DNA from: Chloroflexota bacterium
GTDB taxonomy: Bacteria; Chloroflexota; Anaerolineae; Aggregatilineales; Phototrophicaceae
Assembly: GCA_016223085.1 (NCBI GenBank)
Contig: JACRPS010000003.1
Span: 926,274-990,273, forward strand
Reading direction: 5' to 3'
Length of the DNA stretch: 64,000 bases
The position numbers were made by a program, and so were the translations under genes. Numbering within the stretch: position 1 is the first letter of the stretch; the number at the start of each line of letters is the position of its first letter. The notes beneath the pieces are model-generated. The model was given only the letters and a program-made list of their open reading frames with translations, searched no databases and was not told the origin of the DNA. Of this stretch, positions 1 through 64,000 are shown piece by piece.

Positions 1-2
1 CA

Positions 3-2696
3 CCGCCCGCGCTGCCGATGTTTATCATTGGCATGGCGGTGTTTACGCTGGGACTGTACGGCGTCAGCCGGACGCAGCACCAGCTTCGCCAGCAGATGGC
101 GGAGTCCCGGTCGCTGGCAGTAGTGAGCCAGGCGCTGCAATCCGACCTCCACCTGGAGTCGCTGCTACGAACGGTCTACGAGCAGGTAGCGCGCCTGCTG
201 GACGCCGGTCACTTTCTGGTGGCGCTGTACGACGGCCAGCAGCTTCGTTTCCCGCTGGCAATGCGCGGCGGCCAGCCGTACCCGCCGGCGGAAACCGGCG
301 TCGAAGCGGCGCTGCTCCAGCACATCCTGCGCACGCAGCAGCCGCTGCTCCTCAGCCGGACCAGCCGGCGCGATGTGGGGCGCCTGGGATTGGCGCTACC
401 GGATGAACCACTGTCGTCCTGCTGTGGCGTGCCGCTGCTGGCCGGTGGCCGGCTGCTGGGCGCGATGCTGGTCTTTTCCGATGACCCGCAGCGCCCGTTT
501 AAGCCGGCGGACCTGCGCCTGCTGACCACCCTCGGCGCGACCGCCGCCGTCGCCATTGATAACGCCCAGCTTTACGACCGGCAGGCGCGCCGCGCCGAGC
601 AGCTTGCCACACTCAACCGTGTCATGTCGCTGCTGACGCTCACGCTGTCGGAGGATGCGGTGCTGGATACGGTTGTGTCATCGGCCTCGTTAATCCCGGA
701 GGCCAGCGGTGTCGCGCTCTACCTGTGTGAAGGCGAAGCGATTAAGCTGGCGCGGTATGCCGGCCTAAGCGACGCCTATGCCGCCAGCCCGCCGGAACTG
801 CTACTGACCGATTTCCGGCAGGAGCCGGCGCTGTACATCCTCGCCGAGGCCGACCCGCGCGCCGCAGCCCAGCGCGACCTGCTGCGGCGCGAAGGCAAAT
901 CCGCCTGGATGGAAGTGCCGCTCCTCATCGGCGCCTCCGGTCTGGGGGTGCTGGTGCTGTATTACCAGCACCCCCGCCGCTTCAGCGACACCAGCATCGA
1001 GATCATCCGCGCCTTTGCCAACCAGGCGGCGCAGGCGATCAAAAACGCCCGCCAGTACACCACCACCGATCAGGCGCTGGAACGCCGCGCGGAGCAGATG
1101 TTTGCGCTGGCGCTGCTGGGGCGCGAACTGACCGGGCCGATGAGTCCGGCGGCCATCTGCGATCTGGCGCTGCGCCGGGCGCTTGAGCTGACACCGGCCA
1201 CCGCCGGGCTGATTGTCCTCCAGCGTGATCCGGACTCGATGCCGCTGATCGCGGCGCAGGCCGGTTACCCGGCCCATCTGCCGGACGAGGCGCTGCGGTA
1301 CAGTCTCGTAGCGGACGTGCTGCGCGCCGGGCACGCGCTGGCCGTGCCGGATACCCGCCGGGCGGCGCTGCCGCCGCTGCTGGAAGGGGCGCAGTCGCAG
1401 TTGGCCGTGCCGATCATGCGGCAGAGCGAACCATGGGGCGTGATCGTGCTGGAAAGCGACCGGCGTGACGCTTTCCACGAAGAAGACCTGCATTTCCTGA
1501 CGCAGTTGACCAACCACATGACCATCGCCCTTGATAATTCGTCGCTGTTCGCCCGGATTGCCGAGGGGCGCGACCGGCTGGAAGTTATCCTCAACGCCAT
1601 GACGGAAGCGATTGTGCTGGTGGACCGCTGCGGGGTGATCGCGCTAGCAAACCCGCGCGTGCGGTTGATTGGTCTCGACCCCGACCGGCTGATCGGCCAG
1701 CCCATCAGCAGCCTGCTGGCCGACCGGCAGCTTGATCTGGCCGCGCACATGGGCTTCGAGTCGGCGGATCACTTCGCTACGCTGCTGGACGAATTGCACA
1801 CGCCGGGAAGCTGGCTGCATGTTGCTCCGGCCACCTATTCGCTGGACGGGGACGATGGCGCGCTGTTCATCCAGCGGCAGGTGATTCCGGTCAGCGGCGC
1901 GGATGGTGAGCCGGTGGGCGTGCTGCTGGTGTTCTACGACCAGACCGAGGAACGCGAACTGATGCAGATGCGCGATGACCTGTCGCGCATGATCGTCCAC
2001 GATTTACGCAGCCCGCTGGCCGCCGTGACCACCGGCCTGAAGCTGCTGCGCGAAGTTGTGCCCGCCGATGCGCCTTACCGCGCGGTTGTGGACAGCACCG
2101 CCGACGCCAGCCAGCGCGCCATCCGCAAGCTGCTCAGCCGCGTCGATTCGCTGCTGGATATTTCCCGCACCGAAACCGGCCAGTTGAATCTCGATCTCGA
2201 ACCGACCGAGCTGGCGACACTGGTGGACAGCGTGTGTATGGAACTCAGCCCGCTGGCGCACGAACTGGACGTGCGACTCCATTCGGAAGTCGGCGGCGAC
2301 CTGCCGCTGCTAAAGGTGGACGCCGACAAAATCGAGCGCGTGCTGCAAAATCTGGTGGACAACGCGCTCAAGTTCAGCCCGGCGGACAGCACCATCACCA
2401 TTCGCGCCCAGGCCAGCAGCGTCGCCCAGGGCTACCTGCGCGTGGACGTGGCCGACGAGGGGCCGGGCGTGCCGGACGAGGACAAAACGCGTCTGTTTGA
2501 ACGCTTCGCCCAGATCAAGGGGCGGCGCGGGGCGCGGCGCGGCATTGGCCTGGGGCTGACCTACTGCAAGCTGGCGGTCGAGGCGCACGGCGGCAACATC
2601 TGGATTGAGGACAACCCCGGCGGCGGCAGCATCTTCGCCTTCACGCTGCCGGTGGCCGAGGTGGCGGAAGGGCGCGTCCAGCAGCAGGCGGGATGA
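3..2696 (+). CDS. Multi-GAF/PAS sensor histidine kinase, 5'-truncated
   Basis: The frame is open to the window edge, so the ATG at 18 is probably internal; residue numbers below count from it. A hydrophobic segment (about 1-16) suggests a membrane anchor with more of it upstream. Three GAF domains follow (about 30-190, 195-345, 360-510), then a PAS-like domain (about 520-645), a HisKA helix with the phospho-accepting His661 in the motif MIVHDLRSPL, and a HATPase with an N box (NLVDNALKF, about 778-786) and glycine boxes near 814 and 842. There is no receiver domain, so phosphate would go to a separate regulator. The two single-receiver genes at 5.5-6.3 kb are candidates, but that link is inference. 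Kinase assignment is firm; the ligand of the GAF domains is unknown. Confidence 0.93.
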   Translation, partial: PPALPMFIIGMAVFTLGLYGVSRTQHQLRQQMAESRSLAVVSQALQSDLHLESLLRTVYEQVARLLDAGHFLVALYDGQQLRFPLAMRGGQPYPPAETGVEAALLQHILRTQQPLLLSRTSRRDVGRLGLALPDEPLSSCCGVPLLAGGRLLGAMLVFSDDPQRPFKPADLRLLTTLGATAAVAIDNAQLYDRQARRAEQLATLNRVMSLLTLTLSEDAVLDTVVSSASLIPEASGVALYLCEGEAIKLARYAGLSDAYAASPPELLLTDFRQEPALYILAEADPRAAAQRDLLRREGKSAWMEVPLLIGASGLGVLVLYYQHPRRFSDTSIEIIRAFANQAAQAIKNARQYTTTDQALERRAEQMFALALLGRELTGPMSPAAICDLALRRALELTPATAGLIVLQRDPDSMPLIAAQAGYPAHLPDEALRYSLVADVLRAGHALAVPDTRRAALPPLLEGAQSQLAVPIMRQSEPWGVIVLESDRRDAFHEEDLHFLTQLTNHMTIALDNSSLFARIAEGRDRLEVILNAMTEAIVLVDRCGVIALANPRVRLIGLDPDRLIGQPISSLLADRQLDLAAHMGFESADHFATLLDELHTPGSWLHVAPATYSLDGDDGALFIQRQVIPVSGADGEPVGVLLVFYDQTEERELMQMRDDLSRMIVHDLRSPLAAVTTGLKLLREVVPADAPYRAVVDSTADASQRAIRKLLSRVDSLLDISRTETGQLNLDLEPTELATLVDSVCMELSPLAHELDVRLHSEVGGDLPLLKVDADKIERVLQNLVDNALKFSPADSTITIRAQASSVAQGYLRVDVADEGPGVPDEDKTRLFERFAQIKGRRGARRGIGLGLTYCKLAVEAHGGNIWIEDNPGGGSIFAFTLPVAEVAEGRVQQQAG

Positions 2697-2728
2697 GCCA
2701 TAGGCTCAAGCCTGCGGCTGAGGAAAAA

Positions 2729-2744
2729 GCCTGCTGAAGCAGGC
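2729..2744. repeat. Small hairpin after the kinase gene
   Basis: GCCTGCTGAAGCAGGC is an inverted repeat just after the kinase stop codon. It is preceded by five A residues and could help end transcription, but no T run follows. Confidence 0.4.
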
Positions 2745-2792
2745 AGAAGGATCACCGCCCTGACCGCCCGTCTCAGCGGGCATAGTTCATTT

Positions 2793-2812
2793 GCCGGGGG
2801 ATTGATCCCCGG
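2793..2812. repeat. Inverted repeat in convergent gap
   Basis: The arms GCCGGGG and CCCCGGC pair around a short loop. The element lies between convergent genes, so it may act as a two-way terminator; this is inference. Confidence 0.4.
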
Positions 2813-2889
2813 CACATTCAGCGTGCACGCAATTCCTGTATTGAATAAAGTAGGTTCTCGAAACAAATCAACGAAAAAACGTGCAATCC

Positions 2890-2917
2890 GTAGGGGCACG
2901 GCATGCCGTGCCCCTAC
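2890..2917. repeat. 28-bp palindromic repeat, copy 1
   Basis: Perfect 28-base palindrome with outer arms GTAGGGGCAC and GTGCCCCTAC around a GGCATGCC core. It lies between the 3' ends of two convergent genes. Confidence 0.85.
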
Positions 2918-2964
2918 CAAAACCGATAACTCACTTTAGCCACTCGCAACCGCACCGGCGGCGC

Positions 2965-4290
2965 TTACGCCGTCTGCTGTGGCCGGAACGTCAGCACCTT
3001 CCAGGCGTAGGCCGGCTTAAACAGCGCGGTCGGCGGCGTCATCAGGCTGGAGACTTCGGTGAAGGTCTGCGCCAGGTCGGTATCGCTGCACAGTAGCACC
3101 TGCACCCGGTCAATATAGCGATGCATCAGCCTGGTGGACCAGCCGGGGCGCGGCCCTTCCGTACCCGGATAGCGGTAATCCTCGCCGGTCGCCATCAGCC
3201 AGGTGGTCTGGTTGACTCTGGCGATGCGCTTCTGAATATCCCCCGCTGCGCCCTCGCGCAGCGCCGCTTGCAGCGCTTCCACTTGCAGCGCGGCGGTGGT
3301 GATGCCCTGCCCGTACACCGGGTTAAAGGCGCACACCGCATCCCCCAGCACGGCGAACCCCTGCGGCCAGCGCGCCAGCCGTTCGTAATGCCGCAGGCGG
3401 TTTTCGGTGCGCTGGTAACCGGAGATGTCGCTAATCGGTTCGGCGTCCCTGATCGCGTCATAAATGGCCGAATGGGGCAGGCTGCGGGCGAAGTCCATGA
3501 AGCCGGCTTCGTCGGTTGGCGGGTAATCCCGGTTCACACCCGCCAGCGTCACCACCCAGCGCCCGCCTTCGACCTCCCACAGCGCGCCGCCGCGCGGGTT
3601 TTTCGGCGGGAGGCTGGCGATCAGCAGGTCTTTCCAGAACTGGTTGAAGTTTGGCGCTTTGTTATACCAGCGCGTGGCGTAGCCGAGGAAGGCGTTCACC
3701 ACCGTTTCTTCCGGCGCGTCATAACCGGTGGCTTTCAGCCACTCCGGCGCGTGGGACGTACGTCCGCTGGCGTCCACCACAAAATCAGCCTCGACCGTGC
3801 GCTGCTCCCGCGAGCCGCCGCGCGCCTGCGCCAGCACACCGGTAACACGCATCCGGTCGGCGTCGGTTGCCAGTCCATTCACCTGCCAGCCTTCCATAAA
3901 TTGCACGCGCGGGTTTGCCAGCAGCCGGCAGCGCACGGCATATTCCAGCAGCACGCGGCTGACCGAGCGGGTGTAAACGCCGCTGTGGAAGCGCGGCACC
4001 CAGCCGCCACGTCCGTAAATGGTGGTATCGTAGCCCAGTTCCACGCGCGGCACGCCTGCCGCGTCCAGTTCCGCGTCCAGCCCTGGAAACAGCGATTCGA
4101 TGATCTGGTGGCCGCGCGCCAGCAAGACATGGAGATGCCGCGCCTGGGGCACGCCGGCGCGATCTTCCGGCCCATCAGGGAAACGGTCGCGTTCGATGAC
4201 CGTCACCGTCTCGTAAAAGTCCGTCAGGACTCGCGCCGCCAACAGGCCCGCCATACTGCCGCCGATCACAATCGCGCTGCCCATGCCCAT
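2965..4290 (-). CDS. FAD-dependent oxidoreductase (geranylgeranyl reductase/monooxygenase superfamily)
   Basis: The N terminus carries a dinucleotide-binding motif (VIGGSMAGLLAARVL) followed by an acidic strand end (VIERDRFPD), and a second FAD motif near residue 318 (GDAVCAFNPVYGQG). This layout is typical of class A flavin monooxygenases and geranylgeranyl-reductase-like enzymes. The substrate cannot be read from the sequence. Two starts are possible: ATG at 4290, or ATG at 4284. The second has better spacing (about 8 bases) from the GGGGAG Shine-Dalgarno sequence, so it may be the real one. The gene stands alone, convergent with the kinase before it and followed upstream by a palindromic repeat. 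Confidence 0.88.
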   Translation of the reverse strand: MGMGSAIVIGGSMAGLLAARVLTDFYETVTVIERDRFPDGPEDRAGVPQARHLHVLLARGHQIIESLFPGLDAELDAAGVPRVELGYDTTIYGRGGWVPRFHSGVYTRSVSRVLLEYAVRCRLLANPRVQFMEGWQVNGLATDADRMRVTGVLAQARGGSREQRTVEADFVVDASGRTSHAPEWLKATGYDAPEETVVNAFLGYATRWYNKAPNFNQFWKDLLIASLPPKNPRGGALWEVEGGRWVVTLAGVNRDYPPTDEAGFMDFARSLPHSAIYDAIRDAEPISDISGYQRTENRLRHYERLARWPQGFAVLGDAVCAFNPVYGQGITTAALQVEALQAALREGAAGDIQKRIARVNQTTWLMATGEDYRYPGTEGPRPGWSTRLMHRYIDRVQVLLCSDTDLAQTFTEVSSLMTPPTALFKPAYAWKVLTFRPQQTA

Positions 4291-4437
4291 CTCTCCCCGG
4301 AGCGATTGCTCTAATATTCACAAACACACATTTCACAGTATAGGATACGCGCCACTGCCTGTCTTCCGACTTTAGACGGAGATAAGAGAAAACACATCCG
4401 GCGTCGGCCCTCACGGTGGCAAGGAGAGATGGCGTCC

Positions 4438-4465
4438 GCAGGGACACGGCATGCCGTGTCCCTGC
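4438..4465. repeat. 28-bp palindromic repeat, copy 2
   Basis: Perfect palindrome with outer arms GCAGGGACAC and GTGTCCCTGC. It lies between the start of the FAD gene and the end of the cyclophilin gene. Confidence 0.85.
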
Positions 4466-4493
4466 AACCTCATAACCTGAGGTTAAGGCTGCG

Positions 4494-4988
4494 TTAGCTC
4501 TCGCTGATCGTCACCGACTCGATGGTGTCGCCCTGCTCAACCGCGTTGACAACCTTCATGCCGTCGCCGATCACCTTGCCAAAGACGGCGTGTTTGCCAT
4601 TTAGCCAGGGCGTTTCGACATGGGTGATGAAGAACTGCGAGCCGTTGGTGTTCGGGCCGGCGTTTGCCATGCTCAGGATGCCGGGGCCGTCGTGCTTCAG
4701 TTGCAGGGCGGATTTTTCGTCGTCCCAGCGATAGCCGGGGCCGCCGCGCCCGCTGCCTTCCGGGTCGCCGCCCTGGATCATAAACGGCGGGCTTTTGATG
4801 ACGCGGTGGAACTTCAGGCCGTCGTAAAAGCCATCCCGCGCCAGGAACACGAAGTTGTTGACCGTCACCGGCGCTTCCTTCGCAAACAGTTTCACGTCAA
4901 ACGCGCCCCGGCTGGTTTTAAAGTGGGCGGTGTAGTTCTTGTTGGGGTCAATCTGCATCGCCGGAGGGCTGCTGTACTGTTTCGGCAT
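4494..4988 (-). CDS. Peptidyl-prolyl cis-trans isomerase, cyclophilin type
   Basis: This 164-residue protein is a single cyclophilin domain without a signal peptide, so it probably acts in the cytoplasm. The family signatures are present: FHRVI with the catalytic arginine, [28 protein letters not shown] and a final [11 protein letters not shown]. Cyclophilins speed isomerisation of Xaa-Pro bonds during protein folding. An AAGGA-type ribosome site lies upstream of the ATG at 4988. It is not obviously cotranscribed with a pathway. Confidence 0.93.
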
Positions 4989-5366
4989 TGGAAACCATCC
5001 TTTTCCTTGATAAACCGATTTTCAAGCATACCAGAGTTTGCGGCTGCTTGCGATTGCACCATAGCGCCTTCGATTTTGAACCGAAGGCTAACCAGGGAGT
5101 AGGAACCGCTGACGCGATTCAAAACAACTGCTTGAGAGGTTTTCCCCGGTGAAGGTAGCTGGATGGTTTGAACTTCCAGCGGCGACGAAGATCACTTTTT
5201 TAGCCTCTCACCGATATGAACGTGGTCGCGCCATACCCCTGTCTGGAATTGGTTGCTGTTCCGGTGTATGCTTGGTGACGGTTATATCGGTTCAATATAG
5301 CTGGTGGAGGGATTATTCTCTGTTATAAAGGTTGGAATTTTACGAATTTTTGGTTAGAACTTTCTC

Positions 5367-5384
5367 GTTTTGACCGGTCAAAAC
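5367..5384. promoter_or_regulatory. 18-bp perfect palindrome, candidate operator
   Basis: GTTTTGACCGGTCAAAAC is a perfect palindrome 138 bases before the first response-regulator start. Its form (AT-rich arms, GACCGGTC core) resembles a binding site for a dimeric regulator. The regulator is unknown. Confidence 0.5.
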
Positions 5385-5413
5385 TGGCACGAATCCCGGC
5401 TCTCCCGGATAAT

Positions 5414-5427
5414 CTTCATTAATGAAG
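5414..5427. promoter_or_regulatory. 14-bp perfect palindrome overlapping the -35 region
   Basis: CTTCATTAATGAAG is a perfect palindrome that covers the position expected for a -35 box relative to the TATAAT at 5443. A protein bound here would affect transcription of the response-regulator genes. Confidence 0.45.
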
Positions 5428-5442
5428 TCTTGGGTATGCGGT

Positions 5443-5448
5443 TATAAT
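5443..5448 (+). promoter_or_regulatory. -10 box, TATAAT
   Basis: A consensus TATAAT lies 74 bases before the ATG at 5522. No good -35 hexamer sits 16-18 bases upstream, which would fit an activator-dependent promoter. Confidence 0.45.
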
Positions 5449-5521
5449 TAAGGTGGCATTCAGACAGACGACCGCGCCGCGTTGGGAGCGTGTCAGAAAT
5501 CGCGCGTGGAGGGAAACAGGT

Positions 5522-5902
5522 ATGCCACGGATTCTGTATATCGAAGACAATCGGGATAACCGGATACTGGTTCGCCGCATCCTCATGGCGTCCGATTACG
5601 ACTTTCAACTGGATGAAGCGGAAAGCGCGCTGGAAGGCATTAACAAGGCACGCCAGAATCCGCCTGACCTCATCCTGATGGACATCAGTATGCCGGAGAT
5701 GGACGGCCTGACGGCCACCGGGCGCATCCGCCGGATGCCCGAACTACAGAATACCGTCATTGTCGCGCTGACAGCCAATGCGATGAACGGGGACAAGGAA
5801 CGTACCCTGGAGGCTGGCTGCGACGGTTATATCCGCAAGCCGGTTGATGTGGACAAATTGCCCGATGAAATTCTGTATTATCTGAGGAGCCGCCACCAAT
5901 GA
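5522..5902 (+). CDS. Single-domain response regulator (CheY-like)
   Basis: The protein is one receiver domain of 126 residues with no output domain. The acidic pair is Glu8-Asp9, the phospho-acceptor is Asp54 (ILMDISMPEMDG), and the switch residues are Thr84 and Lys106 (RKPVD). The start at 5522 is chosen because GGAGGG lies 8 bases upstream; an in-frame ATG at 5453 lacks such a site. It overlaps the next regulator by the sequence ATGA, so the two are translationally coupled. It probably shuttles phosphate between kinases of this cluster. Confidence 0.9.
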   Translation: MPRILYIEDNRDNRILVRRILMASDYDFQLDEAESALEGINKARQNPPDLILMDISMPEMDGLTATGRIRRMPELQNTVIVALTANAMNGDKERTLEAGCDGYIRKPVDVDKLPDEILYYLRSRHQ

Positions 5903-6339
5903 GTGAGGCGCAAAACCAGACGACTCGCGTCCCGGTGGAACCGGGTGAAGCGCACGTACTCGTGGTTGAGGACAACGTGCCCAATTTTGTATTGATCGCC
6001 CGCATGTTGGCCTTTATGGGCGTGCAGCGCTGCGAATGGAAAACCTCCGGCTGGCAGGTCGTGCAGTTTGCTGATACCCTGCCCCGCGTAGACCTGATTT
6101 TGATGGACATCCGGCTGCCGTATGAAGATGGTTACCAGGCCCTGCAAAAAGTCCGCGCTCACCCTCGCCTGCGGGATACCATCGTTTGCGCCGTGACAGC
6201 GGAAGCCAGCGAAGACCAGATGCGCCGGGCGAAAAAAGCCGGCTTTAACGGTTTCCTGGGCAAACCACTGGACGCCGACCGCTTCCCCAACCAGATTCGA
6301 CGGCTGCTGTCCGGCGAAGAAGTCTGGGAATGGAAGTGA
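5899..6339 (+). CDS. Single-domain response regulator
   Basis: A 146-residue protein with one receiver domain (about 18-142) behind a short flexible N terminus. Acceptor Asp70 lies in LILMDIRLPYEDG, Thr100 and Lys122 (GKPLD) are in place. The domain carries a short extra loop (residues 44-56, WKTSGW region) between the first helix and the third strand. It begins inside the previous gene's stop codon (ATGA). Lack of an output domain suggests a phosphorelay intermediate or a protein-interaction switch. Confidence 0.9.
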   Translation: MSEAQNQTTRVPVEPGEAHVLVVEDNVPNFVLIARMLAFMGVQRCEWKTSGWQVVQFADTLPRVDLILMDIRLPYEDGYQALQKVRAHPRLRDTIVCAVTAEASEDQMRRAKKAGFNGFLGKPLDADRFPNQIRRLLSGEEVWEWK

Positions 6340-6349
6340 CGGGTAGACA

Positions 6350-6373
6350 AACAAGGGGCTTAAGCCCCTTGTT
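6350..6373. terminator. Perfect 24-bp inverted repeat after the response regulators
   Basis: Two 12-base arms (AACAAGGGGCTT and its complement) abut without a loop 11 bases after the stop codon. The arm ends in TTGTT, so a weak intrinsic terminator or attenuator between the regulator pair and the GAF operon is possible. No long T tract follows. Confidence 0.45.
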
Positions 6374-6415
6374 CAACCACCACCGAGCAAAAATGATTGG
6401 GTATCGAGGGACGCG

Positions 6416-8686
6416 ATGAGCATATCCCCGCCACCGGCAGACGGTTTACCCGCCACTAACCACGACTTCGCCAGCACGCTCGTGCTGGGGAGCCGGATGA
6501 TTACCGCTGCCCGCGATCACGCCGACATGGCGCTGGGGGTGTTATACAGCCTGGCGCAGACCATGACCGCCGTCGGCATCACTCTGCTGAACGTGGACGA
6601 GCGCCAGCAGGCGCAGTCGCGTCAGGTGATGGCGCTGGTGTCGGTGGACGGCCTGTGTGCCGTTGACTCCGCCCCGCGCGCCGACCTGCTGCCCACGCCC
6701 GAGCAGATCGAAGCCCTGCGGCGCGGCCTGCCCATCGTGCCCGATCTGGCGCAGGCCGGGGACATTACCCGCCGCGAACTGGCGCCGCTAAATGTCGCCT
6801 GGATGGCCTCGTTTGCGCTGCGCACCGCCGATGAGGTACTGGGCACGCTCGACGTGTACAGCGCGCAGCCGCGTGTCCTCACCACTGAAGAAATTGACGC
6901 CTACACGGTGCTGGCCGACCAGATCAGTGTGGCCGTTCGCAGCCGCAACCTGATCGCCCAGACACAGGCCGCGCTGGACGAAACGCGAACGCTGTACGAC
7001 ATCAACCGCGCCATCCTCAGCGCGCAGGACACGCTGGATGTGCTGCGGGCGCTGCGGCAGCACATCGCGCCGGAAGCGATGATGATTAGTCACCTGTCGG
7101 TGATTTATGACAGCGGCAGCCGCATTCAGGATGTGGTGATTGATTTTGCCAGCCTGCCGACCGACGACCAGGCGGTTGAAATCTCGTTGGTGTCCCTGTT
7201 GGGGGCGGATCAGCTGGCGCAGATCGATCGTGCCTGGAACGGCCAAACCGACACGGTTCGGTTTGTGGAAAATCTGGTAGAGTCGGATGACCCTCTCCGC
7301 GGCGTGTCCCAACAGTGGGGCGCGCGCAGTTACATTGCCATGACCCTGCGCCAGAGCGGACTGGTTCGGGAAGCGATCAGCCTGGGGTTTGCCGCGCCGC
7401 AGGTGTTTGACGAGCGCCAGCGCCGGCTGTATGCCGCGCTGTCCGATCAGATCAGCATCGTGTTACAGAACCACCGGCTGCTGCGTGAAACCCAGGTGAG
7501 CGCCGGCGAATTGAGCCAGCAGGTACGGCTGCTGCAAATCCTCAACCAACTGGTGATGACCATCAGCAGCGCCCACGACGAACCGATGCTGCTGGACACC
7601 AGTTGCCGCGCCCTGATCGAAGCGACCGGCCTTGACCACTGCGCGATTGCCATGATCGCACCCACCGCCACCACCGCCCAGGTCATCAGCGAGTATCCGC
7701 TGGAGGGCACGATTGGCGTTCAAATCCCGCTGGTGGACAACCCGATGTACGACACCATCCACCAGACACGCCAGCCGTTAGTCGTCCACGACCTGGAGAT
7801 GGATACCCACCTCCCGACCGCATCCCGCCAAATGCTCCAGCAGATGGGCGTACGGGCCATGCTGGTCATTCCGCTGCTGGTGTCCGACCAGCTAATCGGC
7901 TCCATCGGGCTGGACGTATACAAACCGGACAAGGCGATTACCGCCGCAATGGTCGAAACAGCGCAGGCCATTGCGGCGCAGGTCGGCCTCGGCCTGCAAA
8001 ACCTCCGCCTGCTGGCGGACTCGCAGCGCCGCGCCGAACAGCTTCAGCGCATCACCACTTTCAGCCAGTCCGCGCAGGCCACGCTCGACCTGCCTACTGT
8101 CTTTAACAACATGCTGGTGGAGAGCGCGCAGATGCTGGCGCAGGACCAGATGAGCATCAGCCTGTACGACGCCTCCCGCGATGCGCTGCGGACGGTGGCC
8201 GAACACAGCGGCGGGCAGACCTCGGTGACGATGACCGGCGGCGATCTGACGCCCCTGTCCGGCCACATCGCCGCTGTGTGGCACAGCCGGCAACTGCTGC
8301 ACATCCCGGATGTGTACGCACAGCGCGACCGCAGCGAGGCGGACAACAACATCCGTTCCTGGCTGCTGGCGCCGATTGTCATTCATGGGCGCGTCCTGGG
8401 ACTGGTCAGTGTGGGCAGCGCGCGCCCCTACGCCTACACCGATACTGACGTGGCGCTGTTCCAGCAGATGGTGACACAACTGGCGGTCGCCATCGAAAAT
8501 ACCGAAGCCTACAGCCAGAGCCAGAAGATGGTGAAAAACGAGTCGCTGCTGAATGCCATCTCCACTCAGATTCAAAGCCAGATGGACATCGAGCAGATGA
8601 TGGAAGTGACAGCCCACGAACTTGGCCGGGCGCTGGGCGCGCGCCGGGCGCGCATCCGGTTCGGCACGCCCGGCAGCGGTTCGTAG
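6416..8686 (+). CDS. Soluble four-GAF sensory protein without catalytic output
   Basis: The 756 residues contain four GAF domains (about 20-180, 195-355, 385-533, 545-700), joined by signalling helices with the recurring ending QISVAVRSRNL or LAVAIENTEAY. No membrane segment, kinase, cyclase or receiver domain is visible. The last 45 residues (710-756) look like the opening helix and first strand of a fifth GAF domain that stops short, a tail seen in the next four genes too. GAGGG lies 6 bases before the ATG. It is the first gene of the tight run reaching 25828. GAF domains bind small ligands or mediate dimer contacts; which applies here is unknown. Confidence 0.85.
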   Translation: MSISPPPADGLPATNHDFASTLVLGSRMITAARDHADMALGVLYSLAQTMTAVGITLLNVDERQQAQSRQVMALVSVDGLCAVDSAPRADLLPTPEQIEALRRGLPIVPDLAQAGDITRRELAPLNVAWMASFALRTADEVLGTLDVYSAQPRVLTTEEIDAYTVLADQISVAVRSRNLIAQTQAALDETRTLYDINRAILSAQDTLDVLRALRQHIAPEAMMISHLSVIYDSGSRIQDVVIDFASLPTDDQAVEISLVSLLGADQLAQIDRAWNGQTDTVRFVENLVESDDPLRGVSQQWGARSYIAMTLRQSGLVREAISLGFAAPQVFDERQRRLYAALSDQISIVLQNHRLLRETQVSAGELSQQVRLLQILNQLVMTISSAHDEPMLLDTSCRALIEATGLDHCAIAMIAPTATTAQVISEYPLEGTIGVQIPLVDNPMYDTIHQTRQPLVVHDLEMDTHLPTASRQMLQQMGVRAMLVIPLLVSDQLIGSIGLDVYKPDKAITAAMVETAQAIAAQVGLGLQNLRLLADSQRRAEQLQRITTFSQSAQATLDLPTVFNNMLVESAQMLAQDQMSISLYDASRDALRTVAEHSGGQTSVTMTGGDLTPLSGHIAAVWHSRQLLHIPDVYAQRDRSEADNNIRSWLLAPIVIHGRVLGLVSVGSARPYAYTDTDVALFQQMVTQLAVAIENTEAYSQSQKMVKNESLLNAISTQIQSQMDIEQMMEVTAHELGRALGARRARIRFGTPGSGS

Positions 8687-8699
8687 CGGAGGTAAGGCG

Positions 8700-10403
8700 A
8701 TGCAAAAAATCCTATCCAGCCTGTTTGACACCACCCGCTATACCAGCCTGCTCGACCGCGAGCGTGCCGCCATCGTCTACACCCTCAGCGGCGTAACGTT
8801 TATTCTGGTGACACTGTTTGCCGTCCTCAACCGGAATGATGCCAACCAGACCATTATCGAGCAGGCGGGGACCAACCCCAATGCCCTGATTTCCGCCGTC
8901 ATCGGCTACGTCGCCAGCATCGCCGCGTGGTGGCTGGTGCGCCGCAAACGCTTATCGCTCGCCAGCCTGGTCATGCTGCTGACGATTGCCACGACAATGG
9001 CTGTGCCCGCCATCAGTGAGGCGATGTACTCACCCACCTACGGCTTTGGTATCAGCCTGATTGTGGTGCTGGGCGTGCTGCTGCTCCAGTATCGCGGGCT
9101 GGCCCTCGGTCTGGGGCTGGCGCTGGGGATTACTGCGCTGGGCATCGCTAACCGGGCACAGGTGCCGCCGCCAGCGCGCATGAACGATATGACCAGCATG
9201 ATAAACGCCTCGGTGGTGCTGCTGGGTATCGCGGCCATCGGCTATCTGCTGCTGCGTTATGCCCGCATCAGCCGGACGGAGGGCGCCAAAACCATTTCGG
9301 CAGAACGGCTGCGGCTGGCGGAACTGACCTCGCAGATCGCACAGCGTATTTCCCGCCGGATGCCGCTGCCGGAGGTGTTAAACAACGCTGTTGAGCAAAT
9401 CCGCACCGAGTTCCCGCAAATCTACCACGCCCAGATTTTCCTGATTGACGACAGCAAACAGAATGCGCGGCTGGTCGCCAGTACCGGCGAAGTCGGGCGG
9501 CTGTTGATCGAACGGCAGCACAGTCTGCCAGTCGGCAGCCTGAGTGTGATCGGCCAGGTGACGGCCAACCGCAGGAGCATCGTCGCCCGCGCCGGTTCGT
9601 CCGACGGCGTGCATCGCCGCAACGAGTTTTTGCCGGAGACCGCCGTTGAAGCGGCCTTCCCGCTGCGCATTGGCGCTGCCATTATCGGCGCGCTGGACCT
9701 GCAAAGCAAACAGCCGGACACCTTCCACGACGAGGACATCCCGGTTTTCCAGTCGCTGGCCGACCATATCGCCATCGCCATTGATAACGCCCGGCTGTTT
9801 GACGAAACCGAGCGCCGCCTCGAAGAAAACCGGCAGTTGGCGGAACAGACGCAGAAAGCCGCGCGCGAAGTTGAACGGCTGAACCAGCAGTTGACGCGCC
9901 GCCTGTGGGATGATTTTCTGGCACAAACCGGCGGCGTGAAAGCGGTCACGGTGGATTTCGATACCCGCAGCACCAGCCGCGAGAACGAGTGGACGCTGGC
10001 GCTGGTGGAAGCCGTCGAGGCCAACCAGCCGGTGCAGCACCAGCAGGACAACGTCCGCATCATCGCCGTGCCGCTGCGTGTGCGCGGGCAGGTCGTCGGC
10101 GCGATGGAATTTGAACTCGATGCTTCCGGCCATCTATCGCCGGAAGACCTGAGCCTGATACAACAGGTGGGCGAACGGCTGGGCGTGGCCGCCGAAACCA
10201 CCCGACTGTTTGAGGCCAGCACCAGTGCCGCCCAGCGCGAGGCGCTGGTGAACGAAATTGCGGCGCGACTGCAGGCCAGCAACACGGTTGAAACGACGCT
10301 CACCGCCGCTGCCCGCAGCCTGAAGGACAGCATCAAGGCGTCGCGGGTGGCGATTCGTCTGGGCACGCCGCCGAACCAAGTGTTACAGGATAACGGCTCA
10401 TGA
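8700..10403 (+). CDS. Six-TM membrane GAF protein without catalytic output
   Basis: The 567-residue protein starts at 8700, where GGAGG lies 8 bases upstream; an in-frame ATG at 8622 falls inside the previous gene. Six hydrophobic segments (about 25-44, 62-82, 86-106, 113-131, 133-151, 167-187) form a membrane sensor. A GAF domain follows (222-367) with the signature ASTGEVGRLLIERQHSLPVG, then a coiled coil (368-400), a shorter GAF-like module (402-505) and the truncated-GAF tail (510-557). No enzymatic domain is present, so it probably signals by contact with the neighbouring kinase. Confidence 0.85.
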   Translation: MQKILSSLFDTTRYTSLLDRERAAIVYTLSGVTFILVTLFAVLNRNDANQTIIEQAGTNPNALISAVIGYVASIAAWWLVRRKRLSLASLVMLLTIATTMAVPAISEAMYSPTYGFGISLIVVLGVLLLQYRGLALGLGLALGITALGIANRAQVPPPARMNDMTSMINASVVLLGIAAIGYLLLRYARISRTEGAKTISAERLRLAELTSQIAQRISRRMPLPEVLNNAVEQIRTEFPQIYHAQIFLIDDSKQNARLVASTGEVGRLLIERQHSLPVGSLSVIGQVTANRRSIVARAGSSDGVHRRNEFLPETAVEAAFPLRIGAAIIGALDLQSKQPDTFHDEDIPVFQSLADHIAIAIDNARLFDETERRLEENRQLAEQTQKAAREVERLNQQLTRRLWDDFLAQTGGVKAVTVDFDTRSTSRENEWTLALVEAVEANQPVQHQQDNVRIIAVPLRVRGQVVGAMEFELDASGHLSPEDLSLIQQVGERLGVAAETTRLFEASTSAAQREALVNEIAARLQASNTVETTLTAAARSLKDSIKASRVAIRLGTPPNQVLQDNGS

Positions 10404-12016
10404 GCGCGCAACCGTTTTATTTACCCTATGTGACACCCCGCACCGATACGCTGTTCCGGCTGCGCCAGCGTTTTATCCAGGCGTTGGGCGTAATCGGCGT
10501 AGTGCTGGGATTCATCGGTATCGCCTTGCAGCTTGCCTGGGGTACACCGTTCTGGGCACAACTGATTACCGGCCTGTTCACGCTCACCAGCTTCAGTCTG
10601 GTCTGGCTGGCGCGGCGCGGGCGCATCGCGGAAGCGTCAATCGTCCTGATTGTCCTGTTCGCAGTTGGCACGCTCTCCAGTCCGGCAGGCGCCATGCCGC
10701 TGGCAGTTATCACCCTCATCGCCGCCGCCGTGCTGGGCAGCCGGGCTGTCTTCTTTGTAACAACCGGGGTGATGCTCGGTCGGGAATTTCTACACTTCGC
10801 TACACTGCTGTCACAGTCGTCCGGCACGATGACTCCTGACGCTACCGACGGCATTACCCGCCTTACCACGCTGCTGCTCATCACTTTCACCACCCGCTAT
10901 TTCATCAACCAGACTGAACGTGCCGCCGCCAGCGCCCGCCGCAGCACCGATCTGCTGCAGGCAGCGGCGGAAATCGGGCAGCAGCTCGGCAAGCTGCTTG
11001 ATCTGGACGAGTTGCTCAACCGCGCGGTTGAACTCATCCGCGACCGGCTGGCGTTTTACCACGTCCAGGTATTCCTGGTAGACGACAACGGTGAAACGGC
11101 GCTGCTGGCAGCCAGCACCGGCGAGGTCGGTCAGCAGTTGCTGGAACGCCGGCATCACCTGCCGATTGGCTCGCAGAGCGTGATCGGCCAGGTGACGCTG
11201 CTGGGCCGCCCGGTGCTGGCGCGGGACACCGACGAGGTGTATTACCGCAACGAACTGCTGCCAGACACCCGCGCCGAACTGGCCGTTCCCATCCTCGACG
11301 GCGACCGGATTATCGGTGCGCTGGACGTGCAGAGCCGCAACGTGGACGCCTTCGACGCGGACCGGGTGCAGGCGCTTCAGGTGATGGCGAACCTGCTGGG
11401 CACATCGGTGCGGAACGCACGGCTGTTTGCGCTGCAAACCCGCAGCGCCGAGGAAACCAAACGCCTGTATCTGGAAACGGAAGCCAACCTGCGCGAAATT
11501 CAGCGGCTGAACCAGCAGCTAACCCGCGCCGGCTGGGAAGAATATCTGCGCCAGCGGCAGACCGCCGGTGGCGTCACGCTGGAAGATGGCCGGCTGGTAC
11601 ACGAGACGGACTGGTCAGACAGCCTCATCCGCGCCACCCACAGCCGCCAGCCGGTGACGGTAGTCCACGAGGACGGCAGTTCGACAGTCGCGCTGCCGGT
11701 GGTGCTCGGTGGTGAAGTCATCGGCGCGCTGGAAGTGGAAGCCGACCGCCCCGTGACCCAGACCGAAACCATCGAAATGATGCGGGCGGTGGCGCAGCGG
11801 CTGGCGATCAGCCTGGACAAAGCGCGGCTGTTTGAAGAATCACAGGAGGCCACCGCGCAGGAGCAGCGCATCAACGACATTGTGGCGCGGTTCCAGTCCG
11901 TGACCAATGTTGACGACCTGCTCAGTATCACGCTGACTGAACTCAGCCAATCGTTAGGGGCCACTGGCGGCGCTATCCGCCTGAGTCTGGCACCCCAGGG
12001 AGAAGCGGCCTCATGA
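10400..12016 (+). CDS. Multi-TM membrane GAF protein without catalytic output
   Basis: It overlaps the preceding stop codon by ATGA. The 538 residues hold five or six membrane segments (between about 25 and 170), a GAF domain (202-344, ASTGEVGQQLLERRHHLPIG), a coiled coil, a short GAF-like module (379-480) and the shared tail (487-530). It is a clear paralogue of the gene before it, which points to tandem duplication with divergence of the membrane part. No output domain is present. Confidence 0.85.
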   Translation: MSAQPFYLPYVTPRTDTLFRLRQRFIQALGVIGVVLGFIGIALQLAWGTPFWAQLITGLFTLTSFSLVWLARRGRIAEASIVLIVLFAVGTLSSPAGAMPLAVITLIAAAVLGSRAVFFVTTGVMLGREFLHFATLLSQSSGTMTPDATDGITRLTTLLLITFTTRYFINQTERAAASARRSTDLLQAAAEIGQQLGKLLDLDELLNRAVELIRDRLAFYHVQVFLVDDNGETALLAASTGEVGQQLLERRHHLPIGSQSVIGQVTLLGRPVLARDTDEVYYRNELLPDTRAELAVPILDGDRIIGALDVQSRNVDAFDADRVQALQVMANLLGTSVRNARLFALQTRSAEETKRLYLETEANLREIQRLNQQLTRAGWEEYLRQRQTAGGVTLEDGRLVHETDWSDSLIRATHSRQPVTVVHEDGSSTVALPVVLGGEVIGALEVEADRPVTQTETIEMMRAVAQRLAISLDKARLFEESQEATAQEQRINDIVARFQSVTNVDDLLSITLTELSQSLGATGGAIRLSLAPQGEAAS

Positions 12017-13710
12017 GAAGGTTAAACCGCGCGTGGCGGTGGCTTGTCCGCGTCCAGCACCCGTACCTCAGCCCAATCGAGCGCCACCGCGCCGGCGTCC
12101 TGCTGCTGCTCAACGGCGTGATCGCGCTGGCGGCGCTGCTGTGGGCGCTGCTTGGTGTGGTCAGCGGCGCTTTCCAGCCGGTTGCCGCGCCGGTCATCAC
12201 GGTCATCGCCAGCGTCCTCGTCCACATCAACATCCAGCGCGGCAAACTCGCCCGCGCCGTATCCCTGTTTGTGGCGCTGCTGCTGGTGAATACGCTGCTG
12301 GTGACGGTGTTTGCGAACTTCGACCAGCTCACCGTCAGCGGCACAGCCATCATCATCCTGATGATCCCGATTGTGGCCGCCGGCGTGCTGCTCAACCGGC
12401 AGGGTATCCTGATTATCGCCCTGGTGATCGTGGCGGCGCTGGCGCTTGGCGCCATCAGTCAGAGCGCGAATGACACCCCGACACAGTTTATTCCGTCACA
12501 GGTTGTTGGCTTCGATCTGGTCAGCGTCGGCGTGACGGTCGCCATCACCACCGGCTTTCTGCTGGTCTTTTCCAACGCCGCCAACCGCATTACCCAGACC
12601 TCGCTTATGGAACTGCGGCAGCGCCAGTGGGTCGCGGAATATGCCATTGACATCGGGCAGGAGCCGCTGGCCGTCAGCGTGGTGCTGGCGCGGGCGCTGA
12701 CCCTGCTGCACGGCAGGTTCGGTTACAGCTTCGTGCAGATTTATCGCTACGACGACGATCAGAACCTGCTCGTCCGCACAATGAGCAGCGGCCTGGGGCA
12801 GAGCGAAGCGGCAGACCGGGGCGGTTACGGCCTGAACGAAATGAATGCCATCAGCGAATGCGCCCGCACGCGGCAGCCGGTCGCGGTGGTCGGCGGCGCG
12901 CCCGGCAGCGCCCACCTGCGCCCGGCTATGCGCTATGGGCTGGCCATGCCGGTGCTGCATCAGGGGCGGCTGCTGGCCGTACTGGACATCCAGCGCACTG
13001 ACGATACACCGCTGCCGCCAACGCAGGTCGAAACGCTGACACTGCTGGCCGGGCACATCGGCGTGGGCATGACCAACGCCGTCACGGCAGGCGACATGCA
13101 GCGCCACCTCGACGAGCAGGTCGCCGAAAACACCCGGCTGCAAAAGCAACTGGCAGAGTTCCACAACCGCGAGCAGCGCCGTGTTAGCCGGGCGTGGAGC
13201 AGCTATTTGCAGGGTCGTGGCAAAACGGCCATCGGTTATGACATCCAGCCAGGGCAGGACATTGTGCCCATCGCCGCCCACAACCTGCCGGAAGACCTGC
13301 GCCGCACGCTGGAACAGGGATCGCTGCACGTGGAAACGCGCGGCGACGAAAAGATCATCCACGTGCCGATTACCTTCCGCAACCAGACCTTTGGCGCGAT
13401 GGCATTCCGTATCCCTGCCAGTCAGGAACTGACCAACCGCCAGATCGAAATGGCGCAGGTCGTGGCCGAACGGCTGGCAATCGCGCTGGAAAACATGCGT
13501 CTGTTTGAGCAAAGCCAGGCGCAGGCCCTGCGCGAACGCAAGGCCGGGCAGATCACGGAGCAGCTCATCGGGACGAAAGACGTGGACGCGCTGCTGAATC
13601 TGGCGGCAGAGAGTTTTAACGACGTGCTGGGGGCTGTCCATACCCGCATTTACGTCCAGCCGGACCTGCTGGCCGAACCCCCATTGTCGAGAGAGGAAGC
13701 CACCCGATAA
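12013..13710 (+). CDS. Six-TM membrane GAF protein, divergent paralogue
   Basis: This 565-residue protein again overlaps its predecessor by ATGA. Six hydrophobic segments (about 28-50, 57-73, 79-100, 109-127, 131-150, 166-188) precede a GAF domain (214-355) that lacks the ASTGEVG motif of its neighbours and reads TMSSGLGQSE instead. A coiled coil, a short GAF-like module (392-498) and the shared tail (505-548) follow. The changed GAF pocket suggests a different ligand or loss of binding. Confidence 0.85.
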   Translation: MRRLNRAWRWLVRVQHPYLSPIERHRAGVLLLLNGVIALAALLWALLGVVSGAFQPVAAPVITVIASVLVHINIQRGKLARAVSLFVALLLVNTLLVTVFANFDQLTVSGTAIIILMIPIVAAGVLLNRQGILIIALVIVAALALGAISQSANDTPTQFIPSQVVGFDLVSVGVTVAITTGFLLVFSNAANRITQTSLMELRQRQWVAEYAIDIGQEPLAVSVVLARALTLLHGRFGYSFVQIYRYDDDQNLLVRTMSSGLGQSEAADRGGYGLNEMNAISECARTRQPVAVVGGAPGSAHLRPAMRYGLAMPVLHQGRLLAVLDIQRTDDTPLPPTQVETLTLLAGHIGVGMTNAVTAGDMQRHLDEQVAENTRLQKQLAEFHNREQRRVSRAWSSYLQGRGKTAIGYDIQPGQDIVPIAAHNLPEDLRRTLEQGSLHVETRGDEKIIHVPITFRNQTFGAMAFRIPASQELTNRQIEMAQVVAERLAIALENMRLFEQSQAQALRERKAGQITEQLIGTKDVDALLNLAAESFNDVLGAVHTRIYVQPDLLAEPPLSREEATR

Positions 13711-15925
13711 TGGCACGTTTGCCGTTTTTAAACCTCCTCTCCTGGCCGCTGTGGCTGAAGCTGACGGTGGGCTTCACGCTGGCGATTGTGCTGCCGGCGC
13801 TGCTGATTACCGCCATCAGCCAGAGCGGCTTTAACCAGATCAACACCGAACATATCCGGCTGTACGTGTCGGAAAACGGCGCGCATCAGCAGGAAGCCAT
13901 CAGCACGGCGCTGAACCAGGCAGCGGCGCTGCTGGACGAATTTGTGAACGACGAAGCCCATCAGCAGCAGATTGACCTGGCGCTGGATGAAGAAATTGAT
14001 GGTATCCGCAGCCGCATCGTCGCCAACCGCTTCCGCAGCAACCTGTTTAACAGCGGCCTCTTTACGCTGGTGCGCCTGCTGAATGCGGAAGGCCGGATTA
14101 TTGCGGCCTCTAATGCATTGGAAACGCTGCCCCCCGGCACCAGCAACGCCGAGTCGCTGGCTTACGTGCAGGCCAAGGAGGCGTTCGCCAACGGCATCAG
14201 CTTCCTGACCAGCGTCCAGGCCAGCGGCGTGCTGGAGATTACTCACGTCATCAGCCGCAGCGGCGTGCCGGTTGGCTACCTCATCGGCAGGATAGACACG
14301 GAAGGTGTCATCCTCGAACCTTTGCGATTAAGCGGCAACGTTTATAATGCCTACAGCTACCTCATGACCGGCGGTAGTCAGCCGACCATTTTTAGTCTCC
14401 GAGAAACCCGGCAGCTTGCCCTGCAGGCGTCGGTTGATTCGCAGGCGGTCGCGCGGGCGCTGGCCGGCACGACCAAAACCGACACGTACCGTCTGGGCGG
14501 TGGACAGGCGCACACGGTCATCGGTTTCTACGGTCCGATTCCCGACCCCACCCGCCCCGGTACGCCGCTGTTCGCGCTGGTGGTGGAAGCCAACGCCGTG
14601 CCATACTTTGTTGAGTCGCTGGCGCAGTTCAGCGGGCCGCGCGCCTTTACCGTGATCGTCGGGGCAATGGCAGTGCTGGTTATCATGGTGCTGCTGTTCC
14701 ACCAGTTTATCGCGCCGCCGCTCCACCAGCTACGGGTAGCCGTGCAGGGCATGAGCCGGGGTGAATTTAGCCTGCCGGTGGAAACACGCGGGCGGAAAGA
14801 TGAGATCGGCCAGCTCTCCAGTTCCTTTGTTGAGATGCGCGACCAGATACAGACGCTGCTGCAGGACCTGGAAAGCCGTATCGCCGCCCGTTCCCGCGAC
14901 CTGACGGCCATGCACGAGGTCAGCCGTTTTGCCGTCACCCAGCGCAACCTGCAAACCCTGCTGGACGAAGTGGTGAACCTGATCGTCACCCACTTCCCCA
15001 GCATTTACCACGCGCAAATCTTCCTGCTGGACACCGACGAGACCTACGCCGTGTTACGCGCCAGTACCGGCGAGGTGGGCCGGACGCTGCTCCAGCGCGG
15101 CCACCGGCTGGCGGTCGGCAGCCTGAGCGTGATCGGCCAGGTGACGCAGCAGGGTGAAGTGGTGGTCGCCCGCGATACCACCTCCAGCCAGGTACACCGC
15201 CACAACGAATTTTTGCCCTACACCCGCGCCGAACTCGCTATTCCGCTTAAGGTCGGCGACCGCGTGATCGGCGCGCTGGACGTGCAGAGCAAGCAGCGCA
15301 ACGCCTTCACCCAGGACGAAATTGGCGTGCTGCAAACGATGGCCGACCAGTTGGCCGTCGCCATCGAAAACGCGCGGCTGTATCAGGACTCGATGCGGCG
15401 CATGGCCGAAATTGACCGCGCCAACCGCGAAGCGACGCGAACGACCTGGCAGGAGTATATTTACTCGCAGCGGCGGCGGTCGCTCAGCAGCGAAGCCGGC
15501 ATCCCCACCGGCACCGACGTATCGGCGCTGCGGCAGCAGGCCGTGCGCGAGGGCCGTATCGTGGTCGGCGAGGTGGGCAGCAACGGCACGATTCCGATTG
15601 CCGTGCCGATTCAGCTTTCCGGCCAGACGCTGGGCGCGGTGGAATGGGAACTGCCCGCCGAGCAGCTCGACGACAACAAACTCCAGCTTGCGCAGGAACT
15701 CGCCAACCGTCTGGCGATCAGCCTGGACAACGCCCGTCTGTTTGAAGAAAGCCAGCGCGCCGCCGAACGCGAACGCATTGTGAATACCATCGCCGCCCGG
15801 CTGACGCCGCAGACCGAGATCAACGAGATTTTACAAACGGCGGTGCGCGAAGTCGGCCAGGCGCTACGCGCGCCCCAGGTCAGCATCCGCTTAAGTCACA
15901 CCAACGGTAAACACGAGCAGAAGTA

Positions 15926-15926
<1 letters not shown>
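13710..15926 (+). CDS. Cache-like/HAMP/GAF membrane sensor without catalytic output
   Basis: It starts in a TAATG overlap with the previous stop. One membrane segment (15-37), an extracytoplasmic sensor region of about 270 residues (40-310, resembling a double-Cache fold), a second membrane segment (313-334) and a HAMP domain (335-387, with PPLHQLRVAVQGMSRGEFSLPV) build the front half. A GAF domain (414-558), a short GAF-like module (580-687) and the truncated-GAF tail (694-728) follow. The front half resembles a chemoreceptor or kinase, but neither output domain is present. It may report external signals to the giant kinase encoded next. Confidence 0.87.
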
Positions 15927-24142
<8,216 letters not shown>

Positions 24143-24148
24143 TTTTCA

Positions 24149-25828
24149 TTGAACTCCATACCACCAGAACGACAACGGGTGGGGTTGGAATGCACCAACT
24201 GCCACACGCAAATTCCGCTTGACCGCTCGCTGGCCGGCTGCCCGGCCTGTGGCGAAACGCTGCTGGAAGCGATCTATGATTTTGACCAGATGGATATTCC
24301 CGCCTGGGTCGAGCGCGTCAAACAGCGTCGCCCGAACCTGTGGCGCTACCGCGAAGTGCTGCCGATTCACCACGCGGCCAACATCGTCAGCCTGGGCGAA
24401 GGTGGTACGCCGCTGCTTAAGTCGCAGGCGCTGGCGGCCAGCCTGGGGCTGAAGCACCTGTACATCAAGGACGAGCGCCAGGGGCCAACCGGTAGCTTCA
24501 AGGACCGGCAGGCCACCGTCGCCATCTCCGCGCTGAAGGAAATGGGCGTGGATGAACTGGTAGTTGCCAGCACCGGCAATGTCGCCATCGCCTACGCCGC
24601 TTACTGCGCCCGCGCCGGCATCAAGCTGTGGGCGTTTTTCCCCAGCCTGACTCCCGGCGACAAAATGCGCGAGGCGGCGCTGTACGGCGCGGAAGTGATT
24701 AAGATCACCGGCACGTATGACCAGACCAAGGAACTGGCGGCGCGTTTCGCCCAGACCAAAGGTATCTTCCTTGACCGGGGCATCAAGAGCGTGGCGGCCA
24801 TCGAAGCGATGAAGACGATGGCCTACGAGATCGCCGAAGACCTGGGCACGGAACTGGCCGGCGGCGAACGCTGGCTGGCGCCGGACTGGTTCCTGCAAGG
24901 GGTCAGCGGCGGCATGGGGCCGATTGGCGTGAGCAAGGGCTTCCGCGAGCTGGTCAGCTTCGGGCTGGTGGACAAACTGCCGAAGCTGGGCCTGATCCAG
25001 TCGGCGGGCTGCGCGCCGATGGTGGAAGCCTACCAGCGCGGGCAGCGCATCGCCACGCCGATTGACAACCCGCAGACGATCATCGCCACGCTGGCGACCG
25101 GCAATCCCGGACGCGCTTACGAAATCCTGTACGAGTACGTCAATACCCACGGCGGCCATTTTACCACCGCCACCGACGAGGACGCCTTCACCGCCACGCT
25201 GATACTGGCGCGCACCGACGGCATTTCGGTTGAACCAGCCACCGCCGTTACTTTCGCCGGCCTCATTCGGATGGTGCGGGAACGGGTCATTAAGCCGGAT
25301 GATGTGGTGGTGGTGAACTGCTCCGGCCATACCATGACGGTTGAAAAACACATCCTGGGCGACCAGTGGCAGCACTCGGTTGATCTGTCAGGGCAGGCGA
25401 AAACGCCGGCATTGCCGGAAGAAGGGCTGCTGTCCGCGCTGGAACAGGTTGAGTCGCAGGTGCGGCGCATCGTCATCATTGAGGACAATGTGGACGCGGC
25501 GCGGCTGATTCAGCGCATTTTGCAGGCGCGTGGCAGTTACGATATCCGCCTGGCGCACGACGGCGCGACCGGCATCAAGATCATCCGCGAGGTGATGCCG
25601 GATATGGTTGTCACCGACCTGATGATGCCTGACGTGGACGGTTTTGCCGTGATTGACACGATGAAAGCCGACAAAACGATGGCGCGGATTCCGATTGTGG
25701 TGGTGACAGCCAAGGACCTGACACCCAAAGAGAAGGCGCGCCTGAACGGGCAGATTGACATGCTGCTGCAAAAAGGCTCGTTCATTGATGAGCAGTTTAT
25801 CGAAAGTCTCGTCAGCAAGCTGCCGTGA
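24149..25828 (+). CDS. Threonine-synthase-like PLP enzyme fused to a receiver domain
   Basis: Residues 1-410 form a fold-type II PLP enzyme: a zinc ribbon (Cys15, Cys18, Cys31, Cys34), GEGGTPL at 83-89, PLP-binding Lys118 (GPTGSFKDRQ), ASTGN at 140-144, and a C-terminal CSGHT. Canonical threonine synthases read STGNTSA at the phosphate loop; here it is STGNVAI, so the substrate may differ. Residues 438-559 form a complete receiver: acidic Glu445-Asp446, acceptor Asp490 (VVTDLMMPDVDG), Thr520 and Lys542. Translation starts at TTG 24149, with GGAGAG 9 bases upstream inside the giant kinase gene, 6 bases after its stop. The fusion implies that phosphorylation controls the enzyme, or that the enzyme body is an output module. 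Fusion is seen directly; regulation is inference. Confidence 0.93.
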   Translation: MNSIPPERQRVGLECTNCHTQIPLDRSLAGCPACGETLLEAIYDFDQMDIPAWVERVKQRRPNLWRYREVLPIHHAANIVSLGEGGTPLLKSQALAASLGLKHLYIKDERQGPTGSFKDRQATVAISALKEMGVDELVVASTGNVAIAYAAYCARAGIKLWAFFPSLTPGDKMREAALYGAEVIKITGTYDQTKELAARFAQTKGIFLDRGIKSVAAIEAMKTMAYEIAEDLGTELAGGERWLAPDWFLQGVSGGMGPIGVSKGFRELVSFGLVDKLPKLGLIQSAGCAPMVEAYQRGQRIATPIDNPQTIIATLATGNPGRAYEILYEYVNTHGGHFTTATDEDAFTATLILARTDGISVEPATAVTFAGLIRMVRERVIKPDDVVVVNCSGHTMTVEKHILGDQWQHSVDLSGQAKTPALPEEGLLSALEQVESQVRRIVIIEDNVDAARLIQRILQARGSYDIRLAHDGATGIKIIREVMPDMVVTDLMMPDVDGFAVIDTMKADKTMARIPIVVVTAKDLTPKEKARLNGQIDMLLQKGSFIDEQFIESLVSKLP

Positions 25829-25852
25829 GCGTCATTTCCACAAACAGGTTTG

Positions 25853-25878
25853 TCGGGGCGCAGCAAGCCGCGCCCCGA
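25853..25878. repeat. Imperfect GC-rich inverted repeat
   Basis: Arms TCGGGGCG and CGCCCCGA flank a short loop after the PLP-receiver gene. It resembles the 28-base family in shape but has TCGGGG rather than GTAGGG ends. It may end the long transcript. Confidence 0.45.
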
Positions 25879-25930
25879 ACATGTCCATTCTACAAAACCA
25901 TCATGTTTTAGCAGGTCTTTGTCTTTGAAC

Positions 25931-25945
25931 TGATGACTGATGACT
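25931..25945. repeat. Short TGATGAC heptamer repeat
   Basis: Two adjoining copies of a heptamer (TGATGAC) lie in the gap before the receiver-kinase gene. They match the period of the longer heptamer arrays at 31.3 and 32.2 kb. Confidence 0.4.
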
Positions 25946-26033
25946 AAAACATTACATTTGACCTGACTTTTCGTCGGCGGGCCGGGTTATGATACAATCA
26001 GCCGCCCGACAATGTTTGACAGTGGGTTCACGG

Positions 26034-27296
26034 ATGCACACCTCCCCACAGACCATCCTGTATATTGAGGACGACCCCGCCAGCCGGTCGCTTGTCTCGC
26101 GCACGCTGACTCACGCCGGCTACCGCGTGCTGGTGGCCGAACGCGGGTTAGAGGGCATTGACATCGCCCGGCGGGAACGGCCTGATTTAATTCTGACCGA
26201 CATCAATCTGCCTGATCTCAGCGGGCGCGAAGTGACCACCAAACTCCGCAGCGAACCGCAGTTCCAGACCACGCCGATTGTCGCGCTGACGGCGCAGTCG
26301 TTGCACGAGTTCCGTGACATGGCGCTGGCTGCCGGTATCACCGGCTACCTGACCAAACCGATTGACGTGGAAACCCTGCCGCAGCGGGTTGAATATTATC
26401 TGCGCGGTGGCCGCGATACGATTGAGCAGGAAAAGCTGACCGAGGCGCAGGTGCGCTACGCGCAGGAAGTGGTGGGCCGGCTGGAAGACCAGATACGCGA
26501 ACTCGAATCGGCCAACAGCGCCCTGCGCCGCCTGGACAAGATGAAGGATACGTTTATCCAGCTTACGGCGCACGAACTGCGCACGCCGCTGACGCTGGTG
26601 TTTGGTTACAGCCGCCTGATCGAAGACGCCGCGCCAATCAGGGCACTGGTGAACAGCGACCCCAACCTGCAAGTGCTGATGAAAGGCTTGCAGGACTCGA
26701 TCAAACGGATGCAGGACATCATCAACGAAATCCTGACCATCAGCCGCATTATGACCAACCAGATTGATCTGTCCATCGCGCCGGTGCATCCGGGACTGGT
26801 GGCGGAACGGGTGGTAAATAACCTTCTGCCGGCGCTGCAAACACGCCGGGTGACGCTCCATTTTGACCGCTCGACCTGGCCGGAACTGATGCGCGGTGAC
26901 GCCGACCTGCTGGCGCTGGCGCTGGCGAACCTGCTGAACAACGCCATCAAATACACACCCGACGGCGGCCACGTCTACCTGACGGCCAGTGCCGACGACC
27001 AGGTTATCCGCTTCAGCGTGAAGGACACCGGCATCGGCATCGCCCCGGAAGAACAGGAACGTATCTTCGAGCGTTTCCATACTGCCGGCGATACAACCTT
27101 GCACTCCACCAGCAAGGTGGCTTTTCTCGGCGGCGGGCTAGGGCTGGGGCTGGCGATCTGCAAGGGGATTATCGAAGCGCACGGCGGACGCATCTGGGTG
27201 GAGAGCGACGGCTATGACCCGGAGCGGCTGCCGGGCAGTGAATTCCTGGTCGAACTGCCGGTAGACAGCACGCGCCACCCGGCAGGGAAAAGCTAA
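26034..27296 (+). CDS. Receiver-histidine kinase (REC-HisKA-HATPase)
   Basis: Residues 1-125 are a receiver with acceptor Asp56 (LILTDINLPDLSG) and Lys108 (TKPID). A coiled coil (about 130-168) leads to HisKA with His180 (LTAHELRTPLTLVFGYS) and a HATPase with NLLNNAIKYTP. No sensor or membrane segment exists, so input comes through phosphorylation of the receiver. The start at 26034 is preferred because the receiver begins there; an in-frame ATG at 25989 overlaps a TATGAT/TACAAT promoter-like stretch. It could extend the relay of the preceding cluster. Confidence 0.9.
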   Translation: MHTSPQTILYIEDDPASRSLVSRTLTHAGYRVLVAERGLEGIDIARRERPDLILTDINLPDLSGREVTTKLRSEPQFQTTPIVALTAQSLHEFRDMALAAGITGYLTKPIDVETLPQRVEYYLRGGRDTIEQEKLTEAQVRYAQEVVGRLEDQIRELESANSALRRLDKMKDTFIQLTAHELRTPLTLVFGYSRLIEDAAPIRALVNSDPNLQVLMKGLQDSIKRMQDIINEILTISRIMTNQIDLSIAPVHPGLVAERVVNNLLPALQTRRVTLHFDRSTWPELMRGDADLLALALANLLNNAIKYTPDGGHVYLTASADDQVIRFSVKDTGIGIAPEEQERIFERFHTAGDTTLHSTSKVAFLGGGLGLGLAICKGIIEAHGGRIWVESDGYDPERLPGSEFLVELPVDSTRHPAGKS

Positions 27297-27302
27297 CCGG
27301 CT

Positions 27303-28415
27303 ATGCGTTCCAACGCGCGCGGCATCCTGGCCGCCTTCCTCACACCGCTGTTCCTGGGCGCAGCGCCCATTTTCGGCAAACTCGCTATCAACGCCGGGGC
27401 GGACTCGTTTACCGTAGCTGCCTGGCGCACGGTCGTCGCGGTTGCCTTCCTGTGGGCGGTGTATCTGCTGTTTTACCGCCGGTTTATCTACATCTATCCG
27501 GCGGGTCTGCTCGGCTGCGTGGTCATTGGCACGGTCAACGGCATTGGTTCGCTGTTTTATTACGGCGGCCTGGGGCTGCTGGACGCTTCGCTCAGCCAGC
27601 TTCTGAACGGCATGTACCTGATCTTCGTGGTGCTGCTGTCCCGCATGGGCGGCGAACGGCTGGACCGGCGCTTATGGCTGCGGGTGACGCTGGCGTTCGC
27701 CGCGCTGATTATCCTGACCGGCTTTGGCGACAAGCCGGTGAACTGGCTCGGCGTGGGCCTGATGCTGGCAAACGCGCTCATGTTTGCCGGGACGGTCATC
27801 CTCAGCCAGTATGTGCTGTACGAAATGCCCGCGCCGACGGTGGCGCTCTATACCCTGACGACGATGGCTGTGCTGGTGACAATGGTCTGGGTGGCGGTCG
27901 GCAGGCCGATGACCGCCGCCGTGATGCAGGCCGCGCTGCCGCCGATTGTCATTCTGGGGCTGACGACAGCACTCTCGCGCCTGTCACTGTTCGCCGGCGT
28001 GAAGTTTTTTGGCAGCCTGCAAACGGCGATTCTGGCCCTGACGGAAATCGGCGTGGCGCTGGCGCTGGCGTTCCTGGTGCTGGGCGACCGGCTGACACCA
28101 GCACAGATGCTCGGTGTGGGCATCCTGTTTATCAGCATCCTGATGATTCGCCCGCGCGACATCCTGCCACACGGCGTCAACCCGACGCTGCTGGTATCCA
28201 ACTTCGCCGATTTGCAGTTTATGTGGATCGCGTTCGATCAGGCGTTTGGCAAACGTCCGCCGGAGGATGGCGTCAGCGTGGACGCCACCCCAACCGCGCC
28301 CAAGCTGACCAGTGCCGAGATCGTCGCTATCCGCGAGATGATGGGCGCACAGAAAGGGCCGGTCAACCCGATACCGCTGCCAAAGGAAAAACCGAAACGA
28401 GTTGAACCGGATTAG
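27303..28415 (+). CDS. EamA/DMT-family membrane transporter
   Basis: About ten hydrophobic segments in two EamA repeats span residues 8-290; the second repeat ends with a strongly hydrophobic pair typical of the family (ALALAFLVLGDRLTPAQMLGVG). A soluble tail of about 75 residues follows, charged and rich in lysine at the end, which is longer than usual. The gene starts 7 bases after the kinase stop codon and is probably in its operon. DMT proteins export amino acids, nucleosides or drugs; the substrate is not evident. Confidence 0.88.
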   Translation: MRSNARGILAAFLTPLFLGAAPIFGKLAINAGADSFTVAAWRTVVAVAFLWAVYLLFYRRFIYIYPAGLLGCVVIGTVNGIGSLFYYGGLGLLDASLSQLLNGMYLIFVVLLSRMGGERLDRRLWLRVTLAFAALIILTGFGDKPVNWLGVGLMLANALMFAGTVILSQYVLYEMPAPTVALYTLTTMAVLVTMVWVAVGRPMTAAVMQAALPPIVILGLTTALSRLSLFAGVKFFGSLQTAILALTEIGVALALAFLVLGDRLTPAQMLGVGILFISILMIRPRDILPHGVNPTLLVSNFADLQFMWIAFDQAFGKRPPEDGVSVDATPTAPKLTSAEIVAIREMMGAQKGPVNPIPLPKEKPKRVEPD

Positions 28416-28440
28416 GGAGGAGGGAAAGTTCCGAGGCATC

Positions 28441-28487
28441 GGTTCTCGGTTTTCAGTTTTCGGTTTTGCTGTATTGAACTGAGAACC
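28441..28487. repeat. Heptamer-based inverted repeat between convergent genes
   Basis: GGTTCTC at 28441 pairs with GAGAACC at 28481-28487, with GGTTTTC-like heptamers between. It sits between the ends of the transporter and moaA and belongs to the same style of repeat as the arrays at 31-32 kb. Confidence 0.5.
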
Positions 28488-28492
28488 AACCG

Positions 28493-29506
<1,014 letters not shown>

Positions 29507-29662
29507 CAAACAAAACCTGCCTTTTAAGCTGGTGTTGCTATAAACTAGAGAGGCGTCCATCATCCAGAATTATGATGAACGCGGTCTGTTTTATCTTTAG
29601 ACGAGTTTATCTTATCACATCTTTCGCCAGACACCTATCCACCCTGCCGGAGGAAGATCACC

Positions 29663-30760
29663 GTGACGGCCCGGACTTTGCAGTTTGTCTGTTCGCGCTG
29701 TGGACAGGACGCCGGTCCGCTGGACTGGCAGTGCGCCGCGTGCGGCGGACCGATTCACATCGTCAATCTGCCGGATTTCAGCGAGGCAGCCATCCGTGTC
29801 AACGAGTGGTCGCTGTGGCGCTACGCCGATATGCTGCCCGCCGAACGGCAGGTATCGCTGGGCGAGGGGGCGACACCGTTGGTGCCGGTCAGACTGCCGG
29901 GCGGGTTGATCTGGGCCAAGCTGGAATATCTGAATCCGACCGGTTCGTACAAAGACCGGGGCACGGCGCTGCTGGTCAATCATCTGCTGGCGCATCGTGT
30001 CGGCAGCGTGGTGGAAGATTCGTCAGGCAATGCCGGGGCATCGCTGGCGGCCTACGCCGGCGCCAGCGGCATCCGCGCCCGCGTTTATGTCCCCAGCAGC
30101 GCGCCGGAAGGTAAAAAGCGGCTGATCGCACTCAACGCCGAACTGGTGGAGGTGGATGGTCCGCGTTCCGCGCCGACGGCTGCCTGCCACGAAGCGGCGC
30201 GCGCGGCGGTGTATGCCAGTCATGCCTGGAGTCCGCTGTTCCTGGCCGGGCAGATGACCTGCGCCTGGGAAATCTGGGAGCAGATGGGACACCGCACGCC
30301 GGATGCCATCGTCTGCCCGGTGGGGCACGGCGGGCTGTTTCTGGGACTGGCGCGGGGTTTTAAGGCGCTGCGCGACGCCGGGCTGGTCGAACGCCTGCCG
30401 CGCCTGTACGCGGTGCAGTCGGCAGCCTGCGACCCAATCGTACGCGCCTGGGAAGACAATCTGGACGAACCCGAACCCGCGCCGGAAAATCCGACGGTCG
30501 CGGACGGGATTGTGGTCAACCAGCCGGTGCATGGGCGCGAGGTTCTGGCGGCCATCCGTGACAGCGGCGGTCTGGCGCTGCGCGTGAGCGATGCGGCGAT
30601 CCTGGACGCGCAAACGGTGCTGGTCAAGCGTGGCCTGCTGGTAGAGCCAACCAGCGCGGCACCCATCGTGGCGCTGAGTACCGTGCAAACACATGTCGGC
30701 TCCGGCGCGGCCATCGTCGTCCCGCTGACCGGCAGCGGCCTCAAAACTCTGACACATTAA
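29663..30760 (+). CDS. Threonine-synthase-like PLP enzyme
   Basis: A 365-residue fold-type II PLP enzyme with an N-terminal zinc ribbon (Cys10, Cys13, Cys24, Cys27), GEGATPLV, the PLP lysine in NPTGSYKDRG, and SSGNAGASLAAY as phosphate loop. It is related to the enzyme half of the 24149 gene but has no receiver domain and differs in the loop. Translation starts at GTG 29663 behind GGAGGA. True threonine synthase, or a related lyase or racemase-type enzyme, cannot be told apart from sequence alone. It runs opposite to moaA. Confidence 0.85.
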   Translation: MTARTLQFVCSRCGQDAGPLDWQCAACGGPIHIVNLPDFSEAAIRVNEWSLWRYADMLPAERQVSLGEGATPLVPVRLPGGLIWAKLEYLNPTGSYKDRGTALLVNHLLAHRVGSVVEDSSGNAGASLAAYAGASGIRARVYVPSSAPEGKKRLIALNAELVEVDGPRSAPTAACHEAARAAVYASHAWSPLFLAGQMTCAWEIWEQMGHRTPDAIVCPVGHGGLFLGLARGFKALRDAGLVERLPRLYAVQSAACDPIVRAWEDNLDEPEPAPENPTVADGIVVNQPVHGREVLAAIRDSGGLALRVSDAAILDAQTVLVKRGLLVEPTSAAPIVALSTVQTHVGSGAAIVVPLTGSGLKTLTH

Positions 30761-30763
30761 GCG

Positions 30764-33070
30764 ATGGGAAAAGTTAACACAGAGGCACAGAGGCACGGAG
30801 GCACGGAGAAAAAATCTCTGAGTCTCTGGGTCTTGGTGTCTCTGTGTTGGGTTTTTCTCTTTTATCTTCTTGTCGCGGTGATTGTCACCTGGCCGCTGGT
30901 GACGGTGTTTTCGACGCGCTTCATCGGCCACCCGTTCAGCGACAGCTACGAGTACGCCCGCTTTGTCTGGTGGTTCAAATACGCGCTGCAAACCGGCCAG
31001 TCGCCGTATTTCCAGCCCTGGCTGGCCTACCCTGACGGCCTCACGTCGTGGCTGCTGTGGAGCATTCCGCTGCAATCGTTCCCGGCGTGGCTGTTCGCGT
31101 TGGTACTGCCGCTGCCTGCCGCTATGAACCTGGCGGTGCTGCTGCGGCTGGCACTTAACGGCTGGGCCATGTACCTGCTGGTGCGGCGGCTGACCGGGCA
31201 AGCCGCGCCGGCGCTGTTGTCCGGCGTGATCTTCCTGGCGTATCCGTCGTTTCAGGGGCAGTTGGCCGCCGGCCATACCGGGCTGCTGGCGCTGTGGCCG
31301 GTGGTTCTGTATGTCTATAGTCTTCAGTCGTCAGTCGTCAGTCTTCAGTCTTCAGTTACCAGTCGCCAGTTGCCAGTTGCCAGCAATCCGTTGTCAGAAA
31401 ACACAACTTGGAACTCGGAACTCGGAACTTCTTCAGCAGTCAGCAGTCAGCAGTCAGCAGTCAGCAGTTCAGAAGCCTCAGCACTCAGTACTCAGCACTC
31501 AACACTTTCAACTCCGAACTCGGAACTCGGAACTCGGAACTTTCTACTCAGCACTCAGTACTCAGTACTCAGTACTTCCCTGTTCTTCGTCCTGAGCCTG
31601 CTGGGCAGCAATCAACTTCTTGTGTACCTGCTGCTGCCGGTGACGGCGGTGTTCGCGCTGCGGCTGGTCATCCGGCGTGACTGGCGGGCGCTGCGGCGGC
31701 TGATCGCGGCGGTTGCCCTCGGCGGCGCGGTTTCGCTCATCTTCATCGCGCCCGGCTTTATCGAAGCGCTCAATGCCCCGCCTTGGCTGCGCGAACGCGG
31801 CGACGTGACTTTCAGCGCCGACCTGCTCAGCCTCGTGACGCCCTCGTTCCAGCATCCCTTATTCGGCAGGCTGGATTACACCCACACCGTCCTGGGGATA
31901 GACCCGTTTGAGAAGCCGGGCTACGTCGGCATCGTCGCCGGGCTGCTGGCGTTGGTCGGCGTGTGGCGGCGGAGCGCGGCGCGCTGGTGGCTGCTGGTTG
32001 CCGCCATCGGCTGGTCGCTGTCGCTTGGCCCGCTGTTGCACGTCCTCGGCCAGCCGGTGACGACCTTAGCTGACGGTTATGCCTCGTTTGTGCCGCTGCC
32101 CTGGGCGCTGTACCAGCAGTTGCCGCTGTTGAACATTGTGCGCGTCCCGGCGCGGTTTCACTTCGCCGTCGCGCTGGCGCTGGCGGTCATGGCGGGGTAC
32201 GGAGTTGCCAGTTGCCAGTTGCCAGTTGCCAGAAAGAAGTTCTCAGTTGTCAGTTCTCAGTTCCCAGTTTTAAAAACTCGGAACTTCTCACTCAGCACTC
32301 AGTACTCAGTACTCAGTACTCTCCTGCTGGCCGCCGTCGTTTTGTGGGAATACCAACTTTTCTGGACGGGGATGCCCACCATTCCCGCCGACATTCCGGC
32401 AGCAGTGGCGGAACTGGCGGAGCGAAACGACGTGCGCGCTGTGTTCGACGTGCCGTATGACCATTTACTGGCGGCCAAAGAAGGGTTATATCTACAGACA
32501 GCGCACCACAAGCCGCTGATTGCCGGGCAGGTGACGCGGCGGACGCCGGTCAACCCGGCCAAACTGGCATTGCTGCAAACCATGCTTGACCCGGCGCTGC
32601 TGGATACGGCGGGCGTGGATGTCATCATCCTGCATAAGGAGTGGGACGAGGGCAAAATCGAGCCGCACCTGCGCGAACAGCTGGGCGACCCGTTTTACGA
32701 GGACGAACATTTCGCGCTGTTTGATGCGCCGGACAGCAGCGCCGCGCCCGGTTTTGTCGCCACGACTGCGCCAGATACGGCGATCAGCGACCGCGCCGAC
32801 TCCTATTTTTATCTGCCGGAACCAGGAACGGTGACGCTGCGGGCAGAACTGGCAGGCGAAAACCGTACTGTCGCCTTACTGCTGGATGGTGTAGTCGTGG
32901 AACGCTGGACGATCAGCGGCGAGCAGGCTATTGAAACGACGCTGGATGCCGCCCGTGCTGGCTACCACACCGTGACGCTGGCGCTCGAACCGCCCTGCCC
33001 GGCCAGCCCGCACCCGGCGCTGCGCTGCCGCACGGTACAGCTTGCCGCAGTCTCGCTTACGCCTCGTTGA
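30764..33070 (+). CDS. Polytopic membrane protein (YfhO/PTPS-related type) with heptamer-repeat insertions
   Basis: The 768-residue protein has many hydrophobic segments, an early aromatic loop (PFSDSYEYARFVWWFKYAL) as in GT39/YfhO-like proteins, and a soluble beta-rich C terminus (about 560-768). Residues 186-272 and 480-521 are encoded by heptamer repeats and are low-complexity Ser/Gln/Val-rich (STQYSVLST, NSELGTRN). They interrupt membrane segments, yet the frame stays open. The first 28 residues lie inside another inverted repeat, so the true start is uncertain. A role in glycan or lipid-linked sugar transfer is possible but unproven. The stop overlaps the convergent next gene by 14 bases. 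Confidence 0.75.
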   Translation: MGKVNTEAQRHGGTEKKSLSLWVLVSLCWVFLFYLLVAVIVTWPLVTVFSTRFIGHPFSDSYEYARFVWWFKYALQTGQSPYFQPWLAYPDGLTSWLLWSIPLQSFPAWLFALVLPLPAAMNLAVLLRLALNGWAMYLLVRRLTGQAAPALLSGVIFLAYPSFQGQLAAGHTGLLALWPVVLYVYSLQSSVVSLQSSVTSRQLPVASNPLSENTTWNSELGTSSAVSSQQSAVSSSEASALSTQHSTLSTPNSELGTRNFLLSTQYSVLSTSLFFVLSLLGSNQLLVYLLLPVTAVFALRLVIRRDWRALRRLIAAVALGGAVSLIFIAPGFIEALNAPPWLRERGDVTFSADLLSLVTPSFQHPLFGRLDYTHTVLGIDPFEKPGYVGIVAGLLALVGVWRRSAARWWLLVAAIGWSLSLGPLLHVLGQPVTTLADGYASFVPLPWALYQQLPLLNIVRVPARFHFAVALALAVMAGYGVASCQLPVARKKFSVVSSQFPVLKTRNFSLSTQYSVLSTLLLAAVVLWEYQLFWTGMPTIPADIPAAVAELAERNDVRAVFDVPYDHLLAAKEGLYLQTAHHKPLIAGQVTRRTPVNPAKLALLQTMLDPALLDTAGVDVIILHKEWDEGKIEPHLREQLGDPFYEDEHFALFDAPDSSAAPGFVATTAPDTAISDRADSYFYLPEPGTVTLRAELAGENRTVALLLDGVVVERWTISGEQAIETTLDAARAGYHTVTLALEPPCPASPHPALRCRTVQLAAVSLTPR
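30776..30848. repeat. Imperfect inverted repeat over the start of a membrane-protein gene
   Basis: The left part repeats GAGGCAC-type heptamers (AACACAGAGGCACAGAGG begins it) and the right part ends in CTCTGTGTT, the complement of its beginning. It starts 12 bases inside the reading frame and supplies most of its first 28 codons. Confidence 0.6.
31319..31579. repeat. Heptamer repeat array inside an ORF (array 1)
   Basis: About 260 bases consist of successive blocks of 7-base repeats: AGTCTTC/AGTCGTC, AGTTGCC, GAACTCG, CAGCAGT, ACTCAGT and GAACTCG again. Units in a block are nearly identical and blocks change motif. The array sits within the 30764-33070 frame without a stop. Confidence 0.8.
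32203..32326. repeat. Heptamer repeat array inside an ORF (array 2)
   Basis: Four exact AGTTGCC units (32203-32230) are followed by AGTTCTC-type units and four ACTCAGT-type units. The motifs are the same set as in array 1, in the same frame-preserving manner. Confidence 0.8.
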
Positions 33071-33491
33071 GGACCTTCACCCAGTCTACGCCCTCTGTTA
33101 CACCCGGTTTCAGCGACTCGATAAAGCTCAACGCCTCCTCCGGCGTGGACTGCATCTCATTTTTGGACTGCGCGGAATGGGCAAACAACTGGAACGAGCG
33201 CACCAGCAGCGATGTTACCGGGTCACGGCTGAAAGCGGTGCTGCCGGCCCAGTTTTTATGCTGTGTCAGCGCACCCAGGCGCTGAATGGAACGAACGTTG
33301 GCGATGCGTCCCCTCCGCAAATCGGAGATGAAATACAGCGGCCCGGACGACTCGTTGAGCAGGCGTTCCAGTTCGGTCAGGAACTGCTCCTCGCTGCCGG
33401 AATGGACGGTCGGCGTGCGATACCACCGAATAAATATAAGTTCATCGGTCAGGCGGGTAATTTTATAATCCATTGCTGGTATAACAATCAT
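33057..33491 (-). CDS. SpoIIAA/STAS-like protein, function unknown
   Basis: A 144-residue soluble protein with alternating strands and helices and a C-terminal SxEEAxxFI motif, features of SpoIIAA-like/STAS folds. No catalytic motif is visible. A similar layout is seen in the 43871 gene. ATG 33491 or 33473 may be the start; a TATAAT box on this strand at about 33513-33518 (within CCTTATAATG) lies just upstream and would suit either. Its 3' end overlaps the membrane-protein gene by 14 bases. Confidence 0.7.
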   Translation of the reverse strand: MIVIPAMDYKITRLTDELIFIRWYRTPTVHSGSEEQFLTELERLLNESSGPLYFISDLRRGRIANVRSIQRLGALTQHKNWAGSTAFSRDPVTSLLVRSFQLFAHSAQSKNEMQSTPEEALSFIESLKPGVTEGVDWVKVLNEA

Positions 33492-33611
33492 TCTTACCGG
33501 CGGATAATCCCATTATAAGGGCAATTTTGCGATCTGTGCCTGGAACGAACGTAAATTTTTTTCCGATTCTGTTTGTAGCCGGTTTGCACCAGCCGCGCTA
33601 GACTTGCGCGC

Positions 33612-34415
33612 ATGACCACTCCACTACCAGCCATCTGCCAGGGCGCAGAACCGTTCTTCCACCGGGGCAGCGGCGTCGGCTGTCTCGTGCTGCACGGCTT
33701 TATGGCCTCGCCCGCCGAAATCCGCTGGTTATGCCACGCGCTGGCTGACGCTGGGCACACCGTTTTTGGCCCACGCCTGCCGGGGCACGGCACCAATCAC
33801 CACGACATGACGCGCGTGCGCTGGCAGGACTGGTACACCGCCACGCTGGACGGCTATCACCTGCTGCGCAGCCAGTGCGAGCAGGTGTTTGTGGCCGGCC
33901 ATTCGATGGGCGGGGTGCTGGCGCTGCTGGTCGGCGCTGCCATGCCGGTGAACGGGCTGGCAGTGCTGGCCGCGCCGGCGGCGTTTCGCAGCCGCGCCAT
34001 GCGTTACGCACACCTCATCCGGTACGTATTGCCATACACCAATCAGCGCGACAAAACCAACCTGCCGCAGATCATCCGTGAGGAACAGGCGCGGCGGGGT
34101 GAGCCGACACTGGGGCGCGTGCGCTATGACCTCTGGTCCAGCGCCGCCGTCAGCCAGTTGTACCGGCTCACGAACGTGATGCTACAGCAGCTTCCGCGAG
34201 TGACCGCGCCACTGCTGCTGGTGTATTCGCAGACCGACCGTACGGTCCCACCGGACAACATGGATAGGGTTGCCAGCCGCGTGGGCAGTTCCGTTGTGAC
34301 AAAGCACTGCGTTGAACGCAGCGATCACATCCTGATACAGGACGTGGAACGCGACCTCGTCTTCCAGCAGGTGACCGGCTTCATCCACGCTCACAGCCAA
34401 CCGACGCAACTCTAA
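33612..34415 (+). CDS. Alpha/beta hydrolase (carboxylesterase/monoacylglycerol lipase-like)
   Basis: The 267 residues have the oxyanion segment LHGFMASPAE, the nucleophile elbow GHSMGG with the catalytic serine, a late aspartate in YSQTDRTVPP and a histidine in RSDHILIQD. The set matches the Est30-type carboxylesterases that hydrolyse short to medium acyl esters. No signal peptide is present. The true substrate is unknown. Confidence 0.9.
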   Translation: MTTPLPAICQGAEPFFHRGSGVGCLVLHGFMASPAEIRWLCHALADAGHTVFGPRLPGHGTNHHDMTRVRWQDWYTATLDGYHLLRSQCEQVFVAGHSMGGVLALLVGAAMPVNGLAVLAAPAAFRSRAMRYAHLIRYVLPYTNQRDKTNLPQIIREEQARRGEPTLGRVRYDLWSSAAVSQLYRLTNVMLQQLPRVTAPLLLVYSQTDRTVPPDNMDRVASRVGSSVVTKHCVERSDHILIQDVERDLVFQQVTGFIHAHSQPTQL

Positions 34416-34428
34416 CGTAGACTGCGCG

Positions 34429-34434
34429 TATAAT
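34429..34434 (+). promoter_or_regulatory. -10-like TATAAT before palindromic repeat
   Basis: A TATAAT hexamer ends 3 bases before palindrome copy 3 and 66 bases before the DUF1232 gene. The -35 region is weak. Confidence 0.4.
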
Positions 34435-34437
34435 ACA

Positions 34438-34466
34438 GTAGGGGCGAACCGTCGGTGCGCCCCTAC
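34438..34466. repeat. Palindromic repeat, copy 3
   Basis: Outer arms GTAGGGGCG and CGCCCCTAC, inner ACCG/CGGT. It would lie at the very 5' end of a transcript from the TATAAT at 34429. Confidence 0.75.
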
Positions 34467-34499
34467 AAACGGACGGTTAGGGCTGTGGAGTAGCACTCG

Positions 34500-34832
34500 A
34501 TGAACATGTTACGGGCTGTCTGGAATCAGGTCCGCCTGACGTGGCGGCTGCTGCGCGATTCGCGCGTGCCGCTGTGGGCGAAAGTAATCCCGTTTGTCGG
34601 TATTGCCTACGTGCTGTCGCCGCTGGACCTGATCCCCGATCTGCTGATCGGGTTGGGCCAACTGGATGACCTCGGCATTATTCTGGCGGGAATGCGCCTG
34701 TTTGAAGCGGTGGTGCCGGAATATATTGTCGCGGAGCACCGGCAGGCGATCAGCCGCAGCCAGCGCCCGCTGGAAGTGGTGGACGCGCCCAACTACCGCA
34801 TTTCGCGCGAGGCGGAAAAGACCAAGCGATAA
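34500..34832 (+). CDS. DUF1232 (YkvA-type) small membrane-associated protein
   Basis: The 110-residue protein contains the family core WAKVIPFVGIAYVLSPLDLIPDLLIGLGQLDD with its PxDLIPD motif, forming two short hydrophobic segments. The function of this family is not established; it is widespread in bacteria. Rightward, solitary gene. Confidence 0.85.
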   Translation: MNMLRAVWNQVRLTWRLLRDSRVPLWAKVIPFVGIAYVLSPLDLIPDLLIGLGQLDDLGIILAGMRLFEAVVPEYIVAEHRQAISRSQRPLEVVDAPNYRISREAEKTKR

Positions 34833-34941
34833 GCGTTGGGGTAAAACCGCCGCCGGACACCGGAAGCCGTCCGGCTGTAAAAGACGAGTCTCTCGCCCTG
34901 AAGCCCGCTTGTTGACGGTTTATAAAATAATCCGTCATTCC

Positions 34942-34970
34942 GTAGGGACAAGGCATGGCCTCGTCCCTAC
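34942..34970. repeat. Palindromic repeat, copy 4
   Basis: Outer arms GTAGGGAC and GTCCCTAC with inner AGGC/GCCT. It is between the DUF1232 gene and the end of the convergent coiled-coil gene. Confidence 0.75.
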
Positions 34971-35069
34971 AAAACCCATTGTCGGTTTAATTTATGAATG
35001 TTCAAACAGCGGGCTTACCCAACGTTCGCCCCAAGTGGCGCGCTGCATGGCGAACCGTTCCTGATCCCT

Positions 35070-35897
35070 TTACCGCAGCGTCAACTGCTGCGACTGCACC
35101 TCGGCCATCGCCTCAATCGTATCCTGCAAACTGGAGACTTCATCCTGAATTTCCAGCCGCAGCCGCTGCGCGCGGGAACTATCCACCTCTTTGGTGCCCA
35201 GCAGCGACATCTGGGCGTAGATCGTACCCAGTGATGACAGCGTGCTTTCCAGTTGGATTTCAGCGCGTTTGACGCTGTTTACGGTCGCTTCCAGATTGGC
35301 AAGCTGCTGCTCAAGCTGCCTGATCTGGTTTTCCAGTTCGGTGCGTACAGCCGGGTCTTTTTCGCGCTCATACCGAATCCGCGCTTTTTCCAACTGCTGC
35401 GGCACCATGCGCCGGTCGCGCTCCACCAGTTCATTGTTGTCGAAGGCGTCAATGTGCAACGCCAGATCGTACATGTGGCCGATCCAGTCGTTGATGTCGT
35501 CCACCGTCTGCTGCAGGCTGAGGCGCATCGCCCCCTTGTGGCGCTTGACAAGGTTGAGCATGTTGCGGCGGTATTCCAGCGCGCTTTGCAGCCGCTGGCG
35601 CGCCACCGGGCTTTTGATCGCCCGCAGGTCATATTTGCTCTCAAACTCGCTGGCGATGGCCTGCGAGGCCGCTTCCGGGTCGCTCAGGTTGGAGACAATA
35701 AAAGCCGCTTCCGCAATCGCGCCCAGCACCAGCCAGAACCACTGCTGCCAGAACGGGATATTGGTAATCTGCACGCCGAAGAACAGCACCAGCGTGATAA
35801 TCAGCGTGACAGCGGTCTGCCAGCTAAGAATCGCCCGCCGCAGAATCGCGCCGGTGGCACGGCTGCGGACTTCATCCGATGATGAGTCTATGGACAT
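35070..35897 (-). CDS. Two-TM coiled-coil protein next to PspA, function unknown
   Basis: The 275-residue protein has two adjacent hydrophobic segments (about 25-70) followed by long helices rich in Gln, Glu, Leu and Arg (about 95-270), predicted to form coiled coils. No known enzymatic motif is seen. The start at 35897 fits an AAGGTGAAAG ribosome site better than 35924. It lies 194 bases downstream of the pspA-like gene on the same strand, which suggests a membrane partner for PspA, but this is inference. Confidence 0.75.
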   Translation of the reverse strand: MSIDSSSDEVRSRATGAILRRAILSWQTAVTLIITLVLFFGVQITNIPFWQQWFWLVLGAIAEAAFIVSNLSDPEAASQAIASEFESKYDLRAIKSPVARQRLQSALEYRRNMLNLVKRHKGAMRLSLQQTVDDINDWIGHMYDLALHIDAFDNNELVERDRRMVPQQLEKARIRYEREKDPAVRTELENQIRQLEQQLANLEATVNSVKRAEIQLESTLSSLGTIYAQMSLLGTKEVDSSRAQRLRLEIQDEVSSLQDTIEAMAEVQSQQLTLR

Positions 35898-35969
35898 ACT
35901 TTCACCTTTCCGCGTCCATCCCAATCTGAATACGTTAAAACCCTGGGCGCGGTTGCAAAAACAATGGAT

Positions 35970-35997
35970 GCAGGGACACGATATATCGTGTCCCTAC
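35970..35997. repeat. Palindromic repeat, copy 5
   Basis: Outer arms GCAGGGACACGAT and ATCGTGTCCCTAC around a TA centre. It is 28 bases before copy 6, upstream of the two-TM coiled-coil gene. Confidence 0.85.
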
Positions 35998-36025
35998 ATA
36001 AGAAATCGTTTCAAAAAGACCTCTC

Positions 36026-36054
36026 GTAGGGGCGACCTGGTAGGTCGCCCTTAC
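36026..36054. repeat. Palindromic repeat, copy 6
   Basis: Arms GTAGGGGCGACCT and AGGTCGCCCTTAC pair with one mismatch around GGT. It follows the pspA-like stop codon. Confidence 0.75.
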
Positions 36055-36091
36055 GGGAAATATGTTCAGATTACAACCCCAAATACACGGC

Positions 36092-36796
36092 TTACTGACC
36101 GGCGCTCTCGCCGCCCTGCTTGCCCAGCAGGCGGGCGCGGCGTTCCTCAAGCTGGCGGTCCACTTCGCTGCCGCGCACAGCTTCTTCCACCTGTTCCTGC
36201 AGGTTGCCAACAGCCATATCCAGCCGCGCGTCCTCGCGGTCGAGCCGGGCGCGAATCTGGTCGGTGAGCGCCGTAATCTCCGAGTCGCCGACCATCGAAA
36301 GGTCATCCAGACTCTTGATCGTCTTGGTCGTGACCTTCTTGGCCTCGGCCAGTTCGATCAGGGCGCGAAGCTGCTCGCGCTGCTGTTTGATGCTGGTCAG
36401 GCGGCTTTCCAGCTTCAGCCGCATGTCCAGCATCTTTTTGTACTGACCTTCCTGGTCCTGCCACTGCTGGTAATATTCCTGGGCAAGCTGCTGCTTGGTG
36501 TTGTATTCGGCCTGCGCCGCCGCCGCCAGGTCATCCTTGCCCTTGACGATCAGCGTATCAATGTCGCGGTCGAGCTTTTCCGCCGCGCCGGCAAATTCCT
36601 CGTACTTGCGCTTGAGCGTTTTGACCGTGCCGCCAACAGTGGCCGCCGAATCCTCCAGCGCGTCCAGATTGCGCTCCACCTGGCGGATGTACTCATCCAT
36701 CACCTGAACCGAATTGGTTTCCAGGGCGCGATCAACAATCGCGTGCAGGTTCGCGTTAATCAGCGTATTAATCTTTTCAAATAGAGAAGGCGGCAT
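36092..36796 (-). CDS. pspA: PspA/IM30-family membrane stress protein
   Basis: The 234-residue protein is almost wholly helical coiled coil, opening with the amphipathic helix PSLFEKINTLINANLHAIVDR and the family stretch VMDEYIRQVERNLDALEDS. PspA/Vipp1 proteins polymerise on membranes and protect or remodel them (ESCRT-III relatives). The ATG at 36796 has GAGGAG 7 bases upstream and is preferred over 36811. The conserved start of the family is MxxFxR; here it is MPPSLFEK. It probably acts with the coiled-coil membrane protein encoded next. Confidence 0.9.
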   Translation of the reverse strand: MPPSLFEKINTLINANLHAIVDRALETNSVQVMDEYIRQVERNLDALEDSAATVGGTVKTLKRKYEEFAGAAEKLDRDIDTLIVKGKDDLAAAAQAEYNTKQQLAQEYYQQWQDQEGQYKKMLDMRLKLESRLTSIKQQREQLRALIELAEAKKVTTKTIKSLDDLSMVGDSEITALTDQIRARLDREDARLDMAVGNLQEQVEEAVRGSEVDRQLEERRARLLGKQGGESAGQ

Positions 36797-36872
36797 GTCG
36801 TTTCTCCTCATTCAGCACGGACATGACAGATCGTAAGGTTAGGCTAGTGGTTGAGTATAACCGAGATATGCG

Positions 36873-38006
36873 TTATACGACAGGCTTTTCAATCGGCAGA
36901 CTGATCGTGAAGGTGCTGCCCTCGCCGACCACGCTGGTCACGTTCACCATGCCGTTATGCAGTTGGGCCACGCCGCGCACAATCGCCAGCCCCGCGCCAG
37001 CGCCCTGATCTTCGTACTGAGTGCGGTCTACCTGGTAAAAGACCTCCCAGATATGCTCCAGTTCCGCCGCCGGAATCCCGCGCCCTTCATCCCGCACCCA
37101 GATATGGATGTGGCTATCCGACGCATCCGCCCCCAGCGTGATCGGCTTGCCAGGAGGGGAGAACTTCACTGCGTTGCTCAACAGATGGCCGATGGCGATG
37201 GTCAGGTATTCGGCGTCGCCAACAAAGACCGGCACGTCGCCGGCAATCTGGATGATGAGAGGATAAGTGCCGTCCTGCAGTGCCTTCACCCGCGCCCGCG
37301 CCGCCGAAAACAGGTCATCCAGGCTGTAAATCGGGCAGCGCCGCCACTCGAACGTCTTCTGCGCGTCGCCGGTTTCCATCTCCACCAGCAGGATGAAGTT
37401 TTCGATCAGGTTCCGCAGCCGGTCCGCGCCGGCGCTGACGCCTTTCAGGTACGACAGCACATCAGTTTCGTTCAGGCCGTTGGCGTCGGCGTTGTTCAGC
37501 ATGTCGGAGTAGGCCACAACAAAGGTCAGCGGCGTGCGGAATTCGTGGTTCAGAATGGTGAGAATCTGCCGCTTAAGCTGGGACAGCGACTCGATATGCG
37601 CGTCGGCAATCGCCTTCTGGCGCAGCAGCCGGCCTTCGATCTTCACCAGCAGATCGGTCGGGTCGTAGGGCTTGACGATGTAGTCGTCCACCCCCAGCCG
37701 CAGCCCTTTATAAATATCGTTTCGCTCGCCCTTGGCGGTCAGGAAAATAAAGGGGATGTTCAACCACTGCGGCTGCTGCCGGACGGTCTTAAACAACTCC
37801 ACGCCGTCCATCTGGGGCATCATGATGTCCGAAACGATCAAATCCGGCGGCCCGGACTGGCCCTGGAGCACGGCCAGCGCCTCAACCCCATTCTGGGCGA
37901 TCTGCACGTTATACCCGTCCAGTTCCAGGATGTCGCGGATGCCTTCCAGCAGGTGCTGGTCATCCTCAACCACCAGAATGGTCGCTTTTCTCCCCCCGGT
38001 TTTCAC
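36873..38006 (-). CDS. Receiver-histidine kinase (REC-HisKA-HATPase)
   Basis: Residues 8-125 are a receiver with acceptor Asp60 (LIVSDIMMPQMDG) and Lys112 (VKPYD). HisKA has His154 in ILNHEFRTPLTFVVAYSD, and the HATPase shows LLSNAVKFSPPG and DEGRGIP. There is no sensor, so this is a REC-first kinase like the 26034 gene. The preferred start is GTG 38006, with GGGAG 8 bases upstream; a TTG at 38021 is also in frame. It lies just upstream of pspA on the same strand with a 76-base gap. Confidence 0.9.
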   Translation of the reverse strand: MKTGGRKATILVVEDDQHLLEGIRDILELDGYNVQIAQNGVEALAVLQGQSGPPDLIVSDIMMPQMDGVELFKTVRQQPQWLNIPFIFLTAKGERNDIYKGLRLGVDDYIVKPYDPTDLLVKIEGRLLRQKAIADAHIESLSQLKRQILTILNHEFRTPLTFVVAYSDMLNNADANGLNETDVLSYLKGVSAGADRLRNLIENFILLVEMETGDAQKTFEWRRCPIYSLDDLFSAARARVKALQDGTYPLIIQIAGDVPVFVGDAEYLTIAIGHLLSNAVKFSPPGKPITLGADASDSHIHIWVRDEGRGIPAAELEHIWEVFYQVDRTQYEDQGAGAGLAIVRGVAQLHNGMVNVTSVVGEGSTFTISLPIEKPVV

Positions 38007-38079
38007 GAATGGCGCTCCCAATGGACATTAGCTTTCAACATTACTATGGCATTACCCCGGATTTTCGTCAATAGAGAAA

Positions 38080-39096
38080 TTAAGACGTGCGATGAATGTC
38101 AAGCAAATCAGACAGCACCGCGAAGCCGGTAGACAGCCGCCCCGCCCCTGCTCCGACCAGCGTCACGCTGCCCAGCAGATCGGTAACGTAGGTGATGGCA
38201 TTGGTTGCGCCGGAAACAGCCGCCAGCGGGTCGCTTAACGGCAGGCGCATGGGGCGCACGCTGCCACCCTCCGGCGTCACGCGGGCGATCAGCTTCCAGC
38301 GTTCGCCAGCCTGCCGCGCCGCTTCCATATCCTGCGGCGTGATACCGGTGATGCCGCGCACGTCCAGGTCATGCAACGCCAACGGTGTGCCAAACAGCAC
38401 GCCGGACAGGATAACCAGCTTGGCCGCCGCGTCCCAGCCCTCGACATCGGCGGCGGGGTTGGCCTCGGCATACCCCAGCCGCTGCGCCTGCTGGAGCGCC
38501 TCGGCATACGACAGCCCCGTGCCCATCTGCGTCAGAATATAATTGGTGGTCCCGTTCAGAATGCCACGCGCCTCGCTGATCCGGCATCCGGCCAAATCCT
38601 GCTGCGCTAGCCGTAGCACCGGCGTGCCCGCCATCACCGTGCCCTCGAAGCACAGCCGCAGCCCGGCCAACCGGGCGCGTTCGTGCAGGGCTTCGTAAGC
38701 CACCACCAGCGGCCCTTTGTTCGCCAGCACCAGATGTTTGCCGCTGTCCAGCGCGGCATAACACACGTCCAGCGCCGGCTGCCCGGTTTGCAGGTCCGTC
38801 GGGCTGACTTCCACCACCACATCGGCGTTGGACTGCCGTACCAGCGTCAGCGCGTCCCAGTTGCGCGTCAGGCCGTAGACGTGCGGGTAATGCCCCAGGT
38901 GGCCTTTCCCAATCGCTTCAAGCAGTTGCGCCGTGTCCAGCCCGTCGGGGTGATAGAGCGTGCCCCGGCTGCGCGTGGCAACCGCAACGATTTCACCGTG
39001 AAAATTGTGCGCCGATTGCAGTTCCGCCGCCCTGTCGCGCAGGATTTCGGCCAGCCCCTGCCCCACCACGCCAAACCCGATGATGGCAATCCGCAT
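38080..39096 (-). CDS. hom: Homoserine dehydrogenase
   Basis: It catalyses NAD(P)H-dependent conversion of aspartate semialdehyde to homoserine in the threonine/methionine pathway. The Rossmann motif IGFGVVGQGLAEIL opens the protein; a mid-section has NKGPLVVAYEAL, GTVMAGTPV, GILNGTTNYIL and the catalytic-domain stretch AEANPAADVEGWDAAAKL. At 338 residues it has no C-terminal ACT domain, so feedback inhibition by threonine through ACT is not expected. The start at 39096 has a GGGGGG stretch upstream; the longer frame to 39198 is made partly of a palindromic repeat. Confidence 0.94.
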   Translation of the reverse strand: MRIAIIGFGVVGQGLAEILRDRAAELQSAHNFHGEIVAVATRSRGTLYHPDGLDTAQLLEAIGKGHLGHYPHVYGLTRNWDALTLVRQSNADVVVEVSPTDLQTGQPALDVCYAALDSGKHLVLANKGPLVVAYEALHERARLAGLRLCFEGTVMAGTPVLRLAQQDLAGCRISEARGILNGTTNYILTQMGTGLSYAEALQQAQRLGYAEANPAADVEGWDAAAKLVILSGVLFGTPLALHDLDVRGITGITPQDMEAARQAGERWKLIARVTPEGGSVRPMRLPLSDPLAAVSGATNAITYVTDLLGSVTLVGAGAGRLSTGFAVLSDLLDIHRTS

Positions 39097-39124
39097 GAGA
39101 ACCCCCCTTTTTGACGACAAAAAT

Positions 39125-39152
39125 GCAGGGACACGATCTATCGTATCCCTAC
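39125..39152. repeat. Palindromic repeat, copy 7
   Basis: Arms GCAGGGACACGAT and ATCGTATCCCTAC, one mismatch. It is upstream of homoserine dehydrogenase. Confidence 0.85.
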
Positions 39153-39207
39153 CAACAAACACAACCTTTCGTGTCCGGGCAATGATACCGCACGGCACAA
39201 ATTTGCG

Positions 39208-40242
39208 TTATTCGTCGTAGCTGCCGCTGCTGTAGACGTAGACCGCCGCGCCGGTGTCCTCGGAGATCGAGAAATCAAACTCATCCGCCGACCAGTCGTA
39301 CAGCCACCTGGCGTCGGTGATGCTCATGTTGACGCAGCCGTGACTCTGCCGGTAGCCAAACCCATCGTGCCAGTACGTGCCGTGCAGGGCGATGTCGCCG
39401 TCAAAGTACATTGTCCAGGGTACATCCTGCAGGTAGTAAAAATCCGGGCGCTGGTAGGCGCCGCTCATGTCGGTGGTCGGATAGCGCAGGTAAATGTGGA
39501 ATAGCCCTTCGTTGGTGCCCCAGTCCTTGAGGCCGGACGAAATCAGCGTGGCAAACACCGGCGTTTCGCCCTCGTAGGCAACCAGCACCTGCTCGTACAG
39601 GTCAACGCTCACCCATTTGTGGGTATCTATCTCAGCCGGGCGCCTAATAGGGGTGATTTTGGCGACATCGTACTGGTGTACCCACTGGCCGTCGCCAATC
39701 TGATACCAGCGTTTGCCGTCCACCTCGACATGGGTGTACAGCGACACGCGGGTGTAGCGGTACAGGAACGGATTCGCCGGTGATTCATCGCCGCCGGGAA
39801 CCGCCGCCGGGCGCAGGTGGCGCAGCGTCCAGGCCATCGGGTACGGCAGGCCATCCTCTGGCAGACGCACGCCGGCGAAGCGCGAAATTACCACGTCGTC
39901 GCTGAGGTAAGTGCGCAGCGTCCACTGCTGATCGCCAATCTGCATCCAGTCGCCCTGTGTCGCCTCAACCGTAACGTAGCTGTAGCCGCCTGTTGTCGCC
40001 GTCACCCTGCCGCCGGGCGCGTCATAGACCTGCATTCCAGCCTGAACGCGGCGGTAGGTGCGGCTGGTCAATTCAGCCTCGTCTACCACCAGCGGGCGCA
40101 CGTCTGGTTCAGGATAGGCTTCCAGCACGGCATCCGGCACGCCGGTGGTGGCATCACAGCCGGGGATGTCGGCACAGGCGTCCTGAGCCAGCGCCGCCGG
40201 AACGGGCAGCAGGAGCAGCAGCAACAGCAGTAATCGTTTCAT
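39208..40242 (-). CDS. Secreted L,D-transpeptidase (YkuD)
   Basis: A signal peptide (MKRLLLLLLLLLPVPAALAQ) precedes about 200 residues that may form SH3-like binding segments and a C-terminal YkuD domain with the active-site motif HGTYWHDGFGYRQSHGCVNM (catalytic Cys in SHGC). Such enzymes cross-link peptidoglycan stem peptides or attach proteins to the wall. The ATG at 40242 is selected since the signal peptide begins there and an AGGA site lies 8 bases upstream; the frame runs open further up to 40437 but includes repeat sequence. Confidence 0.92.
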   Translation of the reverse strand: MKRLLLLLLLLLPVPAALAQDACADIPGCDATTGVPDAVLEAYPEPDVRPLVVDEAELTSRTYRRVQAGMQVYDAPGGRVTATTGGYSYVTVEATQGDWMQIGDQQWTLRTYLSDDVVISRFAGVRLPEDGLPYPMAWTLRHLRPAAVPGGDESPANPFLYRYTRVSLYTHVEVDGKRWYQIGDGQWVHQYDVAKITPIRRPAEIDTHKWVSVDLYEQVLVAYEGETPVFATLISSGLKDWGTNEGLFHIYLRYPTTDMSGAYQRPDFYYLQDVPWTMYFDGDIALHGTYWHDGFGYRQSHGCVNMSITDARWLYDWSADEFDFSISEDTGAAVYVYSSGSYDE

Positions 40243-40271
40243 GATGAAATTCCTCATTGCAATAGGGAGAT

Positions 40272-40299
40272 GTAGGGACACGATATATCGTGTCCCTAC
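40272..40299. repeat. Palindromic repeat, copy 8
   Basis: Perfect palindrome, outer arms GTAGGGACACGAT and ATCGTGTCCCTAC. It is in the divergent gap between the transpeptidase and the propeller gene. Confidence 0.85.
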
Positions 40300-40400
40300 A
40301 GATATATCGTCGCAATTCACTACTCTCACAGTTTTATTCGTAGCAAGAGTATGCAAAAAATGGCAAAATTTCTCCAGCATCGTTACCCTACGTTCAGCCG

Positions 40401-41195
40401 ATGATCGGCAGTCTGCGGGAGTTGGGATTGAAAACACTGGCGCTGGTTTCCACCGGGTTGGTCAGCCTGTTCACGCTGCTGGCGCTGGCCGCGCTGGCGG
40501 TGGCGCCGATGCTGGCACACGGCGGGCAGTTGGCGTACCTGTCGAACTGCGGCGGCCAGTGGGACATTTACCTGCTGGATACCGCCCACAGCCGCAGCGT
40601 CAATGTAACCCGCAGCGCCGTCAACGAAAACGCCTTCATCTGGTCGCCGGAAGGCCAGCAGTTAGGCTTCCTGTTTTACACCGGCGCGCTGCAAAACATC
40701 TATGCGCTGACCATCCCAGGCGGCCAGCCGCGCCCGACGACGCTGGAACTGGACACGTGGCTGGACGGGCTGGTGCAGCCGACGCCGGTACGCGGTGACT
40801 GGTCGCGTGACCACACGCGGCGGGTGTACGAACTGGCCGACGAACTGTACATCATGGATCGCGGCGTCTCGCGCCAGCTCACCGATAACACCTACACTGA
40901 CGCCAGCCCATCGTGGTCGCCGGACGAACGGCAGATCGCGTTTGCGTCCAGCCGGGATGGCAGCCTGGACATCTACGTAATGAACAGTGACGGTAGCAAC
41001 GTTGAACGCCTGACCAACGATGCCGCCCGCGATTCGTCGCCCGCCTGGTCGCCGGATGGTCGTGAGATCGCGTTTACATCGCTGCGCAACGGTAATGCCG
41101 AAATTTACCTGATGGACACACGCGGCCAAAACATGCGCCGGCTGACGGCCAACACCTGCTGGGATGACCGCGCCGCCTGGCGTCCCGGCCCATAA
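40401..41195 (+). CDS. PD40/TolB-like beta-propeller with N-terminal membrane anchor
   Basis: The 264 residues begin with a hydrophobic segment (about 10-38) and continue with four PD40-type repeats bearing WSPDGREIAF and DIYVMNSDGSN motifs. These propellers usually bind proteins or ligands outside the membrane; this one is short, so it may form a partial propeller. A second, longer paralogue follows after 63 bases. Confidence 0.85.
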   Translation: MIGSLRELGLKTLALVSTGLVSLFTLLALAALAVAPMLAHGGQLAYLSNCGGQWDIYLLDTAHSRSVNVTRSAVNENAFIWSPEGQQLGFLFYTGALQNIYALTIPGGQPRPTTLELDTWLDGLVQPTPVRGDWSRDHTRRVYELADELYIMDRGVSRQLTDNTYTDASPSWSPDERQIAFASSRDGSLDIYVMNSDGSNVERLTNDAARDSSPAWSPDGREIAFTSLRNGNAEIYLMDTRGQNMRRLTANTCWDDRAAWRPGP

Positions 41196-41258
41196 GACCA
41201 AACCCGTTAACCGCAAATCGGGTAGTATGGGTGTAGATGAGTCAGGGGAGCAGAGCCG

Positions 41259-42281
41259 GTGAATGTTAAACCTCGATTGGCAGCCACCATCGCCGGGCTG
41301 TGCCTGCTGACGGTGATGGCAACCGTTACGCTGGCGCGCGTGCTGCCCGGCAGTTCGCAACTGGTGTATATCTCGTCCCGTGACGGCAGCTATAAACTCT
41401 ACACAGTGGATGTGGAACGGCAGATTACGCGGCTGCTGACCAACCGCCGTATCGTGCCCTGCTGCCTGTCATGGTCGCCGGATGGCGAGCGCCTGATTTT
41501 TATGGCGGCAGTCCAGAATCAGTTTGAGCTGTTTATGGTTAGCGCCGGCGGCAACGATCTGCGCCAGCTGACGCAGGACAACGGCAGGCGGATAGACCGT
41601 CCGGTGTGGTCGCCGGATGGCCGCCAGATTGTGTTTGTTTCCCACCGTGACGGCAATCTGGAAATCTACACCCTTGATACTACCGACGCCAGTCTGCGCC
41701 GCCTGACGGACAACACGGCGCTTGACAATACACCGGCCTGGTCGCCGGACGGACAGGAGATCGCGTTTGTATCCAACCGGGATGGCAACCGTGACATTTA
41801 CGTAATGAAGGCCGACGGCAGCGACATCCGGCGGCTGACTGATCACACCGGCGCTGATTACGGGCCGGCCTGGTCGCCGGATGGGCAGCGTATCGCCTTT
41901 AATTCCAGCCGCACCGGCAACACCCAGATTTATATCATGGATGCCGATGGTGCAAATACCCAGGCGTTGACCAGCGGCGATGTGCCCAACTGGATGCCGG
42001 TATGGTCGCCGGACGGCCAGCATCTGCTATTTTTGTCCAGCCGCCGGGGGCAGGTTGGCATTCATCTGATGGCTGCCGATGGCCGCTACCTACGCCTGCT
42101 GACCAACAACTCGATGAACGATTCGGTGCCAGTCTGGTCGCCCGACGGACAGTTTATCGCCTACGCCAGCAACATCAGCGGCAACCCGGAAATCTTTGTG
42201 ATGCGCCTCAGCGATGGCAGCATCAACCGGCTGACCGACAACCGCTGGTTTACTGACAACATTCCGGTCTGGCGACCATGA
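41259..42281 (+). CDS. PD40/TolB-like beta-propeller, exported
   Basis: A 340-residue protein starting at GTG 41259 with GGGGAG upstream. After a membrane segment (about 8-28) come six to seven repeats of about 40 residues, each with WSPDGQ(E/R)I(A/V)FVS and (E/D)IY motifs. This fits a six- or seven-bladed propeller. It is a paralogue of the 40401 gene; both may be exported binding proteins. Partner unknown. Confidence 0.87.
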   Translation: MNVKPRLAATIAGLCLLTVMATVTLARVLPGSSQLVYISSRDGSYKLYTVDVERQITRLLTNRRIVPCCLSWSPDGERLIFMAAVQNQFELFMVSAGGNDLRQLTQDNGRRIDRPVWSPDGRQIVFVSHRDGNLEIYTLDTTDASLRRLTDNTALDNTPAWSPDGQEIAFVSNRDGNRDIYVMKADGSDIRRLTDHTGADYGPAWSPDGQRIAFNSSRTGNTQIYIMDADGANTQALTSGDVPNWMPVWSPDGQHLLFLSSRRGQVGIHLMAADGRYLRLLTNNSMNDSVPVWSPDGQFIAYASNISGNPEIFVMRLSDGSINRLTDNRWFTDNIPVWRP

Positions 42282-42284
42282 CAG

Positions 42285-42290
42285 TATAAT
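42285..42290 (+). promoter_or_regulatory. -10-like TATAAT before palindromic repeat
   Basis: TATAAT ends 2 bases before palindrome copy 9 and 55 bases before the lyase gene. The -35 region is weak. Confidence 0.4.
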
Positions 42291-42292
42291 CG

Positions 42293-42320
42293 GTAGGGGT
42301 GCACAGCCGTGCGCCCCTAC
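42293..42320. repeat. Palindromic repeat, copy 9
   Basis: Outer arms GTAGGGG and CCCCTAC, inner GCAC and GTGC mostly paired. It is in the short gap before the CitE-like gene. Confidence 0.75.
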
Positions 42321-42345
42321 GGAACAAGGTATCGGGCGGTGAACG

Positions 42346-43224
42346 ATGCAACGGATTCGACGAGCGCTGCTGTTTATGCCGGGCGACGACCGGCGCAAGA
42401 TCGAAAAAGGAGCCGCGCTGGGCGTGGACTCGGTCATCATGGATTTGGAGGACGGCGTTGCCCTCAGCCGCAAGTCCGACGCTCGCGCTGTTACCGCCGC
42501 CGCGCTGCGCGAACTCAGCTTTGGCCGCACCGAAAAGCTGGTGCGGGTGAACGCGATCAGCGGCCCACTGTGGGCGGACGATGTGGCGCAAACAGTTGAG
42601 GCTCAGCCGGACGGCTACGTGGTGCCGAAGGTCGAAGCGGCGGACGAGATTCAGCGTATCAGCGCCGCGATTGCCGAGGCCGAATCCCGCAACGGCTGGC
42701 AGCCGGGCGGTATCTGCCTGCTGGCGATCATCGAAACGGCGCGCGGCGTTGTCAACCTGCGCGACATTGCGGAAAGCGACTCCCGACTGGGCGCACTGAT
42801 TTTCGGCGCGGAAGACCTGGCGGGTGACATCGGTGCGACCCGCAGCGCCGACGGCTGGGAAGTGTTTTACGCCCGCAGCGCCGTTGTTATTCATGCGAAG
42901 GCCGCCGGCCTGCAGGCGATTGATACGCCCTATATTGATCTTAACGACCTGGATGGACTGGCCGCCGATACCCACCGCGCGGCGGCTATGGGCTACAGCG
43001 GCAGGCTGGCGATCCACCCGCGCCAGGTAGGGCCGATTCAGCAGGCGTTCACCCCCTCGGCGGACGACATCGCGCGGGCAAAGCGTCTGCTGGATGCCCA
43101 CGCAGCGCACCAGGCTGCCGGAACCGGCGTGTTTGATCTGGACGGCAAAATGGTAGACATGCCGATGGTGCGCGCGGCGGAAAGCGTGCTGGCACGGGCG
43201 CGCGCCGCCGGGCTTGAGATTTAA
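42346..43224 (+). CDS. HpcH/HpaI-family CoA-ester lyase (CitE-like)
   Basis: The 292-residue protein has the family motifs LLFMPGDDRRKIEKG, SVIMDLEDGV, PKVEAADE and AIIETARGV, with GRLAIHPRQV near the end, as in malyl-CoA, citramalyl-CoA or citryl-CoA lyases. These enzymes split CoA esters in a magnesium-dependent retro-aldol reaction. Substrate cannot be fixed from the sequence. It is preceded by a palindromic repeat and followed closely by a flavoprotein. Confidence 0.9.
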   Translation: MQRIRRALLFMPGDDRRKIEKGAALGVDSVIMDLEDGVALSRKSDARAVTAAALRELSFGRTEKLVRVNAISGPLWADDVAQTVEAQPDGYVVPKVEAADEIQRISAAIAEAESRNGWQPGGICLLAIIETARGVVNLRDIAESDSRLGALIFGAEDLAGDIGATRSADGWEVFYARSAVVIHAKAAGLQAIDTPYIDLNDLDGLAADTHRAAAMGYSGRLAIHPRQVGPIQQAFTPSADDIARAKRLLDAHAAHQAAGTGVFDLDGKMVDMPMVRAAESVLARARAAGLEI

Positions 43225-43226
43225 GC

Positions 43227-43254
43227 GATATGATACGATATCTCGTGCCCCTAC
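43227..43254. repeat. Decayed palindromic repeat, copy 10
   Basis: The right arm ends in CGTGCCCCTAC but the left arm has lost its GTAGGG end. It begins just after the lyase stop codon. Confidence 0.55.
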
Positions 43255-43275
43255 CCATTACAACGAGGACTAATC

Positions 43276-43698
43276 GTGACCATTTTCATTCCTGATTCTC
43301 ACAAAGATCTGTTTGAAAAGCCAGTATACGCCGCGCTGACGACGATCATGCCGGACGGCCAGCCACAGTCCACCGTCGTCTGGACGGACTACGACGGCCA
43401 GTACGTGCGCGTGAACGTGGCGCGGGGACGCCAGAAACTTAAGAATATGGAGCGCAACCCGAAAGTGTCGGTGCTGTTGATTGACCCGCAGGATGCATTC
43501 CGCTGGATTGAAGTGCGCGGCACGGTCGAGGAGATCACCGAACAGGGCGGCGCGGAACACATCGAAGCCTTGTCGCGCAAGTATCTGGGGCGCGGCTATT
43601 ACGGTGACTTCACCCCTGCTGAACGCCGCCAGCAGGAAACGCGGCTGGTGGTGAAAATCAGACCGACCCGTGTCGTGGTCTTTCCCGCGCGGCGTTAG
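43276..43698 (+). CDS. PPOX-class (pyridoxamine 5'-phosphate oxidase-like) flavoprotein
   Basis: A 140-residue split-barrel protein with TTIMPDGQPQSTVVWTDYDG, the strand ending VRVNVARGRQKLKNMERNPKVSVLLID and an RGTVEEITEQGG strand. Members bind FMN or F420 and reduce or oxidise varied substrates. The start is GTG 43276 with GAGG 8 bases upstream. It may be cotranscribed with the lyase (51-base gap). Confidence 0.88.
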   Translation: MTIFIPDSHKDLFEKPVYAALTTIMPDGQPQSTVVWTDYDGQYVRVNVARGRQKLKNMERNPKVSVLLIDPQDAFRWIEVRGTVEEITEQGGAEHIEALSRKYLGRGYYGDFTPAERRQQETRLVVKIRPTRVVVFPARR

Positions 43699-43706
43699 AA
43701 AGTCCT

Positions 43707-43733
43707 GTCGGGGTGGTGTTGCTGTCACCCCGA
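43707..43733. terminator. GC-rich hairpin after the flavoprotein gene
   Basis: GTCGGGGTG and CACCCCGAC form the arms with a short loop 9 bases after the stop codon. No T run follows, so termination is likely but not certain. Confidence 0.45.
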
Positions 43734-43870
43734 CGTACTCGCGCTATCCATAATTCCCCTGCTGATGCCACTATTACCTTAAGCCCTTGCCCCGTCTCGA
43801 TACATCATTAAGGCTAAACCCGCTTGTGTCGCTGTTTGAACCTGGCTATAGTGTTTGTTGAGTCCGGTTC

Positions 43871-44272
43871 ATGACAAATGAGATTAAAGCCATGCCTATT
43901 CGAGATATATCCTTTGCAAATGGTATCTTTTTCGCTCGTGAGATTGGCAAAATTGAGAAGGCCGATGCTGAACAGTGGGCAGAGGCGCTGCGCCAGTGCG
44001 CGGCGGCCAGCCCGGTGCCGGTAGTGATTCTGGTGGATGCGCGGGAGATGACGCTGATCGCCGCCGACGCCAGCAAGGTGTTCAACAAGGCGGCGGAAAC
44101 GCCTAACGTGCGGGTCGCGGCGGTGGCAACCAGCAGGCCGCTGGCAACGGTGATGTCGCGCACGGTGGCGATGATGAGCCGCGTCGGGCAAACGCACGAC
44201 ACGCACGTGTTTACGTCCTACGAGGAAGCGGAACGGTTCGCGCTTAGCCAGGCGGCAGCAGTCCAAACGTAA
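43871..44272 (+). CDS. SpoIIAA/STAS-like protein, function unknown
   Basis: The 133-residue protein alternates strands and helices (PVVILVDAREMTLI, VRVAAVATSRP) and ends with FTSYEEAERFAL, as in SpoIIAA-like proteins. It resembles the 33057 gene in layout. No catalytic motif is present. The start may be ATG 43871 or 43892. It is convergent with the SH3 gene with an 11-base gap. Confidence 0.7.
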   Translation: MTNEIKAMPIRDISFANGIFFAREIGKIEKADAEQWAEALRQCAAASPVPVVILVDAREMTLIAADASKVFNKAAETPNVRVAAVATSRPLATVMSRTVAMMSRVGQTHDTHVFTSYEEAERFALSQAAAVQT

Positions 44273-44276
44273 ACTA

Positions 44277-44294
44277 TGGGGGACTAGCGTCCCC
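44277..44294. terminator. Hairpin between convergent genes
   Basis: GGGGGACTAGCGTCCCCC can form a strong hairpin in the 11-base gap and overlaps the 3' end of the SH3 gene. It may terminate both directions. Confidence 0.5.
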
Positions 44295-45147
44295 CGCTTG
44301 TAGTTGGCGTTGGCGTTAACACGGTGACGTTGTACAGCGGCAGCGCCGCCAGCTGCTCGTCGCTGATGTCAAACAGTTGCGCCAGCCCCCAGCCCGCCGT
44401 TTGCTGATACAGCACGTATAACCAGTCGCTTTCAGCGGTGCGCGCCAGCGGCCTGACCAGGCTGTTAAACGGCACCACTTCCAGCACAGCGGCGCTCAGG
44501 GAAGCCGACGCGCGCAGCCGCACGTTAAAGCGCGTCCGCACCACGCTGTTCTCCGGCACAACTACTTCGCCGCTGCCGTCTACGGTAAAGATCGGCAGCC
44601 CGTCGGCGCTGCCATTCAGTGTCACCGTGAAGTAGGCCACCCACCCCTCGATGTCGGACTCGCTGACATACAGCCAGTCATTGCTGGTGCCGCTGCGCCC
44701 CAGAACCGTCAGCGTATCGCCGGCGTCAAGCTGGGCCGTGATTGGGAAGTTCATGCCCGGGCCGCTGCGGACATTGACCACGCCGTAGGCTGTGACCGTC
44801 ACGTCTTCACCATTGTCTTCCGCCGCTGGCGATGTAACCGGTAGTTCCAGGATATTGCCTTCCACCAGCACGGCGAAAGCCGCTACCCAGCCGTTCTGGC
44901 CGAACGTCAAAATGATGTGCAGCCAGTCGCCGTCTTCGTTGCGCCCATCCACCGGCACTTTGTCACCGGCGGCCAACTGCCCGACAATGTCATACTGCGT
45001 GCCGGGGCCGCTGCGAACGTTGACCGTACCGTAAGCCATCGCCGTCACACCCTCGGCCTGCGCGGCTGCCGGGTTCAACTCCGGCGCGGCGTCCAGCGCC
45101 GTTACCAGCAGCAGCCCGGCTACAAACCTTGTGATTGCGCGTTTCAT
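44284..45147 (-). CDS. Secreted protein with three bacterial SH3 domains
   Basis: A signal peptide (MKRAITRFVAGLLLVTALDA) precedes SH3b repeats. Two full copies share GTVNVRSGPGTQYDIV or GVVNVRSGPGMNFPIT with DWLHI or DWLYV strands, and a third, more degenerate copy starts at VRTRFNVRLRASASLS. Bacterial SH3 domains bind cell-wall peptides. The ATG at 45147 is chosen because the signal peptide begins there; a frame continuing upstream to 45234 lacks sense. Length 287 residues. Confidence 0.85.
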   Translation of the reverse strand: MKRAITRFVAGLLLVTALDAAPELNPAAAQAEGVTAMAYGTVNVRSGPGTQYDIVGQLAAGDKVPVDGRNEDGDWLHIILTFGQNGWVAAFAVLVEGNILELPVTSPAAEDNGEDVTVTAYGVVNVRSGPGMNFPITAQLDAGDTLTVLGRSGTSNDWLYVSESDIEGWVAYFTVTLNGSADGLPIFTVDGSGEVVVPENSVVRTRFNVRLRASASLSAAVLEVVPFNSLVRPLARTAESDWLYVLYQQTAGWGLAQLFDISDEQLAALPLYNVTVLTPTPTTSGGR

Positions 45148-45357
45148 CGCTGTGTTTTGCCTGTTGGGATACTGTGAACACTGACAGGCGGCAATGCGGC
45201 CTGCCATTTTATCTCCATCCAACCGAAGCCGCATACTATACTATCACCGTAAGAACCGTGTTTTAAGGGTACGTTCCGCCTGTACGCCTGAGCCTGCTCC
45301 GGCGTAAGGCGTGTTATCATAGGGGTGCGGGTTGAGACACTGGATACGGGACACACC

Positions 45358-46484
45358 ATGACCGATATTTTGCAATTCTGGCGCGGGCTACCGCCCGAAG
45401 TGACCAACAATCTCCTGCGCGTGCTGCTGGCAATTCTGGTGCTGCTGCTGGTGTGGCTGATGCGTCGGGTGCTGGCCTGGGCGATTGTCGCCCCGTTACG
45501 ACGGCTGACCAAAGGCACGCGCTACGAGTGGGTCTCGCTGCTGCTGGACACGCTGACGCCGACGGTGCGGCTGCTGGTGATCGTCGTCGGCATCATCATC
45601 GGCGCGCAAATCCTGGAAGTGGATTTTGAGACAGTGCAGTTCCTGCGGCATCTCATCCGGTCGCTGATCGTGCTGGCGGTGTTCATCGGCCTGTACCGCT
45701 TTGTGGACCTGATCGCCCCGACCAGCGCACGGCTGTTCCGCCTGACCGGGCTGGATATCCCGGACCGGCTGCTGCCGTTTATGCGAACGGCGGCCAAGCT
45801 GGCGCTGGTGATTATTGCCATTGTGGTGATTATTCAGGAATGGGGTTACGACGTCAGCGGTATCGTCGCCGGGGCGGGGCTAGCCGGGCTGGCCTTCTCG
45901 CTGGCTGCGCAGGACACGGTTGCCAATCTGTTTGGCTTCACCACCATCGTCGGCGACCAGCCGTTTGTTGTTGGCGAATTTATCAAAACGCCGGACGTGG
46001 AAGGCGTGGTCGAACACGTCGGCGTGCGTTCCACCCGCATCCGCCAGTTGAATCAGGCGTACGTCACCATCCCCAACAGCAAGCTGGCGCAGTCGGTGAT
46101 TCTCAACTGGTCACGTCTGTCAAAACGCTGGCTTGACCTGACGCTGCCGATCAGCTATCAGGCCACCGGCGACCAGATTGTTACCACCATCGAGCGCGTC
46201 CGTGCCATGCTGCTGGAACGCGAACTGGTGCAGAAAGACTCCGTGCTGGTGAACTTCGTGGACTTCGGCGAAAACGGCCTGCGCCTGCTGATCCGGTGTT
46301 ATATCAACCTGGCGGACTGGGGACAGTACACCGCCGAAAAGGAGCAGATTTACCTGAATATCATGAAAATCATCGAGGACATGGGACTGTCTATCGCGTT
46401 TAGCGCCCGGACGGTGTATATTGAAAACGCGCCCTTTGCAGTGGCGCAGACGCACCCAACCACTCCCAGGGAGGATAAACAGTC

Positions 46485-46488
<4 letters not shown>
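45358..46488 (+). CDS. MscS-family mechanosensitive channel
   Basis: The 376-residue protein has four to five membrane segments (about 20-165), then the MscS pore-lining stretch [26 protein letters not shown] and the C-terminal domain with VGDFIK-like [47 protein letters not shown]. It releases ions during osmotic downshock. The start at 45358 is chosen over a non-ATG start further up. Its stop overlaps the start of the epimerase gene (ATGA). Confidence 0.92.
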
Positions 46489-47470
<982 letters not shown>

Positions 47471-47471
<1 letters not shown>

Positions 47472-47536
47472 CGATTGGCAGTTAGCTTTTGGCTAATTGC
47501 TAACCGCCAATCACTGATCGCCAATTGCCAATCGCT
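47471..47536. repeat. Heptamer-type inverted repeat before sixA
   Basis: GCGATTGGCAGTTAGC is mirrored by GCTAAC and GCCAATC units and by CCAATTGCCAATCGC at the end. It has the same period-7 style as the arrays at 31-32 kb. Confidence 0.55.
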
Positions 47537-47567
47537 TCAAACCGAAATTGCAGCAAGGGAGGCCGTT

Positions 47568-48053
47568 GTGAAACTCTACTTCTTCCGGCACGGCCAGGCT
47601 GAAGACGCCCAGATGCCTGATTTTGACGATTTCACGCGTCGCCTGACGGACAAAGGCCGGGAACGGACCGAAGCCGCCGGCAAGGCGTTGGTGAACCTGG
47701 GAGTCAAACCGGCGCGCCTGTACAGCAGCCAGCGCGCCCGTGCCCGCGAAACGGCGGAAATCCTGAGCAAACACCTGGGGATAGAGGTGATTGTGCGGGA
47801 AGAAGTGGGCTTTGGCTTCCATATTCCGGCGGTCGAAGCGCTGATCGCCGACCTGGCCGCCGATGCCGAAGTGATGTTTGTCGGCCACGAACCCGATCTA
47901 AGCGCCACCATCTCGGCGTTGATCGGTGGCGGTGAGGTGGTCATGAAAAAAGGCGGTATGGCGCGGGTGGACATCGCTGATGAGAGGCCGATACGCGGGA
48001 CACTGGTGTGGCTGCTGGCGCCGCGCGTACTGGACGCGATTGCCGGGACTTAG
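47568..48053 (+). CDS. sixA: Phosphohistidine phosphatase SixA
   Basis: The 161-residue histidine-phosphatase-superfamily protein shows the RHG motif (YFFRHGQAED) with the catalytic His, LYSSQRARARETAEIL, and MFVGHEPDLSATIS with the second His. SixA removes phosphate from histidine, and has been linked to kinase relays. GTG 47568 is the start because GGGAGG sits 5 bases upstream; the frame extends to 47475 only through repeat sequence. This is a plausible brake on the kinases in this window. Confidence 0.9.
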   Translation: MKLYFFRHGQAEDAQMPDFDDFTRRLTDKGRERTEAAGKALVNLGVKPARLYSSQRARARETAEILSKHLGIEVIVREEVGFGFHIPAVEALIADLAADAEVMFVGHEPDLSATISALIGGGEVVMKKGGMARVDIADERPIRGTLVWLLAPRVLDAIAGT

Positions 48054-48062
48054 AACAGAATT

Positions 48063-48090
48063 GCAGGGACGAGATCAATCTCGTCCCTAC
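48063..48090. repeat. Palindromic repeat, copy 11
   Basis: Outer arms GCAGGGACGAGAT and ATCTCGTCCCTAC around CA. It fills the 40-base gap between the convergent sixA and epimerase genes and may serve as a terminator for both. Confidence 0.8.
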
Positions 48091-48093
48091 GGT

Positions 48094-49176
48094 TTACATC
48101 GTACCGTTGTGTGGCAGCAGTTCTTCCAGCGCGTCTACAATCCGGTCGCTGACGCCAAAAGTGCCATAATAATCGGGATGTTCGGCGGGCGGCGGCTGAA
48201 GCGCCTGCACCGCAGCAGCAGCGAAATCATCCGGTTCGGTCAGGCGATTCCAGCCCGACTCCACCGTCTCCACCCATTCAGTTGTGTCGCGCACTGTCAC
48301 GCACGGGCGGCGCAACATGTAGGCCTCTTTTTGCAGGCCGCCGCTGTCGGTGATGACGATCTGGCAGGTGTCCAGCAGTGCCACCATGTCGAGAAAGCCA
48401 ACCGGCTCAATCGCCCGCACGTTGCCGCTAAAAGCAAACCCAAACTCGCCCAGCATCTTCCGCAGGCGCGGATGCACCGGCAGCACCACCGGCAGGTCAA
48501 GCGCGTTAAACGCTTCCACGATGGCGCATAGCCGGGCGCGGTCGTCGGTGTTGGCGGGGCGATGAATCGTCGCCAGCGCGAACGGCTGGCCGTCCGCCAG
48601 TCCGGTCTGCTGCAAGAGCGCGGCGCGGCGCGTCCGCGCCCTGTCCACCATGCCCAGCAGCACATCCACGCGCACGTCGCCGACCAACCGTACACCTTTC
48701 GTAATGCCTTCTTTCTTCAAATTCTCGACCGCAACGCGCGTCGGGGGAAACAGCACATCGCTGAGGTGGTCGGTCATCACGCGATTGATTTCTTCCGGCA
48801 TCCGGCGGTCGTAGCTGCGCAGGCCGGCTTCCACGTGCGCCACCGGGATGTGAATCTTGGCGGCGGCCAGCGCCCCGGCTACCGTCGAGTTGGTGTCGCC
48901 AAACACCAGCACCCCGTCCGGCTGCTCGCGCTGCATGACCTGTTCCAGCCGGATGAGCATCTGGCCGGTCTGTTCGGCGTGGCTGCCGCCGCCCACGCCC
49001 AGGTTGTATTCCGGTTCGGGGATGCCGAGATCGGCAAAAAACACCGACGACATGTTATCGTCGTAATGCTGGCCGGTATGCACCAGGATTTCGGTGTGGC
49101 GACGGCGTATCGCTTTGGTGACGGGCGCGGTCTGGATGAATTCCGGGCGCGCGCCGACGATGGTCATGATTTTCAT
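48094..49176 (-). CDS. UDP-GlcNAc 2-epimerase family (WecB/WbpI-like)
   Basis: The 360-residue GT-B-fold protein starts MKIMTIVGARPEFIQTAPV and has HTGQHYDDNMS, VFGDTNST, HVEAGLRS and the late EAYMLRRPCVTVRDTTEW. It inverts C2 of UDP-GlcNAc or of UDP-2,3-diacetamido-2,3-dideoxy-glucuronate. The latter fits the neighbours, which match WbpB, WbpE and WbpD. A GGGAGG/GGAGATT ribosome site lies before ATG 49176. Confidence 0.9.
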   Translation of the reverse strand: MKIMTIVGARPEFIQTAPVTKAIRRRHTEILVHTGQHYDDNMSSVFFADLGIPEPEYNLGVGGGSHAEQTGQMLIRLEQVMQREQPDGVLVFGDTNSTVAGALAAAKIHIPVAHVEAGLRSYDRRMPEEINRVMTDHLSDVLFPPTRVAVENLKKEGITKGVRLVGDVRVDVLLGMVDRARTRRAALLQQTGLADGQPFALATIHRPANTDDRARLCAIVEAFNALDLPVVLPVHPRLRKMLGEFGFAFSGNVRAIEPVGFLDMVALLDTCQIVITDSGGLQKEAYMLRRPCVTVRDTTEWVETVESGWNRLTEPDDFAAAAVQALQPPPAEHPDYYGTFGVSDRIVDALEELLPHNGTM

Positions 49177-49207
49177 CCGATAATCTCCCTCCCCCGTTTG
49201 ATACATT

Positions 49208-49235
49208 ATAAGGGCGCAGCGTGCTGCGCCCCTAC
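49208..49235. repeat. Palindromic repeat, copy 12
   Basis: Arms ATAAGGGCGCAGC and GCTGCGCCCCTAC, mismatched only at the end. It is upstream of the 2-epimerase gene, and TATAAT on the minus strand overlaps its edge. Confidence 0.75.
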
Positions 49236-49315
49236 AGTTACGAACCTGTTGACAGGGGCAACCCTAATCCCGGGCTTCCCCTCCTGAAAACTGACAAATG
49301 ATAACGGAAAACTCC

Positions 49316-50323
49316 CTAAGCGAATTCCCGTTCCGGCTCGATCACTTCAATATCCTTGCCGGAGCGCACAAATTCGAGCGCGATGCGCAGCGTTTCCAGC
49401 CCTTCCTCGCCGGTGACGGTCGGCGCGCGGTTGTCCCGCACCGCGCCCACGAAGTCGCCCAGTTCGGCAGCCAGCGGCTCGTGCCGGTTGATGCGAATGC
49501 CCAGCACGTTGCCCTCGCTCACGCCGCGCAGCGTGCTGAGAACGTCCCACTGGCTGGGCGCGGTTTCGTTCTCGTAGAAGAACAACTCCTGCGACAGCAG
49601 ATCGCAGCGGAACATGCCACGCGCACCGGTGACGGTCATGGCGCGAATTTTGGTCGGCGTAATCCAGTTCACGTCCAGCACGCCAACCGCGCCGCCCTTG
49701 AAGCGAATCAGGCCGTTAAACATGTCCTCGCGGTCGGAGTTGATGGATTTGAGCGTTTCGCCATACAGCCGCGTGATCGGCTCGTCCATCAGGTAGCGCA
49801 GCAGGTCAATGTCGTGCGAGGCGAGGTCAATCACCACGCCGGCGTCACGGATGCGCGCCGGATAGGGGCTGAGGCGCTGGGCATGAATCTTGTAGATGCG
49901 CCCGGCCATACCTTCACGCAGGCGGCGGCGCCGTTCCATGATCGCCGGGTTGAAACGTTCGATGTGCCCGACCGCCAGGATGACACCCTTCCGCCGCGCC
50001 AGTTCCACCAGCTTTTCGCCTTCTTCCAGCGTGCTGGTGATCGGCTTCTCCACCATAACGTGAATCCCGCGCTCGATCAGATCACAGGCCACCTCGTAGT
50101 GCAAAACGGTTGGCACGGCCAGCGTCACCAGATCGGGCTTGCAGTCCTCGACCAGTTGCTGGTAATCGGTATAATGCGGCGCGGCGAAGGTCGCACCGAC
50201 TTTGGCGGCGGTTGGCCCGTTCTGGTCGGCCACACCCACCAGTTCAACGCCTTCCAGTTCGCGGTAGACGCGGGCGTGGTTGCGGCCCATGCTGCCCACG
50301 CCGATAACAGCGGCTTTTAACAT
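49316..50323 (-). CDS. Gfo/Idh/MocA-family sugar dehydrogenase (WbpB/WlbA-like)
   Basis: The 335-residue protein has the Rossmann motif IGVGSMGRNHARVY, the family EKP motif (VMVEKPITST), and VGHIERFNPA. In the Wbp pathway this enzyme oxidises C3 of UDP-GlcNAcA using NAD. It overlaps the aminotransferase start/stop region by 7 bases, so it is in the same operon. The family is broad, but operon context supports the call. Confidence 0.87.
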   Translation of the reverse strand: MLKAAVIGVGSMGRNHARVYRELEGVELVGVADQNGPTAAKVGATFAAPHYTDYQQLVEDCKPDLVTLAVPTVLHYEVACDLIERGIHVMVEKPITSTLEEGEKLVELARRKGVILAVGHIERFNPAIMERRRRLREGMAGRIYKIHAQRLSPYPARIRDAGVVIDLASHDIDLLRYLMDEPITRLYGETLKSINSDREDMFNGLIRFKGGAVGVLDVNWITPTKIRAMTVTGARGMFRCDLLSQELFFYENETAPSQWDVLSTLRGVSEGNVLGIRINRHEPLAAELGDFVGAVRDNRAPTVTGEEGLETLRIALEFVRSGKDIEVIEPEREFA

Positions 50324-51399
50324 GCTGCATTAATCTCCTGCGCCACGTACTGGCGCTCTTCTTCGGTCAGCGCCGGATACACCGGCAGGCTGAAGACCTG
50401 CCTGGTCGCTTTTTCCGTCTCCGGCAGTGTGACGTTTTGATAACCTTCCATTTGCTGGAACACCGGCTGCTGATGAATCGGCAGCGGGTAATAAATCCGC
50501 ACGCCGATGCCGCGCTCGTTCAGCCGCTTCGCCACCGTGTCGCGGTCTACGCCGTCCGGCACGCGCACGGTGTACTGGTGGTAGACGTGGGTATAACCGT
50601 CGGCCACCACCGGCGTTTTGACGCTCGTCAGGCAGTCGTTATAGTAGCGCGCGTTGGCGATACGGGCGCGCGTCCATTCCGGCAGACGGCCAAGCTGCAC
50701 CAGCCCAACCGCTGCCGCCATGTCGGTCATGCGGAAGTTGTAACCCACCACTTCGTGATAATACTGCGTGTTCATGCCCTGGGCGCGGATCATGCGCAGC
50801 TTGCGGGCGATCTCATCGTCGTTGGTCAGCACCATCCCGCCTTCGGTGGTGGTCATGTTCTTGGTAGGATAGAAGCTGAAGCTGGCCGTACCCCACGTGC
50901 CGACATAACGGTCGCCGATACGCGCCAGGTGCGCCTGCGCGGCGTCCTCCAGCAGCACCAGGCCGTGCCGGCGGCAGATGGCCTCAAACGCCGGCATATC
51001 AGCCGGCTGGCCATAAAGATGCACCGGCATGATCGCCTTCGTGCGCGGCGTGATGGCGGCTTCGGCGGCCTCCGGCGACAGGTTAAACGTGTCCGGGTGA
51101 ATGTCCGCGAACACCGGGCGCGCGCCAACACTTAACACGCACGAGGCGGTGGCAAAGAAGCTGAACGAGGGGATAATCACCTCGTCGCCCGGCCCGATGT
51201 TGTGCGCCATCATGGAGGCCATCAGCGCCGTTGTGCCGTTGCTGGTGGCGACACCGTGTTTCGCGCCGTGCGCGGCGGCAAACGCCTTTTCAAATTCGGC
51301 CACCTTTGGCCCCTGCGAAAGCTGGCCGCTGCTGAGTACCTGCACCACAGCCTGCTTTTCTTCTTCGCCGATAAACGGCTTTGCGATTGGAATCTGCAT
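50317..51399 (-). CDS. DegT/DnrJ/EryC1 sugar aminotransferase (WbpE/WlbC-like)
   Basis: A 360-residue PLP enzyme with AHGAKHGVATSNGTTALM, MPVHLYGQPADM, LLEDAAQAHLA and the PLP lysine in SFYPTKNMTTTEGGMV. It transfers an amino group from glutamate to a 3-oxo sugar nucleotide, the step after the dehydrogenase encoded downstream. The 7-base overlap with that gene supports one operon and a joint reaction. Confidence 0.92.
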   Translation of the reverse strand: MQIPIAKPFIGEEEKQAVVQVLSSGQLSQGPKVAEFEKAFAAAHGAKHGVATSNGTTALMASMMAHNIGPGDEVIIPSFSFFATASCVLSVGARPVFADIHPDTFNLSPEAAEAAITPRTKAIMPVHLYGQPADMPAFEAICRRHGLVLLEDAAQAHLARIGDRYVGTWGTASFSFYPTKNMTTTEGGMVLTNDDEIARKLRMIRAQGMNTQYYHEVVGYNFRMTDMAAAVGLVQLGRLPEWTRARIANARYYNDCLTSVKTPVVADGYTHVYHQYTVRVPDGVDRDTVAKRLNERGIGVRIYYPLPIHQQPVFQQMEGYQNVTLPETEKATRQVFSLPVYPALTEEERQYVAQEINAAC

Positions 51400-51562
51400 A
51401 TGGTTTCCTTAATGCTCAGGGTTGTGTCCCCGCGATTCGCTAATCAACCGGCGTCCCCTTGTAAACCTTACGCCGGAGGTTTCCCTGATGATAGTATAAT
51501 CGGAATACCGGTCCAAAACCTGTTACGTTTGGCAGAATCCGAACATGAATTCAGGCAGCTTT

Positions 51563-52096
51563 TTACGGCAGGCGCGCCGCCTCCTCCGGTGTGGCGACGC
51601 GCTGGCCCGATGGCGTGACGTAGCCGATGATACGCGCCGGGTTGCCGACGACCAGCGCGTAATCCGGCACGTCTTTCGTTACGACGCTGCCTGCGCCGAT
51701 CATCGCCCAGCGCCCGATGGTGATGCCGCAGACGATGGTGGAATTGGCGCCGATGGCCGCGCCGGCGCGCACGCGGGTTTCGACCAGCACCCAGTCATCG
51801 GCGGCTTTCAGGGACATGTCAGCGTTGACGGCACGCGGGAACATATCGTTGGTAAAACAGACATGCGGCCCAACAAACACGCCATCTTCGATGGTGACGC
51901 CGTGAAAGACCGAGACATAGTTCTGGATTTTAACGCGGCTGCCGATCTGAACGCCCGCGTCCACAAATACGCCGCGCCCCAGCACGCAGTCGCTGCCAAT
52001 CCGCGCGTCGCGCCGGACGTGGCACAGGTGCCAGATTTTGCTATTTTCGCCAATGGTCGCGCCGGGTTCCACCTCGGCGGTAGGATGAATGAACAT
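51563..52096 (-). CDS. Left-handed beta-helix N-acetyltransferase (WbpD/WlbB-like)
   Basis: A 177-residue hexapeptide-repeat acetyltransferase: IHPTAEVEPGATIGENSKIW, then I-G-x-x-C and related hexads through to GDPARII-like VGNPARIIGYV. Homologues acetylate the 3-amino group of UDP-GlcNAc3NA. The ATG at 52096 has GGGGAG a few bases upstream. With genes 49316-51399 it completes a C3 oxidation, amination, acetylation series. The gap to the aminotransferase (163 bases) holds no other gene. Confidence 0.88.
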   Translation of the reverse strand: MFIHPTAEVEPGATIGENSKIWHLCHVRRDARIGSDCVLGRGVFVDAGVQIGSRVKIQNYVSVFHGVTIEDGVFVGPHVCFTNDMFPRAVNADMSLKAADDWVLVETRVRAGAAIGANSTIVCGITIGRWAMIGAGSVVTKDVPDYALVVGNPARIIGYVTPSGQRVATPEEAARLP

Positions 52097-52364
52097 GCAG
52101 CTCCCCTTTGCCTGCGGCAAAATTCATGTGCCTCACTATAGGCGGCAGGCACTACACCCGCATAAAAAGATTCGTCCTTAGCAACGGGCCGCCATCTGTT
52201 GCCGCGCGGTTCAGGATAACCGTTCCGGGACGCGATAAACAGGTCGAGCTATTCCAGGAAGACCGATTTTTACAAAATTCTCCATCTGGCGCTTGAATTT
52301 TATGCAGCCTTACAGGCATCCTTACCACATGTAAAAGTCCTGATTTTTAGGTTGGAGTAAGGTT
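52097..52364. other. Divergent intergenic region
   Basis: The 268 bases between the divergent acetyltransferase and glycosyltransferase genes contain no convincing frame and no member of the palindrome family. Promoters for both sides are expected here, but no clear boxes stand out. Confidence 0.4.
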
Positions 52365-53249
52365 ATGGGACTAAATTCCCATCATAAGCAGACATCAGCC
52401 GAACAGAATACGCCTGTGGCATGTCCGGCGGGGCATGAACATGTATCCGATATTGCCATGTCGTATCCTGTCAGTCCAGATGGGGAGATCGCTGTGAAGG
52501 TATCACTGGTTATTCCGGCGTATAATGAGTCCGAGGGCGTGAAACAGACCGCCGATGCGGTTCGGGCAGTGCTGGCTTACCTTCAGAAGAAGCATGATGT
52601 GGAAGTAGTGTTTGTAAACGACGGCAGCAAGGATAACACGGCGGAACTGCTGGAGGCGGAATTCCAGGCCAATCCAGGCGTGAAGGTGGTTTCCCATGAT
52701 CGCAACCGGGGACTGGGCGCGGCCATCCGCACCGGCTTCCAGCACGCGACTGGCGATGTTATCGTCACGACCGACTTCGACGGCACGTATCCGCTGAACA
52801 CCATCCCGCAGCTTCTGAGCAAGATGATCGTGGAAAAAGTGGACATCGTGACCGCCTCGCCCTATCACCCGCAGGGCCATGTTGAAGGGGTCCCGCGCTA
52901 CCGGCTGCTGTTCAGCTTTGGCGCGTCGCTGCTGTACCGTATCCTGGTAAGCTGGAAAGTGCATACCTGGACGGCACTGTACCGCGCTTACCGCCGTCAG
53001 GTGGTTGACACGATTGGGTTTGAGAGCAACGATTTTCTGGCCGGGACGGAACTGCTGGTGAAGGCCATGCGCGCCGGTTATACGGTGGCAGAATTCCCGA
53101 CAACGCTGCACGTCCGCACTTTCGGCCAGTCCAGCATCAAGATCGCGCGGGTGACCAGATCGCACCTGAAATTCCAACTGCACCTGCTGAAAGAAACGCT
53201 GGCGGGCAACTACGAACTGCTGCCGCGCCCGGCAAAGGGGAATTCGTAG
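52365..53249 (+). CDS. GT2 glycosyltransferase (DPM1/ArnC-like)
   Basis: The GT2 core starts at residue 44 (VKVSLVIPAYNESEGV) with FVNDGSKDNT, HDRNRGLGAAIRTG, DFDGTYPLNTI and TASPYHPQG. Proteins of this type transfer a sugar from a nucleotide to polyprenyl phosphate. It has no C-terminal membrane segments. Translation may start at ATG 52365 (GGAG 7 bases upstream) or at GTG 52494 (GGGGAG 7-8 bases upstream); the first 43 residues are not part of the fold. The next gene starts directly after its stop. Confidence 0.9.
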   Translation: MGLNSHHKQTSAEQNTPVACPAGHEHVSDIAMSYPVSPDGEIAVKVSLVIPAYNESEGVKQTADAVRAVLAYLQKKHDVEVVFVNDGSKDNTAELLEAEFQANPGVKVVSHDRNRGLGAAIRTGFQHATGDVIVTTDFDGTYPLNTIPQLLSKMIVEKVDIVTASPYHPQGHVEGVPRYRLLFSFGASLLYRILVSWKVHTWTALYRAYRRQVVDTIGFESNDFLAGTELLVKAMRAGYTVAEFPTTLHVRTFGQSSIKIARVTRSHLKFQLHLLKETLAGNYELLPRPAKGNS

Positions 53250-53600
53250 ATGTCGCCGTTTGTGTTTGTTGCGTTCAGCACCATTTTCGGGATTTCCGGC
53301 CAACTGCTGCTGAAACGCGGCATGGGCAGCATGAGCACTGCCGGCGGCGGCAAAATCCTGCTGCGGATTGCCACCTCGCCCTGGGTGATCGGCGGGCTGG
53401 CAGTGTACGGCACCGGCGTCATGTTCTGGCTGCTGGCGCTGTCACACCTGGAACTGAGTTACGTCTACCCGTTCGCCAGCCTCAGTTACATTGGCATCAT
53501 CATCGGGTCGTATCTCATCTTCAAGGAGCGCCTCAACGCCATGCGGCTGTTTGGCATCGCCGTTATCATTGCCGGGGTGCTGATTACCAGCATGAGTTAA
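53250..53600 (+). CDS. Small four-TM EamA/SMR-type membrane protein (ArnE/F-like)
   Basis: The 116 residues contain four hydrophobic segments (about 2-20, 40-60, 67-87, 95-114) with the signature YVYPFASLSYIGIIIGSYLIFKERLN. The gene begins at the base after the preceding stop. Proteins of this size next to ArnC-like transferases serve as flippases for polyprenyl-linked sugars. That role is inference here. Confidence 0.8.
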   Translation: MSPFVFVAFSTIFGISGQLLLKRGMGSMSTAGGGKILLRIATSPWVIGGLAVYGTGVMFWLLALSHLELSYVYPFASLSYIGIIIGSYLIFKERLNAMRLFGIAVIIAGVLITSMS

Positions 53601-53630
53601 CACCTTTGGCTGAGGTGACGCCAGCTTAAA

Positions 53631-53660
53631 CGCCCGGTTGCGGAGTCCGCGCCGGGCGCA
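53631..53660. terminator. GC-rich inverted repeat after small membrane gene
   Basis: CGCCCGG and CCGGGCG arms flank a GC-rich loop (TTGCGGAGTCCGCG) about 30 bases after the stop codon. No T tract follows. Confidence 0.4.
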
Positions 53661-53719
53661 TTGCTGGAATCGCCCCGGCCTGAATCACTGACCGGACTGG
53701 AGTCCGAAGGGGAATTCCA

Positions 53720-55066
53720 ATGCAGAATCAGGCGAACCGGGTCGCTGTGGTGGGCGGCGGGATTATGGGCGTGACGCTGGCCTACAAACTGGCGCAGCGT
53801 GGCCTGCGCGTCACCGTCTACGAACGCGGCGACAACCTGGGCGGCCTCGCCAGCTATATGCTGTACGACGGCGTGCGCATGGACCGCTTCTACCACACCA
53901 TCCTCAGCAGCGACATGTCCATGCAAACGCTGATCGAAGAAAGCGGCGTGAAGGACAGGCTGCATTTCACGGCTACCAAGCAGGGGTTTTACGATAACGG
54001 CCATATCTACCCGTTTAACACGCCGGTGGACTTCCTGCTGTTCCCGCCGCTGAACCTGTTCCAGCGTTTCCGGCTGGGATTGCAGGTTATCTTCGCCCAG
54101 TTTGAAACCGACTGGGAAAAGATGGACACCGTGCCGGTCGAGGACTGGCTGGTGCGCATCAGTGGCCGTGGGGTGTTTAACAAGGTGTGGAAGCCGCTGC
54201 TGCGCGCCAAGTTCGACAGCACGGCGGAGAACGTCCCGGCGACTTACATCTGGTCGCGGCTGCGCCGGATGATGGGCACGCGTGAGGGCGTCACCTCCAA
54301 AGAGATGATGTGTTATCTCGAAAACGGCTATTACACGCTGATCGAAGCCCTGGCGCAGAAGTGCGAGGCGCTGGGTGTGACGTTCCACCTGCGCGCCCCG
54401 ATTGAGGAAATAGTGATCGAAGCCGGGCGTGCGGTCGGCGTGCGCGTCGGCGGACAGGTCGAAGCCTACGACGCGGTCATCAGCACGCTGGCATCACCTA
54501 TCCTCAGCGGCCTGATACCCAACGCGCCGGCGGACTTCCGGGCGCTGTTGAGCAAGCAGCAGTATTTGGGCGTAATGTGCCCGATGCTCATCCTCAAAAA
54601 ATCGCTGATGCCCTACTACGTGCTGAACATCACCGACGAGTCCATCCCCTTTACCGCGGTCGTGGAAACCACCAACCTGATTGACCCGAAACACGTCAAG
54701 GGTTATCACATCGCCTACCTGCCCAAGTACATCGCGCCAGACAACGACATGGCAAACTGGCCGGATGAGCAGGTCAAAGCCGAGTGGATGAAACACTTCC
54801 GGCGTATGTTCCCGGACTACGACGAGGCCAACATCATCGAGTTCATCGTGCAGCGGGCGAAATATGTTGAGCCGATACGCCCGATGGGCACACGTCACGA
54901 AATCCCGCCCGTGCAGACGCCCGTTGACCGCCTGTACATGGGCAACACGGTCATGATCTACCCGGAACTCGGCAACGGCGAGGCCGTCACGCGGTTTGCT
55001 ATCCGGCTAGCGGAACAGGTGCTGGCAACCGTTCCCGAATGGCAGAACGCCGAGCGCGTGAGCTAA
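53720..55066 (+). CDS. FAD-dependent amine-oxidase-fold protein (UDP-galactopyranose mutase-like)
   Basis: The 448-residue protein has VGGGIMGVTLAYKLAQRGLRVTVYERGDNLGGL and a flavin-binding C terminus (MGNTVMIYPELGNGEAVTRFA). Its mid-region resembles UDP-galactopyranose mutases and protoporphyrinogen-oxidase-like proteins often found in polysaccharide loci. The reaction is not known. It lies between the flippase-like and GT39-like genes, so a role on a sugar is probable. Confidence 0.87.
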   Translation: MQNQANRVAVVGGGIMGVTLAYKLAQRGLRVTVYERGDNLGGLASYMLYDGVRMDRFYHTILSSDMSMQTLIEESGVKDRLHFTATKQGFYDNGHIYPFNTPVDFLLFPPLNLFQRFRLGLQVIFAQFETDWEKMDTVPVEDWLVRISGRGVFNKVWKPLLRAKFDSTAENVPATYIWSRLRRMMGTREGVTSKEMMCYLENGYYTLIEALAQKCEALGVTFHLRAPIEEIVIEAGRAVGVRVGGQVEAYDAVISTLASPILSGLIPNAPADFRALLSKQQYLGVMCPMLILKKSLMPYYVLNITDESIPFTAVVETTNLIDPKHVKGYHIAYLPKYIAPDNDMANWPDEQVKAEWMKHFRRMFPDYDEANIIEFIVQRAKYVEPIRPMGTRHEIPPVQTPVDRLYMGNTVMIYPELGNGEAVTRFAIRLAEQVLATVPEWQNAERVS

Positions 55067-55093
55067 CCGATTCATCACCACAAATTTACGGAC

Positions 55094-55122
55094 GTAAGGG
55101 TGATCTGTTAGGTCACCCCTGC
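55094..55122. repeat. Palindromic repeat, copy 13
   Basis: Arms GTAAGGGTGATCT and AGGTCACCCCTGC with two mismatches. It is followed within 20 bases by copy 14. Confidence 0.65.
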
Positions 55123-55139
55123 TGAAACGAGCTATAGTT

Positions 55140-55167
55140 GTAGGGACACGATAGATCGTGTCCCTAC
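55140..55167. repeat. Palindromic repeat, copy 14
   Basis: Arms GTAGGGACACGAT and ATCGTGTCCCTAC around AG. TATAGT at 55133-55138 lies just before it. It is upstream of the GT39-like gene. Confidence 0.85.
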
Positions 55168-55220
55168 TGCATAATCGCATGTCCGACTTTTCTCTCAGAC
55201 GAACGTAAGGGGGCGTTGCT

Positions 55221-56774
55221 ATGGACGCGAGTTCAGCCTACAGTCAAACGGGCGACCGCGCCTTATCGCGCGGCCTGAAACTTCACCGGATTGCCCTGGT
55301 GATGGGAATCATGATCGCGGCCTGGCTGCTGCTCTACCGGCTGGCGGATTATCCAACGCCCTGGTATGACGAAGGATCGCACCTGCACGTCGCCAAAAAC
55401 TATGCGCTCAACGGCATTTACGCCGATTTCAGCAGCGATGGTATCCGCTATTATGGCCCGGCGATTGGCGTTGGCCCGACGGTGATGCTGCCGGTGGCGG
55501 CGGCGTTCCGCGCTTTTGGCGTTAGCATCCCACTGGCGCGGCTGGTGATTGTGGTCTACGGCCTGCTGGCGCTGGTAGCGCTGTACACGCTGGGGCGGCG
55601 GCTGCTCTCGCCCTGGGGCGCGCTGGCGGCGGTGGCGCTGGTGCTGGTGTCGCCGGGCGCGGATTTTGTCTTTAACGCCCGGACTGTGCTGGGCGAAGTG
55701 CCCGGTCTGTTTTTTACGGCGCTGGGGCTGTGGTTGTGGCTGGGACCGGGCGCGCGGCGGCTGCCGGTGCAAATCGGCGTCGGCGTGCTGATGGGTCTGG
55801 CCTGCATCACGAAAAATCAGATCGCACTGGTGGTGCTACCGGGGATGCTGCTGGCCTGGGTCGCCGATCTGGTGTGGTATAAACAGCGCGGCTGGCGCAT
55901 GTTTGTAGTGCCCGGCATCATCGCCGGACTGATGTTCGCCGGCTGGACGTACCTCGTCCTGATCGCACTCGGCAAACAGGGCGACCTGCAGGCCAACCTG
56001 GCGACGCTACGCAGTGCCACTTCCGGCGCATTTTTCCAGCTTCGGCTGTCGTCGCTGGAACGCGCCGTCAGGTTCCTGTTTGACAGCGGCGTGTTTGGCA
56101 TGATGCTGGTGCCCGCCGTGCTGTACGGCGTTGTCCTCAGCCTGCGGCGGAGCGAAGCCGGGCAGCGATACGGCACGGTGCTGCTGTTTATCCTGGTCGC
56201 TCTCGGCATGTTTATGACCTCGCTGGCATGGCCGCGCTATGCCTTTCTGGCGCTGGCGCTGGCGGGTTTTTTCGTCGTCCGGCTGGTTGAAGATTTAACC
56301 GCCGGCCTGCGGCTTGACCGGCAGGGATGGCGGGCGGCTCTCAGCGGTGAGAAGGCGGCGATTGCCGCCCTGGCGCTGGCGTGGGCCATCGCCGTGTACG
56401 TGCTGCCCCTCTACAGCACGGCCAGCGCCGTGCTGCGCGGCGGCAGTGCCAGCGCCTATCAACTGGCGCAGTACCTTGACGCTAACGTCCCAACAGACGC
56501 GCTGATCGAAACCTGGGAGCAGGAACTGGCGGTACTGACCGACCACACCTATCACTACCCGCCGCAGATCGTGCTGGCTTACGCAGTGGCCGAAACCTGG
56601 GATGGTGCGCCGCCCGCCCACGAGCTGTACGACTTTCACCAGCAGGTGAACCCGCAGTACGTGATCGTAGGCGAGTTTGGCAAGTACACCAACCTCTACC
56701 CGCCCGACCGCCTCCAGGACTACGACCTCATCCATTCCGTCGGCGCATACGATGTGTACCGGCGTAGGAATTAA
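55221..56774 (+). CDS. GT39/ArnT-like membrane glycosyltransferase
   Basis: The 517-residue protein has about ten to twelve hydrophobic segments and the GT39/ArnT N-terminal acidic motif PWYDEGSHLHVAKN in the first periplasmic loop, then VTKNQIALVVLPG-like motifs and a soluble C-terminal tail (about 415-517). These enzymes move a sugar from polyprenyl phosphate to an acceptor at the membrane. Acceptor unknown. An AAGGGGGCG ribosome site precedes the ATG. Confidence 0.85.
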   Translation: MDASSAYSQTGDRALSRGLKLHRIALVMGIMIAAWLLLYRLADYPTPWYDEGSHLHVAKNYALNGIYADFSSDGIRYYGPAIGVGPTVMLPVAAAFRAFGVSIPLARLVIVVYGLLALVALYTLGRRLLSPWGALAAVALVLVSPGADFVFNARTVLGEVPGLFFTALGLWLWLGPGARRLPVQIGVGVLMGLACITKNQIALVVLPGMLLAWVADLVWYKQRGWRMFVVPGIIAGLMFAGWTYLVLIALGKQGDLQANLATLRSATSGAFFQLRLSSLERAVRFLFDSGVFGMMLVPAVLYGVVLSLRRSEAGQRYGTVLLFILVALGMFMTSLAWPRYAFLALALAGFFVVRLVEDLTAGLRLDRQGWRAALSGEKAAIAALALAWAIAVYVLPLYSTASAVLRGGSASAYQLAQYLDANVPTDALIETWEQELAVLTDHTYHYPPQIVLAYAVAETWDGAPPAHELYDFHQQVNPQYVIVGEFGKYTNLYPPDRLQDYDLIHSVGAYDVYRRRN

Positions 56775-56779
56775 CTTAT

Positions 56780-56807
56780 GTAGGGACACGATCTATCGTG
56801 TCCCTAC
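56780..56807. repeat. Palindromic repeat, copy 15
   Basis: Arms GTAGGGACACGAT and ATCGTGTCCCTAC around CT. It starts 6 bases after the previous stop codon. Confidence 0.85.
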
Positions 56808-56852
56808 GCCCTCACGTCAAGGGTTTTCGTGGCATAAGTTGGCTACAATGGT

Positions 56853-56881
56853 GTAGGAGCGAACCGCCGGTTCGCCCCTAC
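56853..56881. repeat. Palindromic repeat, copy 16
   Basis: Outer GTAGG and CCTAC arms with inner GCGAACCG/CGGTTCGC. TACAAT at 56844-56849 precedes it, and the GT39 gene starts 10 bases after it. Confidence 0.75.
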
Positions 56882-56891
56882 GGTGCTGCCA

Positions 56892-58532
56892 ATGACAACC
56901 ACCCAACCCGCCTGCCCCACCTTTCCGCGCCATCACCTGCTGGCGATTCTGCTGCTGGCACTGCTGGCGCGTGTCCTGCTGCTTGCCAGCGGCAGCGTGT
57001 CGTTCCATGCCGATGAAGCGGTCGTCGCGCTGATGGCGCGGCACATCCTGCAAGGCGCGCGCCCCGTCTTTTTCTACGGGCAGGCGTATATGGGCAGCCT
57101 CGACGCCTGGCTGGTAGCAATTGGCTTCCGCCTGCTGGGCGAATCGGTGTTGACGGTACGGGTTGTGCAGAGCGCGCTGTATCTGCTGGTGGTCGCTACC
57201 GGCTATCTCGTAGCGTGGCGGCTGTCGGAACGGCGCATCGTAGCTACCGCCGCCGGGCTGGCGCTGGCCGTCCCCACCGTCAACGTCGCGCTGTACACCA
57301 CCGCCACCCTCGGCGGTTACAACGAAGTGCTGCTGCTCGGCCATCTGGTACTGCTGTTCGGCTACGAAGTTTCCCACGAGCGTCCGCGTTCAATCTGGCG
57401 CTGGGCGCTGCTGGGACTGTGCGCCGGGCTGGGCTGGTGGACACACGGCCTGATTGCCGTGTACGCGGTGCCGGTAGCCGTGATGATTTTGTATCGCGTC
57501 GTCCGATTGCCCATAGGGACACGATCTATCGTGTCCCTGCACATCGTTGTCGCCCTCATCGCTTTCATTATCGGCAGCGCGCCCTGGTGGATATTCGACC
57601 TGCAAACCGGCGGCGCGGCCATTTCCACCTTTCTCACCAACCGCCAGACCGGCACGTTTGCCGGAATCGGCCTGCCTTACGTGCCGCCGCCGCAGCGCGC
57701 GCTGGGGCTGCTGGTCGTCGGCCTGCCCGCCCTGATCGGCCTGCGCGTCCCCTGGTCGGCGGCCTATTTCCTGCCGGCGATTGGCGCGCTGGTCGCGCTG
57801 GTGTACGCCGTTGCGCTGTACCGCCTTGCGCGGGTATACAATCCCCTAAAGCCGGACGCCCGCGCGCTCATTTTCGGGATGCTCGGTCTGTTCCTGCTGC
57901 TGTTTGTGGCGTCATCGTTCGGCGCGGACCCAACAGGACGCTACTTTCTGCCGCTGGCACTGCCGCTAGGCATTGTTTTGGGGATGCTGATAGATGGATT
58001 ATACGTAGGGGCACGGCATGCCGTGCCCCTACGCCGGTTGCCCGTTCTGCCTGTCGCGCTGGTAGCGCTGGTGATCGGCTATCACGCCGCCGGGCAGATC
58101 GTGGCGGCCACCATGCCGCCGGGCTTCACCACCCAGTTCGACCCGGTGTCGCACATCCCCAACGACTACGACACCGACCTGATTGCCTTCCTCGATGCCA
58201 ACAACCTGCATCATGGCTACACCACTTACTGGATTGCCTTCCGGCTGGCGTTCCTCAGCAGCGAACGGCTGCAATACAGTTCCGCCCTGCCCTACAAGGC
58301 AGACCTCAGCTACAACGCCGCCGATAATCGCTACCGCCCCTATGCCGATGCCACCGACCGCGCTGACCAGGCGGCTTACATCACGGCCAACGTGCCGGCG
58401 CTCAATCAACGGCTGGAAAGCGCCTTTGCCGCGCAGGGACTCCGCTACCGGCAGGAACGTATTGGTCCGTTTACCGTTTATTACGCCTTTGAACCGCATA
58501 AACCCACGCCCCTCTCCTTTACGCCGCCGTAA
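56892..58532 (+). CDS. GT39-like membrane glycosyltransferase containing two repeat-derived segments
   Basis: The protein of 546 residues has many hydrophobic segments and the N-terminal loop SFHADEAVVALMARHIL followed by FYGQAYMGSLDAW, as in GT39/RgtA-type transferases. Residues about 208-216 (GTRSIVSL) and 372-381 (GARHAVPL) are encoded by complete palindromic repeats at 57513 and 58005, in frame and inside the membrane region. The C-terminal 110 residues are soluble. The start at ATG 56892 follows a GTG at 56883 in the same frame. Whether the protein works with these insertions is unknown. Confidence 0.82.
   Translation: MTTTQPACPTFPRHHLLAILLLALLARVLLLASGSVSFHADEAVVALMARHILQGARPVFFYGQAYMGSLDAWLVAIGFRLLGESVLTVRVVQSALYLLVVATGYLVAWRLSERRIVATAAGLALAVPTVNVALYTTATLGGYNEVLLLGHLVLLFGYEVSHERPRSIWRWALLGLCAGLGWWTHGLIAVYAVPVAVMILYRVVRLPIGTRSIVSLHIVVALIAFIIGSAPWWIFDLQTGGAAISTFLTNRQTGTFAGIGLPYVPPPQRALGLLVVGLPALIGLRVPWSAAYFLPAIGALVALVYAVALYRLARVYNPLKPDARALIFGMLGLFLLLFVASSFGADPTGRYFLPLALPLGIVLGMLIDGLYVGARHAVPLRRLPVLPVALVALVIGYHAAGQIVAATMPPGFTTQFDPVSHIPNDYDTDLIAFLDANNLHHGYTTYWIAFRLAFLSSERLQYSSALPYKADLSYNAADNRYRPYADATDRADQAAYITANVPALNQRLESAFAAQGLRYRQERIGPFTVYYAFEPHKPTPLSFTPP
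57513..57540. repeat. Palindromic repeat inside a gene, copy 17
   Basis: Arms ATAGGGACACGAT and ATCGTGTCCCTGC around CT. It codes for GTRSIVSL and neighbours in the GT39 gene without shifting the frame. Confidence 0.85.
58005..58032. repeat. Palindromic repeat inside a gene, copy 18
   Basis: Identical in sequence to copy 1: a perfect palindrome with outer arms GTAGGGGCAC and GTGCCCCTAC. It codes for GARHAVPL in the GT39 gene. Confidence 0.88.
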
Positions 58533-58541
58533 TACACAGCC

Positions 58542-58570
58542 GTAGGGGCATGGCGTGGCCATATCCCTAC
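58542..58570. repeat. Palindromic repeat, copy 19
   Basis: Arms GTAGGG(G)CATGGC and GGCCATATCCCTAC with mismatches. It follows the GT39 stop codon. Confidence 0.7.
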
Positions 58571-58652
58571 GGTAAAAACCACCGCGCGGTTATCGCCACA
58601 CCGCGAATTTTCAGGCATAATAGGAGTATGACAGGCGGGAGTTAATGGTCGG

Positions 58653-61376
58653 ATGGAGCAGAACGAATTACAGGTGGGGCACAGCGGCGGCGTGGTGCAG
58701 GCGTCGGAGCGGCGGTGGGCGCTGCTGGCGCAGCAGATGCCGCTGGCGATGATCGAGTGGGATACCGAACTTCACGTACTGGACTGGAATCCGGCGGCGG
58801 AGCGCCTGTTCGGCTTCACGCGCGAGGAAGCGTTGGGGCGCGCGGCATGGGATTTCATCGTGCCGGCAAGCGCCCGCGAACACGTGCAGCAGGTCGGCCA
58901 GAGTCTGCTGGAGCAAAAACGCCCCGTCCGCAGCATCAACGAAAATGTTACCAGGGATGGCCGCACGCTGATTTGCGACTGGTACAACACACCGCTGGTC
59001 AACGAACGCGGCGAAGTCGTCGGCCTGAACTCGATGGTGCTGGACATCACGGAGCGCGTTCAGGCCCGCCGTGCCCTGACCGAAAGCGAAGAACGGCACC
59101 GCCTGACGCTGGATTCTTCACCTGACCCAATTGTGATTTACGATCTGGAAGGCCGCGCCCAGTACGTCAACCCGGCCTTCGTCCAGACGTTTGGCTGGAC
59201 GGAAGAGGAGTTGATCGGCAAACGCATCGCCTTCGTGCCGGACGAGGTGATGGAAGAAACGCTGCAAACCGTGCAGTCGCTGTTCGCCGGCAGCAAGGTC
59301 AGCGCCGCCAACACCAGGCGGCTGACGAAGGATGGCCGCGTGCTGGACGTGCAGTTAAGCGCCTCGGCCTACCTTGACAAGGATGGCAGGCCGGTTGGCC
59401 GGATTTCGATTCTGCGCGACGTGACGCAGCAGCGCCGGGCTGAAGAAGCCCTGCGCGAGAGCGAGGAACGCTACCGCACGCTGCTGGAACAGATCAAGGA
59501 AGGCTATTACGAGGTTGACCTCGACGGCAGGCTGAAGTTCTGCAACGATACGCTGACCGAGATTCTGGGTTACTCGCGGGAAGAATTGATGACCCGGAAC
59601 TTTGCCAGCCTGATGGACGAAGCCAACGCTGCCAAACTGATTGCCCTGGGCCAGCGGGTGTTTACCACCGGCGAAGCCGCCACTGCGCAGGACTGCGAGA
59701 TCATCACCGGCAGCGGCGAGAAAAAATACATCGAACTTTCCGCCCTGCTCATGCGCGATGCGAACGGCACGCCGGTGGGGTATCGCGGCATGGCGCGGGA
59801 CATCACGGAGCGCAAGCGGGCGGAAGCCGAATTGCAGCACGCCAAGGATGCTGCTGAAGCGGCCAACCGCGCCAAGAGCGTGTTCCTGGCGAACATGAGC
59901 CACGAACTGCGCACGCCGCTGAACGCGATTATCGGCTACAGCGAAATGCTGCAGGAGGACGCCGCTGACCTCGGTTACGAAGAACTGGTGCCCGACCTGA
60001 AGAAAATCCAGGCGGCGGGGCGGCACCTGCTTGACCTGATTAACAACATCCTCGATCTGTCAAAGATCGAAGCCGGTAAGATGGACCTGTACCTGGAATC
60101 GTTCGACCTGGCAACGATGATCGAGGACGTGAAGGCAACGATTCAGCCGCTGGCAGAGAAAAACCGGAACACGTTCACCGTCCACTACCCGCCGGACATT
60201 GGCGCGATGCTGGCCGATCTAACCAAGGTCCGGCAAACGCTGTTTAATCTGCTTAGCAATGCCTGTAAATTCACCAACGGCGGCGCTGTGAGTTTATCGG
60301 TGTCGCGTCAGCCGAACGACGGCATTGACTGGATTACCTTCCGCGTCAGCGATACCGGCATCGGCCTCAGCGGCGACCAGTTGCAGGAGTTGTTTAAGGA
60401 ATTTACCCAGGCGGACACGTCCACCACCCGCAAATTCGGCGGCACTGGACTGGGGTTGGCGATCAGCCGCCACTTCTGCCAGCTCATGCACGGTGATATT
60501 CTGGTGGAAAGCGAACCCGGCCAGGGCGCGGTGTTTACGGTGCTGCTGCCTGCCGATGTCTCCCGGCGCAAGACCGACAGCGCCAGCGCCGACGCCGACA
60601 GCGATGACCCGACGCAGCCCACCGACCCGCGCAGCACCGTGCTGGTGATTGACGATGACCCGGTCGCCCGCGATCTGGTCGCCCGCTACCTGGTTAAAGA
60701 GGGTTTCCGGGTTGAAACCGCCGCCACTGGCGACCAGGGGTTAATGCTGGCGAAGCAGCGGCGCCCGGACGCGATCACGCTGGATGTGCTGCTGCCGGGC
60801 AAGGATGGCTGGGCGGTGCTGTCGGCACTCAAGGCCGACCCGGAACTGGCCGATGTGCCGGTTGTGATGCTGACCATTCTGGACGACAAACAGATGGGTT
60901 TTTCGTTAGGCGCAGCGGATTACCTGACCAAGCCGGTTGACCGGCGGCAGTTGGTGAGTTTGCTGGAGAAATACACCCACCAGTCGGCGCGGGACAACGG
61001 CTACATTCTGGTCGCCGAAGACGACGACAGCACCCGCGAGATCGTGCGGCACATGCTGGAAAAAGAGGGCTGGACGGTTGCCGAAGCCGAGAACGGCGTG
61101 GTAGCCTTGTCGCTGCTGGCGCAGCGCCCGCCCAGCCTGCTGCTGCTTGACCTGATGATGCCGGAGATGGACGGCTTTCACGTCGTCGCCGAAATGCGGA
61201 AAAACCCGGACTGGGCGCAGATACCGGTGGTGGTCATCACGGCGATGACGCTGACCGACGCCGAACGCCGGGAGCTGAACGGCACGGTAGAACAGGTGCT
61301 GCAGAAAGGCGTACTGAACCCGGACCAGCTTCTGCGCCACGTGCGCGACCTGGTACGCAAACACACGCGGCGCTAA
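58653..61376 (+). CDS. Hybrid histidine kinase: three PAS, HisKA, HATPase, two receivers
   Basis: Of 907 residues, PAS domains occupy about 20-135, 150-265 and 275-390, each ending in a DITERxxAE-type signalling helix. HisKA has His417 (NMSHELRTPLNAIIGYS), and the HATPase LLSNACKFTNGG and DTGIGLSGDQL follow. Two receivers come last, with Asp711 (ITLDVLLPGKDGW) and Asp833 (LLLLDLMMPEMDGF). No membrane segment is visible, so the input is cytoplasmic. It stands before two further receiver genes. Confidence 0.93.
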   Translation: MEQNELQVGHSGGVVQASERRWALLAQQMPLAMIEWDTELHVLDWNPAAERLFGFTREEALGRAAWDFIVPASAREHVQQVGQSLLEQKRPVRSINENVTRDGRTLICDWYNTPLVNERGEVVGLNSMVLDITERVQARRALTESEERHRLTLDSSPDPIVIYDLEGRAQYVNPAFVQTFGWTEEELIGKRIAFVPDEVMEETLQTVQSLFAGSKVSAANTRRLTKDGRVLDVQLSASAYLDKDGRPVGRISILRDVTQQRRAEEALRESEERYRTLLEQIKEGYYEVDLDGRLKFCNDTLTEILGYSREELMTRNFASLMDEANAAKLIALGQRVFTTGEAATAQDCEIITGSGEKKYIELSALLMRDANGTPVGYRGMARDITERKRAEAELQHAKDAAEAANRAKSVFLANMSHELRTPLNAIIGYSEMLQEDAADLGYEELVPDLKKIQAAGRHLLDLINNILDLSKIEAGKMDLYLESFDLATMIEDVKATIQPLAEKNRNTFTVHYPPDIGAMLADLTKVRQTLFNLLSNACKFTNGGAVSLSVSRQPNDGIDWITFRVSDTGIGLSGDQLQELFKEFTQADTSTTRKFGGTGLGLAISRHFCQLMHGDILVESEPGQGAVFTVLLPADVSRRKTDSASADADSDDPTQPTDPRSTVLVIDDDPVARDLVARYLVKEGFRVETAATGDQGLMLAKQRRPDAITLDVLLPGKDGWAVLSALKADPELADVPVVMLTILDDKQMGFSLGAADYLTKPVDRRQLVSLLEKYTHQSARDNGYILVAEDDDSTREIVRHMLEKEGWTVAEAENGVVALSLLAQRPPSLLLLDLMMPEMDGFHVVAEMRKNPDWAQIPVVVITAMTLTDAERRELNGTVEQVLQKGVLNPDQLLRHVRDLVRKHTRR

Positions 61377-61390
61377 GGCACGGAAACCTT

Positions 61391-61418
61391 GTAGGGGTAC
61401 ACGGCGGTGCATCCCTGC
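61391..61418. repeat. Palindromic repeat, copy 20
   Basis: Arms GTAGGGGTAC and GTGCATCCCTGC, partly mismatched. It lies between the hybrid kinase and the CheY-like gene, 29 bases before the latter. Confidence 0.65.
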
Positions 61419-61446
61419 GGAACGTATTAAAAAAGGATATGGAATC

Positions 61447-61824
61447 ATGGCTAAAATTCTACTGGTAGAAGACAACGAAATGAACCTGGATATGCTGTCC
61501 CGCCGGCTGGAAAAACGCGGCCACCAGATTCTGATCGCCACCGACGGCGCGCAGGGCGTGGCGCTGGCACAATCGGAAATGCCGAATCTAATTCTGATGG
61601 ACATGAGCCTGCCGGTGATGGACGGCTGGGAAGCAACCCGCCGCCTGAAGGCCGCGCCGGAAACGAAACATATCCCCATCATCGCGCTGACTGCCCACGC
61701 CGTTGCCGGCGACCGCGAACGCTGCCTGGAAGCCGGCTGTGACGAATACGAAAACAAGCCGGTCAAGTTTCCGCAGTTGGTCGCCAAGATTGACATGCTG
61801 CTGGAACGGAGCGCCCAGCCATGA
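61447..61824 (+). CDS. Single-domain response regulator (CheY-like)
   Basis: The 125-residue protein is one receiver with acidic residues in LVEDN, the acceptor aspartate in LILMDMSLPVMDG, a threonine in IIALTAHAV and the lysine in ENKPV. It overlaps the next gene by ATGA, so both are translated together. Probable role: passing phosphate from the kinase upstream. Confidence 0.92.
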   Translation: MAKILLVEDNEMNLDMLSRRLEKRGHQILIATDGAQGVALAQSEMPNLILMDMSLPVMDGWEATRRLKAAPETKHIPIIALTAHAVAGDRERCLEAGCDEYENKPVKFPQLVAKIDMLLERSAQP

Positions 61825-62732
61825 CCGCCGCCGAACCGCTTATCCTGGTTGTTGACGACAACGAAATGAACCGGGATATGCTGTCGCGGCGGCTGGAACG
61901 GCAGGGTTATCGCGCGCTGGTGGCCGAGGACGGCGCACAGGCATTGGAACTGGTGGCCGCGCACGACTTCGATCTGGTGCTGCTGGACATTATGATGCCG
62001 CGCCTCAACGGCTATCAGGTGCTGGAACACATCAAAAGTGACGAACGGCTGCGCCACATCCCGGTTATCATGATTTCGGCGGTGGATGATCTGGACAGCG
62101 TCGTGAAGTGTATCGAGATGGGCGCGGAGGATTACCTGTTTAAGCCGTTTAACCCGATTCTGCTCAAGGCGCGCATCAACGCCAGCCTGGAAAAAAAACG
62201 CCTGCGCGACCGCGAGCAGCAGCTTCTTGCCGGCGGGCTGCTGCCCGCGCCAGTGGCCGAACGCGCCCGGCGCGGCGAACGGGTGACCGACACCTTCCCG
62301 GAAGCAACCGCGCTGGTCGCCCGCGTCGGCGGTTTAAACAACCTCGCGCCGGAAACAGCGGCGGACGTGCTGAACGACCTGTTTGATACCTTCCATGCGC
62401 TGGCCGCGCAGTACGGCGTGTACGGCATCGAGTCCCCCGGCGGTGTGTACGTCGCTGTCAGCGGCGCGCCCGTGCCGCAGGAGCATCACGCCCGGCAGAT
62501 CAGCACGCTGGCGCGGGAGATGCGGGACGGCGCGCAGGAAAAAGCCGGTATCACGCTGCACATCGGCATCCACACCGGGCCGGTGCAGGGCGCGGTTCTA
62601 ACCAGCAGCGCGCTGCCGCGTTATATTGTCTGGGGTGAAGCCATAACCGGCGCGGATGAACTGTGCCACACCGCCCCTGCCGGTACGATTCAGATTTCAC
62701 CCGAAGCCTCGGAACTGCTGGGACAATCCTAA
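61821..62732 (+). CDS. Receiver fused to a nucleotide-cyclase-fold domain lacking metal aspartates
   Basis: Residues 6-122 are a receiver with acceptor Asp56 (LVLLDIMMP). Residues 155-300 align with class III cyclases: EATALVARVGGLN, GGVYVAVSG, LHIGIHTGPV and YIVWGEAITGADEL. In active cyclases the two metal-binding aspartates stand where Arg168 and Gly208 stand here, so catalysis is not expected. The domain could bind nucleotide or act as an interaction module. Start overlaps the preceding stop (ATGA). The 3' end overlaps the convergent SGNH gene by 4 bases. Confidence 0.85.
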   Translation: MTAAEPLILVVDDNEMNRDMLSRRLERQGYRALVAEDGAQALELVAAHDFDLVLLDIMMPRLNGYQVLEHIKSDERLRHIPVIMISAVDDLDSVVKCIEMGAEDYLFKPFNPILLKARINASLEKKRLRDREQQLLAGGLLPAPVAERARRGERVTDTFPEATALVARVGGLNNLAPETAADVLNDLFDTFHALAAQYGVYGIESPGGVYVAVSGAPVPQEHHARQISTLAREMRDGAQEKAGITLHIGIHTGPVQGAVLTSSALPRYIVWGEAITGADELCHTAPAGTIQISPEASELLGQS

Positions 62733-63592
62733 CCCGACGAATCATCCGTTACGCCGCGCCATACCGCGTCAATCGCCTGCAGCGCCGTCAGGTTGCGCAT
62801 CGGCCAACCGGCTTGCAGCAAATCCGGCTCGTTAAAAAACGGGCGCGCATAGACCAGATGGAAGCCGTCCTTTTCCAGCCCGTGATTCGGCAAAGGCCGC
62901 ACCGCCGCCCAGAAGTTCCACAGCGGCACTTCCATGTCCTGCGCCACCCGTACAATCGCCGCGTTGATGCTGTGGTCGCCTTCGACGTTATCGGCTTTTG
63001 TACCCAGAATCGGCACGACGCCGCTATCCAGCCAGAACTGCACCAGTTGGCGCAGGTATTTTTCGTATTCGTCCGCCGGGCGGCCTGACCACCACGTTTC
63101 CATGCTGATGATGGCGATGCTCGGCCTGTGCAGGCGATACTCGCACTTCAGCGGATTTTCGCCTTTTTCGCACAACTTGGGGTCGGCCCACATCGGCGAC
63201 AGCACCGACGCCACGTTAAAGCCGGGGTTGACCGAGGCGCTTTCCCGCCCCCACGACCCGGCAAAGTGGTCAATCGTCGCCTGCAAATCGCTGTATTCGC
63301 CCAGGTTGTACTGGCCGGGCTGGTCAAAATCCATCAGAAAATAGGCAGTCACGTTCTGGCAGTCGCCCACTTTGGAGAAGGCGTTGGGGTCGTTGCCCAG
63401 TTCCAGCCCGCGCTGGTAGACCTCGCGCATTTTGTCGCTGACTTCGGGCAGCACTGGCGCACTTTTCCAGCTTTCGGGATCAACCGCGCCTTCCTGCGCG
63501 CTTGTGCCGCCGGCGATCACCAGCACCGCGACCAGCAGTGCCGCCGCCCATATCCATTTCACGGAGATTGTCCGCATTGCAAGAAACCTCAT
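62729..63592 (-). CDS. Secreted SGNH/GDSL-like hydrolase, tentative
   Basis: A signal peptide (VKWIWAAALLVAVLVIAGGTSAQ) opens the 287-residue protein. A GDCQN motif replaces the GDS block, IISMETWWSG and ILGTKADN follow, and a late DGFHL could supply the catalytic histidine pair. The layout suggests an SGNH hydrolase, but the nucleophile is unclear (Cys rather than Ser). The start may be ATG 63592 or 63577; GAGG spacing favours 63577. Confidence 0.65.
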   Translation of the reverse strand: MRFLAMRTISVKWIWAAALLVAVLVIAGGTSAQEGAVDPESWKSAPVLPEVSDKMREVYQRGLELGNDPNAFSKVGDCQNVTAYFLMDFDQPGQYNLGEYSDLQATIDHFAGSWGRESASVNPGFNVASVLSPMWADPKLCEKGENPLKCEYRLHRPSIAIISMETWWSGRPADEYEKYLRQLVQFWLDSGVVPILGTKADNVEGDHSINAAIVRVAQDMEVPLWNFWAAVRPLPNHGLEKDGFHLVYARPFFNEPDLLQAGWPMRNLTALQAIDAVWRGVTDDSSG

Positions 63593-63607
63593 ACCTCATT
63601 TGCACAT

Positions 63608-63750
63608 GGTTAACCCCCTCACCCCAACCCCGCCCCTCCCTAAAGTGATTTCCTTCGGTCACCCGAATTCAAGGGAGAGGGGCTAACACGGAGACGTGTA
63701 TTATTCCCCCTCTCTGAATTCGGGGAGGGGGCTAGGGGGAGGAGTTAGCG
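63608..63750. repeat. C-rich/G-rich imperfect inverted repeat
   Basis: The left part is C-rich (CCCCCTCACCCCAACCCCG) and the right part G-rich (GAATTCGGGGAGGGGGC), complementary over much of their length with GAATTC elements in both. It fills the gap before the WD40 gene and could fold into one large hairpin. Confidence 0.6.
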
Positions 63751-63759
63751 TGCGCTATT

Positions 63760-64000
63760 CTACGGAATATACACCCCGGTGTGCAAATCCCAGCGCTGCG
63801 TGCCTTCCTCGCTGGTGGTTTCGATCACGCCCGGCGCGGCGAAGCGCACGCTCCAGATGCGCGCCGTTGGTCCACCGTGCCGGTAGATCGGCAGCCGGTC
63901 TTCAACCGCTTCCGGCAAGTTCTGCAAGTCCCACACGCGGATTGCGTCATAACCGACGGCGAGATAACGATTATCCGGCGACAGTGCCACCGGATGATAA
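63760..64000 (-). CDS. WD40 repeat protein, C-terminal fragment (runs off the window)
   Basis: The reading frame is open to the window edge, so only the end is seen. It carries WD40 blades with VALSPDNRYLAVGYDAIRVWDLQ and a final SEEGTQRWDLHTGVYIP. No start codon is claimed. Function beyond protein binding is unknown. Confidence 0.8.
   Translation of the reverse strand, partial: YHPVALSPDNRYLAVGYDAIRVWDLQNLPEAVEDRLPIYRHGGPTARIWSVRFAAPGVIETTSEEGTQRWDLHTGVYIP

Follow-up and report, generated by a model that had tools for sequence, protein, structure and literature searches.

The closest described relatives of the protein analyzed here are threonine synthases (ThrC), for which solved structures come from Thermus thermophilus (1uim/1v7c), Aquifex (2zsj), and Arabidopsis (2c2b). 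The protein is a pyridoxal-phosphate (PLP) enzyme joined to a response-regulator receiver, encoded in a 64,000-nucleotide stretch of Chloroflexota DNA (the whole stretch analyzed, hereafter the window). It shares with threonine synthases the fold-type II core, the PLP lysine within SFKDR and the STGN loop (VIA Z 38.9–47.2, 25–34% identity), whereas both of its phosphate loops (substrate and PLP) are replaced, a glutamine follows SFKDR, a receiver is fused to the enzyme, and the neighboring genes encode kinases. PRK08197, the long zinc-ribbon “threonine synthase,” is the best NCBIfam match of the fusion protein and resembles it in zinc ribbon and length, but the score of 283.7 bits is below the cut-off of 303, PRK08197 has no receiver, and two typical members fall outside the fusion group in our tree. 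Cysteate synthase (TIGR03844; 9k3c, Z 40.7) is likewise a threonine-synthase relative with another substrate; however, the fusion scores 127.2 bits against a cut-off of 324.9, and the TIGR03844 model covers no receiver.

Other systems resemble the locus in its combination of parts. The CqsA and LqsA synthases have another PLP fold and no receiver, unlike the fusion. Their quorum systems, CqsA/CqsS and LqsA/LqsS, are similar to it in bringing together a PLP-dependent enzyme and a sensor kinase, as described in passages of PMC10653808. According to parts of PMC5847659, receivers joined to metabolic enzymes are a general trend with archaeal examples, and such enzyme-output response regulators share with our protein the receiver–enzyme union and a narrow taxonomic range; the enzymes named in section 14 of that source are not PLP enzymes, whereas the fusion contains one and is accompanied by kinases and often a permease. 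An initial annotation, made from the sequence, had stated that no standard enzyme of this kind is known to be fused to a receiver. For the exact pair the statement held, as no report of a PLP enzyme–receiver pair appeared among the matches listed in open-licence literature; for metabolic enzymes in general it did not, given those passages of PMC5847659. Receiver–enzyme fusions are, on the evidence of the same passages, already known.

A PLP enzyme and a receiver in one protein

The elements of the fusion gene are as follows, with residue numbers referring to the fusion protein.

24134–24137, forward strand: GGAG, which may be a ribosome-binding site and lies within the last bases of the kinase gene, read from the sequence
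24149–25828, forward strand: PLP enzyme–receiver fusion gene, an open frame of 559 aa with a TTG start
24191–24250, forward strand: zinc ribbon Cys15, Cys18, Cys31, Cys34, invariant in 124/124 family proteins
24386–25324, forward strand: PALP domain, residues 80–392, from Pfam, with a model matching threonine synthases
24488–24511, forward strand: PLP-lysine motif T114-G-S-F-K118-D-R-Q121, from alignment with true synthases
24773–24799, forward strand: residues 209–217 (DRGIKSVAA), replacing the NSVNP-R substrate-phosphate loop of threonine synthase, from alignment and family conservation
24905–24928, forward strand: residues 253–260 (SGGMGPIG), which we take to be the PLP-phosphate loop, from alignment
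25358–25459, forward strand: linker, residues 404–437, with a short conserved motif (consensus LPEEGLLSALEQ), mostly of low confidence in the structural model
25460–25816, forward strand: receiver domain, residues 438–556, from Pfam, structural model and conservation
25616–25618, forward strand: phosphoacceptor Asp490 of the receiver

The frame from 24149 to 25828 runs uninterrupted through a zinc ribbon, a fold-type II PLP domain and a receiver, as the initial annotation had read it; Lys118, Asp490, Thr520, and Lys542 fall where it had placed them, the four cysteines form a zinc-ribbon pattern, and the TTG start indeed lies six bases past the stop codon of the upstream kinase (24140–24142). 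Pfam recognizes PALP at residues 80–392 (234.2 bits; cut-off 35) and Response_reg at residues 441–542 (58.6 bits; cut-off 30.2). The AlphaFold model (mean pLDDT 82.6, pTM 0.69) is laid out as a zinc-ribbon plus PLP unit extending to about residue 394, followed by a receiver at about 438–556, with low confidence at 395–403 and 406–436. The solved structures nearest to it are threonine synthases, led by 2c2b (Z 47.2, rmsd 2.2 over 391 residues) and including 2d1f (Z 41.0) and 1v7c (Z 40.7).

The family set was formed from every frame of 500–760 residues in the collected loci that had a PLP match as well as a receiver match. It comprises 124 distinct continuous proteins, counting that of the window, with which the others share 46% identity or more. 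Partial genes (e.g., L104, L109, L112, and L114) and genes longer than 760 aa were left out. Within this set, whose choice by receiver match may favor intact receivers, Ser116, Phe117, Lys118, Asp119, Arg120, Gln121, Ser141-Thr-Gly-Asn144, Lys172, Ser253-Gly-Gly255, Gly257-Pro258, Cys15/18/31/34, Asp446, and Asp490 are invariant (124/124), position 520 holds Thr (101 proteins) or Ser (23), and Lys542 is present in 123, the remaining protein having a gap. The family carries both the residue set of a response-regulator receiver (acidic Asp446, phosphoacceptor Asp490, Thr/Ser520, and, in all but one protein, Lys542) and the fold-type II PLP core with catalytic lysine that is found in threonine synthases.

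Comparison with seven same-genus relatives gave dN/dS values of 0.035–0.20 across the PLP part, linker, and receiver in 20 of 21 comparisons; the other, a receiver comparison (L042), had reached saturation, as its partner segments nearly had. Values for the linker ranged from 0.035 to 0.16. Each of these segments is under purifying selection.

A stop or frameshift between residues 410 and 438 would have spoken against a true fusion. There was no internal stop in any listed fused match of the close-relative, class or phylum samples, whereas the 124 family proteins, having been preselected as continuous frames, are uninformative on this point. Continuity was broken in one gene split between frames (L219) and in the one-receiver gene of G010, where an N run intervenes (L225). 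The only point in favor of a chance or assembly fusion of two adjoining genes is that both strands here contain long open frames. Against it stand the junction itself, which is the same in 124 distinct proteins drawn from many genomes and rules it out, and the low dN/dS of the linker; we give that explanation practically no weight, and the PLP enzyme–receiver fusion is real.

Candidate receiver-less members were not upheld. The partial matches in G162, G250, G196, and G080 (class sample) sit at contig ends, and the G188 gene (L219:1043–2700) is spread over three frames, through sequencing error or decay, with the receiver part still present. A 1784-aa frame in G154 (L168) suggested a kinase–PLP single chain, but the kinase is in another frame and the long frame is due to chance; a 1157-aa frame in G096 likewise resembled a kinase–PLP fusion and, exceeding 760 aa, lies outside the 124.

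Fused genes occur in 56 of 61 close-relative genomes (E < 1e-150; the window's own included), within one order of Chloroflexota, and no fused match at this threshold was found in G017, G027, G032, G034, and G055. A match at 1e-90 was present in 62 of 199 genomes of the evenly sampled class set, and one at 1e-75 in 34 of 301 genomes of the phylum sample, seven of which, G260 plus six members of family f80, do not belong to the class; the three samples overlap. Named fusion loci belong mostly to Anaerolineae, Aggregatilineales, and other Chloroflexota MAGs. In a broader contig scan with short peptide patterns, covering the best 80 of 355 relatives (78 loci), the last among the matches listed was an unfused Moorella gene (34%). 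No match of at least 60% identity was found in 784 plasmid records, and of the two plasmid matches covering at least 80% of the query, one (Aminobacter, H2) is an unfused 415-aa gene. Two records labelled Bacteroidetes (L049) and Pleurocapsa minor (L069) carry a Chloroflexota fusion gene; contigs of equal length occur in G009 and G031, of the window's genus and family, and the two records are probably misbinned or mislabelled.

The gene in the window is of a one-receiver type, and its genome also holds a second fusion gene, of 707 residues with two receivers (L117:6618–8741). All 83 fusion representatives in a PLP-domain tree lie on one side of a single branch (support 100/100), separate from the true synthases and from two typical PRK08197 members; their placement among the synthases is weak, with long branches, and we use the separateness alone. 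The two-receiver proteins form one weakly resolved group of 10 that includes a one-receiver member (L118). The conservation of the family is consistent with one origin and, together with its presence in 56/61 sampled relatives, argues that the arrangement is no passing accident.

Substrate pocket of the enzyme domain

In threonine synthase of Thermus thermophilus, N154, S155, and R160 bind the substrate phosphate. The equivalent positions in the fusion family are 210, 211, and 217, and these do not retain the residues that hold the phosphate of O-phosphohomoserine. Residue 210 is Arg in 84 proteins, Lys in 20, Met in 12, and Gln, Leu, or Pro in two each (two of the 124 are not listed); residue 211 is Gly in 124/124; and residue 217 is Ala in 96, Ser in 15, Gly in nine, Cys in two, and Val and Pro in one each, never Arg. 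Residue 213 is Lys or Arg in 118/124. The fusion family thus reads D209-R/K/M210-G211-x-K/R213, with few exceptions, and has an SGG-GP-G loop, whereas the true synthases aligned, among them the genome's own ThrC, have NSVNP-R before EGQKT and a GN-type (GNxGN) PLP-phosphate loop. Gln121 after SFKDR is also fixed in the family, where the aligned true synthases have Gly. The basic residues at 210 and 213 would leave room for another anionic amino acid.

STGNVAI had been taken for the phosphate loop; by alignment, this stretch is the Asn loop and residues 253–260 (SGGMGPIG) are the PLP-phosphate loop. The accompanying doubt that O-phosphohomoserine is the substrate is nevertheless borne out, on the stronger ground of residues 209–217.

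A true-looking ThrC is encoded elsewhere in the window's genome (L185:1282–2583, reverse strand), beside a homoserine-kinase-like gene (named by eye), and 50 of the 61 relatives contain a match to it at E ≤ 1e-100. Because the substrate-phosphate loop is replaced and this separate gene exists, the fusion protein is probably not a threonine synthase. If it were a regulated one, placing ordinary threonine supply under kinase control, threonine synthases would be expected as its closest solved relatives, as they are. Its curated scores are divided, with TIGR00260 (threonine synthase) exceeding the cut-off by 1.3 bits (168.4 against 167.1) and PRK08197 falling short. The missing NSVNP-R loop, the shortfall against PRK08197, a two-receiver paralogue that is below both the TIGR00260 and the PRK08197 cut-offs, and the separate ThrC with its matches in 50 relatives make that explanation very improbable.

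Unfused relatives also occur close to fusion genes. In the window, a second zinc-ribbon threonine-synthase-like PLP gene (29663–30760, 365 aa) lies unfused 3.8 kb downstream and is followed by a 768-aa frame without a Pfam match (30764–33070); unfused PLP genes are likewise near the fusion in L040, L041, L047, L079, and L120. In two genomes, the gene directly downstream of the fused one is a typical PRK08197 member that is itself unfused (L173:5803–7029 and L175:9958–11226; 566 and 580 bits), which gives a natural pair of enzymes for comparison.

Kinases and receivers around the fusion

In the window the fusion gene belongs to a run of sensory genes, of which the other recognized members are these.

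5453–5902 and 5899–6339, forward strand: a pair of stand-alone receiver proteins that open the run
6416–13710, forward strand: four GAF-domain proteins (756, 593, 538, and 565 aa), from Pfam
13710–15926, forward strand: HAMP-GAF protein upstream of the kinase, from Pfam
15926–24142, forward strand: hybrid histidine kinase of 2738 aa, the likely phosphodonor, with many GAF domains, HisKA, HATPase, and two receivers, and dCache below cut-off
25989–27296, forward strand: REC-histidine kinase (REC-HK) of 435 aa, a frequent next gene of the module
27303–28415, forward strand: EamA-family permease, frequent in the module of the one-receiver type

The fusion had been described as the last gene of its operon. 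It probably is not, as the REC-HK gene, which starts 160 bases past it, and the EamA permease gene continue on the same strand. A terminator scan found none between the fusion gene and REC-HK, but with four sites against 4.2 in shuffled sequence it was non-discriminating. By eye, a G+C-rich inverted repeat with no T run, absent from that scan, is visible in this interval (25852–25879). Before the sensory gene run, a gene on the reverse strand (2965–4290) encodes an FAD-dependent oxidoreductase with a weak tryptophan-halogenase match.

Of the 114 fusion loci with flanks of 1.2 kb or more on either side, 102 have a histidine kinase gene no more than 1 kb away on the same strand, compared with no kinase or receiver neighbor within 1 kb at any of 30 control loci for true ThrC in related genomes (the loci of the best 30 of 50 ThrC matches, with flanks of about 1.3–1.5 kb). 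Gene neighborhood is the ground on which these 102 kinases are regarded as cognate. The kinase is upstream in 98 of 121 loci with at least 1.2 kb of upstream sequence, with a median gap of 18 and, in 78 of them, a gap of 100 bases or fewer. That such proteins should always be next to multi-GAF kinases, as the initial annotation had put up for checking, was nearly borne out as far as kinases in general are concerned, with 12 loci as exceptions at the 1-kb limit; GAF domains are present in all eight partner kinases scanned with Pfam. The PLP lysine and the phosphoacceptor are kept in all 12 exceptions (one has the Lys542 gap), and for L177 and L092 (the latter the same contig as L128), at least, a kinase is one gene farther upstream. 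Among the eight scanned kinases, dCache is above cut-off in two (L125 and L165) and below it in three (the window, L127, and L130), L175 has a sub-threshold sCache only, and L117 and L171 gave no Cache match in Pfam. This variation suggests that the input depends on the lineage while the output is constant.

Other genes adjoin the kinase at a few loci. In two single-contig genomes, a ParA/MinD-type gene (L171:13785–14573, scanned with Pfam, and L172:13923–14711) shares 35 bases with the beginning of the kinase gene. An S-adenosyl methyltransferase (Methyltransf_19) is directly upstream of the kinase in L176 (13922–14743), and genes of similar appearance are found in L179 and L183.

Receivers were counted in the enzymes and in the genes around them. 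For the 91 one-receiver PLP proteins with an upstream kinase, that kinase has two receivers in 76 cases, one in seven, four in one, and none in seven, so that a kinase with receivers precedes 84 of the 91; the two-receiver PLP proteins with an upstream kinase follow a receiver-less one in 7/7. The nearest recognized gene within 400 bases downstream of 115 one-receiver members is REC-HK in 55, EamA in 24, a lone receiver in five, a kinase in two, and a GAF protein in one, with none recognized in 25 and three cut, and downstream of the two-receiver type it is a lone receiver in 8/9. A receiver tree was built from 68 receivers of 22 hand-picked loci; with few columns and a midpoint root, its groups are splits and not proven clades. 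One such group of 36 rows (97/89) unites the PLP receivers with the second receivers of two-receiver kinases (8/8) and of two-receiver PLP proteins (6/6), to the exclusion of both the first receivers of the kinases and the downstream ones; also outside it are those of a four-receiver kinase (L129) and the single receivers of two other kinases (L166 and L183). On the simplest reading, a terminal receiver would have spread by copying between the kinase and enzyme genes of the operon and may still answer the same kinase.

Possible output of the module

A true fusion, an intact receiver, an adjoining kinase, and strictly kept catalytic residues together favor an enzyme controlled by phosphorylation, and we hold it fairly probable that the fusion is a response regulator with a working PLP enzyme as its output. 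The kinase of the operon, through its GAF sensors and sometimes an extracellular Cache domain, would pass phosphate to Asp490; the phosphorylated receiver would then alter how the PLP domain works or assembles, and this would switch on or off a beta- or gamma-elimination or replacement on an amino acid other than O-phosphohomoserine. The EamA permease that often accompanies the one-receiver type may carry the product or the substrate across the membrane.

Against this reading, the linker is predicted to be mostly disordered, and no receiver–enzyme contact that would explain the switch is seen in the AlphaFold model. Because the linker nonetheless holds the conserved LPEEGLLSALEQ stretch, coupling may use dimerization or docking of this stretch, which is a guess. 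Also against the reading are the 12/114 loci with no kinase within 1 kb, the 38/86 loci with no EamA gene, and the receivers of the L129, L166, and L183 kinases, which group elsewhere than the PLP receivers. Response-regulator receivers usually have Lys-Pro where that of the fusion has Lys-Gly (542–543), so its signaling surface may be unusual.

A predicted disordered linker, the close tie to kinases and to the other receivers in the run, and the grouping of the PLP receiver with the terminal receiver of two-receiver kinases would also suit a PLP domain that acts as a sensor or brake of the phosphorelay, its amino acid binding or turnover reporting the metabolic state and its receiver serving as a phosphate sink or kinase docking site. 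We think this unlikely: the PLP-site residues checked are kept in 124/124, beyond what ligand binding should require, and the partnership with EamA suggests a flux of product or substrate.

An EamA gene is present on the same strand within 2.6 kb downstream in 48 of the 86 fusion loci with at least 3 kb of downstream sequence. Seven two-receiver loci among the 86 had none, and no EamA match longer than 200 aa was found farther out in the same 86, in searches that used two EamA proteins of the module as queries and would miss distant EamA families. Export of amino acids or related metabolites is a frequent role of EamA proteins. Their frequency here, and the above-threshold dCache of two and sub-threshold dCache of three of the eight scanned kinases, could be read as an autocrine loop, in which an amino-acid-like autoinducer would be made by the phosphorylated enzyme, leave the cell through EamA, and be read by a Cache domain of the operon kinase. 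We know of no autoinducer for this module. A Cache sensor is not general, as the L171 and L117 kinases show no Cache match and that of L175 has sub-threshold sCache only, and both kinases with an above-cut-off Cache (L125 and L165) have no adjoining EamA gene; a secreted signal accordingly seems rather doubtful. Equally doubtful is the proposal of a new class of Chloroflexota signaling module, in which a kinase-switched PLP synthase has its product, an amino-acid-like small molecule, exported by its own permease and read by the extracellular Cache domains of partner kinases. Were it true, signal synthesis, and not gene expression alone, would be under direct phosphorylation control.

Near-closed genomes with the fusion (G349 in three contigs, G086 and G351 in one contig each) suggest that there are cultured hosts, which, if so, would make tests practical. 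Genes annotated as threonine synthase in this group of Chloroflexota may include signaling enzymes with another substrate. With a response regulator whose output is a PLP enzyme, a kinase setting that enzyme's activity directly, without transcription, would join environmental sensing to amino-acid chemistry in one step.
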